This document shows, in pieces, positions 1-64,000 of a stretch of DNA of 64,000 nt (positions are counted from its first letter, which is position 1; each line of letters begins with the position of its first letter). Below the pieces are notes generated by a model, which saw only the letters and a program-made list of their open reading frames with translations, did no database searches and was not told the DNA's origin. Origin of the DNA: Onthophagus taurus. Lineage: Eukaryota; Arthropoda; Insecta; Coleoptera; Scarabaeidae. The position numbers and the translations under genes were made by a program. The stretch is from contig NC_091973.1 in NCBI RefSeq assembly GCF_036711975.1, forward strand, positions 1,736,001 through 1,800,000. The letters are read 5' to 3'.

Positions 1-1372
1 TTAGCACCATTTTTTAAAATTATCAATTTTTTAATTTCCCTGTTAACAGTATTGAAATTTAATTCAAGATTATTTTCTTAATTATTGTTTGTATCAAAAT
101 GTTTTTCAAATAAAACTTGTTAAGAATCAATAAAGGAACAACTTTTCTGAACACAATTTTTTAAAATTATCAATTTTTTAATTTCCTTATGCACAGTATA
201 GAAATTAAATTCAAGATTATTTTCCTAATTATTGTTAGTATCAAAATATTTTTCAAATAAAACTTGTTAAGAATTAAGTAAGGAACAACTTTCATTAGCA
301 CCATTTTTTAAAATGATCAATTTTTTAATTTCCCTGTGAACAGTATAGAAATTTAATTCAAGATTATTTTCCTAATTATTGTTTGTATCAAAATATTTTT
401 CAAATAAAACTTGTTAAGAATTAAGTAAGGAACAACTTTCATTAGCACCATTTTTTAAAATTATCAATTTTTTAATTTCCCTGTTAACAGTATTGAAATT
501 TAATTCAAGATTATTTTCTTAATTATTGTTTGTATCAAAATATTTTTCAAACAAAACTTGTTAAGAATTAAACAAGGAACAACTTTCATTAGCATCATTT
601 TTTAAAATCATCAACATTTTAATTTCCCTGTGAATAGTATAGAAATCAAATTCAAAATTATCTTCCTAATTATTGTTTGTATCAAAATATTTTTCAAATA
701 AAACTTGTTAAGAATTAAGTAAGGAACAACTTTCATTAGCACCATTTTTTAAAATTATCAATTTTTTAATTTCCCTGTTAACAGTATTGAAATTTAATTC
801 AAGATTATTTTCCTAATTATTGTTTGTATCAAAATATTTTTCAAATAAAACTTGTTAAGAATTAAATAAGGAACAACTTTTATTGGCACCATTTTTTAAA
901 ATTATCATTTTTTTAATTTCCCTGTGAACAGTATTGAAATTTAATTCAAGATTATCTTCCTAATTATTGCTTGTATCAAAATATTTTTCAAATAAAACTT
1001 GTTAAGAATTAAGCAAGGAACAACTTTCATTAGCATCATTTTTTAAAATCATCAACATTTTAATTTTCCTGTGAATAGTATAGAAATCAAATTCAAGATT
1101 ATCTTCGTAATTATTGTTTGTATCAAAATATTTTTCAAATAAAACTTGTTAAGAATCAATAAAGGAACAACTTTTCTGAACACAATTTTTTAAAATTATC
1201 AATTTTTTAATTTCCTTACGAACACTATAGAAATTAAATTCAAGATTATCTTCCTAATTATTGTTGATATCAAAATATTTTTCAAATAAAACTTGTTAAG
1301 AACTAAAAAAGGAACAACTTTTCTTGTTAAAATTTTTTTAAATTATCAATATTTTAATTTTCTCCGTAAACC
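1..1372. repeat. Tandem satellite, unit about 147 bp, roughly nine copies
   Basis: The block starting TTAGCACCATTTTTTAAA recurs near 1, 147, 295, 442, 590, 737, 885, 1032, 1180 and, diverged, 1325. Each unit carries the same inner landmarks: a run ending in TTTAATTTCCCTGT, then CAAGATTATTTTC, then AAAACTTGTTAAGAAT and GGAACAACTTT. Units differ by scattered substitutions, and the last is the most diverged, as expected at an array edge. The array continues past the left edge of the window. No ORF or promoter is visible. Confidence 0.93.
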
Positions 1373-1722
1373 TGACTTGAAAACTAATTAAATTAAGTAA
1401 TGGAAAGACAATTTCAATAAAGTTTTCCACAATAACAATGTTTTTAATCCAAGTTGTTGTCTAAGAATCCCATGTAGTTTAAACAATTTAAATAAAGCAT
1501 TTATAAAAACCACGTCCTTAGTTTTTGTGCATTGCAATAATTTATACAACACTTAATTGAAAAGCAGGAAAAAAGCTGTGTGTTTTAATACATTGTTAAA
1601 ATAATGACAAACACTCTGTTTTTGTAGTTTAATTAATTTTGTATAAAATATAAATCACACTTTATTTAGGTTTTATTTCAACGGGACTCAATTCTTGAAC
1701 TTGTAGTGTCAAAATCAACGTT

Positions 1723-3453
1723 ATGAAGAACCCAACGTACACAATTTTCGAAGCATTTTATGCTGTCGTTAAGGTATTACTAAAAAAATTAATTATTTTA
1801 ATCGTTTAGATTCATTTTTTAGCATTATCTTGGAGTACCACGAAAAAAAAATTCGCTTTTTCTTCAACTCTTGTTAATTCCTTTAACGTTTATTACACTT
1901 CTATTATTTGGGATAATTTTTTTATTATCCATAATGTTTTATTTTGGCATAAAAGTTTGTGTGATGTATAAAGAGGGTGATAAATTCGCTGGAATGATGA
2001 CTGGGCAAGATCCTGTTATGTCTCCAATCGTAATTAACGCTTTATATACAATAAAAGTTTCTGACAAATTTGAATTACATAAAAATGTTCAAGATCTTTT
2101 ACTCAAACATGTTTATGGTAGTTGTAATAAGATGAATTATTTGATTAGATCTTATTTGGGTTATTATTATTTTATAAAGAGTCATTTAAAATTAAGTGAT
2201 TATGTGCAAGAAATAGAGTCGCAAGAATTAATTTGGTCACAATCATCTTTGTTGGATTATATAGCAAAAAATGTTATAGATAATAATAAAATTGGAGATA
2301 AAACTTGGATGTTGACAACTTTTAAACAACCGGTAGAGTGGGGGGATGGCTCAAAAAAGTACGTTTTTATATTATCAGTTAACCATAGTGTAAGCGACGG
2401 ATTTGGATTATTCTCATTGTTTAAAAACAAAATTTGTGATAAATTTGAATTTTTGAATTTATCCACAAAAACCGATTTATCTTCGCAATCAATCCCCAAT
2501 CAATCTTTGGACGATGCTTATATGATACCTCTCATCCCACTAGAACGCAATAAAGAAAATCCTAAAGGTCTATTAACATTTTTCATCGAAACCGAACCGA
2601 AATATTTAAAATTCATTAAGAACCAAAAAGAGAAATTGAAAGTTGGAGTCACACAAATTTTAGTTTCAGGATTTTTGATTGCACTCATCGAGTATATGGA
2701 TAAAGTAAAATTAAAAAACAATTCCTCGTAGAAATTAAAATATTTATCATTTCGTTTTTTTAACAGAAAGGTATCGTCAAACCAAAATTAAGCGTGAGCT
2801 TTACTTTCAAACCTTTTGATACTGAAACTATCGAGATGATCAATGGGAATTTTAACTTTGATAACATAAAAAATAACGCTTACATAGGCATCTCGTCTGT
2901 TGATACTTCATCCAGCAAAAATATGATATCAGCAGCTCTAAATTTGAAACAATGTTTTCGTAAATATTTAAAATCTGTTAATTTAATGGTAAGCTATTTT
3001 TATTTTAATATTAGAAGTAACTTGTATCATGAACAATACTCAGAAAATATTTAAATTAATTATTTTTTTAGTTCAGCATAGCTTTAATTAACTTCGCACA
3101 TTTATTTCCACCGTGGTTCCATGTAGGATCATTAATTATAAATAAAGGGTTAGCAAACGTTTTCATTTCGAACGTTACCGGCATAAAATGTGCTGGATTT
3201 GACAACATCGACATGGACAACATCGTTTTCTTCCTAAGCCCGGGGAGTTTCAGTAATATTTATTTTGTGGTAATAAATCAAATTAAATTTTTAATTATCT
3301 TTATTTCTAGACTTTGGCATCTGTGTTATCACATATGGTAATAAGTTTCATATAGCTGTACAAGCAAACACAGGAATCGTGGATTCTAGAGATGATTTGA
3401 ATCAAATTGTTGAAAGCGCTTTCAAACATATTGATTCACTTGGAAATATATAA
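1723..3453 (+). CDS. WSD/DGAT-type O-acyltransferase, single-pass membrane protein
   Basis: Probable acyl-CoA-dependent O-acyltransferase of the wax-ester synthase/diacylglycerol acyltransferase family, which esterifies alcohols or diacylglycerol. Exons: 1723-1773, 1823-2704, 2767-2988, 3072 to about 3250, and 3311-3453; introns 49-83 bp. Protein starts MKNPTYTIFEAFYAVVK, followed by a strongly hydrophobic helix at residues 30-55 (exon 2), so it is membrane-anchored. The active-site motif HHxxxDG reads NHSVSDG in exon 2: the second (catalytic) His is kept and the first is Asn. Exon 5 encodes FGICVITYGNK, matching the family's C-terminal glycine-SY block. The donor of exon 4 is uncertain. The strong site GTAATA at 3268 gives the wrong phase and an early stop. 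A weak site, GTTTCA near 3250, restores the conserved C-terminus and gives a 61-bp intron. AATAAA follows the stop at 3455. The ATG was chosen because it splices in phase into exon 2. Confidence 0.8.
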
Positions 3454-3690
3454 AAATAAAGCTTTGCTTGTGAGGTGGTTAATATTGTAGTGGGTCTAAT
3501 AAAGCTTTTATTTCTTTTTGTTTAATTTAATTATTTATTGCGTCATCTATTGAGTAAAATAAGAATTAGAAATACCTTAAAGTAAAGTTTCCTGTAATAC
3601 ACCGGTTTCACCTCAACTGTATTAACACCTGTTTGAATTTGTAACGTATTTTTAAGATCGTGTTTTTTGTTGTAAGATTATAACATCACC

Positions 3691-5557
3691 ATGTCTTCAT
3701 CATCTCAGTAAGTACAATCTTTATGTTATTAATTCACTTTTAACGATAACTTTTCAGGGCACCTTCTCTATTCTCGGCGGATTTTATTCAAAACTTAAAC
3801 AACATCACAAATAAAAAAGTTTCCAAGTTAAACAAGGTTATAAACGAGATGGGGATGGATGTGCAAACTCAAGAAAAATGGGTCTGCAAGATTAAGGAAG
3901 AGTTGAACCAATTGTATGATATGATAATGGAAAATGCTGTAGCTCATAAAGAGAAGATCTTGATTGATATTGAGGAATTATTAAAGGAATCAGAACGGTT
4001 GTGCAAATTGTTGCAAACGAAAATGCCTCAACATGGTTCCCAGGATTTATCATTTTTTGAGGAACGTAGGCTACTCAAGAAGCATGTTGAACAGTATGTT
4101 GAATAATTTTAATAATAATCTGAGTAATTAATTACTCAATTTTTGTTTAGACTTCAAGGTGCTGTAAGAGCAAGGGAAAAACAATTAGAAATCCTAAAAA
4201 TTAGGCAGCTAGAATTGTGCAAAAACTTGGGTAAAGAGCCAAAATCAATAAAAAAAGTACCTTTACCCAACAACTCAGAACTTGAAGACTTCGAGAATCA
4301 TATAAAAGCGTTAGAATTAGAAGTATTTAAGCGCGAAGAACATTACATGCATGTAAAGTTCAAAATTATGGAGTTGGCTGCAGACCTTGAAATTAAACCA
4401 TCTTTGGATCTTGAAAATGTTTTATTCTCCGACAATTCCATTTTTCAAGTAACAGACAAAAATATGAAATGGCTTGATGATTATTATGGGTCATTGCAAG
4501 TACAATACAACAACATGAAGAAGGAAATTAAAATTTTAAGGGAAGTTGTAGGCAGATTATGGATAATGTTGTCAGAAGATGTTGAAAAAACCACTCAATT
4601 TATGCAAAGGCATGTTAGGTGCACATTCACTACCTTCACCGCGTGGAAAAACGAGCTAATTCGCTGCAATACGCTCAAAAAGGAAAACATGCAAAAAATT
4701 GTTGAAAATTTACGAAACGAATTGAGCACCCTCTGGGAGAAATGTCATAAGACGAACTCCGAACGCGAAGAATTCACTTATTATCGCACTAAAACATACA
4801 CCGAAGAATTAATTTCATACCACACCATCGAAATTGATAAATTAAAAAATTATTACCAAAATAACCAGTAAGACAAATCATTCATTAAATAATAACTATT
4901 TAAATCACTCTTTATTTTAGCGAAACATTTACTTTATTAGAAAAATGGCAAGAATCTTGGAATAATCTCACTCAATTAGAAGAAAAGGCCTCAGCCCCCA
5001 ACCGCTTCAAAAATAGAGGTGGTACTTTGTTGCAAGAAGAGAAAGAACGAAACGCGCTACAAAAGCGAATACCTAAGTACGAAGAACGATTACTGGAATT
5101 ATCTAATAATTACAAAGAAAGAATGGGAAAAGATTTTTTATCATGGGGCGAGCGAATCGACAACTTAATCAAAAAAGCTCACGAAAATTATAAAGTCGAA
5201 AAAGAAAACAAACTTAGCGCAAGAAAACAACAACGTGCGACCCCTACAACACCCACCATCACGAGAAGTAAGGACACGATTTCTACCCCTAAATCGTCGT
5301 CGAAAAGACCACCAAAAACAACACTTTTCACCAGTAACAAAAAATGTAAAGGTGAGATAACAATAAATTAAGAATTGAGGATTTAAGTTTTTTCGGTTTG
5401 AAAATTTGCAGTATCTCCTTGCAAGCAGCTTCCTGCTATTCAACTAAATGATCAAACCATTAATTTAGATCATCACTTGAACGAAAAAAACGTCTTTGTA
5501 AAATTAGATCGATTGCTGTTAACGCAGCCAAAAGGGAGAAAAGGAAATTGGATTTGA
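3691..5557 (+). CDS. feo: PRC1/MAP65/Ase1 microtubule bundler (Fascetto)
   Basis: Cross-links antiparallel microtubules of the spindle midzone in anaphase and cytokinesis (known for the family). Exons: 3691-3707, 3758-4093, 4151-4867, 4921-5351, 5412-5557, giving 548 aa; family members are usually 600-700. The first 400 residues are mostly coiled coil. Family signatures visible: LWEKCHKTNSER (spectrin-like microtubule-binding region, exon 3) and RFKNRGGTLLQEEKER with LQKRIPKYEERL (exon 4). A basic, Ser/Thr/Pro-rich tail follows (TPTTPTITRSKDT), as expected for the regulated, CDK-phosphorylated C-terminus. The 3' end is unsettled. In the frame used here the stop is at 5555-5557. Another frame is open from about 5476 to 5580, encodes a very basic stretch (ERKKRL...KREKRKLDLNDVDYKFA), has a good donor at 5581 and could end EKL-stop at 5697. 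No splice choice I could find joins that frame to exon 4. Start chosen at the first ATG, six codons before the first intron. Confidence 0.92.
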
Positions 5558-5791
5558 ATGATGTGGATTATAAATTTGCAGTAAGAATAACTCTATTCTT
5601 TGGTGGTGGTGCTTCATTTTATTGGAACAATTTTTTTTCTATTCTTCATTTTAAAAAAATTAATGCGGGGTTTCTTTTATTTTAGGAAAAATTGTAAAGA
5701 AACCATCGTGATGTATCATCCGACAGCGCTTGATCCTTCTCATCTTGCAATATTTTTTGTTTTTGTGTTCGAGTTTTTAAAAATTATTTGA

Positions 5792-6761
5792 TTTAATATT
5801 TCATTTTTATACTTATTAACGTTAAATTAGAAAAAAAAAAACTTTATAGAGCAATATTCAATGTTTTATTATAATAAGAGTTTAATGTACCGAAAATAGT
5901 AATAATTAAAAATATTTTTTATTTAAAAACCGAATTAGATTTTTTTTAAGATTCTTGATACTTCAAGATCCTCAGATTTACCGTGTTTTGATATAAGAAA
6001 TATAAGTATCACGAATAATACTTATTATTCTTATTAAGTAGATGGCTCTACTTGTGATACTTATTTCTTGTATCATAAACAATAAAAAAAACGGAATTTA
6101 GAGTTTTCGTGATTTTTAATAGTAAACATAAGAAAGATTTGCTGCAGGAGCAGAGAAATTAATTTTAGAATTTACGTGATTTAATATTTGGGTTCATTTT
6201 ATCACTAAAAAATAATTATTTAATATTATTTTATAAAAAAAAAGTCAAATTTAATGAATAACTGTTTTTTTTATTACATTAAAATATAATACAAAGTTTC
6301 GTAAAGGTTACGTCAGTCACTCAACACAAACGATTTCCATTACTTTTTGGTTATCACAAAGGACTTAGGATTGTCCAGATTTTCATGGCAACAACACAAA
6401 TCTGGCAACCACACCTGATTTAAGTACAGTTTATTAATTTTTATTCCTTAATTAATATGGCAAGATAATTACTATACATAAAAAACGGTTTGTTTAAAAT
6501 TAAAAATTTTAGCTGACAAAACTTCATTTTACAGTCTCTTTATTTCATAACGTCATGGTTTGTGGCAGCTTTTGATTGAAAGATTAAGCCGCCAACGATA
6601 AATTTTATGGATTTAAAATGTAGGATGAAGATCCTATACAAATGGCAAGAACTTGAAAAACATCTTAAAAATACTGTTAATAGTCTTAAAAAATCTTACA
6701 ATTCCTATCAAAAAATGACAAAGAACCCTGTTAGAAAATGACAATATGTCATTTTTTTATG
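5792..6761. other. Intergenic, AT-rich; no gene seen
   Basis: Lies between the convergent PRC1 (+) and CACHD1 (-) genes, so it holds both 3' UTRs. Around 6000-6090 it has short inverted pieces (AATACTTATTATT, TTGTGATACTTATTTCTTG) resembling linkers of the palindrome-ended repeat family seen elsewhere, without the GC-rich palindrome itself. No ORF worth calling. Confidence 0.6.
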
Positions 6762-9700
6762 TTATGACATTTCCATATTCCTATGAACAGTAACCGGGGC
6801 GATAATACGATTTCTTCCAGATAAATTAGTCATAACCGGAAAATTTTTTGGTTGATGTTGTCGCGGTAAATAATGTTGAGGTTGTTTCGTTAAATTCGGC
6901 GGTTGTCTCGAAGAAACCGAAGTATTAATCGACGTCGCGTCCGAAATGTCATCTTCCAACGAATCCAATTCTAAAGGAGCAAACGATAAATGTTCGGATT
7001 CATCATGCGGAGTCATCGTTGAGTACCCATGATCCGAATCAACAGCGGTCGCGGGTCTTCTATACCCAGTCGTAACACAATAAGGACTCACCGGTTCAAG
7101 TTTTTTCGCGTTATCTTGCAGAAGAAGTTTATCTTGGTGGTTATCATCGCGGTAATCATCGCTAACGTTGACGTCACTCATTCTAATTCGATTTTCATGC
7201 GAAGAAGTTAAATAGAAACGTTCTATAACCGGCGAAGTATACGAGCGGTAACAAAAAAATAAAAGAACGAGCCCCAAACAAACCCCAAAAACTGACCCGA
7301 TAACTGGGCCAATCGGCGAATAAGAATTCCCAGATCCCCAAGTACCCATATCTTGTGACGTCGACACGGTTACTTGATCACCGTACGGAGTTGGAGATCC
7401 CAAAATGCCGTTAAAACACGTTTGAATAGAAGTACAAAACGGACTCGCCAATAAACTTTCACCATCAACGTCTATTCTACACCACTCACATCCGATGACT
7501 CCCAAACATGATTCGTGAGACCCTTGGGATTCGCAAGAAATGGGAAGACACGGTTTTAAATCAATTTTTAATTGGAAATCAACATCGAATCCTCTTTCAG
7601 GATTTGGTGGACAAACTGGGTTATTCAAAAACGTCTTATTTGGGTGTCGACAGGTATCCAAGTTCAATGGACACTCGCAAGGACACTCACATTCCTTTTG
7701 CTCCATTCTATTACAATTTAAACACAATCTATCAATCATGCTGCACGGACAAAACGTGGCGAATACGTCGCAACTCGCTTTAACAACACCGATAAATACG
7801 TTAGTACCTTTTATTGGACTCACATGGTACTTAACGCAATGTTCTCCATGGACGGCGTTTCCCAAAACCCTATCTAAACTAGTGTTTAATCTATAGTACC
7901 TTTGAATAGTTCCATCAGAGTAACTATTACACAACATTTTCTTCACGAAATCTTTATGATTCAAAATGTCGTTAGCAACCAAAGATTCTTTATGGATGAT
8001 ATGTTGTTGTTCAATAGGCCCATGTCCGTTAGGATCAATTAAGTTCGGGTGGTAAATTAAGTAACCTCGATCATCCATCATGAAACATTTCGTGTTTGGC
8101 TTTCCACAGAAAGGCATATACTCCAACATTAACCGATAAATGTAACCGAAAGTTACATCCATTGCCGTTACTACATGAGACGTAGCATGAGCTATGGTTA
8201 CGATATACCCAGCCCCACCTCCATCCAAATAAGGAGGAGTTAAAATAGTCTTGTGTCTTTGTTCGACACTTCGCAAGTACCAATTTCTTTTGGTCGGCTC
8301 TAATCCCGACGGGATGATTGCCCCAGGAAATAGTTGCAAAACTCCACTGGGCGAAGTCAAGTACCTTCTTACTATGTACTTGGTTTTGGAACCTTGCAAG
8401 TGCTGTGTGCGTAAGTATTCTAAGACGTGTGACATGGCGGCTACGTCGTCACGGACTTGATCTCGTAATCCCGGATTGGCGAGGAGACGCGTTTTGTCTT
8501 TTAAGTAGGCCATGTAGTCTTGAATGGAAGGTAGAATTAGTTGACTGTGCTTTGTTGGAGATTGGAAGCATGATAAACTTAGATATAATGATCCAGCATC
8601 TAAAATAAAAAGATTAATAATTAATATAAGCTTATATTTTAAAATTTCAAAAATCACAAATTACAGAGATACTTCTATTCTACACTCCTTTCTTAGCGAT
8701 ATCCTCTGATTTTCTCTGATTCGGGGTGATTTTGTAATTTTTAGTAATAATTGCAGAATTTATTTTCTCAAGAACTAAAAACTGCAGGAACATGGGACAT
8801 CTCTAGATAATTCGAGGAGACTTTTTAATACTTTTCTCGAAATAATCTCGCCCTAACTATTATTCAAGATACTTGAGCGGCCGACGTCTTCGAAGTCGGC
8901 CGAGATTTCTTGTATCATTAACAATACTCAGGAATCGGAGCATGTTATAAAAAAACTTTTAGAACACAAGTTGTAGCAAATTTCATTCTTAACAATATTG
9001 TTCTCTTTCACTTTTGCTCTCAGATGCGTCAATATCGAGAAAATTTGCTGAATTCGTAGTTTTACAAGTTGTTAATTAATCAAGTCTACCCTGCTTGAAG
9101 TTTATGGAACAAAATAATCTCGGCCGACTTCGAAGACATCGGCCGCCCTAAGTATTGTTCATGATACTTGGAGCGGCCGACGTCTTCGAAGTCGGCCGAG
9201 ATTACTTCTAATATCATGAAGAATACTTAGGAATCGGAGCATGTTATAAAAAAATTTTTAGAACAAAAGTTGTAGCAAATTTCATTCTTAACAATATTGT
9301 TCTCTTTCACTTTTGCTCTCAGATGCGTCAATATCGAGAAAATTTGCTGAATTCGTAGTTTTACAAGTTGTTAATTAATCAAGTTTACCCTGCTTGAAGT
9401 TTATGGAAGAAATAAACTCGGCCGACTTCGAAGACGTCGGCCGCCCAAAGTATTGTATATGATATTTGGAGCGGCCGACTTCGAAGACGTCGGCCGAGAT
9501 TATTTCTGTTGATATAGGTAATATTCTCGGCCGACTTCGAAGACGTCGGCCGCCATAAGTATTGTTCGTGATGGAGCATGATCTTCGCCTGCAACCCAAC
9601 CTAAGTATCAAGTACAAAACGTAGGTTGGGTTGGGTTGAGAAATAATCTCAGCCAAACAGAACCCAACCCAAGTATCGCAAACAATACTTAGGGCGGCCG

Positions 9701-12700
9701 ACGTCTTCGAAGTCGGCCGAGATTATTTCGAAGAATATGGAACATCTCTAGATAATTCGAAGAGACTTTTTAATACTTTTCTCGAAATAATCTCGCCCTA
9801 ACTATTATTCAAGATACTTGAGCGGCTGACGTCTTCGAAGTCGGCCGAGATTTCTTGTATCATTAACAATACTCAGGAATCGGAGCATGTTATAAAAAAA
9901 CTTTTAGAACACAAGTTGTAGCAAATTTCATTCTTAACAATATTGTTCTCTTTCACTTTTGCTCTCATCGAGAAAATTTGTTGAATTCTTAGTTTTACAA
10001 GTTGTTAATTAATCAAGTCTACCCTGCTTGAAGTTTATGGAACAAAATAATCTCGGCCGACTTCGAAGACATCGGCCGCCCTAAGTATTGTTCATGATAC
10101 TTGGAGCGGCCGACGTCTTCGAAGTCGGCCGAGATTACTTCTAATATCATGAAGAATACTTAGGAATCGGAGCATGTTATAAAAAAATTTTTAGAACAAA
10201 AGTTGTAGCAAATTTCATTCTTAACAATATTGTTCTCTTTCACTTTTGCTCTCAGATGCGTCAATATCGAGAAAATTTGCTGAATTCGTAGTTTTACAAG
10301 TTGTTAATTAATCAAGTTTACCCTGCTTGAAGTTTATGGAAGAAATAAACTCGGCCGACTTCGAAGACGTCGGCCGCCCAAAGTATTGTATATGATATTT
10401 GGAGCGGCCGACTTCGAAGACGTCGGCCGAGATTATTTCTGTTGATATAGGTAATATTCTCGGCCGACTTCGAAGACGTCGGCCGCCATAAGTATTGTTC
10501 GTGATGGAGCATGATCTTCGCCTGCAACCCAACCTAAGTATCAAGTACAAAACGTAGGTTGGGTTGGGTTGAGAAATAATCTCAGCCAAACAGAACCCAA
10601 CCCAAGTATCGCAAACAATACTTAGGGCGGCCGACGTCTTCGAAGTCGGCCGAGATTATTTCGAAGAATATGGAACATCTCTAGATAATTCGAAGAGACT
10701 TTTTAATACTTTTCTCGAAATAATCTCGCCCTAACTATTATTCAAGATACTTGAGCGGCTGACGTCTTCGAAGTCGGCCGAGATTTCTTGTATCATTAAC
10801 AATACTCAGGAATCGGAGCATGTTATAAAAAAACTTTTAGAACACAAGTTGTAGCAAATTTCATTCTTAACAATATTGTTCTCTTTCACTTTTGCTCTCA
10901 TCGAGAAAATTTGTTGAATTCTTAGTTTTACAAGTTGTTAATTAATCAAGTCTACCCTGCTTGAAGTTTATGGAACAAAATAATCTCGGCCGACTTCGAA
11001 GACATCGGCCGCCCTAAGTATTGTTCATGATACTTGGAGCGGCCGACGTCTTCGAAGTCGGCCGAGATTACTTCTAATATCATGAAGAATACTTAGGAAT
11101 CGGAGCATGTTATAAAAAAATTTTTAGAACAAAAGTTGTAGCAAATTTCATTCTTAACAATATTGTTCTCTTTCACTTTTGCTCTCAGATGCGTCAATAT
11201 CGAGAAAATTTGCTGAATTCGTAGTTTTACAAGTTGTTAATTAATCAAGTTTACCCTGCTTGAAGTTTATGGAAGAAATAAACTCGGCCGACTTCGAAGA
11301 CGTCGGCCGCCCAAAGTATTGTATATGATATTTGGAGCGGCCGACGTCTTCGAAGTCGGCCGAGATTATTTCTGTTGATATAGGTAATATTCTCGGCCGA
11401 CTTCGAAGACGTCGGCCGCCATAAGTATTGTTCGTGATGGAGCATGATCTTCGCCTGCAACCCAACCTAAGTATCAAGTACAAAACGTAGGTTGGGTTGG
11501 GTTGAGAAATAATCTCAGCCAAACAGAACCCAACCCAAGTATCGCAAACAATACTTAGGGCGGCCGACGTCTTCGAAGTCGGCCGAGATTATTTCGAAGA
11601 ATATGGAACATCTCTAGATAATTCGAAGAGACTTTTTAATACATTTCTCGAAATAATCTCGCCCTAACTATTATTCAAGATACTTGAGCGGCCGACGTCT
11701 TCGAAGTCGGCCGAAATTTCTTGTATCATTAAAAATACTCAGGAATCGAAGCATGTTATAAAAAAACTTTTAGAACACAAGTTGTAGCAAATTTTATTCT
11801 TAACAATTTTGGTCACTATCACTTTTGTTCTCAAATGCATAAACATCGAGAAAAACCAACACACACAGATTTGCCAAAAGGATGGAGGGAGATTTCACTT
11901 ACCTAAAGTAGCAATTTGATTTAAATGTCGACACAACCTCGTAGATCCATCCAAATCCAGGCGATAATGCACCAAATCTGCGTCAGTTGTACTAGGACTC
12001 CAATTAAGCTTATATGGTCTAGTTGGAATTGGTTGACTTTCATTTACAACAATACAAACTGTATACCACCCAAACACTTTCCGCCAAAGATACCGCTTCT
12101 GGTGGGATTCGCTTTTAGATTGATAGTCACCTTGTTGAGTTGTCAATAAAAGATTTCTTAACGTCATTATATCAGGAATTTTTTCCAAGTGTTGTATATC
12201 CACGAATAAAGGCTGCTCTTTGATGGTTGTTGGTCTTGGATAGGATGGGTGCATTATCGTATTTCCGTCCTTATCAATAAGAAACGCGTAAGTGTATTGA
12301 GGATAATTGCTATAATAGGTTATATCCTCAACTAAATACGGATAAAGTACGTCCAACCCCAAAATTCCAATTTCAGCCAACTTCCCACATGGAATCGTTA
12401 ATGTAATAATCATGTCTTTCGAAATATCGTCCCACGTTGGGACGCTTAACGTTGTATCTAAATTGTAAGCGATATTTGTGGAATCTAGTTTGTTGAAAAA
12501 TCGGGCAGCAGCTAATCCAACGTTGTGAGTAGAATTTACCGACAACATTAATCCTGGTCGGATCGGTGGCCGGAACGTGATGTTATATTTCGTGTAATTT
12601 TGTAACGCGATTTCTCGAAGAAATTGAATCTCATACATAACATTTTTCGTTTCTAACATAAAAAAAGGCATTACATTAACGTATTAGGAAATAAAATAGA

Positions 12701-15700
12701 AATTACCATCAATTACTGCGCAAGTATTTATAATAACCGGGTTTGTAACTTGCTCCAAATTAGCTGCGATCGTTTCTAACACCGTTTTCGACTCCGTCAA
12801 CGACGAAAATAACCCTCTACTAATATACAATAACAAAACAGTTTCATTGGAAGATATGTTACTCATATTAATCGTTTGTAGCGCTTGTTGAAATCCCAAC
12901 GAATGATTTGTGGCACCTTATACACAAAAAAAAATATATTAAAAATAAAAATAAGTTAGATTTTTCTTTATTTACCAGTTCCTTTAGGTAAAGAATCAAT
13001 AAAACTATTCAATAAATTTTTATTGTGCATCGTTGCTTTTGACATGACATAGGGATCACCGAAAGGAGGGGTCTCATTTGGCATAAGACAATGATCGGTT
13101 ATTAAAGGAGACGTCCAAACATCCGACAACGCCAAAAGACCAACTTTGTCATTTTCCCTGAGATATGCAATCATTTGCTTCGCTAAAGCTTTAACAATTT
13201 TGAATTGCTGCTTTGTCAACGATCCACCGTGGTCGATCAAAATCATGATGTTCCTCTCTTTGGTTATAACACGCGACATATAATTTTTCCAGAATAACGG
13301 TTTATCCTGTTTTTTACATTTCGAAATAAAAGCATCCGTGTCCGTTTGTACGTTATAATTTGACAGAAAATATTGCAGTTTTATTGCGCGTTTAATCACT
13401 TCATGTCGCTTGACATTTTGTAACTTTGACACTAAAAAATATAAATGAAAATAAATATAAATAAATAAAAGAAAAATGATTAATTACGTTCTAAAATCTT
13501 CAAAATTGGTTCTTCGTTTAAAATGGAATTTGACACCTCGTCGAAATCCACGTTATCATGACAAGGTAATACGAAAGAATGAATTTTTGTATTTTTAGAG
13601 GTGTAATAATGACTCTCGATTATCTCGCGCGTTTTATTTAGTATTGTGAGCGATTCCTTTAGCCTCCCTTCCAATTTATCTGCTATTTTTATTAATGTTT
13701 TATCTACATCTTGAGCAATTGTGGTGTGTTTAAATTTTTTGAAAACATTCTACAATTAAATACGTTATATACAGTGTGTTTAATTTTAATTGTCATAATA
13801 AATATCTCGACTACTGTTGGAGATATGACAAAAACAAACATATCACAAATAATTAAAGAAAGAAATAATATGAAATATTAAGATATCAAATTTCTGAATT
13901 CAAAATAATCTCTGAAGATAACCGACCGCCCCAAATATTGTTGGTGATATAAGAAATAAACTCGGGCGACTTCGAAGACGTCGGCCGCCCCAGTATCAAG
14001 GAGAATACTTGATACTTATTGTATTGTTCGTATCATGATGCTTATTGTTCATGATTTGCTCTCAGATGCGTCATGAATAATACTTAGTGCGGCCGACGTC
14101 TTCGAAGTCGGCCGAGATTATTTATTTTAACCTATTTGCAATTTATGGAAAAAGTAACCTCGGCCGACTTCGAAGACGTCGGCCGCACTAAGTGTTGTTT
14201 TTGATACTTAGGTTGGGTTGCAGGCGAAGATCATGCTCCATCACGAACAATACTTATGGCGGCCGACGTCTTCGAAGTCGGCCGAGATTATTACCTATAT
14301 CAACAGAAATAATCTCGGCCGCCCTAAGTATTGTTTGCGATACTTGGGTTGGGTTCTGTTTGGCTGAGATTATTTCTCAACCCAACCCAACCTACGTTTT
14401 GTACTTGATACTTAGGTTGGGTTGCAGACGAAGATCATGCTCCATCACGAACAATACTTATGGCGGCCGACGTCTTCGAAGTCGGCCGAGATTATTACCT
14501 ATATCAACAGAAATAATCTCGGCCGACTTCGAAGACGTCGGCCGCCCTAAGTATTGTTTGCGATACTTGGGTTGGGTTCTGTTTGGCTGAGATTATTTCT
14601 CAACCCAACCCAACCTACGTTTTGTACTTGATATTTAGGTTAGGTTGCAGGCGAAGATCACGCTCCATCACGAATAATACTTATGGCGGCCGACGTCTTC
14701 GAAGTCGGCCGAGATTATTACCTATATCAACAGAAATAATCTCGGCCGACTTCGAAGACGTCGGCCGCCCTAAGTATTGTTTGCGATACTTGGGTTGGGT
14801 TCAGTATCATGGAGAATACTTGATACTTATTGTATTGTTCGTATCATGATGCTTATTGTTCATGATTTGCTCTCAGATGCGTCATGAATAATACTTAGTG
14901 CGGCCGACGTCTTCGAAGTTGGCCGAGATTATTTATTTTAACCTATTTGCAATTTATGGAAAAAGTAACCTCGGCCGACTTCGAAGACGTCGGCCGCACT
15001 AAGTGTTGTTTTTGATACTTAGGTTGGGTTGCAGGCGAAGATCATGCTCCATCACGAACAATACTTATGGCGGCCGACGTCTTCGAAGTCGGCCGAGATT
15101 ATTACCTATATCAACAGAAATAATCTCGGCCGACTTCGAAGACGTCGGCCGCCCTAAGTATTGTTTGCGATACTTGGGTTGGGTTCTGTTTGGCTGAGAT
15201 TATTTCTCAACCCAACCCAACCTACGTTTTGTACTTGATACTTAGGTTGGGTTGCAGGCGAAGATCATGCTCCATCACGAACAATACTTATGGCGGCCGA
15301 CGTCTTCGAAGTCGGCCGAGATTATTACCTATATCAACAGAAATAATCTCGGCCGACTTCGAAGACGTCGGCCGCCCTAAGTATTGTTTGCGATACTTGG
15401 GTTGGGTTCTGTTTGGCTGAGATTATTTCTCAACCCAACCCAACCTACGTTTTGTACTTGATACTTAGGTTGGGTTGCAGGCGAAGATCATGCTCCATCA
15501 CGAACAATACTTATGGCGGCCGACGTCTTCGAAGTCGGCCGAGATTATTACCTATATCAACAGAAATAATCTCGGCCGACTTCGAAGACGTCGGCCGCCA
15601 TAAGTATTGTTTGCGATACTTGGGTTGGGTTCTGTTTGGCTGAGATTATTTCTCAACCCAACCTACGTTTTGTACTTGATACTTAGGTTAGGTTGCAGGC

Positions 15701-18700
15701 GAAGATCATGCTCCATCACGAACAATACTTATGGCGGGCGACGTCTTCGAAGTCGGCCGAGATTATTACCTATATCAACAGAAATAATCTCGGCCGACTT
15801 CGAAGACGTCGGCCGCCCTAAGTATTGTTTGCGATACTTGGGTTGGGTTCTGTTTGGCTGAGATTATTTCTCAACCCAACCCAACCTACGTTTTGTACTT
15901 GATACTTAGGTTGGGTTGCAGGCGAAGATCATGCTCCATCACGAACAATACTTATGGCGGCCGACGTCTTCGAAGTCGGCCGAGATTATTACCTATATCA
16001 ACAGAAATAATCTCGGCCGACTTCGAAGACGTCGGCCGCCCTAAGTATTGTTTGCGATACTTGGGTTGGGTTCTGTTTGGCTGAGATTATTTCTCAACCC
16101 AACCCAACCTACGTTTTGTACTTGATATTTAGGTTAGGTTGCAGGCGAAGATCACGCTCCATCACGAATAATACTTATGGCGGCCGACGTCTTCGAAGTC
16201 GGCCGAGATTATTACCTATATCAACAGAAATAATCTCGGCCGACTTCGAAGACGTCGGCCGCCCTAAGTATTGTTTGCGATACTTGGGTTGGGTTCAGTA
16301 TCATGGAGAATACTTGATACTTATTGTATTGTTCGTATCATGATGCTTATTGTTCATGATTTGCTCTCAGATGCGTCATGAATAATACTTAGTGCGGCCG
16401 ACGTCTTCGAAGTTGGCCGAGATTATTTATTTTAACCTATTTGCAATTTATGGAAAAAGTAACCTCGGCCGACTTCGAAGACGTCGGCCGCACTAAGTGT
16501 TGTTTTTGATACTTAGGTTGGGTTGCAGGCGAAGATCATGCTCCATCACGAACAATACTTATGGCGGCCGACGTCTTCGAAGTCGGCCGAGATTATTACC
16601 TATATCAACAGAAATAATCTCGGCCGACTTCGAAGACGTCGGCCGCCCTAAGTATTGTTTGCGATACTTGGGTTGGGTTCTGTTTGGCTGAGATTATTTC
16701 TCAACCCAACCCAACCTACGTTTTGTACTTGATACTTAGGTTGGGTTGCAGGCGAAGATCATGCTCCATCACGAACAATACTTATGGCGGCCGACGTCTT
16801 CGAAGTCGGCCGAGATTATTACCTATATCAACAGAAATAATCTCGGCCGACTTCGAAGACGTCGGCCGCCCTAAGTATTGTTTGCGATACTTGGGTTGGG
16901 TTCTGTTTGGCTGAGATTATTTCTCAACCCAACCCAACCTACGTTTTGTACTTGATACTTAGGTTGGGTTGCAGGCGAAGATCATGCTCCATCACGAACA
17001 ATACTTATGGCGGCCGACGTCTTCGAAGTCGGCCGAGATTATTACCTATATCAACAGAAATAATCTCGGCCGACTTCGAAGACGTCGGCCGCCATAAGTA
17101 TTGTTTGCGATACTTGGGTTGGGTTCTGTTTGGCTGAGATTATTTCTCAACCCAACCTACGTTTTGTACTTGATACTTAGGTTAGGTTGCAGGCGAAGAT
17201 CATGCTCCATCACGAACAATACTTATGGCGGGCGACGTCTTCGAAGTCGGCCGAGATTATTACCTATATCAACAGAAATAATCTCGGCCGACTTCGAAGA
17301 CGTCGGCCGCCCTAAGTATTGTTTGCGATACTTGGGTTGGGTTCTGTTTGGCTGAGATTATTTCTCAACCCAACCCAACCTACGTTTTGTACTTGATACT
17401 TAGGTTGGGTTGCAGGCGAAGATCATGCTCCATCACGAACAATACTTATGGCGGCCGACGTCTTCGAAGTCGGCCGAGATTATTACCTATATCAACAGAA
17501 ATAATCTCGGCCGACTTCGAAGACGTCGGCCGCCATAAGTATTGTTTGCGATACTTGGGTTGGGTTCTGTTTGGCTGAGATTATTTCTCAACCCAACTTA
17601 CGTTTTGTACTTGATACTTAGGTTAGGTTGCAGGCGAAGATCATGCTCCATCACGAACAATACTTATGGCGGGCGACGTCTTCGAAGTCGGCCGAGATTA
17701 TTACCTATATCAACAGAAATAATCTCGGCCGACTTCGAAGACGTCGGCCGCCCTAAGTATTGTTTGCGATACTTGGGTTGGGTTCTGTTTGGCTGAGATT
17801 ATTTCTCAACCCAACCCAACCTACGTTTTGTACTTGATACTTAGGTTGGGTTGCAGGCGAAGATCATGCTCCATCACGACCAATACTTATGGCGGTCGAC
17901 GTCTTCGAAGTGAAGATACCTCCTGGTGCTTACATAATAAATTTGTCAAGGAGAACAATTAAAATACTTGGTTACAATTGACGACAAGTATGGTATTGGA
18001 CCGAATACAAGAACTCTGCTTGAAATTTATGGAAGAAATAATCTCTACTGACTAAGTATTGTTCATGATGCTTGGGGTTATTTCTTGTATCATGAACAAT
18101 ATTCAGGAATTGGAGTATGTTATAAAAAAACTTTTAGAACAAAAGTTATTGGAAATTTTATTCTTCCACCATTTAAATTTATTTCTCCCTTTTTTTCATT
18201 CCTTTAACTCTTCTACATGGACAATCCTGGAATTGTGAAAAAATCATAATAATTTGAGTACAGTGTAAAGTGAATTTTAACAATATTTTTATATTTTCAA
18301 AATAAACTCAGCAAAAAAGTGAGGCATTTTTAGTTCAGTAAAGTAACCTTTTTGTTCATGATACAGCAAAATTTCATTAAGAAAAGTTGTTTGGAATGAG
18401 AAATTATGGCACTATGCAAAATTTCAGAAAGATCTACCATCATTTTTAGATTAGATCAGAGAGAAGGAAAAAAACAATATCAAATATCTGAATTCAAAAT
18501 AATCTCTGAAAATGGCAAAAAGGCAAAACTAGTCTTTAAATTAAAGACCAGTTCGAAATACAATTGTATTATCCCTCAGATCTAATTCAAATTTGAATTC
18601 CTCTTACATTATGTTAATCTTAGAACAGAAAATTTTCGAATATGTAATAACATTGTCATATTTCCAACAATAATAAAGATATCTCCTGTGACAGCTAAAA

Positions 18701-18945
18701 TCAAAAACTGTATAGTTTAAAGAAAATTTGATGTGACATACATTTATGAAATCAACTCCTAAATCTTCATTAGTAATGGTGGCAATTTCTTCTTGAATTT
18801 TTTCTGCAACCAGTTCAAAGGAGCCGACGATTTTTTCGCCTGAGACATCGCCTTTCTTGGTAATATTCTTACCGGAGGAACAACAGATCAAGAACACAAA
18901 AGCGATCAGCACCAAAAACCATTTCAGATTACCATAACAGCACAT
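6762..18945 (-). CDS. CACHD1: VWFA and cache domain-containing protein (CACHD1), alpha-2-delta-like
   Basis: Type I membrane glycoprotein related to alpha-2-delta subunits, known to modulate voltage-gated calcium channels and, in vertebrates, Wnt signalling. Exons in transcript order: 18945-18742, 13749-13488, 13431-12976, 12916-12707, 12652-11903, 8599-6762. They total 3720 nt, 1239 aa, against about 1270 in vertebrates, and every junction keeps phase. Exon 1 encodes a signal peptide (MCCYGNLKWFLVLIAFVFLI). Exons 3-4 encode the VWA domain with metal-site variant DHGGS in place of DxSxS. Exons 5-6 encode two cache domains (TYAFLIDKDGNTIMHPSYP; CFMMDDRGYLIYHPN). They are followed by LDLDGSTRLCRHLNQIATL, a Cys-rich block (CLNCNRMEQKECECPCECPL) and one transmembrane helix near residue 1090. 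The cytoplasmic tail keeps the vertebrate-like SDHGYSTMTPHDESEH. Introns 1 (about 5.0 kb) and 5 (3.3 kb) are expanded by tandem repeats; the other three are 50-60 bp. Confidence 0.95.
8790..11800. repeat. Three tandem copies of a 933-bp unit inside CACHD1 intron 5
   Basis: Landmark GGAACATCTCTAGATAATTCGA occurs near 8791 (variant GGGACATCTC), 9739, 10672 and 11605. Units 2 and 3 are exactly 933 bp apart and nearly identical; unit 1 is slightly longer and more diverged, and a fourth is truncated near 11800. Each unit carries seven near-palindromes of the CGGCCGAC...GTCGGCCG type, two modules with TTTTAGAACA(A/C)AAGTTGTAGC, and one inverted copy of the 223-bp monomer of intron 1. All lie in the intron, so splicing removes them. 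Confidence 0.93.
13915..17935. repeat. Higher-order tandem array (223-bp monomer, 1494-bp period) in CACHD1 intron 1
   Basis: Monomer start (TGGCTGAGATTATTTCTC) occurs at 14583, 15190, 15413, 15636, 15854, 16077, 16684, 16907, 17130, 17348, 17571 and 17789. Spacings are 607, 223, 223, 218, 223, then the same series again, then 218, so the higher-order period is 1494 bp. Two complete higher-order units lie between about 14583 and 17571, with partial ones on each side. The 607-bp segment is a monomer plus a variant block (GTATCATGGAGAATACTTGA...). Each monomer has two near-palindromes in opposite orientation. The open frames that run through it are by-products of the repeat, not genes. Confidence 0.94.
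17917..18215 (+). repeat. Dispersed repeat module, copy 1
   Basis: Starts CCTCCTGGTGCTTACATAAT directly at the end of the intron 1 array, where a palindrome is cut short, and runs to TCTTCTACATGGACAATCC. It shares about 260 bp with 19707-19966, with many substitutions. Its second half matches the TTTTAGAACAAAAGTT module of the palindrome-ended family, so it is either an older relative or a chimera of that family with unrelated DNA. It lies in CACHD1 intron 1. Confidence 0.8.
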
Positions 18946-21200
18946 TTTCTAGGTTATGTTTCACATCCAACCAGCGAATTCGTGAATCCCGAAAAGCAAA
19001 ATTCGTTCCAGCGGATAGAACACATCACAGACTTTGACACTGTACCAATTTTTTTTAATAAAAGCTCTTTAGAACGATTTTCGTTTCGCTTTAGCAATGG
19101 CGTATTAAAATGTAAATAAATATAAACTATTTCTGCTTCTATTCCCACACTTCGCCCGAGAAGCGTACTTCGTAGCTACGCGATTAGATGGCGCAAAAAA
19201 CGGTTGGTAAAGTTTCCTTCTAAATCATATCACAACAATAATATAAAGTAATTCTTAGTTTTTGTAGATGTAAAGTTAACTTGCAAGCTAAATAATGACG
19301 TTTAATAATTAATTGTATTTAGGTAATATCGTTAGAGAAATCCGTAGAATCTGTATACAAGGGTAATAGGTATTATTAGTTGTGGTATTGTGCAAAAGAT
19401 GGCGCTTAATATAAAATTTATTAATTGACAATGTAATATCATTGAGGGGGAACATAAATAAATATAAATATCCAACAAGCTGGACATAAACCAGCCAGCG
19501 AGGCACTGGGATATTAAAAACTCAATCCAAGACTTGTACGATATGATATTTTAAAAATTTCATTCCGATTAATAACACATATTTGTGATTTGTATTGAGT
19601 TTCGCTAACAATCATGCATTTATATCATAGACCACGAAGGTTATGTTGAAAAGACACCCAGAGGACACCAAATGAAGACTGAAAATCAACATTATGAAGA
19701 CTAATTACCTCCTGGAGATTATTTAATAAATTTGTCAAGGAAAACAATTAAAATACTTGAATACAATTGTCGACAAAAATGGTATTGGAACCGAATACGA
19801 GCACTCTGTTCGAAATTTATGGAGTATTATTTCTTGTATCATAAACAATACTCAGAAATCGGAGCATGTTATAAAAAAACTTGTAGAAAAAAAGTTATTG
19901 GAAATTTTATTCTTCCACCATTTAAATTTATTCCTCCCTTTTTTATTCCTTTAACTCTTCTACATGGATGTCTACATACAGGATGTTATTCACAGTTAGA
20001 TTGGTGTAGGTCTTCTTGATGGCGATCTAGAATTGAAGCAAAAACATATTTTTTCTAAAATTGAAAAATTGCAAATTGGAAAAAGGTGATTTGTGAAAAC
20101 AATCCCGAATAGAATATACAGCAAAGCTATATATATGTAATATAATCTATTAAAAAGATATGATATCATCAAAGTATAGTTTTTCATTTATTCTATATAT
20201 TTCCGTTGAAGTTGGATTTTGAGCAGATGTGGACTTGTACGGTCGGAAGAATTGCAATTTCGCAATAACCCATTAGGGTCCTCATTGTAGTCTTACCCAA
20301 GTTTTTTTTGATCCGCGGCGAATGTAACGAAACGAACACCTGGAACTCACCCCTTACTTGTTTTAACCGAGCATCGAAAGCGTTAAAAAAACCGGATCGA
20401 ATGGATAGGGATAGGCGATGAATGAATGGGGTAGCATAATGGAATCTGAGACATACCGGCCTCTCTCACCCTTACTGTACCCTTTTCATTCACGTGCATC
20501 CGTGAGGATGCTGCTCCCGCCGTCTGCCCGCCCTGCTAGGTGGGTTTTGTTGAGTAGAATTGAGTAACGGTTCTATATACATATAGGGCGATTTCAAAAT
20601 TTTATTTTTATAGATTTAATGATAATTTATGATCATTCATTCAAAAAAATGTCGGTGACAAATTATTTTATATTTCAACAAAAAAAAACCAAAGTCACTT
20701 TGACTATGTAAAAACTTGCATTAGAAATTCTATTTCAGTCCCTAATTGTTGACGAAACGTGGGCGATGTTAGGGTCTTGTTTAGGATGACTGATCGACGT
20801 AGTGCATTTTCGGGTTGAATGTCATCCAAATCAGAATCCTAATCAACACATTTAACTAATATAATGAATGGCTATCAGTTTAAATAAGTAGTTGATTTTG
20901 ATGCATATTTTGATTAAAAATTTATTCCGCTTGTAGCGGAGTAAAAAAATCCTACAAATGGTATTGTCCAACTTAAAATTTTTAACTGGATAATAGCAAA
21001 ATCATGTACACGTCATAGGGGATGACACGTTGAAGCTCGCTATGGAAATTCGCTTTTAGTGACCGAGTAGAAGCGAATGCTAATTGATCGTCACGATTGT
21101 TTACGCTTTATCGTGTCAATTAGTTCTTTAAAAAAAGCGCATGATTAAACAGAAAATATCAAACTAGGTTAAAGTTAAAAAAAAACGTACCCTAACGTTT
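18946..21200. other. Intergenic, upstream of CACHD1; no gene seen
   Basis: Contains the CACHD1 promoter side (18946-19300), the second copy of the dispersed module at 19707-19966, and a GC-richer stretch at 20320-20560 (GTGAGGATGCTGCTCCCGCC, CTGCCCGCCCTGCTAGGTGG) that I cannot assign. Short ORFs here (19309-19506, 19732-20019, 19996-20187) lack any recognisable product. I saw no clear TATA box or initiator. Confidence 0.5.
19707..19966 (+). repeat. Dispersed repeat module, copy 2
   Basis: Begins CCTCCTGGAGATTATTTAAT and ends TCTTCTACATGGATG. It is collinear with 17917-18215, but the middle palindrome linker is shorter. The pair shows the module occurs outside the tandem arrays. Confidence 0.8.
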
Positions 21201-21239
21201 GCGATCGGATGTGACCTACTTTTAAGATTTCATAGAAAG

Positions 21240-22650
21240 CATAAAAAGAAACGAGAGGTTGAGTTTGGGTAACGGAATAAGGGGTGGAGGGTTGTACCAC
21301 CCTTCCTGACGTTTTTTAAGGGTCGCGTTTTTCGAAAACCAACCGTTCCAACACTTTCTACCCAGATGTCTATTAAATATCATCTTTAGTTCAATTAATT
21401 TAAAATTAGTTATTATATATATTTACATTAAATTCGCAAAACTAGTTGATTAAATAAGTAATCAATATTTTAATAGAATAATTATTTTATGAGATTCCAG
21501 GAAGTTTGGCAACTATTCTAAATAATTCTAATACACCTTTTAGTATATTCTATACCTATCAGCACCTCCAGATTTGCCGCAGACGTGGATTACTTAATTT
21601 TAGACATTTTAATTTGTGATCTTGGGAATTATTTTTTCAAAAATCAGAAATCGTAGTAACCTAATACCACTCAAAACGATTCTAATAGCCTTTTGGTACA
21701 CTTCTTACTCATCGAAATCATCAGATTTGATATAGGATCAAAGGGGTAAATTTTTGAATTTACTTGATTTTTAATAATAAATTTAAGAATTATTTTCTCA
21801 AGAACTAGAAATTGCAGCAACTTGCGAGTACTCGTAATAATGCGTTTGGGTCCTCTACTTTACATAATGCTTATCAACACCCCCAGACTTGCCGTAGAAG
21901 AAGAGGAGCGAATTTTAGAATTTATAGAAAATTTATTTTCTCAAGACCCAGAAATCATAGCAACCTAATGCCACTCGAAACGATTCTAATAGCCTTTTAG
22001 TACACTTCTTACCCACCGAAATCATCAGATTTGAGATAGGAGCAAAGAGGCGAATTTTTGAATTTACTTGATTTTTAATAATAAATTTAGATTTTTTTTT
22101 TCAAGACCAAGAAATTGCAGCAACCTAAGACAACTCCAGATAATACGAGTAGATCCTCTAGTACACTTTCTCAGATCAATTAACACCCTCAGATTTCCCG
22201 CAGAACTTCTTAATTTATATAAATTTCTTTTAATGTAATTTTTTATTTGCTCTACTTTGCTGTTTTATATTACATAAATTCAATGAAACTAAGTTCTATA
22301 TAGACAAATATATACATACCAAAAGTGTTCGTTGAGATCATGGAGATAAATCTGAATCGTTTCGGATAGTTTTAGAAATTAACCGTTCGTTGAAGTTTCC
22401 AGAGGCACATTAGGTCTTATTCAGTTCTCGTTCGTTATTTAGACATCTCACGTTGATTGATTTAAAAGTTCAATAAAAATCACCAAATAAATAGGTGAAA
22501 TAAAGAATTTGAAGATGTTATAAAGAGAAATGAGAGATTTGTTCGGTTAACAGTGCATGGGGTGGAGCAACCCTCCACCCTTCCCGGCGTTTTTTAAGGG
22601 TAGGATTTTTCGAAAACACTTTTCATCCAGATGTCCACCCAGCAACTTCT
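21240..22650. repeat. Degenerate repeats: duplicated 140-bp block and about 300-bp tandem pair
   Basis: Two related blocks lie at 21240-21380 and 22500-22645, both with GGGGTGGAG, CACCCTTCC and GCGTTTTTTAAGGGT...TTTCGAAAAC, then CAGATGTC. Between them, 21650-21960 and 21960-22210 repeat the order CGATTCTAATAGCCTTTTxGTACACTTCTTAC, ATCATCAGATTTGA, GAATTTACTTGATTTTTAAT, with 10-20 percent differences by eye. No coding potential. These are probably remnants of an older repeat. Confidence 0.65.
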
Positions 22651-25536
22651 TATCTTCTCATGTTGTAAGATTCAAGCGGGTTAAATCACGAAATATTAGA
22701 AAGTGCAGTACCTAAAAAGTGAATATACTACTTTTCTTAGTTCTAAGAAGATTTTACCACCACCAAGATGGTTCTATAAAAAAAGCAACGGTTTTGGGAG
22801 AAGGGTGATTTTTCAAATGGGGAAGGGTGATTCCGTTTAATCCAGCTTTTATGTTCAGTATCCCGGGAAACTTCTCCATGGTAGGACTCGATGAGATGGT
22901 AAAATTTAAGGTGTTAAAAGTTCTTAAGTTATGTTGGTTCAAAATCTTCAATCTCTTAATTATAGTTCACTTAATAAGTGCGTGTGTGAGTGTCCACCAT
23001 TTTTAATCAAGGCCCGCTGTAGAGGCGGGGTTTACGACCGTGTGAATTGGGGTAGTAACCATTCACAAGGGATTCGACCACCTTTTAGTACTCGTGGACA
23101 CACCAATTGATGGACAAGCCAACCATTATCCAGAAACTTTTAAAACTTTTTTTTTGTGTTATTTCTGAAATCAAAATTTTATAAAATTAAAGGTATGTTT
23201 TTAAAAATTTATTTTAAATATTTTTTGTAATAATTTTTTAAAATTTGATGTATTAATAATATATATAATATAAATATATTTTAAATATTAATATTAAATC
23301 GTTGAATAACTTTAGTTTTTGCTTAAGTAAAAATTTAATAATTAATTTGGATTAATTTGCGAACGCTTTAATGGCTGATAAAACTAAAATGGACGCCATG
23401 AAGTTTTAGTTAAAAAAGCTGTAATAAAACTTTACTAATTCCTAAAAAGTTTTTTGTATCAAGTCGCAATTTGTGTTTCCCATTTTGTAATGAATATACA
23501 AAATTGAAGCTCCATTAAGCTAATTGCTACTTAAATGTTAACCACGCTTAAGTAGTCGCGGTACATCAACAGATTTACCCTCCAAAATAAAGATAATTAT
23601 TAAATTTTTACTTAAAATTGAAATGAGATTTGCAATAAACAATCAATATGTAAAAGTTTGAAATTTCAAAATTTAAATTGTTCCAACTTTATGAACAAAG
23701 CATCTAAATTGAGTATACATTTACCAGGTAGAATTTATGGGAGCAAATGGCGAAACCCTGTCACTGTCGCCCGCAATTATCGAACCATGAACTATGCTAA
23801 GTGTGATTGACGTGCGCATTAGAACCCGATCCATTTTTAACTAGACGTCGTCGGTGAATTTTGCATGTCCGATCCAGCACCAGTCAAGGGTCAGTATAAC
23901 TTATTCAGTGACAAGTCCGCGCCTGTCGGTCCTAGTGACGCTCATCGGGTCCTTCTCCCCCATTGGTCCAAACCGTATCATACAAGCCACAACTTGCCAT
24001 GCGCCGAATTTCTTGTATCCAACGAAGTGTAAACCTCGGACTGATGGTCTCCGATGGTATTCAGTATCCGGTTTGAACTTGGTACAAGTGGATGGGACTC
24101 AAGAATTAACTTGACTTCATCCTTAGAGTTAATCCTGATGGTGAGTGATGTTTAAACTGGGTTTGGCAAAGCTTTGATATGGTATCATACATTCTTGGCA
24201 AAGCTAGTTTTGGTCCAAATTCTTTCTTTACCTAGAATTGAAATCTCTTAACCCAAGAACTGAAAACTTTCTACATTCTCCAAGTGTTTAATTTGTGGTT
24301 TTGATTGTTGCTCAGAAAGCCTTGAATATGATTGGCTTTCGGGCAATAATCATTACCAGAATGGCACCGTTTCAACAGTACTACAAATCTAATCCATCTA
24401 TATATATAAATATATTACTCAATATAAGTCACTGAAATTCTCGACTTTATTGAAGATGATGGGGCAAAATAGGCATTATATTTGTTTTTAATAAAACGAC
24501 TCATATAAATATCGGCGAAAACATCGAAGCATATATATATATAAATGTAAGTTTGCGAACTATGTGTATTTATAAACAATTTTTTTTGCAATTCAAGTAT
24601 TTTGGGATATTTTTTCAAAATTTTCTTCTTATCAAGATCTTTCAGTCTGGATCAATCAGCTCAAAACTGGTCAATACAATCAGTACCTCTGTTACTTGAT
24701 ATAGAGCTTCCTCCGCAAGCGATTTCGGCTTAATTGAATTCGTACTATCTAGCTATAAATAGTATTGATTCTCTATTGAATCTCTAGGGTCTAGGCGATG
24801 TAGTATGTTCGGCCATCAGCAACCTTGCTAATTAGGCAATGTCATTAATTGTAGCGCTTCGCTATTATATACATTATAGTATTATTACCTAACTATTTAG
24901 TTCAGAAGATAAACCTTTAGAACACAGTCAAAGAGTGATCCACAACAAAATGCTTCGTCCCATCCACAATTCGCCTTCAATGAAACTGCTGGTCTAAAAA
25001 ATATTGATGTTGGTGATTATAGTTGCTTAAATTACATACAATACAACAATATACATTCCGAATAGAAGGATGTTTTGGATGGGTGGGCATAAAAATGTTG
25101 TAGCGAATCGCGGGTTCGGTTAAATAAAAAAAAAATGAATCAAATTTTTGCTCTATTATTTTGAAAAAGATTCTCTGTATGATTTCTCCCCTACTTTAGT
25201 TTAGTGCGGAACGTTTTCGACTGTCCGAGTTATTCGGCCAATAGAAACGATTGTTTAGGTTAAGAGCGCTCGGAACGAAAGGGTTTAAAATCTAACAATC
25301 ACACGTGAAGATGAAAAGAAGAGTTCCTTATGCAGTTTTGATGAGAAGAACTCGAGAGTCAGTCCTGGATCAATTAGGAGAGTTCTAGTTGATGAGACTT
25401 CAAGAAGAGGATTGAGTCGATCATCAGTTGGAGTTCGTTTTCCGAGTTCGAGTTCCAGTGAAACCAGAAAGGGAGAAATCGTACTAATTGATAAAGATTA
25501 AAAATTAAATTGTATTTGGAAATCTTTGGCCAAGTT
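22651..25536. other. Intergenic stretch; no gene recognised
   Basis: Mostly AT-rich. A GC-richer block at 23730-24130 has an 86-codon plus-strand frame and scattered minus-strand frames, but nothing resembling a known domain. A block at 23000-23110 has short inverted pieces. 24390-24560 contains TA microsatellites. 24700-24870 carries a diverged CCGCAAGCGATTTCGGCTTAATT repeat that also occurs at 37.9-38.4 kb. Confidence 0.45.
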
Positions 25537-27017
25537 CAGTGGCGTAACTACGGGGTCGCAAAAGGACGCATTGCGTCGGGGCCCGTCGCCCTTGGGCCCT
25601 CAAACGATTTTGAAAAAATTTAAAGATTTTAATTAGTAAAATTTTGTGTTTAAAACTTTTTAAAATTCCCAAGAACGGGTAAAAAACTGCTGAGGGAATG
25701 AAAAATAAAATTCTATCTATATTAGACGAAATGAAGATACCAATTGAAAAATGTATTGGTCAAGGATACGACGGAGCAAATGTAATGAGTGGTATATACA
25801 ATAGTCTGCAACAAAAAATAAAGAACATTCAACAAAATGCAGATTACGTTCATTGTGCAAGCCATAATTTAAATCTTGTCATAAAAAATGCAATAGAGAA
25901 AAATAAAGATGTGTCCGCATTTTTCGTTACACTCCAAGAAATATATTCATTTTTTGGAAATTCTATTAACAGATGGGATTTGCTTTCAAAGTTCACAGGC
26001 GAATCAAATGTAACTTTAAAAAAATTAAATCCTACTCGATGGTCTGGAAGATTGACTTCTCTAGATTTAGATGAAGCCAAAACTGTTTTGAACCAAGCTT
26101 ATAATAAAGTTTCAGAAAGTTGATCAAAATTTACTAAAATAAAAGGTGAGGCTGCAGAAATTGCAAGAACTTGGAATGTTCCCCTTGAGTTTCAAAAGAA
26201 ACGACAGCCTAAAGTGAAACACCATTTTGATGAATTGGCGAAAAATTATCACTTTTCTTCAAGAGAAGATATGTTTAGAGTTGGAATATTTAATGTTGTC
26301 ATAGATACTATTTCACATCAACTACATGACAGATTTAAAAGCATGGAAAAATTAAGAAATTATTTTGGATTTCTGGATCCACAAAGATTATCAACGTTAA
26401 AAGACAAAGATATTTTAAAAGAATGTGAAAAATTACAAAAGAAGTATTCAACTTTTTTAACTGAACAATTTTCATTGCAATTTATTCATGTTCATTCGCT
26501 TTTAAAAGACAAGTTAAAAGAATTGCAAAGTGTAAAAGATTTTGCTAACTTAGTAATGACCAAATATAATTGCTTAGAAACTGATATATCGGATGTATTT
26601 TCTGATTTTATATTGTTCTTCACACTCCCTGTAACAGTTGCTTCTGTAGAAAGATCATTTAGCAAGTTAAAAATAATAAAGGACTATAGAAGAATTAGTA
26701 TGCGACAATCGCGGCTGAATGATCTTTCTATATTAGCAATTGAAAGCAGTGAGGCTAAGAAAATGGATTTAAAAAATTTAATAAATATATTTGCAGCGAT
26801 GAAATCTAGAAGAAAACAACTTTTGTAATAATTTAGTTCTTAGTTCTTGGTTTTTGTTAGTAAATTTGAAAATAAATAAGTATTTTCAACTTAATTTGTG
26901 TTTTTTTTTCTGTATACCATAATATGTATACATAGTATTACTACCTTTGCTATAAAGACAGGGGCCATTTACAAAATTTTGCGCCTGGGCCCATATTTTC
27001 TAGTTACGCCTATAGTG
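25537..27017 (+). mobile_element. Decayed hAT-superfamily DNA transposon
   Basis: Imperfect terminal inverted repeats: CAGTGGCGTAACTA at 25537 against the complement of TAGTTACGCCTATAGTG ending at 27017. Both ends also carry a GGGCCC-centred subterminal block. The interior encodes hAT transposase sequence on the plus strand (next entry). No convincing 8-bp target duplication remains, so the insertion is old or its edges have changed. Confidence 0.85.
25698..26828 (+). pseudogene. hAT transposase remnant (ZMYM1/DUF4371-like)
   Basis: Once encoded a hAT transposase with an RNase-H-like core. Visible blocks: CIGQGYDGANVMSG followed by YVHCASHNLNLVI (core region typical of DUF4371/ZMYM1-like proteins), LNPTRWSGR, and the C-terminal dimerisation block (LPVTVASVERSFSKLKIIK, then RLNDLSILAIES). 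An in-frame TGA at 26121-26123 splits it; the reading frame is the same on both sides. The N-terminal zinc finger and first catalytic Asp region are absent, since only about 160 bp separate the left terminal repeat from the first codon. It is therefore not functional as it stands. Confidence 0.88.
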
Positions 27018-27029
27018 AATTATATATTA

Positions 27030-27681
27030 GTTGTCACAACAGATATTTCTGTTGGAGAGATGACAAAAACTATTGCTCTCAGGTGCGTAAATATCGTGGA
27101 AAATACTGAAATTTGCTCAATTTCTGAGTGTGAAACCAAGTCTACGCTGATTGAAATTTATGGAAGAAATAATCTCGGCCGACTTCGAAGACGTCGGCCG
27201 CCCTAAATATTGTTCATGAGATTATTCGGCCGCCCCAAGTACTCTTTGTGATATAAGAAATAACCTCGGCCGACTTCGAAGACGTCGGCCGCCCTAAGTT
27301 CATGATACTTGGGACGGCCGACGTCTTCGAAGTCGGCCGAGTTTGTTTCTTCGTATTTTTCTCGATATTTATGCATCTGAGAACAAAAGTGGAAGAGAGC
27401 AATATTGTTAAGAATGAAATTTGGTACAACTTTTGTTCTAAAAGTTTTTTTATAACATGTTCTGATTCCTGGGTATTGTTCATGATCTCGGCCAACTTCG
27501 AAGACGTCGGCCGCCCTAACTATTGTTCATGATACTCGAGATACTCTGAGTATGAAGCCAAGTCTACCCTGATTGAAATTTATGGAATAAATAATCTCGG
27601 CCGACTTCGAAGACGTCGGCCGCCCTAAGTGTTATTCAAGATACTTTTAGAACAAAAGTTGTAGCAAATTTTATTCTTAAC
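27030..27681. repeat. Cluster of the palindrome-ended repeat, left of captured gene fragment
   Basis: Five near-palindromes of the CGGCCGAC/GTCGGCCG type lie at about 27175, 27255, 27312, 27485 and 27597. They are joined by TAAGTATTGTTCATGATACTTG-like linkers and TTTTAGAACAAAAGTTGTA modules in both orientations. The cluster ends in a 67-bp block (27615-27681) repeated exactly at 28457-28523. Confidence 0.88.
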
Positions 27682-28444
27682 TAAAAATTAGAGGCAAATA
27701 TTAAAAAAATTCCAACAATAATAAATAAATAAAAAGTAAAATTATTTATATTTTTGTTTTAGAACGAATTTCAAAAAGTGATTGCACAAAAAGAGAGGGT
27801 ACAAATTGTTGTGAGCGATGTTAATGAAACTGATGATGGTAAAATATTAAAATTAACACTAATACATACAGTGTGTTAATTAATTATCGCACCCGACGTC
27901 ATCATTGCAAATATGCAACCAATATCACAGTATTTATTTTATAATACACGAATACATATACTGTGATATTGGTTGCATACTTGCAATGATGACGTTGGGT
28001 ACGATAATTAATTAACACTCTGTATTTATCAAAAATTTTTTTAGTAAAATCTCAAGTACCTAAATTTATGATACCTTCACCATTTGATGCGGGGGTTACC
28101 CGGCGGGTAAAACACGCTTATTCAACTTTGGACGCAGTTAGTGTTCGAACTGGGGTATTTTTGAGGCGATATCCATTGGGTAGAGTTTTTGTTTTCTCTT
28201 ATATGGTAATAAATAATTGCTATTAATTTGTTTGGAGGACTGATACATCCTCTGTTCGTTTGTAATTCAAAAAATTCGAAAAAATAAGGGATGTAGAAGT
28301 CCTCTTAGATTCTACCATGCTTGATTTGTACTTAATTTTTATAAATTTTAGGTGCTTTTACATTTATGGATGATGATTATCTTATGTACTTATATGCCAA
28401 GTAATAAATAAATCGAATTAAATCAGTTTTTGGAAGTTTGGAAT
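27682..28444 (+). pseudogene. Inverted duplicate of the Golgin-84 3' end (exons 4-6 with introns)
   Basis: Plus-strand copy of the region 29907-30653 of the minus-strand Golgin-84 gene. It begins within the last 11 bp of exon 3, where the following donor GT reads GC, and includes introns, so it arose from DNA and not from mRNA. Exon 4 equivalent 27763-27838, exon 5 28045-28205, exon 6 28352-28411; lengths and frames equal the parent. By my comparison the 297 coding bases differ at six sites, five of them silent and one Ala-to-Gly. The copy has no promoter, start codon or upstream exons of its own, so a protein product is unlikely unless a nearby transcript supplies them. It ends GGAAGTTTGGAATG at the edge of a palindrome repeat. 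Confidence 0.9.
27868..28024. mobile_element. Short inverted-repeat MITE in captured intron
   Basis: A 157-bp element with near-perfect long terminal inverted repeats: TACAGTGTGTTAATTAATTA and its complement, ending CACTCTGTA at 28024. The arms are about 65 bp and contain CGACGTCATCATTGCA and CCAATATCACAGTAT. The 5'-TAC ends suggest a Tc1/mariner-type MITE with TA targets. It sits at the same intron position as 30326-30468. Confidence 0.87.
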
Positions 28445-28650
28445 GACGTCTTCGAAGTCGGCCGCCCTAAGTGTTATTCAAGATACTTTTAGAACAAAAG
28501 TTGTAGCAAATTTTATTCTTAACAGCATTGCTCTCTTTCACTTTTGCTCTCACATGCTTGAAAATTTTTTGGATTGGTAGGTTTACAAGTTGTTAGTCCA
28601 CCCCGTTTGTAATTTATGGAAGAAATTCGGCCGACTTCGCCAATAATAAC
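28445..28650. repeat. Palindrome-ended repeat, right of captured gene fragment
   Basis: Starts mid-palindrome (ACGTCTTCGAAGTCGGCCGCCC), continues through the exact 67-bp block 28457-28523, then runs on as normal element interior (CTCTCTTTCACTTTTGCTCTCA) to a diverged end near 28635. Confidence 0.83.
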
Positions 28651-29074
28651 GATATCTGCTTTGACAGCTAAAATCAAAACATACTGTATATAATAAAAAT
28701 TGATTTTATGAAATATATTTGTAACTACATACCTGCTCTTTACCATCTCTTATTTATAATATCTAATGTACCTAAAAAAATCATACATCATATAAATCCA
28801 ACATTGTTGAGGTTATGTAAGTTTTTCTAATGACATTTAATCCAAGTTTCGATCGACTAATTCTTCAACATATTTGTATATAACAATTTATATTAATATG
28901 ATAACAAATATTGTTATTTAATAATTAATAATTTAATCATGCAATAAAAATGAAGCTCAAATTTTTGAAATTATAATTAAAAAAGCTTTAATAATTTACT
29001 TTGTTATGACAGAAACGCCTTAAAATCAATCGAACATCTCTAAAAGAATTAAATGACTTGTAAACAGAAAGAGA

Positions 29075-29745
29075 ATGGATAGTTACTCAAAGAATTTAAA
29101 TCCTAAGATAGTGGAGAACGTTTCGGAGAAGTTTCAAAAACAGTTAATTAAACGTGAGTTGTTCTAATTATTTTAATATTAATAGGTGTTTTAAAGAATG
29201 CTTTTTAGTTGCTCTAAAATCAGTAAACGAATCTGAGGTTATATTATTAAACGATTCAGCATTACTAAAGCTAAAAGAAGAAAATAATATTAATGATGAG
29301 GTATTATACGATCTGGTTGGAATCTACATAGCGGTTATTAATTTATTCTTATGGAACAGCAAGGAGGAATTTGAAGAAAAATTATTCAATGCAGGTTTTC
29401 CTCAAAGCTTTATCGACAACCTACCCTTTAACCAGAACAATCGGGATGTGATACTTTCGAATGTACAAAAAGAAAACACGGTTTCTGTAGATTATAAAAT
29501 AGATATTAGTTTAAATAATAGGTAAAATTATTTTGTTTTGGTAAAAAATAAATAATAAAATGCATCTTTTTAGTTCTTTAAAGAAAATTATTCCACCATG
29601 GGTTATTCTCAACTTAAATCAAGGTGAAAAGAAGGTTAATTTTTCCATGGATAGTGCCACATTCCACAAATTACGTTTTAGTTTAGCCGAACTTCTTAAG
29701 GAATTACAAAGCGTTAAAAATATGAATATTGTAAAAAATAAATAA
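29075..29745 (+). CDS. COMMD5: COMM domain protein, COMMD5-like
   Basis: Subunit of the Commander/CCC complex, which works with retriever and WASH in endosomal recycling (known for COMMD proteins). Exons 29075-29153, 29209-29521 and 29574-29745 give 187 aa, against about 190-225 in the family. The first intron (29154-29208) must use the second AG: the first AG, at 29184, leads to a stop within a few codons. The C-terminal COMM domain is clear: VDYKIDISLNN, SSLKKIIPPWVILNLNQ, then TFHKLRFSLAELLKELQSV. The F-x-x-LR-x-S-x-A-x-x-LKE pattern is closest in memory to COMMD5; the paralogue call is less sure than the family. The stop lies 194 bp from the convergent Golgin-84 stop, so the 3' UTRs may overlap. 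Confidence 0.85.
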
Positions 29746-29939
29746 ATTTTATAACTCAAATAGAGTATTTTGATTTCTTTAATTTTCTAAAAATTATTAT
29801 AACACGTTTTATTTCATTTTTTTTAATAAAATATAAAATCTATCAACAATCACTAGAATTAAATATTACACGAACAATTTATAAATAATAAAATAGTTTA
29901 TACTTCATTCCAAACTTCCAAAAATTGATTTAATTCGAT

Positions 29940-31852
29940 TTATTTATTACTTGGCATATAAGTACATAAGATAATCATCATCCATAAATGTAAAAGAACC
30001 TAAAATTTATAAAAATTAAGTACAAATCAAGCATGGTAGAATCTAAGAGGACTTCTACATCCCTTATTTTTCGAATTTTTTGAATTACAAAAGAACAGAG
30101 GATGTAGAAGTCCTCCAAACAAATTAATAACAATTATTTATTACCATGTAGGAGAAAACAAAAACTCTAGCCAACGGATATCGCCTCAAAAATACCCCAG
30201 TTCGAACACTAACTGCGTCCAAAGTTGAATAAGCGTGTTTTACCCGCCGGGTAACCCCCGCATCAAACGGTGAAGGTATCATAAATTTAGGTACTTGAGA
30301 TTTTACTAAAAAAATTTTTGATAAATACAGTGTGTTAATTAATTATCGCACCCGACGTCATCATTGCAAGTATGCAACCAATATCACAGTATATGTATTG
30401 CAATACGCAAATCGTGTATTATAAAATAAATACTGTGATATTGGTTGCATATTAATTAACACACTGTATGTATTAGTGTTAATTTTAATATTTTACCATC
30501 ATCAGTTTCATTAACATCGCTCACAACAATTTGTACCCTCTCTTTTTGTGCAATCACTTTTTGAAATTCGTTCTAAAACAAAAATATAAATAATTTTACT
30601 TTTTATTTATTTATTATTGTTGGAATTTTTTTAATATTTACCTCTAATTTTTCAAGTTGAATTCTCAACGCGTTTCTTTCAGAAGTGATCGTTTCAAGTG
30701 TGTTTTGTTTAACCATTAAAGTTTGCGTTAAAGAATGTAATCTTGATTCAAAATCTCCCACTTTTCCCACGCCGGTAAACTCCTTTAGGCGATTTCTCGT
30801 TTCTTTTAGCTCATTCCCAGTTAAATTTAACAAATTTTTCGTCTCGTTGAGTTCGTTTAAGCTGGATTGAAGCTCTTTCGTTTTAATTCGGCATTCTTCT
30901 TCGACGAAACCGCGCATTTTCTTCTCATTGTTCAGGCTTTCTTTAATACTTTGTATGGATAGGTGATGAGATTTTTGTAAATCGACGTAATTTCGTTGTA
31001 AATCATTTAAAGACGCGTTTAAATCGTCGATTTTCTTTGTAAGTTCGTTGTTTTTGGTTTGTTGGAATACTAATTCGTCTTTTAATTGGTTGTTATATTT
31101 GTTTAAAAATTTATCGGACTCATTTTCTGAGGAGGAATTTTCGTTACTTGATGATTTATGTGATAAAAGTTTTTCTTTTTCTTGTAGGATTCTTTGAGCG
31201 CGATTTTTATACTGTTCCATTTCATTTTGGGCTATTGATACTGATTCGTTGGCTCGTTCTAATTGAGATTTAACATTAATATTTTCGTTTTGTAACTCTG
31301 AGTATAAATGTTGTAGGTTTAATATTTGCTTATTTAATTCGCGGTTATCAGACTCTAATTTTAATATCTTTTCTTCCATGTTTATTTGAAACTCATCTAT
31401 TATGTGGAAACTATTTTCTCTTGACAATAATGATGAAGATGTTGAAAGTTGCATTTCTGCATTATTTATTTCTAACAAATACAAATTATTGAGATAAAAA
31501 TTTATTAACTCTAAGAATTATTTACCTGGCGGGTTTAAAACATTAACACCATCATCACTTTCATCTCGCTCAACCTTTTCAACAGCTTGTATTGACATAT
31601 TATGATCATTATGATCTGAAACTTCTACCTCAATAAACTTGGAAGTGGATTTAACAGTAGGAATAGCTTGGATATAACATTCTGGATCGTTAGACCTACA
31701 AAATAAAATACATCAATATATTAATTGGAGGAACAAATCAACTTTTCTTACTCATTTTTGGGCAAGTTATCGTTTAGAACGTTGGCGGCGTTTTTGTCGA
31801 TTTTATTGAGTAAGTCTTCCGCCTTCCCTGCTAAATTTTGCAACCAAGCCAT
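29940..31852 (-). CDS. GOLGA5: Golgin-84, Golgi tethering coiled-coil protein
   Basis: C-terminally anchored Golgi tether that captures intra-Golgi vesicles and helps keep Golgi ribbon structure (known for the family). Exons in transcript order: 31852-31752, 31695-31526, 31471-30642, 30572-30497, 30305-30145, 29999-29940, 465 aa. That is shorter than fly (about 516) and human (731) proteins. The start MAWLQNLAGKAEDLLNKID is the family N-terminus. Exon 3 is one long coiled coil. Exons 4-6 encode the conserved C-terminus: FMIPSPFDAGVTRRVKHAY, RTGVFLRRYPLARVFVFSYM, and a tail-anchor transmembrane helix VLLHLWMMIILCTYMPSNK. Intron 4 contains a truncated MITE (30326-30468). Most of the 3' half is duplicated in inverted orientation at 27682-28444. 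Confidence 0.95.
30326..30468. mobile_element. MITE in Golgin-84 intron 4, one arm shortened
   Basis: Same element as 27868-28024: TACAGTGTGTTAATTAATTA at one end and CACACTGTA at the other. About 28 bp of the right arm (the part with TTGCAATGATGACG) is missing here but present in the duplicate. The duplicate therefore keeps the older, fuller form. Confidence 0.85.
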
Positions 31853-34800
31853 TTGGAAAATAACGTTTTTGTCAACTAATAACACTTAACTACGATACAT
31901 CTCGTTATGAAGTGATGTTTGTGGCCTTGAAATAAAGTTGCGTGAGGCGCCATCTATGTACGTTTAATTTAATCTTATTATTTAAGCTTTGAGTTCTCCT
32001 CTCCATCTTAAAGCTTTCTGAACGCAAGGTGAAGCCAGAACTTTTTGTTGGCTCAAATAAAAAACATTGCAATGAATGAAGAGCTTCATTAATTAGCATT
32101 AGAAAAGGATTTTAAGCAATACTCATTCCTAACTATTAATATCTAATTTAAAGTTCAATATTAACTGATTGTATTCTTCATTGTTGGAGACCAATGACAA
32201 CATAGAAGCTGTGCCACTCTTTATATACCTTGGCGTACAATTATCAGAGCAATACATTATTCTGCATTGTCTCCCATATTCAGATCCCAGAAAGTCTTCG
32301 AGAGAGAGATCTTGAGGAGAATATTTGGGCCAGTTCGGGAGGAGGATAAATCTTCTTAAGCCTAAAATGGGCTGGCTACGTTATCAGAATGGGAGAAGAG
32401 AGAGTTTCGGGAGTAGGAGTTGGAAGAGAGAGGCCAGGGACAGGGATGAATGGAAGCAGAGGCTGAGGGAGGCCAAGGCTCGATACGGGCTGTAGAGCCA
32501 TAGATGGATTCTTCATTGTGTATCAAAAAGATAAAATGATCAATTACACAATCCCAAATTTCACAATTACCACGAGTTTGAGAAATGCTCTTTTAACATG
32601 CCTCATAAAGAATAAAATTAAGCTGTATAAACCGAAATTTAGCATTGCGTAACTTTGTTGCATGCAAATTATGGTCCATCATCAGAATATATACTGATTA
32701 ATTTGTAATAACATTAATATTACTTAGAATTAGGTAATAAAATTGATTTCCTGTAAGAATGTACATTTTTATGACGATATAAGTAGTTAAAAAAAATGTT
32801 GAAGCGCAATCTGTTGATGGAAAAGGAACTAAATTTCAAGTGGGGGATTTAAAAAAGATATACATTAAAAAATAAATAAAAAAAGGGTTATGATAACATG
32901 TTTTATTTTTGTTTAATCTATACATAAATATAAAAAAGTAATAATTTACTTTTAACATAGCGAATTTGTATCTTTTTATTACTTACACAAGTCAGTTCAT
33001 ATTTTTTTTGGGAAAAAAACAAAATAACTAAGAGAAAAAAAAAATAACTAAGAAACTAAGCTATCGGATTCGTTTTTATCGTGACAATGCGAGAAAAACC
33101 TAAATTTACGTTTACTTCCTCTTTTAAATACTGAAATGTAGTTCCTTTAAATATCACAGGCGGATGAAATAAACAATTTAGAAAACGGAGTTTTTTTTTT
33201 GAAACGGAATAAAGAATTTTTTTACCTAATTTCTTCTGTCAATTTATTTTTATTAACTTTTACTTTCGTATTTTTTTGTTTTTGAGATAAATCTAATCTT
33301 AAATAGACTCAGCGACAAATATATTGTATAAATATGTTTATTTCAGATCTATAGTCTTAAAATTAACATTGATATTAACAATTAAAGTATTTGATATTTT
33401 TTAGGTATAAATAGATGACAATATTTTTTAATATATAAAAACTAATACCGAAAAATATTGTTACATATTTATCTTGAAACAAGAAAGATGTATTCTTTTT
33501 AAGTAATTTTGAAAATTGCTACTTTTTTTGTCCCCTACCCTGTTTTTTCTCTATAACTTAAACATATTTATCTATTTACAAAAATAAATACAAAAAAAAC
33601 CAACTTGAAAAAATAAAAATAATAAAAAAATAAACGAAAATATTGCAATATTTTTGTATTAATGGACAGATATTTAAATAATTCGCTATGTTTTTTGCTT
33701 ATAATTTTCACTTATAATGATCCGCTTTTAATTAACAAAAAAAAATTAAATTAAAATCCATGATAAGCGATTTGTATTGCATCATTCATCTTCATTTTAT
33801 CACAAAACAACAGTTAAGAATAATAACAATACAATAATGGTTTTAGGGTAGGGGGCGTTTTCTTCTTTTTCTTCGTCTTGAAATATCTAAAAGCTACACT
33901 TTTCCTTTTCTCTTTTTTATTTTATTTTTGACACTGTAGATAAAATAAAACAATCTCTAATCAAAAAACTTTGATTCGCATCTTATTTACTTATTTTGTC
34001 TCGATTTTTAGTTTTACATACAATTTACAATATTTATATACAGAAGCTACTTTGTAGCCAACACTGCCTTCTTTTTTTCTTTTTTTTTATTTCTTTTTCT
34101 TTCTTTTTCAACAGAAGATAAAATGATTAAATAACGAATAAAATGAAAAGTATTTAAATGAAACCGAATTTTAATTAAGTTTAGCATATTACGTAATACA
34201 GTAGAAATCACTTATAAATAGGTTGGGAATGATTTTATCGTTACTACTACTCGTTATTTATTTATTTCGGCAGTTCTATCCGCAATAAAAAATTCAGGAA
34301 GTAAACAATTAAATTAAGCAGATTTAATTAAGTTTAGTTCGAGGATTCACGTTTTTAGAACTGTCGAAAAAAACCTATATATCAATTAATTAATTAATTC
34401 TGAAAGAAAAAACAACCTCATCTCGACTGATTGTAACTGGACGTTATAAGCGATATCTATTGTATCTAAAAAAATACGAATTAATAATATAATGATTCTA
34501 AAAACAATAAAGGATTCTCAGTTTTTATGTCAAAGACAAAATCAATAATAGTGAAAGAAAAAAAACAACATTTTGCTTATGTTTTCTGAAAGAAATATAA
34601 AAAGTATTTTACTAAAACGGAAAACCATGGAGAATTTGTCGTAATTAATAAGGCTTTGATTATTTATTTATTCTTTTGTTTTTTACACTAAATGACTAGA
34701 GCGTCAACAAGTTAGAAAAGTAAAAAGTAAAAAAAACATTCAAGTTTTAGTGAAAATTATAAAAATATCTGTCCGGAATCTTATTACGATATAGTAGAAT

Positions 34801-35214
34801 AATAGAATAATTATATATACAATCCATTCTACAGTATCTTATGTAAAATTTATATTATTATTATAAAAAAATTCTCCAATTCGCCGCTTTTTTTATCATT
34901 ATTTTTATTTATGTTTTTTTCTCATTTTTTATCGCAACAGAAACACGTTGAAACATGTCGAAACACGAAATCCACTTCGCTACACGTTTCAAAGTTCCCG
35001 GGGTAACGGTAAATAGTAGTAGAGTGCGCGCCGGAAGTGTTAATTAATTAATTTTTGTTTCATTTCCGAAACGCGCATAGGAACACAAATAATCAATAAA
35101 CGACCTGTTTTTCATTTTTTTCTTCTCATTACAGTTTATTATTCGTTACAACCTGACGTGTGGGGCCGTTCACTAAGTAGTGTATAGGTTATAACCCCAC
35201 ATTGAAGCCCAATC
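31853..35214. other. Intergenic and probable long AT-rich 3' UTR; LINE tail inside
   Basis: 31853-32300 is the upstream side of Golgin-84. A LINE tail fragment lies at about 32300-32510. 32750-35214 is very AT-rich with poly-A and poly-T runs and a pyrimidine tract at 34065-34110, and lies downstream of the minus-strand gene ending at 35215. It may include that gene's 3' UTR; several AATAAA/ATTAAA complements are present but none can be singled out. No other gene seen. Confidence 0.5.
32300..32510 (+). mobile_element. LINE 3' tail fragment
   Basis: In one frame it reads GWLRYQNGRRESFGSRSWKR, then a block ending in DEWKQRLREAKARYGL and a stop. This is the W-x-x-x-L-x-x-A-K-A-x-x-GL ending typical of non-LTR retrotransposon ORF2 proteins in insects. 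It is 5'-truncated. The ending CGGGCTGTAGAGCCA also occurs at 37.8 kb, so both belong to one family. Confidence 0.7.
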
Positions 35215-38200
35215 CTAGCTGAGCTGACCGCGTTTCGCCGCCACGTTCTGACAGAAAGGACCCATCAAGATGTATTTTAATTGTGGCATGTAGTCTATCA
35301 CGTCTCGAAGCTGAACCATCGTTACTATTTCATGGAGGTTTTGACATTTACCATTTTCCAATAACACCCGCATTTGAGAGCTAAAAGAAATATTCATTTC
35401 AATACAACAACTTTTTGTGTCTATTTTATTAATTTAATTTTTATTTACAAATAAAAAAACACTTCAAAACATTGAGGAACAAATACCTACTGGCCAAGGG
35501 AGAAAAAGCGACAGAATCCATAAAAAAAACATACCATAAAACTCCAAACACAGCCAGAAATAAGCTCGAAACGCAAAAACTAAGCAAACAGATTTAATTA
35601 GTAACGATCTGGATGACTTTGTTATACTTTATTCTTCGTCTTTCGAGGTTGGTACACTTTGCTTCAAGAAGCAACTCAACGCCATAGTGATTATTAGGGA
35701 ATAGAGTATATTTCGAAAATTTTTCAACTCATTTGAGTTATAAAAACGTATTACAAACCCAATTAATTTATTCTTGTGAGATAATAAGAAAAGATGCGAG
35801 ACAGATAATCAATTTGGATCCACCTAAAGCTCAATCAGTATTTCGTAAAAAAGGATGTTTCTTGTCCACATGAAAAATTTAATTAAGATATTAATACATA
35901 ATAAAATCAATCTATCTGTAATAAATACAATGAAATTAAAAGTGGGGTAAATTTAAATTGCAAAATAAGAAGCCAAACAAACTCAAAAATTCACCTTTCC
36001 TTTCCAATTTATTAATTGAAATTGTTACTTACGTATTTCCTTTAAAAATCTTAATTCCTAAAGCTTGCATCGCTTGATGCAGAGATTGCACTGGAACGTT
36101 ATTAAAAAAATTCATGGCCAACTCGTTTAATGTCACTAACAGATCCGAAAAGTTGTATGGCTCATAGTTAATGCACTGAATCATTTTTTCCTCCAAAAGT
36201 GCTTTTCGCATTTTGTAAGGAAACCCGACTGTGTTAGCTTCGTGAGCCGGCAACGTTTTGCGGTAACCCATGTTCACCCTTCCGTTCGTCATACTGGATC
36301 TTTCCTCTTGTAACGCAGACGTACTGTGTGGCGGTTGGTGTACGGATTGCTGATGTGCCGGTTGTTGATTTACTATTGTATGATTTTGATTGTTGTTCCT
36401 AAAAAGAAATAAAATTAAATTAATACAAAAATAACATTAAATTTATATTTAAACTCAAAAGAAAAGTTTTATTCAATCCCGAGAAAATTTTCCGAAAAGC
36501 ACGTATTCCAGGAATAGGATCAAGGACAAATGAAAATGCACTAACTTATCATGCCAATATACCGTTCTTTTAGTCGCAATTTCTTCAGGGCTTAGCCACT
36601 AAGCTAATCTTAGATTTTACCGTCAACACAACATTAATAAGTCTCAAACGAATTCATAACTTTAAAGCTAAAACATTCTTTGTGAATCAAAATCCATTTC
36701 AAAGTTTTTAAAAATTATCGGCCAAAAAAATATTTTGATATATTCACAATATAGAGCATGTCTTATTATTTCGATATGAAAGAAAATTGAGTGAAGCCAC
36801 GCCGAGTGGGATTTGAGTTATCCCCACCTCTGGGGTGTTAGAAAATACGTCGACGTCTTGTGCCATCAATAACATTAAAGCAATATGTATTCATTGCAAT
36901 TCACCACAAATTTAATAGAAAAAAAAATACAAAAAAAGAAGAAAACCTGTAAATGTAGAATGTGAAGTTTGTTGAAAATAAAATTTTTCCATATTCTAAA
37001 GCCACTTGAATATTTAGAACCAAATATTGAAGTTAGAATACCAGATTTTGATGATAAAACGAAATATATTAACTGTTTTGAGATTATGTTTGCTGCCCTG
37101 GGAGCAAAGATGATAGAGGTTTTAAAAAAAAATGAATATAATTACAGATGTGTTAAATTTAACATAGATCTTTATTGTATTACGTTGAATTTAAGCCAAA
37201 ACTGCTTTTATAACTAACAATAATGTGTAATTGTGCATTTATGGATTAATTCTTTTTCTTCAATATTTTTATAATTACAATTCATCCTTGTATGGAGTAA
37301 TTTAGAATTTACCTAAATCTCAGGAATTCCAAACCAAACATTTTATAAATTTTACGATACGTTTTACTCTCAGGAAGATTTCCTGTAAAGTGAGAATACA
37401 AGATTTATTGATAACATTTGAAAACCACGAGGTCTACGACAGGGAGATGAGAGATGTGTGCTTTTTAACATTGCCCTGGAAAAGGTAGTAAGAGATGCAA
37501 GAACAATATTCAACAAGTCAACGCAGATCTCAATACAGAAAGTTCATCCAATACTTTAATGCGACCGTCGGCGTTACAACTTCGAGTTGTATCTATAGTT
37601 AAATTTATCAGAGATAGACATAAAAAGTATCACTACAATTATTTTTAATCGCCGTGGATTTGTGGGTAAAAGATCGGTTGGGAGGTCGAAGAGACGATTT
37701 GTGGACGATAAGAGAGAATGTAGGTCAGGTATTGGAGACAACAGGCGTGAGATAGAAGAAAGTAAGCTTAGAAGGAACTATTAAGGCAGGCCAAGGTTCA
37801 CAACGAGCTGTAGAGCCAAGCATGATGATGACTATATAGAGCCAAATATATGATGGCACTATATTATAAATTTATAACTGACCGAAATCAATAGAAAAAC
37901 CATATATCAAATAATTGTAGCGCCTCGCCCGCAAGCGACCTCGGCTTAAATAGATAATCTCATAGATTTTCCCCCTAGCTTAGCTAAGATATCACATTAA
38001 TATTAAATTAGTCAACACATATTGCAGGATACTTATTCCATCAAAATCCTACATTCTCTGTTCTGAGTTTAACCAAGATTTTTGCAGCTGAGGCACAGCA
38101 AAATATTAAGATCGCTAAGGCCAAGGCGTCACAGTATATGTTAAATAGTTTGCCAATCCAATGTGTCGACTAGGTTTTGGTCAATATAGTATTAATTCCA

Positions 38201-41200
38201 GGACCTCGGCCGCAAGCGACCTCGGCTTAATTAGATGAAATTATAGTTTCTCCTTGCTAACTTGACCCAATCCAATCTTATGTGTTGACTAGGTTTTGAT
38301 TAATATAGTATTAATTCCGGGGCTTCGGCCGCAAGCGACTTCGGCTTAATTAGATAAAACCATATTTTCTCCATGCTAACTTAATTCAAAGCAATTAAAT
38401 CCTATTATAAAGTCATTTTTATGATAAATGTGTTCTCCCTCAAGATTCTTTCATGATAGAGATCCCAAGAATCCTGTTTTTGATTTCCATTATCGTAATG
38501 AAGAAAGAAAAGAACAAAAATGATAAGAAAATCAAAAATTTTTTAAGAACCATTCGTGGAATTCGAGATATCAACTTTCAAGGTGACCCATTTCGGTCGA
38601 TAAATGGAGGTTCTTTGAATTTTAAGTACACTACATGAATCGGAGGCTCCTCACTTTCGAACTGGGCGGAGCTTAAAACCCCAACATATCTCAAAGTTCA
38701 ACAAATATTTGATTACAAAAGCAACTGTAAAAAAAAACAAATCGGTTAAACGAAGTCGGGTTAATCACAAATTTGGTGAATTAAAAGCTTTTTAATTTTT
38801 AGTTAGAGGTTATTTTGAAATGAAAACAGTAAAATTTGTGATAGTGAATCATTAAAGATGGGTTAAAGTGAAATGCTTTTTAGATTGATTAAAAAAGTTT
38901 TATGATACAAAATCATAAAATTTAGACGTTAATTTTTAAATTGCTTTAATTACTTACGCCTGCGAACTTAAATCCACAACGTCACTTGTCGAATAATGGT
39001 TTTGAGCTGTCGTTGGAAACCTCATTCCACCGTTTATATGACTCGTAACCTGCGGCATTGCACTTGGATACTTGGATAGTTGGGGTGAACCCTGACGGTA
39101 ACCCGTTTGATCCACATTGGTATCGCCCAACATTAAATAATTTCCCGCAACCGTGGTTTGAGCGGTCGTGTAGCCCAAAGGTGCTCTAAAATAAAAATTC
39201 TTTTAATGATTTTTTCTCAATCAAAGTCTTAAATTTCTCAGAAGTATAAAAATAATACTCTTCATAAATATCATATAACAATTAAGGTTTATTATTAGAT
39301 GCCTTCCTTATCAGAAACTTAAATTTCATTACGTAACATGATCGAACAATTGGCACTGTATTTTATAACAAAAAATTCGATTATATGTAATCAAAAATTA
39401 AATTTTTACTACCGATTATTTTCATTTCCAATAACTCTATATTTACAGGGAAACAAATTAACATTTTTGGGCCTGATAAAAGGTGAGATATATTCCTATT
39501 ATTCCAAAAAATTATTCACGATGAATAACCCAGTCGGAAATTTGTTTCAAATTTGCTAAAAAATTTACGGAAACTGATTAAATTATGAGTAAATCTAAGA
39601 AAATGTTTTGTTACTTCTTAAAAGCGATAAACAAGGAATTCGTTTTTAAAGAAATTCAGAAATCACCTATTTGCACTGCTAATTAAATAAATCAAATTAC
39701 AAAAGAAAAAATTGTTGGGGTGAAATAGAAACGCTTAAATAGGAAAATTAAGTCTAGTTTTACAAGATAAGAATTAAATCTTAAATTACATCTGAAAGAT
39801 CTTGCTTTTATATTAAACAAAATAATACGGCATTTGATAAGAAAGATTTCTAGGTGAATTAACACTTTGAACCCAATATTTAATTTAATTCTTAAATTAA
39901 TAACTTTTGGTTAAGGGGGGAATACATTAACGAAATTCTAAGTAATTCTAACTTCCGGTGTAATGTGGAGGGCACTCTACCACTAATAATTTTTAAAAAT
40001 TTTCTTTGTTCAAAGTTCTTAGGTTTACATAGAACAGGATTTCTCAACCAGGGCGCGCCTCCCTAGGGGGGCGTAGAAAAATAATCACGAATAATAATAA
40101 GTATCACGAATTAAGTATTGTTTTTCATGAGAAAACACTCTGATTCGGAGCATTCTACAAAAAAACTTTTAGAACAAAAGTTGTAGCAAATTTCATTCTT
40201 AACAATATTGCTCTCTTTCACTCTTGCTCTAAAATGTATAAATATCGAGAAAAATACGGAAATATGAAAATTTGCTGAATTCGTAAGTTGTTAATGGTAT
40301 TCGAGATTCGGACACAAAGTCTACCCTGCTTGAAGTTTATGATAGAAATAATCTCGGCCGACTTCGAAGACATCGGCCGCCTTAAGTATTGTTCATGACA
40401 CTTATATCAAGAATAGTTGGGAATCGAAGCATACTACAAAAAATCTTTTAGGACAAAAGTTGTACGAAATTTCATTCTTAACAATATTGCTCTCTTTCAC
40501 TATTGCTCTCAGATGCATAAATATAGAGAAAAATATGAAAATTTGCTGAATTCACAGTTTTACAAGTTGTTAATAGTATCACTCTGGATTCGAGCGTGAA
40601 TCTAAATCTATCTACTTGAATGCTATGGAAGAAATAATCTCGGCCGACTTCGAAGACGTCGGCCGCCCTAAGTGTTATTCAAGATACTTGGGTTGGGTTC
40701 TGTTTGGCTGAGATTATTTCTCAACCCAACCCAATCTACGTTTTGTACTTGATACTTAGGTTGGGTTGCAGGCGAAGATCATGCTCCATCACGAACAATA
40801 CTAAGTGTTATTATTCAAGATACTTGGGGCGGCCGACGTCTTCGAAGTCGGCCGAGATTATTCCTTATATCAAGAACAGTCGGGATTCGAAGCATGCTAT
40901 AACAAAACTTTTAGAACAAAAATTGCACCAAATTTCATTCTTAACAATATTGCTCTCTTTAACTATTACTCTCAGATGTATAAATATGAAGAAAAATATG
41001 AAAATTTGCTGAATTCACAGCTTTACAAGTTGTTAATGGTATCACTCTGGATTCGAGCGTGAAACTAAATCTATCTGCTATGGAATGCTATGGAAAAAAT
41101 AATCTCGGCCGACTTCGAAGACGTCGGCCGCCCTAAGTGTTATTCAAGATACTTGGGTTGGGTTCTGTTTGGCTGAGATTATTTCTCAACCCAACCCAAC

Positions 41201-43814
41201 CTACGTTTTGTACTTGATACTTAGGTTGGGTTGCAGGCGAAGATCATGCTCCATCACGAACAATACTAAGTGTTATTATTCAAGATACTTGGGGCGGCCG
41301 ACGTCTTCGAAGTCGGCCGAGATTATTTCTTATATCAAGAACAGTCGGGATTCGAAGCATGCTACAACAAAACTTTTAGAACAAAAATTGCACCAAATTT
41401 CATTCTTAACAATATTGCTGTCTTTAACTATTACTCTCAGATGTATAAATATGAAGAAAAATATGAAAATTTGCTGAATTCACAGCTTTACAAGTTGTTA
41501 ATGGTATCACTCTGGATTCGAGCGTGAATCTAAATCTATCTACTTGAATGCTATGGAAGAAATAATCTCGGCCGACTTCGAAGACGTCGGCCGCCCTAAG
41601 AGTTATTCAAGATATTTGGGGCGGCCGACGTCTTCGAAGTCGGCCGAGATTATTTCTTATATCAAGAACAGTCGGGATTCGAAGCATGCTACAACAAAAC
41701 TTTTAGAACAAAAATTGCACCAAATTTCATTCTTAACAATATTGCTTTCTTTCACTATTACTCTCAGATGCATAAATATCGAGAAAAATACAAAAATATG
41801 AACATTTGCTGAATTCGTCGTTTTACGATTTGTAAATGGTATCACTCGGGATTCGGAGCGTGACACCAAGTCTACCCTACTTGAAGTTTATGAGATTATT
41901 TCTTATATCAAGAATAGTTGGGAATCGAAGCATACTACAAAAAAACTTTTAGAACAAAAGTTGTAGCAAATTTCATTTTTAACAATATTGCTTTTGCTGT
42001 CAGATCCATAAATATGGAGAAAAATATGAAAATTTGCTGAATTCACAGTTTTACAGCCCTAAGTATTTTTTATGATATAATAATAATAATTATAACAATA
42101 TAAATATTGTTATTAGTAAGAAAGCCAAAAAATACGTCGAAAACTATTCCTCAAAACCACATTTTTACAACTCTTGCACACAATATCCTGAAATTCGTTA
42201 TACATATACATTTTTGTAATTTGAGTCGTTTCGTTAGGAACAATTTAAATCTATTTCCAAGTAAGTCTAGCACGTCCAAAGCGAAACACCTTTTCTAATA
42301 CAATTTGTAATATGTTTTGGATATAGTGAATATAGTAAGGCATCTTAATGAAAAAAAAAAATGTATCTCCCCCCTTAATGAATTCTTTTGGTTTTAGAGT
42401 TAAATTAAACTTCTGAAAAATAAAATTGTAGATTAGATCTCACAGATGATGTTGGAAGATTCGCTGGATTCAAAGTGTTAAAATAATCTGGAATTGTATT
42501 TGAGTTTAAATTAAGGTATTTTAACAAGAACGTTGAAACTTACGGTTGTCCCGTTCGGATTAAAGGTGGTGGTGGTGGTGCTTGTGGCATATTGGTGTAA
42601 TACGGCCTGGCTTGTCTGGTGCTGGGGGCCGCCGTGCCACCCCCGTTTCCGTAACTCGATCGTACAGCCGTGTTTGGTGTTCTTTGCCCCGGGAGGGGTT
42701 GTTGTTGGTTGGGGTACACGTGGGTGTTAGCAATGGTGTAAAAGCCGGTGTTTTGGTAAGCACCGGGTTGATGGATGTGGTTATTGTTGTTAACCGGTTT
42801 CGATTGGGTTGCTTTTGGAGATGGAGCCGGGTGGATTGTTGTCACTGGAGGAGCGGCGGGTTGCCTCGTCCATTGTCCCATGGATGTTTGTGATTTACCG
42901 TTAATTAAAAGTTGAGAATCGACCATTTTATTAGGCCAATAATCCTCAAAAAGCGTTCCTGGTGGGAAGTAATTTTTAATATCGTTTAAACTAATAACGG
43001 AGCAAGAATCGTGCGCAAACAATTCGTTTCTGATCCCTTGGACTTTACAACAAAATTTTAAATAGGAAAGGTCCCAACCTTCAAGTTTGTTGGCTTTTAA
43101 CTTAAGATTATCAGTCTCGCCTTCGAAATAAAATAGTGGCACATATTTTTCACCGGTGTATACCGTGTAGGGTACCACTGATTCTTTATTGATTCGAATG
43201 AACCCGCACCGATCTAATGGATTCGACGAACCATTAAGTAATTTAGTGTAGCAAGCGTCTAAGAACTTGTAAAACTCAACGGCGTCGTGTAATCGCACGA
43301 TTAAGTCTCTGGTACTATACTGGTCCGGACCGAATTGCGTGTCACAGTGTACAAAGTTTATTTCGTTAAGTAACCGACTTTCAGCCTCCGTAATATAATA
43401 ACTCCTAATACACGTACAATTGTAAATATCTTGATGGAGGAAGCATAAATACTTATTTAAAACCTTCACTTCCACCATTTTCACAGCACAGTATTTGTCC
43501 TCTCCGCGGAATATGTACGGGACGTTATTCTTACCGAGGACCGTCCATCCAAACTGACCTTTTTGGGATCTCTCGTCTATGTTGGATTTGCTTGCTTCGC
43601 CGTTGGCCGGCGGTGTGTCTGGCTTAAGTTTTCCGGATCCGTTGGTTCTTGTTAGGAAGTTGAGGAGATTCGATTGCCCCCCGGTTGTAGGACGGTTGTT
43701 CTGCCTCTGGGCCGCCGAATTCATCTTCGCCTTATTCGCCTCATAGATCTTGGAGGCGAGCTCCGCGATTTCCGAATCATCGTACAATTCCTGTTTTACT
43801 GAGTTTCCACTCAT
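35215..43814 (-). CDS. Protein of 676 aa, not recognised
   Basis: Exons in transcript order: 43814-42544, 39185-38958, 36398-36033 and 35380-35215; every internal junction is phase 2 and the total (2031 nt) is divisible by three. I do not recognise the family. Residues about 85-310 look globular and well ordered, with several cysteines and a block FGWTVLGKNNVPYIFRGEDK. Residues 315-500 are low-complexity, rich in Pro, Gln, Asn and Thr, with histidine pairs and a run of five prolines at the end of exon 1. The C-terminal 170 residues are again structured and helical (YRKTLPAHEANTVGFPYKMR; LHEIVTMVQLRDVIDYMPQL). No signal peptide or membrane helix. The layout, two folded ends and a disordered Q/P linker, would suit a nuclear scaffold or regulator, but that is inference. 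Introns 1 and 2 are 3.4 and 2.6 kb and hold repeats. Confidence 0.85.
37415..37830 (+). mobile_element. Non-LTR retrotransposon (LINE) RT/3' fragment
   Basis: One frame reads RGLRQGDERCVLFNIALEK, a clear match to the reverse-transcriptase motif R-G-L-R-Q-G-D followed by LFNIALE. Further on it reads VGRSKRRFVDDKRE (the GRP-x-x-RW-x-D tail region) and ends near AAGGTTCACAACGAGCTGTAGAG. The YADD block expected between them is missing, so the copy is internally deleted and 5'-truncated. It is antisense to the host gene, in its intron 2. Confidence 0.82.
37900..38420. repeat. Tandem repeat of about 120 bp with GCCGCAAGCGACCTCGGC core
   Basis: The block GACTAGGTTTTGxTxAATATAGTATTAATTCC, GGCCGCAAGCGACxTCGGCTTAATTAGAT, CTCCxTGCTAACTT occurs at 38165-38283 and 38284-38395. 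A diverged upstream copy lies at 37920-38000, and a single relative at 24705-24735. Two and a half copies in tandem. Confidence 0.82.
40080..42060. repeat. Palindrome-ended repeat cluster with 465-bp tandem unit
   Basis: Seven near-palindromes at about 40355, 40640, 40833, 41105, 41297, 41570 and 41623. Segments 40620-41090 and 41085-41550 are tandem copies with a 465-bp period. Each consists of one 223-type segment (TCTGTTTGGCTGAGATT...CGAACAATAC) and one 305-bp palindrome-ended element. The whole lies in intron 1 of the 676-aa protein gene. Confidence 0.92.
41292..41596. mobile_element. Complete palindrome-ended element (305 bp), putative MITE
   Basis: Left end GGGCGGCCGACGTCTTCG... and right end ...CGAAGACGTCGGCCGCCC are exact inverted repeats of about 40 bp, running inward to AGATTATTTCTT and its complement. 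Each end is itself a near-palindrome (CGGCCGAC arms around TTCGAAGAC). The interior includes TTTTAGAACAAAAATTGCAC, CTTAACAATATTGCT and TTACAAGTTGTTAATGG. There is no ORF of note. No transposase in the window matches these ends, so the superfamily is unknown; the nested-hairpin ends recall foldback or rolling-circle elements, but that is inference. Confidence 0.75.
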
Positions 43815-45472
43815 CTTTCAGGTTTTTCCGAGCTCCTCTTCCTTAAATTATTTAATAAAACAATTCAATAACATTTTAAAATTTTGTTTGGTTTTGTTTG
43901 GTTGGTTGGTTCGTTTGTTTACGTACGAACAAAATTTACTTTTACCAATAACGAAAAATTAATCGTTTAAAAAGCGTTAATGTCGATGGGGAGAGACTTA
44001 CTGCGGATGGTTTCTCGTTTGGGTTTCGGTTTGTAAAAATGAGGTTATATTATTTTCCACAGATCTCAAGTTTTAGCAGCCATAGGCGATGGTCAGTGGG
44101 AACGTCGGTTTCGCACCGATATTTACCGTACAAATCGACCGTTAAAACGCGCTATTTCCACTCGAACCTGTCCGGGAAACTCACACGACTCGACTGCGAT
44201 TCACACTAACTACATTTTCGAATACTGTTTCTGGTAAATATCGCGTTATTACATGACACCGCCACACGGCCAAGACGGTCTATACATCTACAGCACTCCT
44301 AAAAACCTTACTGGTAAATGCTTTCCTAGCCTCTGCGATAGGTGTCGCTATAACAGTAAGGATTTTGATATATTTTTAGTTTACAAAATGGCCACCGTTC
44401 CACCATATCGGCCAATCCCGTTATCGTCCACACTTCTGACGACATATACATCCGTGACGTCACGGTGTCTTCGGTGGAGAGTAGGTACAGATTTTCCAAG
44501 GTCTACATCCGTAACACTTAAATCTTATTTTCAAGGATGTTCCTATTTACTACCGAAACCGCGCTTACTTACTTTCTCACCACGCACTCATTTCCTCACT
44601 CCCTTTACACTCCATTCATTTCATTTCCCCAAATTACTTATGTCAAAAACAACCCGCATTCCAACGAACCAATAATAAGAGGAAGAACTTGAAATATACC
44701 ACGATACAATAGGTTATTATCGGAATATGCGCAGATCGATGCTATTTCGCCACCGAAATCTGCGCGAACAACTGTCAACCCATTCAAATGTCACTCCTCA
44801 ACACCTTCATAAACAAATTAACCGACAAAATCAAATAAATCATTTACGTAATAAACGTCAATATGCGCAGATCGATGCGAAAGTACGAAAAGGTGCGCAA
44901 CCAACTGTCACCCGAATTAAAGCGATTCAATCCCACTTTTAATTAGATCGATTATAATACAGGTACACCCTGTATATGTTAAAAAACTCTAATTATAGAA
45001 AATAGGTTAATCTTGATTGGTTTCGCTAAAAGACGGTTTTTTACCCAAGATATTATTGTTTGAAAACCGGTTTAACAGGTTATGCCGTCTCGTAGATACG
45101 CATAATTTTTATAATCCACAACCATCTTAACCTCATATTACATCAACCTTAATTAAATAATAATTCAAATTAATCGATTAAAATTTTTCACCATTTTTCG
45201 TAAAAACAAAAATCAATAATTCAATAAAAAGATGAATTATTAAGAAAAAAGTCAAATAAGGTTACATCTTCCTCGCAATAATGGCGCCCTGTATAGCGGC
45301 CGTTTCCATGGTTACACACGGCCATATTGATTTTAATAAACTCAAAAATAAAAACAAATTCTAAAATTAATTTTTATTTATTACAAAAATATATTTGTAT
45401 ATCAAAAAAATCAGATCTTTATTACAATACAAATCAATTTTGGACGGATTCCCATTAAAAAAAAAAAACAAC
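43815..45472. other. Intergenic, upstream of the 676-aa protein gene
   Basis: Contains the upstream side of the minus-strand gene. 44040-44500 is relatively GC-rich and promoter-like. Plus-strand frames at 44253-44675 and 44727-44942 show no domain and are probably chance. The string ATATGCGCAGATCGATGC occurs twice, at about 44725 and 44860. 45300-45472 is the 3' side of the four-helix gene. Confidence 0.45.
44452..44465. promoter_or_regulatory. Perfect CRE palindrome CCGTGACGTCACGG
   Basis: A 14-bp perfect palindrome containing TGACGTCA, the full cAMP-response/ATF-CREB site, about 640 bp upstream of the start codon of the minus-strand 676-aa protein gene. The motif is established for CREB/ATF factors; use at this gene is inference. 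Confidence 0.45.
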
Positions 45473-46088
45473 TTAAGGAATTAATAATTCAATATTTGGA
45501 GATTGGATTTTCTCAAAAATTTTATACTGGGTGTAAACGACCAGCCAACAATATATATTATAAGCCATCCAAGACCATATTATCAAAGTATACAACACAA
45601 CTTGAAGCTGAAACCAAAAAATGATATAATTCTTTCTCCACAAATCTGATTAAATCACTTACATAGATATAATATCCACCCAACAACCACAACCCAAAAA
45701 TAAACTGAAACATAATACACGTCCCAAAACTTGATAAGAAAGGAATCATCAATCCTCTATTCATCCGGTTCATCCCAACAGTTAATAAATAAGAAAACCC
45801 GATTAATAGGAGCAAAAAGAGTATGAAAAGTGTCCCAATTACTTGCATGGCTAAAAAAGGAGACTTATTAAGATGTTTTGGAATTAATTTTTTCAACTTA
45901 CACAAACGAACATCCGCTTCGAATAATGGGTTGTAAAGTTGAGTGGAGTCACCACCGGTCATATCAAAAATGATAAAAGTTATTAAGACGAAGCTCATTG
46001 CGGAAACGTAAAATGCTATGTATCTTGAGCCCTTCACAATATCTTCCGTCCAAATGCATGGTGACCAAAATCCTTGCAAGAGTACCAT
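45473..46088 (-). CDS. Four-transmembrane insect protein of unknown function
   Basis: Exons 46088-45663 and 45607-45473, 186 aa; the intron of 55 bp is phase 0 with donor GTAAGT and acceptor TTTCAG. Four hydrophobic helices are visible, at about residues 21-42 ([20 protein letters not shown]), 83-105 ([19 protein letters not shown]), 115-140 ([20 protein letters not shown]) and 143-167 ([20 protein letters not shown]). Short N- and C-termini and no signal peptide suggest both ends are cytoplasmic. It resembles the small four-helix proteins common in insects (DUF4728/MARVEL-like layout), but I cannot name an orthologue. The single-exon reading without splicing would lose helix 4, which supports the intron. 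Confidence 0.8.
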
Positions 46089-47140
46089 GTTTATCGTTTA
46101 ACTCAAACGTAAAAGTGCTTTTTGAGTCATGAAATATTAAATGTTAGAGTTAATTAGGCACACCCACGTTTATAGCGTACATTTAAGTTTTTGGGCGGTG
46201 TTTGTCATCGAACTGTCAACAATGAAAACATTCTATGTCGGTAAATTAGGTTTTTATTTTTATTTGTAAGATATATTTTTCATAACATATTGAGATATAA
46301 ACTGAAATTATTTAGTAATCAAGTCTATATTAATTTTAATTAATTAATTAACTATCCAGTTCAATTTTAGATGGAGTATAATTTATATTGTTGCTTTGGT
46401 TGCCTATACAGGGTGATTCTCAACCTGTACGCATTAATTTAGGGATAATAATGACGTAAAAGTTAGTAACGCGTAAAGTGTTATTTTTGGATTTGTCCGC
46501 TATGGGGGCGATTTTCTAATAATAATGGATTTGATTAAGAGATGGCAGCACTATTTTTCATTTATATTCCCCCTCTTACATTTTTTTGTACTAATAATAA
46601 AAATTGTTTAGTATTTTTTTTTTAATTAATAAATAAAATTTTTAGAGAAATTTTTTCAATACTTTGAACAATTTTAAGAGCTGTTCTATCTGGTTTTAAG
46701 TTAAGTACTTGGGGAAATCCCAAGATAACTGATAGGTTGTTTCCACCAGTTTCTACGGAAACAGTTGACTGAGAACAAGTATCATTTTATTACAAGTGTG
46801 CCGTATTCATTAACGTCATTATTATCAGTACCACAAAAAAAGAAAACGTAAATATAATATTTTAATTTGTACGATGTCGGAAAATAAGTGTGTTTATTAC
46901 AATTGCGAAAGTCGATTGAGTAGTATAATCAATGCTAAAATGCGACCGTGAAGATGACGAGCCTTTTGGACTCAGCCACCTATAAGAAAATAAAAAATAC
47001 CCAACGGAATCCCAGCGAGCAACTTTGAATCTTATTTGTACAGGAATATACCATAACCCAGAGGTCCCACCACGTCCTATTGTCAGTATCATAATAATCA
47101 GCTAACGAAACACCTTGCCAAGATTCTGTTTCCTCAAATT
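46089..47140. other. Intergenic; possible MITE ends, no gene seen
   Basis: A TACAGGGTGATTCTCAACCTG block at 46408 resembles a transposon terminal repeat, but no matching inverted end was found within the interval. The 76-codon minus-strand frame at 46862-47092 has no recognisable domain. Confidence 0.4.
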
Positions 47141-47149
47141 TTGTAGAAT

Positions 47150-47740
47150 CAATCAGGAGTATGAAGTTAAAAGTATTCTAGATACTCCAGGACTAATTTT
47201 TACATGGAGATCTTTGAAGAGGAAGCATTAAAGAAGAGTCCGTGGAAACCGAAACTATGGCTCCGTTACGTCGATGACACTTTCGTGATCTGGAACTTGG
47301 AAAAGAGCAACTCCAGGAATTTTTATCATTCCTGGATGTGTTAGTCACTAGGAAGACGCATACGAATAGGTACCTGCAGGCTTCATCCCACCACCACCCA
47401 CAACAGAAGAGGTCCGTGATTCAAGCCTTATTCCAACGAGTAGAGAAGATATGTGATAAAGAGAACCTGGGGAAAGAAGAAAGATTCCTAGAAAATGCAC
47501 TCTGTTTGCGTGGTAAACAGAAGGATGACTCGATAAGTACGACACCAGCCTGTTTTATCTGCCTTCCATATGTTTCAGCTGTGACGGAGCGAATTGCAAG
47601 GTGTCTGAAGAAGAGTGATATCGTGGTGCGATACTGTATGGTCAGCAAAATACAAAACGGTCTTCCATTAAAAGGAGGCATACGAACATACGACATCATA
47701 GAGTTTGACAAAACCAAATGCTAGCAAGAAACGGACATTA
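47150..47740 (+). mobile_element. Penelope-like retroelement fossil
   Basis: Fragment of a Penelope-like element on the plus strand. The frame shows the RT core KLWLRYVDDTFVIW, then the family's FLDVLVTRK and HTNRYLQASSHHHPQQKR blocks and the downstream LPYVSAVTERIARCLKK region. The element is short, lacks most of its RT and all of its endonuclease, and is clearly broken. It is abutted by a LINE on the opposite strand. Confidence 0.8.
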
Positions 47741-47825
47741 CTTCCAAAGAATGCTGAGACTCATCGATGCAAGATGGCATCCGAAACATCAAACATTTTT
47801 TCAAAAGACGCAGGGCTTAACTCGA

Positions 47826-48880
47826 AAGTTAGAATAATAATAATAATAGTACTTTATTGACCGCAACAACCAACATAAAAAAGTTAAACAATAATATAAA
47901 GAAAAAAAAAAAATAAATGAAAAATTCATTCTATATGTGAAACTAATTACAATCTGCGGGCAATAGGCGGAGTCCAGATTGGCATCCATCGCGATGGAAG
48001 CCATCTGTTCAACTCAACCTAGAGTTGAGAACGACTAATAATTACATATACTAATACTAATAATTATACAAATTGTTTTCCGCAATTAAATTAATCAATT
48101 CAAATGATTCCCTATATAACCAATAAATAGATAACAACCCAATGTCAGAGCACTGAGGCAGCATAAGGATTATGTTGACCTATCTGAAGCCGAAACAAGG
48201 TGTTACGCAAGTTAACTTTAAAAACGGATAGACTTTTATTTTTAAATTCAGGAGGACAGGAATTATACTCTTTGGCCACATTATATGAAAAAGAGCGCCT
48301 AAAAAGAGCTTTCCTGTGAGCAGGAACGGCGATAGTATTTTTGTGTCTAAGATTCAAGTTATGAACATCGGTCCTATAGGTGATTTTATTATATAAGTAA
48401 GGTGGAGTCCCCGTAGTAATCAACTTGTGCACAAGAACTGATGTTTGAATTTGTTTCTGATATTTAACCATTTTGCAGTAACCAATGTGTGACTAATATT
48501 TTCACGCTTACGAACGCCATACATAAAACGAAGACAGCTATTTTGAACCCTTTGAATACGATGAAGTTCATACCCAGTTAAACATGGACCATACATGGCA
48601 GCACAATGCACAAAATTTGACAGAACAAGTGTTTCGCACAAACGTTTCTTTGTAATTATATTTAAAATGTGTCGGTGTTGATAGAGGCATCTAACACTGC
48701 TAAGACTTCTGAATCGCAGATTGCTGTCGACAAGCACTCCCAGATTTTTTGACTCAGGGTACACTACCAGCCTCTCTCCACCCAAAAATATACCGACACT
48801 ATCAGAGTCCAAGTTACCAAAGATGACTACCTTAGATTTAGTGGCATTGAGAGTTAGTGGAGCAATCTAAAATAGCGTTC
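47826..48880 (-). mobile_element. 5'-truncated LINE (CR1/Jockey-like RT tail) with ATT-repeat 3' end
   Basis: Minus strand. Upstream part reads LNATKSKVVIFGNLDSDSVG, KNLGVLVDSNLRFRSLSSVR and HRIQRVQNSCLRFMYGVRKR; these are the C-terminal RT and thumb blocks of non-LTR elements. The downstream part (48471-48145) continues in another frame with KALFRRSFSYNVAKEYNSCP and ends in a stop. So the tail has one frameshift in the 48420-48471 overlap. The 3' end runs AATAAAGTACTATTATTATT at 47835-47860, a simple-repeat tail typical of several LINE clades. Confidence 0.83.
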
Positions 48881-49033
48881 AGATCTGCATTTATTTTTGA
48901 GCAAGCAGAAGCGAGGTGTTCCTTTGGAAAGGTGAATATACGTAATAAAAAAAAACTGATTGCAAAAGACTTAGGGTATTGTTTTATGCCTCCTGAACAA
49001 TTTATTAAAATGGAGCTGACTCATTATTCAAGG

Positions 49034-50228
49034 TCCTCAATTTGTTTAATAAAAGAATTTTTTAAATACACTTCCCTTTAGATTTTGAACTATGGACTGT
49101 ATCAAATAAGCTGTGAGCTGACATCTAATATTCATAACCGCAAACTACACTTAATTAACTTCTTAAGCAGTGTCCAGAACCTTTCGCAAACGTCTAATTT
49201 ATTAAATTAATACAGTACGCCATTATTTTATAATCGTAATTTAATCATCAAAACATATATATTAAATGTGAATTAAATGTGTTAAAATTTTTTTATAAAT
49301 TAAAATGTATTTATATATTAAAATTAATGATAGATAATTAAGTATATATAATCTTTTAGAAACTTATTTTTAAATTAATTGGTATTCTAGTTAATAAATA
49401 ACAAAATAATTAATACAGTAAAACATCGATATAACAACCAGAGAGAAAATCATGTACCAAAAGTAAATAGCAAAGATTCCAAGAACAAAAATGTTCTTGA
49501 GAGAAAAAAGCGTTTTTGCAAAGTCAAAAAGAAAAAGAAATCTCAGAAAGGAAAGATTTGGGCATGAATAGATATCAAGATGGTAACTATTTCATCATAA
49601 GATGTAAACAAAATGTTATTTCATCTGAACTATTATATTAATTAACCATATCACTTCATCTTATGTTATACGACATCATGTGATGGCATGTATTGCTCCT
49701 AAGACTCTGTGATATTGACTTCCCAAGTCCATTTTATCTCTTGTTGTTACTTTTGCAGGTTATCCAGATATATTTTTTTTGAGTTCTTTGCAAGATGACT
49801 CTGATGCAAAAATCACTTTCAGTTCTTGAGAAATAAATTTTTAAAATGGTCGATAATTTTTTCGAATTTTGCAATTTTTGCCGATTAAGTTTTAAAAAGT
49901 CCATCAAGTCTTCAATTTGTTTAATAAAACAATTTTTAAATACACTTCTCCTTAGATTTTGAACTATGGACTATATTAAATAAGCTGTGAGCTGACATCT
50001 AATATTCATAACCGCAAACTACACTTAATTAACTTCTTAAGCAGTGTCCAGAACCTTTCGCAAACGTCTAATTTATTAAATTAATACAGTACGCCATTAT
50101 TTTATAATCGTAATTTAATCATCAAAATATATATATTAAATGTGAATTAAATGTGTTAAAATTTTTTTATAAATTAAAATGTATTTATATATTAAAATTA
50201 ATGATAGATAATTAAGTATATATAATAG
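49034..50228. repeat. Local tandem duplication, 876-bp spacing, related to MIER intron 2
   Basis: Segment A (GATTTTGAACTATGGACT... to GATAATTAAGTATATATAAT) occurs at 49081-49345 and again at 49957-50225, 876 bp apart. After the first A comes segment B (ACTTATTTTTAAATxAATTGG to CCATTTTATCTCTTG, 49360-49742), which is repeated at 51310-51668 inside the MIER gene. It is followed by about 150 bp of the 350-bp satellite (49746-49905). Segment B contains CAGTAAAACxTCGATATAACAA, which resembles pogo/Tigger terminal repeats. Confidence 0.88.
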
Positions 50229-50310
50229 AACGAATTTTAATTAAAAAGTTGTTATTAATAATAAAAATAAAGTATTGTGGAGGTTTTTAAAACAGATAAC
50301 GCGCCATATT

Positions 50311-50335
50311 TTTCCACGTGACGTGACGTATCAGT
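50311..50335. promoter_or_regulatory. E-box/CRE-like cluster upstream of MIER1
   Basis: CACGTG at 50315-50320 is followed directly by ACGTGACGTATCA, an E-box next to half CRE sites, 350 bp before the MIER1 start codon and in the first GC-richer DNA upstream. Function is inferred only from motif content. Confidence 0.35.
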
Positions 50336-50670
50336 GTAAATTGACGCTTAAAGTTTGTGTTTTGAGAAATCTCGAGTTCCCTTCGCCTCTGATTTAAACA
50401 CTAAAGAATTTCAATTCATCAATTCGACGAAACCCCATATCAAAGAGCCAAATCGTTTCTTTCAAACGCAATATCGTTTTTAGTTCGATTTCGAACTGAA
50501 TGTAAAGGCAAATTTTCGCGGTTACGTTTGTTTTGATGCTGTTCTAACCTCAAAAAGTTTCGAAGAGACTTTTTTAATGTTCTCCTACCGTTTTAAATTT
50601 ATATATCACGGTCGTTTTTCATCGGTGTTATGTGTTATGAAATCAAGGGTTTTGTAAATCGTCCAAGAAA

Positions 50671-57990
<7,320 letters not shown>

Positions 57991-60900
57991 CGGAACAGAA
58001 TTTTCTCAATGTTGTTAAGAAACACTTAAACTTTATTTCCAATATTGAATTATAAATTGAATTATACAACTTTTCTGTTGATTACTAGTCGATTGTTTTT
58101 GTGTTAAGTGTTGGTAAGAACCTTATTGGTTTTAGTAGATTAAAAAAAATGGGTTTATCAAAGCAATAATAAAATTTAATTAAATCAGGAAATCTAGTGT
58201 ATTTTACCAACATTTAAGAATTCTTTAGAAAAGAAATCGTGCAAGTTATGTTTATTATTTAGTATTATAAACCTGTAAATATAAAAGAAAAATATTTTTG
58301 TCTGGTTTTGTCTAGAGATTCTTTATTCGAAAGTATTACAAGATAAGTATATATATAAGAAGAGAATGAAAGTAAGAAAAAAATAAGAAACAACTGTTTT
58401 ATACAGTGTACATATATTTTTTTAAATCTATGTAGAATTTATGTAAATATAGAATTTTGTAAGTGACTTAAAAAACAAATTAAATTTAATTATATATTAT
58501 AAGAAACTGTTTTTCTTCTTTTTTTTGACATGGAAAAACAGTTTTTGTTTTCGTTGTAAATATAATTTAATATTTATTGTGGTTAATTTATCAATAGTGT
58601 ACAAAAAAAATAGTTTACACAAAACGATGGTGTACAAAAAGAAATTGTTTATTCTCTTTGTTTATTAATATCCAAAGAGATCAAAATAAGATTGTATTCT
58701 TTGTTAAGTTGATCCAATCTTTGTTGCATTTTTTATTTTTTTTACATTCAACATGTCGAGGCAAATTGTACTATGATTAGTTGACATTCTTAAAAAAATG
58801 TATTTAACAATAATATTCTAAAATTATTCTGGAGATATTTTGTTTTTTTTTTATCTCCTATTTCCAATTTTCCTTCTTCATCAAACAGGTAAACTATTAT
58901 AATTAATTAACTCATACACTATTTAAAGCATTTCAATTTCAGTCAAAAATGAGTGAATCTAGAAGTTTTGGAATAAGAAAATTATTAGAATTACGATGAT
59001 AATGATTTAAAGTAACAGGTAAAATATATTTTCAATAAAACCACACAAATTTAATTCTCAGATTTTTCTCGAAGATTACACGTTGTAATAAATATGCGTT
59101 TTGCAGGTTGGAAAGACTCTGTAGTTATTCAACGAAACCGTGAGGAGGATAAAACACTTCATACCTGAGCTGGGTAAGTTAGATCAATTCTGTAACTAAC
59201 TTTAACACCACTACTATAGTAATAAAATATAAATTTGCGTGTATGTTTGTTACAGAAACCAAACGAAATCAAATTACCACTAAAATTAAACATTAAAAAT
59301 GTAGTGCTAATCACCATGGCTGTTATGAGCATGTGCAATAGGATATAGTGGTTCCATTACAATTACATTGATGGTTCAAATAGACGAACGACTGCGCGAG
59401 GAAAGGAGCCTTATCTTATGAGTCACAAGGTTCTAACATTAATTTTAATATTAAATATGAAAAATACCATATAATGCAGTTATTATAGTCTGGATAGACT
59501 ATTATAACTCATATTCGCGAAGGGATTTACTCTAATAATAGCAAATTAGATTAGTCAATTTTTCTTAAATAATTTTTTTCTGGAAAATTTTATTATCGAA
59601 CCTAAATCGTTTTATATCATTTCATAAACTAAAATTGATGCACTTTTATTTAAAACATAAATCACCCCTTTATCATTAAAAATAGAGTTGATATGATATT
59701 TTGAAAATTTTTATAATAAATTAGCCAACATTTTTTTTCCGGAAATTTTTATTATCAAACCCTATTTTTTTTATATCATTTCATAAACTAAAATTTCTGG
59801 GCTTCTATTTAAAGCATAAATCATCCCTTCATCATTAAAAATAGAGTAGTTATGATTTTTTGTTTAAATTTTAATTTTTTCTCCAAACTTTAATTATCAA
59901 TCTGATTCGGATGGAGCCAAAAATGTGTGGTTGCTTGGTTGTCTATCCGATGAAGTCGCTCAATCCCTTATATCAAAAAATATACCACATAATTAATTAA
60001 AAGAATTTTTTTACCACAAAACTTTTATTACTTCTTTAAAGGTAATACTTAATTAATAATAGTAATTAATAACTGCTATAAGAAATAATATCTTTATATT
60101 AAAAAAAATTTTATATCATATTTGAAATTAAAAAAAATTCGGACACGCACTATTGGTCTCGGTGGTCTTAAATGATTTACGACTGATTTTATACCCGTTA
60201 CATGAAGGTATTTTACGGAGTCGAACGAGAGGTGCCAGGTTACGTTATGTTTCGTTACAAAGCGTAGACCAAATAAGACCACAAAATACAACAATGAATA
60301 ATAAAAATATGTATTTCTAAGCGTAATGATAATACAAAAAAATTTTGTTGAAGTAATTATCACATAAATAACCACGCCTACAAAGTTATTAACAAAAAAT
60401 AAACGAACACGCATTCTTAGTGATCTTAAATGATTTATGACTCGAACATGAATAAATAATTACGCAAAACTATCTTTAAAGTCGCTTAGAAAAATTGATG
60501 ATTTTAATTTTTATATGATTCTTATTACTTCCTTATAGCATTAGAGATATAATCTGAGTAATAAGGAAACAGATTTATTTTAAATATCTACAATGTTTAG
60601 GTTTGTTGAAATTTTTTAGTCCTTCGGTGTGCGGCGCAAGTAAAGTGCATATCAATTGTCCATTCGAATCATTGAAAACCAAAGTTTATAACGTGGAATT
60701 TCCGAAGAATAACGCTGCTAGCGCTCTGCTTTATCATTCACGGTGCGTACGGGCCGTAGAACTGGGCACCGGTCGGCGGAATTTCAAACAGGCAACGTAA
60801 CTTTTGGTGAATTACGAAAATCCCAACCGCGAGATACGCAAAGCTGTTGCCATCTCGATTCTTTCTCCTTTAAGTTTCTTTTATTATTACTCACGTGCGT

Positions 60901-61165
60901 AATACCTATTTTATACGACGCTTTTTAATTACCGCCAATTGAAATGATATCAAATGCATTACTTTTTGTTAAGAAAATTATTACCTTTGAAATAACCGTT
61001 TTAACAGCACACATTATGATAAGAATAATAGTCATGAAACATTAACAAAGAATTTGCTATTCCAATGAAGTTCTTTTTTTTTTGGTTTATTGATGTGTTA
61101 TCAACTAGTTTGGTACAACTCATTTGTAGTAGTGGAAGTGAATTTTTCATTTATAAAGTGCAAAA
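57991..61165. other. MIER1 3' UTR and intergenic DNA; no gene seen
   Basis: 57991 to about 58500 is the likely 3' UTR. 59570-59880 holds a tandem pair of about 175 bp (TTTATATCATTTCATAAACTAAAATT, TCATTAAAAATAGAGT). 60130-60440 has a short duplicated block (GATCTTAAATGATTTAxGACT). The minus-strand frame at 60094-60414 and plus-strand frame at 60603-60800 show no domain. Confidence 0.5.
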
Positions 61166-62263
61166 ATGACTACTTCTTCGATTCAACCGGAAATATTCGA
61201 AATAGCGAAACATCAGGAATGGCCAAAGTGGATAAAAAAATTTGACGAATACCGAAATACGACCGGATTAAATAACAAATCACACCATCACCAAATTACG
61301 GCACTTATTTGTTACATGGGGAGTCAAGCCGAGGATATTTTTAATTCTCTAAAATTGTCTGAGAAAGAGCGCGAGGATTATGAAAAAATCGTTGAGGCGT
61401 TTAACGAATATTTCGCAACACATAAAAAAGTTCCTTTTAATCACCACTTCCAAGAAAATGGAGAGATTATGGAAGAATTTATAACAGGTAATGATGACTC
61501 ATTCGTGGGAATTCTCGACAAAAAAACCCAAAAAACTAAAAAGAAACGTTGGACTTTAGACGTAATGGTTGGAAATGTAACTATAACTTTTAAAATTGAT
61601 ACCGGGGCGGATGTCACGTGTATCTCAGAAAATACGTTTAACACCTTTTTCGGCAACAATGAATTACGGACCTCAGTACGTCGCCTTTTCAACGCGGAGT
61701 ACACCCCGATGAAATTGTTGGGGTTCTTCTCCGAAACGCTTAAATTCAGAAACAACGAAAAACTTTGTAAAATTTACGTACTAAGCAATTTAGCGAAATC
61801 GTTATTGGATGGAAACGTGTGTGAAGATCTCGGAATCTTAAAATTAATGAGCGCATCCGAACCCCCTAATGAAGCAAATTTAGCTAAAAATGATCCGATG
61901 CCCCACATAGTACCATTTAAGACACCCCGCCGCATTTCGATTCCTCTATTAAAGGAAATTAAACCCAACTTGGATAACATGGTTCAACAAGGAGTAATTC
62001 AATCAGTAGAAGAAGCAACATGGTGCTCTGGATTAGTGATTGCGCCAAAACCGAATTGTATAACAAAAACGGCGAAATCGTTAAGTTCAAAACGTTCAAA
62101 GAAAGTATTTCAGCAGAAAGAAAAAAGAAGGGCTAAATACAACACAAGAAGACATCGGCCAAAACAATATTTGGGGTTCAACCCCGACGAAGAAGTGCAG
62201 AAAACGTGCACTGAGACAAGAAGCGGAAGAAGAGTTATTCCCCCAAATCGATTAAATTATTAA
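61166..62263 (+). mobile_element. Ty3/Gypsy-type LTR retroelement fossil, heavily shortened
   Basis: Remnant of a Ty3/Gypsy-type element. Parts in order: a Gag-like N-terminal region, a retropepsin-like protease region with the DTGA active-site motif, the first part of the reverse-transcriptase region, and a short basic tail. Most of pol, including the RT catalytic core, RNase H and integrase, is missing, so the copy is broken, with at least two large losses. I found no flanking LTRs. Age cannot be judged from one copy. Confidence 0.85.
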
Positions 62264-64000
62264 ATAAATTAAATTAATATTAAAAATATTATGTATTATT
62301 GTATTGTATTAGTAATAATTACCAAAGAATATATTTTTTTAAGTTAAATTTGATTAAAAATTGTGTACTATAACGACTTGGTTGAGAGAAATTTATGTTG
62401 AAAAGAATCCGGAGAGAAACAGTGGATCATGAGGATCGAACCTTACCTATGGTTTTACCATAACCGGTCCAACTGGTCCAGGAGAGCCGAATGTGCCTCC
62501 CGCACCGCTATGGCCATTGTATCAAGGAATGCGGCCCGACACAATCCGGGCCCCGCAGAAATCCCTATAAATTTCAGCATGTTCTCTTGCAAAACGAAGC
62601 AGTGGAAGAAGAAGAAGAAGAGTATAAGAAAGATCGAACTGTGGAGGTCGAAGATCGAAGAAGAAGAGAACCAGAGAAAAGGAGGAGAAACATGGCAAAA
62701 TGGCGTCGGATCTGTTTTTCGCGCAAAGACACGTTACATAAGGCGATTTTGCTCCGGGACAGAGGCGCAGGAGGTAGAAGTCGAAAAACGCCTGTTTCGT
62801 TTCGGTTCTTTTGTCCAAAACTCGCGGTCCGAAGGTCGACGAGTCCGGAGCGGAGCGGAGCGGTGGTCCGGAGAGGCTGCGGGTACCCCGGACCGACATT
62901 CCAAGTGTAGGCGCTCGTACCTGTGACGAGGAGTAAAGAAAAACGCCGTTCGGCTAGTTCTCTGCCCCTTTGCCTTTCGCTCTCTATCTCTCTCCGTCCC
63001 TCGCAAAAGACGCCGCGAGGACGGAACAACGGAGAGGGAACGACCGCGTCTGGACGGCAAAGCAAAAAAAATTAAATACATTAACCTGTTAGGAATCCGG
63101 CCGTCGAGACGTCCACCGAACGAACCGCGAGAAATTTCTAGAAAAGGCCGATGTGTTTCCCAATAATCCCATCGTTTCCAATACACTTTATATCTACACG
63201 ATCTTCCATATCGAATTCAAAATGTTTATTCAAGCATTTCTAGATATTTCATTTAATTTGCTTTTTAAATTTCAATAACAACATAATTCTATACGTACAC
63301 AATTGGTTTATCTAAAAATTTATCATCTTATTTTAATAATTTATTTATTCTAGAATCTTTAGTACAAAACGATTTCTATTTAATTCTTAAAAATATTTTT
63401 GTATAAAACGCCGATGGAATCTTTTCAACTCATTTTTATACAAAAAATAATTTAATTAAATTTTGTTATATATAAATATATAACTTACATATTAATTGTT
63501 ATAATAAATATAAATGAAAAAGTTTAAATAAAATTTGAATTGCTTTAAAAGATAGGGCGTTATAAAGGGGTAAACGCGAAGGATGGCAGCAGCTTCAGCA
63601 GCACTAACAGCAAGCAGGGGGGAGTGGGAGGCGGAGATTTGAACTGGCAGAGGAGCGGCGTTGTACGCAGCTCGACCGGAGACCGACGGAAAAGGCCAAA
63701 AAGACCAAAAAGACCGCCGGTTTCCAAATATCGCCTACGGCCGCCGAGTAGAAAGTTTGGGAGCTCGGTGGCATACAAAACAGGTTGCGCCTTGGGCTCG
63801 GCCGACGCGAGCCTTCGAAACTGGTTTCCAGACGGGGCTCCACTGCTCAACAGGTTCGACGACTGCGCTTAGTTCTTCGTCCGGTGGCAAGGCGAGCGCG
63901 TCCGTAAAGTCTGCTTCCTCCGCAGGAGGCAGGAGAGGGCCTTCGTGCATACCTCACCGTCGTGGTCACGTGTACAACAGTGCCCAGTTCGATTCGATCC
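62264..64000. other. GC-rich unassigned DNA at right edge
   Basis: Two GC-rich blocks, 62400-63190 and 63540-64000, are separated by AT-rich DNA. Both have overlapping open frames on both strands, the usual result of high GC, and none shows a domain I recognise. The minus strand of 62400-62600 has ATG-containing open sequence followed by a good donor (AG|GTAAGG near 62445). The plus strand there has GPTGPGEP-like coding potential. Either could be a first exon, a 5' UTR or a promoter of a gene lying beyond the window. Confidence 0.35.

What the first reader, a model, noticed from the sequence alone, without database searches (positions are those of the whole stretch)
27615..28523. Golgin-84 3' end copied in inverted orientation and bracketed by exact 67-bp direct repeats
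Seen: 27682-28444 duplicates the parent gene's exons 4-6 with introns. It is flanked by identical 67-bp blocks, 27615-27681 and 28457-28523, both made of palindrome-repeat sequence. Both blocks share the same odd internal junction (linker ...GATACT fused to TTTTAGAAC), so one is a copy of the other and not an independent element. Inference: the gene fragment was captured into a pre-existing palindrome repeat with a 67-bp duplication at the site, by a staggered-break or template-switch event at a hairpin-prone locus.
Basis: partly seen in the sequence, partly recalled or inferred. Interest (0 to 1): 0.75.

Follow-up and report, generated by a model that had tools for sequence, protein, structure and literature searches.

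The report
Gene tail copied into palindromic repeat
The last exons of a Golgi protein gene were copied backwards into a nearby hairpin-forming repeat, leaving a duplicated stretch on both sides, which looks like an old, imperfect repair of a DNA break and is an example of a known kind of event.

Summary
27615-27681 and 28457-28523 are identical over 67 bp. Between them lies an inverted copy (27683-28446) of the golgin-84 gene's 3' end (29905-30652), with 15 substitutions in 735 gap-free positions. Both blocks share a fusion junction absent from 15 other copies of that segment found by pattern in the window. The joined outer flanks align as one repeat unit with other family members, so the insert came with a target duplication.

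New here: the duplication extends to about 77-79 bp, because in the right block the palindrome's 9-nt loop is inverted. Of 68 cores, the only other flipped ones are two array units. I read the flip as a scar of hairpin opening or of a strand switch through the stem.

Best explanation: a break or stalled fork at a hairpin in a repeat with TIR-like ends, repaired by copying DNA 1.5 kb away. This resembles repair-mediated duplications (Pace 2009) and single-copy Pack-TIRs (Tan 2021): a new member of a known kind. No genome or reads for this organism could be searched, so the orthologous empty site and assembly error remain untested.

The parts
27011..27070 (+). left TIR-like end of the repeat element; its outer part overlaps the presumed end of a hAT element at about 27017 (read by eye)
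   Evidence: aligns with 13770-13835 (73%) and in part, inverted, with 18653-18701 (71%)
27169..27622 (+). pre-existing palindrome-repeat units with exact cores at 27176, 27267, 27315 (inverted) and 27598, and a one-letter variant core around 27497
   Evidence: core scan, repeat families
27598..27622 (+). palindrome CGGCCGACTTCGAAGACGTCGGCCG in standard loop orientation at the left of the insert; predicted to form a hairpin
   Evidence: DNA fold of 27585-27640, -11.1 kcal/mol, z -3.98, 0 of 200 shuffles fold as well
27615..27681 (+). left 67-bp block (target duplication, first copy)
   Evidence: identical to 28457-28523
27683..28446 (+). inverted copy of the golgin-84 gene 3' end
   Evidence: alignment with reverse complement of 29905-30652
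27763..27838 (+). copied exon 4 (76 nt)
   Evidence: splice sites read by eye
28045..28205 (+). copied exon 5 (161 nt); 28047-28205 translates and matches Golgin_A5
28352..28411 (+). copied exon 6 with stop codon (60 nt)
28445..28459 (+). palindrome remnant GACGTCTTCGAAGTC with inverted loop at the right junction; outer left stem arm missing
28457..28523 (+). right 67-bp block (target duplication, second copy), continuing into standard repeat sequence
28524..28639 (+). rest of the host repeat unit, ending in half a palindrome
   Evidence: with the block, aligns with 9242-9430 and others
28641..28693 (-). right TIR-like end of the repeat element
   Evidence: aligns with 18668-18728 (83%) and, inverted, with 13765-13806 (79%)
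29905..30652 (-). donor: 3' end of the golgin-84 gene
30603..31484 (-). open reading frame over the main coding exon of the parent golgin-84 gene (the frame runs on past the splice donor after 30642)
   Evidence: ORF; 30605-31484 matches Pfam Golgin_A5, E 8e-23

Best explanation
A hairpin-forming palindrome inside a repeat with TIR-like ends broke, or stalled a replication fork, in the germline. One DNA end, reaching to 27681, was extended by copying about 750 nt from the golgin-84 3' end, 1.5-3 kb away and on the other strand. The new strand then rejoined the repeat about 77-79 nt upstream of where it had left, inside the palindrome. This produced an inverted gene-fragment insert between direct duplications. 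The right-hand end passed through a hairpin stage: by hand derivation (no call), the sequence GAC-GTCTTCGAA-GTC-GGCC is what results if a hairpin-capped end is nicked 3 nt into the far stem arm and filled in, or if the copying strand changes polarity through the stem. Shown: duplication, insert, loop flip, private junction and paralogous empty site. Inferred: break or fork stall, the order of steps, and which enzymes acted. The copy has no evident function.
For: Blocks identical over 67 bp, both with a junction found in 0 of 15 other pattern-matched copies of the segment. Loop orientation relative to the flanks is standard in 64 of 68 occurrences of the exact 12-mer TTCGAAGACGTC; the other four are the right block, two array units that are flipped, and one degenerate array edge that is not flipped. 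Over 300 bp, units of the 933-bp array differ only by such a loop inversion (5 changed letters), so loop flips happen in this family without any insert. The palindrome folds better than shuffles (z -3.98). The right join shares GA with the donor; the left join shares AAC if a 2-nt skip is allowed, otherwise there is one extra T. Donor and copy are 1,458 bp apart, within the range usual for such captures. All five sites that can be polarised from the opposite arms of the two intronic inverted repeats are derived in the copy; two of them are adjacent and may be one event.
Against: The blocks have 0 differences in 67, while copy and parent differ at 15 of 735. If both blocks evolved at the copy's rate since one event, zero differences has a chance of about 0.06, or 0.25 if only one of them changed. 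Differences are uneven: 1 in the first 240 aligned positions and 14 in the other 495 (binomial 0.022, with the split chosen after seeing the data). Coding differences are 5 synonymous and 1 replacement (0.002-0.007 under no constraint), which is odd for a dead copy and may mean that the template was another functional allele. The left junction has no clean microhomology. The paper on yeast palindrome breakage limits Mre11-complex attack to loops under 9 nt (PMC8053094, abstract), and this loop is 9 nt. The truncated palindrome at the right junction does not itself fold better than shuffles (148 of 200 as good). No reads and no orthologous empty site could be examined.
Confidence: 0.7

Rival explanations
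1. Staggered break plus fill-in: two nicks 67-79 nt apart gave a break with long overhangs; both were filled in, which duplicated the stretch, and a ready-made golgin fragment was ligated between them by end joining.
For: Predicts the direct duplication with an insert and few shared bases at the joins, as seen. A folded 5' overhang that is capped and reopened would also give the flipped loop (hand derivation).
Against: Needs a free fragment of about 750 bp of a gene that is still present 1.5 kb away; copying explains proximity and retention of the donor more simply. This is an argument of economy and not a test.
Confidence: 0.15
2. No target duplication: the two blocks are the same part of two neighbouring tandem repeat units, and the gene fragment replaced what lay between them.
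For: The family makes tandem arrays elsewhere in the window with 95-98% alike units, and within this element 27123-27226 repeats at 27545-27648.
Against: The earlier unit at 27193 lacks the private junction; the two units inside this element are only 89-92% alike while the blocks are 100%.
Confidence: 0.07
3. Assembly artefact: a misplaced inverted allelic or duplicated contig piece.
For: Inverted and palindromic repeats are difficult to assemble; reads were not available.
Against: 15 substitutions and 3 length differences separate copy and parent, both joins fall at plausible repair junctions, and the flipped loop is a sequence that misassembly would not readily produce (judgement).
Confidence: 0.06
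4. Transposase- or Helitron-driven capture during transposition, with later local insertion.
For: TIR-like ends at 27011-27070 and 28641-28693. That Helitrons and Pack-type elements capture gene pieces is in PMC6544945 (search listing) and PMC8277862.
Against: The insert lies inside a continuous host unit about 1.5 kb from its donor; no further copy of the fragment appears in the window's self-comparison (pieces under 80 bp and pairs within listed arrays were dropped). Helitron ends were not tested.
Confidence: 0.02

Closest known systems
Repair-mediated duplications (RDs; Pace et al. 2009, PMC2671141; abstract and passages seen)
   Same: Insert of at least 50 bp of other DNA within a transposable element, donor within 5 kb (824 of 1,136 human cases), exons captured, one of them in opposite orientation.
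   Different: Their search required the two element halves to meet within 30 bp in the consensus, so a 67-79 bp duplication at the site would have been filtered out; their proximal inserts were at most 619 bp, here 764; no palindrome loop inversion in the passages that I saw ('inverted', 'direct repeat' and 'staggered' have 0 occurrences in that text).
Single-copy Pack-TIRs made by gap filling (Tan et al. 2021, PMC8277862; abstract, section 8 and passages seen)
   Same: Non-element DNA inside a TIR element, often close to the donor (160 of 281 under 15 kb), microhomology (1-36 bp, median 2) in 190 of 281, breakpoints skewed to the interior.
   Different: They report none in the insect reference genomes that they screened (one polymorphic family in fly populations); here a long duplication flanks the insert; the element superfamily is not established.
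Template-switch rearrangements through inverted repeats, DUP-TRP/INV-DUP (PMC4352052; start of abstract in a search listing only)
   Same: Inverted segment between duplications, with breakpoint junctions within inverted repeats.
   Different: Here the inverted segment is not the duplicated segment but comes from 1.5 kb away; the scale is much smaller (scale recalled).
Loop inversions of short stem-loops, as in plastid DNA (recalled; PMC6005162 holds the phrase 'inversion of the loop' once, search listing only)
   Same: The loop of a short inverted repeat occurs in both orientations.
   Different: In the 933-bp array it is this plain form; at the insert junction one stem arm is cut off, so the flip is part of a larger event. 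Bird microinversion hotspots were reported not to be tied to stem-loops (PMC3123225, abstract), which speaks against a general rule.

Membership tests
Repair-mediated duplication (RD) | repeat element interrupted by at least 50 bp of non-element DNA | tested here: met
   764-bp insert; flanks align as one unit when joined
Repair-mediated duplication (RD) | donor still present and nearby | tested here: met
   donor 29905-30652, 1,458 bp from the copy
Repair-mediated duplication (RD) | element halves meet within 30 bp in the consensus (published search filter) | tested here: not met
   halves overlap by 67 exact bases, 79 with the loop; the filter defines their search, in my judgement not the mechanism, so I claim 'works like' and membership of the broader kind only
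Repair-mediated duplication (RD) | absent at the orthologous site of a relative | not testable with these tools
   no genome held for this window
Pack-TIR | captured DNA lies between the two terminal inverted repeats of one TIR element | tested here: inconclusive
   TIR-like ends found, but the left end is damaged at a hAT boundary and no target duplication of the element was established
Pack-TIR | microhomology at one or both breakpoints | tested here: met
   GA at the right join; AAC with a 2-nt skip at the left; two bases can match by chance, no significance test was made
Helitron gene capture | 5'-TC, 3' hairpin and CTRR end, A/T insertion site (recalled) | not tested
   no scan for these ends was made
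DUP-TRP/INV-DUP | the inverted middle copy is of the duplicated segment (recalled) | tested here: not met
   inverted segment is golgin-84; duplicated segment is the repeat block

The most novel reading that the evidence does not exclude
Loop orientation of this abundant palindrome is a recorder of germline hairpin breakage: each flip marks a hairpin end that was opened off-centre. Most flips heal silently, as in two of three 933-bp array units, and some capture neighbouring gene exons with a 67-79 bp duplication. Palindromic repeats in this genome would then be recurrent exon-copying hotspots whose events can be counted genome-wide.
Probability: 0.25. Interest if true: 0.55.

Novelty: new member of a known kind. 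Interest (0 to 1): 0.36.

Why it matters
It is a sharply preserved example of gene-fragment duplication, probably by DNA repair at a hairpin, with both joins and a loop-inversion scar readable. One published screen required the element halves to meet within 30 bp (Pace 2009) and another found none in the insect genomes that it screened (Tan 2021), so events with longer target duplications may be undercounted. It also leaves two inverted copies of about 750 bp on either side of a possible COMM-domain gene, a configuration that could promote inversion or make double-stranded RNA if read through; neither was tested.

Tried and rejected
A staggered-break chromosomal inversion was considered and rejected: it would leave the two 67-bp blocks inverted to each other (hand derivation), but they are in direct orientation.

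A small inverted triplication (PMC13334657, abstract and outline seen) was rejected because the inverted middle segment is not a copy of the duplicated segment.

The exact 25-bp palindrome core was sought in viral contigs and genome contigs: 0 matches in each. These hold viral and prokaryotic contigs, so this says little about animal genomes.

Eight literature searches were made. One returned only unrelated beetle papers. None of the papers listed was recognised as describing this locus or this repeat; no search for the repeat's letters was made.

A species name was not pursued; 'insect' is a guess from the gene content and is established by no call.

Some outputs were capped or cut: text cut; 20 of 34 direct families, 25 of 63 inverted pairs shown; 30 pieces.

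Full report
What is there. In the window (33% G+C) two stretches, 27615-27681 and 28457-28523, are identical over 67 bp, and the identity stops at once on both sides. Between them lies 27683-28446, which aligns with the reverse complement of 29905-30652. Counting gap-free blocks only, there are 15 substitutions in 735 positions. There is also a 28-bp gap in the parent, a 13-bp gap in the copy, and a 1-bp indel. The parent is the 3' end of a golgin-84 gene on the minus strand: the frame over its main exon matches Pfam Golgin_A5 at 8e-23, and the 53-codon exon matches the same family in both the parent (6e-17) and the copy (5e-16). The copy holds the last 11 nt of one exon and then exons of 76, 161 and 60 nt with their introns and the stop codon.

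The host sequence. The blocks belong to a repeat family built around the palindrome CGGCCGACTTCGAAGACGTCGGCCG, present in several clusters in the window, some of them tandem arrays. The single strand around it folds at -11.1 kcal/mol, z -3.98, with 0 of 200 shuffles as good; the truncated form at the right junction does not stand out (148 of 200 shuffles as good). The copy-bearing element has TIR-like ends at 27011-27070 and 28641-28693 that resemble two ends at about 13770 and 18700. The left end is damaged next to a hAT element (Dimer_Tnp_hAT, 4.8e-06), and I did not establish the element's superfamily or target duplication.

Why the blocks are one duplicated piece. Both blocks carry GATAC fused to TTTTAGAAC. 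A pattern for this segment found 15 other family copies in the window, and none has this fusion; 14 of the 15 continue into TAACAAT, much as the right block continues into TAACAGCAT, and none continues as the left block does, into golgin sequence (three further pattern hits that are not of the family, at 5680, 20060 and 29792, were dropped). Joining 27541-27681 to 28524-28640 gives a sequence that aligns across the join, in a single stretch at 76-77%, with 9242-9430 and five other places in the same array. The window therefore holds a paralogous picture of the empty site, with one block.

The inverted loop. Similarity between the blocks does not end at 67 bp. It continues to 79 bp at 94%, because the right block begins with GACGTCTTCGAAGTC, where the left has GACTTCGAAGACGTC: the loop of the hairpin is reversed and the outer left stem arm is missing. 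Of 68 occurrences of the exact 12-mer TTCGAAGACGTC on both strands, 64 have the standard orientation relative to their flanks. The other four are the right block, two array units at 9480 and 10413, and one degenerate array edge at 17909 that is not flipped; cores with changed letters in the 12-mer were not counted. The array units are instructive: over 300 bp units 1 and 2 are identical, and unit 3 differs from both at five letters only, all from the loop inversion. Loop flipping is therefore an event that this palindrome undergoes on its own, but a rare one: 2 of the 67 other cores, probably one event, are flipped, so a chance flip exactly at the insert junction has a rough likelihood of 2 in 67.

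Mechanism. Inferred: a break or fork stall at the hairpin; extension of an end reaching to 27681 by copying the golgin-84 3' end on the opposite strand; return to the repeat inside the palindrome, 77-79 nt upstream. The right join shares GA with the donor. The left join either has one extra T, or AAC shared with a 2-nt skip. Worked out by hand, a hairpin-capped end nicked 3 nt into the far stem arm and filled in gives the right-hand sequence letter for letter; a switch of template strand through the shared stem GTCGGCCG gives the same. The two cannot be separated here. Palindrome hairpins and cruciforms are cut by nucleases in yeast (PMC8053094, abstract and outline seen), which makes the inferred break plausible, although that abstract limits Mre11-complex attack to loops under 9 nt and this loop has 9.

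Direction and age. In two inverted repeats within the copied introns, the opposite arm shows the older letter. At all five positions that can be judged, the older letter is the parent's and the copy differs, so the copy is the derived one. Against a simple story: 0 differences in the 67-bp blocks is less than expected from the copy's divergence (chance 0.06 to 0.25); the substitutions are uneven (1 in 240 versus 14 in 495, 0.022, split chosen after seeing the data); and coding changes are 5 synonymous to 1 replacement (0.002-0.007). A divergent allele as template, later gene conversion, or both could explain this; none was tested.

Comparison. Pace et al. 2009 (PMC2671141, abstract and passages) describe over 1,000 human insertions of other DNA into transposable elements, 824 of 1,136 with the donor within 5 kb, including a reversed exon. 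Their filter required the two halves of the element to meet within 30 bp, so an event with a 67-bp duplication would not be in their list. Tan et al. 2021 (PMC8277862, abstract, section 8 and passages) describe 370 Pack-TIRs, 160 of 281 unique ones within 15 kb of their donor, with a median microhomology of 2 bp, and none in the insect reference genomes screened. The present case works like these. I file it as a new member of that kind, with the long duplication and the loop scar as its particular features.

Limits. No whole genome is held for this window, so the orthologous empty site, other individuals and reads could not be looked at. Exon numbering and hAT limits were read by eye, and the organism was not identified.

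Noticed in passing
9300-9599, 10233-10532, 11166-11465: Units of a 933-bp tandem array: over 300 bp, units 1 and 2 are identical and unit 3 differs only by inversion of the palindrome loop.
   Followed up: yes
28447-29904: Between the two inverted golgin copies lies a possible small gene: 29575-29739 has a weak COMM-domain match (E 0.0071, 16.9 bits against a cut-off of 22.4), while 29211-29519 matched no family. Recombination between the copies could flip it.
   Followed up: partly
27868-28027 and 30323-30468: A MITE-like hairpin in the golgin intron (27872-28020 folds at -60.7 kcal/mol); the parent lacks 28 bp of one arm that the copy keeps, the copy lacks 13 bp near the loop.
   Followed up: partly
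28082-28354: Five synonymous and one replacement difference between copied and parent exons, unusual for a dead copy.
   Followed up: partly
28242-28243: Adjacent TC to GA change in the copy, which is the reverse complement of the old letters, in a small intronic inverted repeat.
   Followed up: no
25537-27017: hAT element with a dimerisation domain; its end abuts the left end of the palindrome repeat. Limits read by eye.
   Followed up: partly
13768-18714: A second, longer stretch with similar TIR-like ends, filled with 223/441-bp palindrome arrays.
   Followed up: partly
1-1360; 49028-56500; 38153-38395; 17917-18221 and 19706-19968: Other tandem arrays and duplicated blocks in the window; the last pair includes pieces of the palindrome-repeat family.
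   Followed up: no
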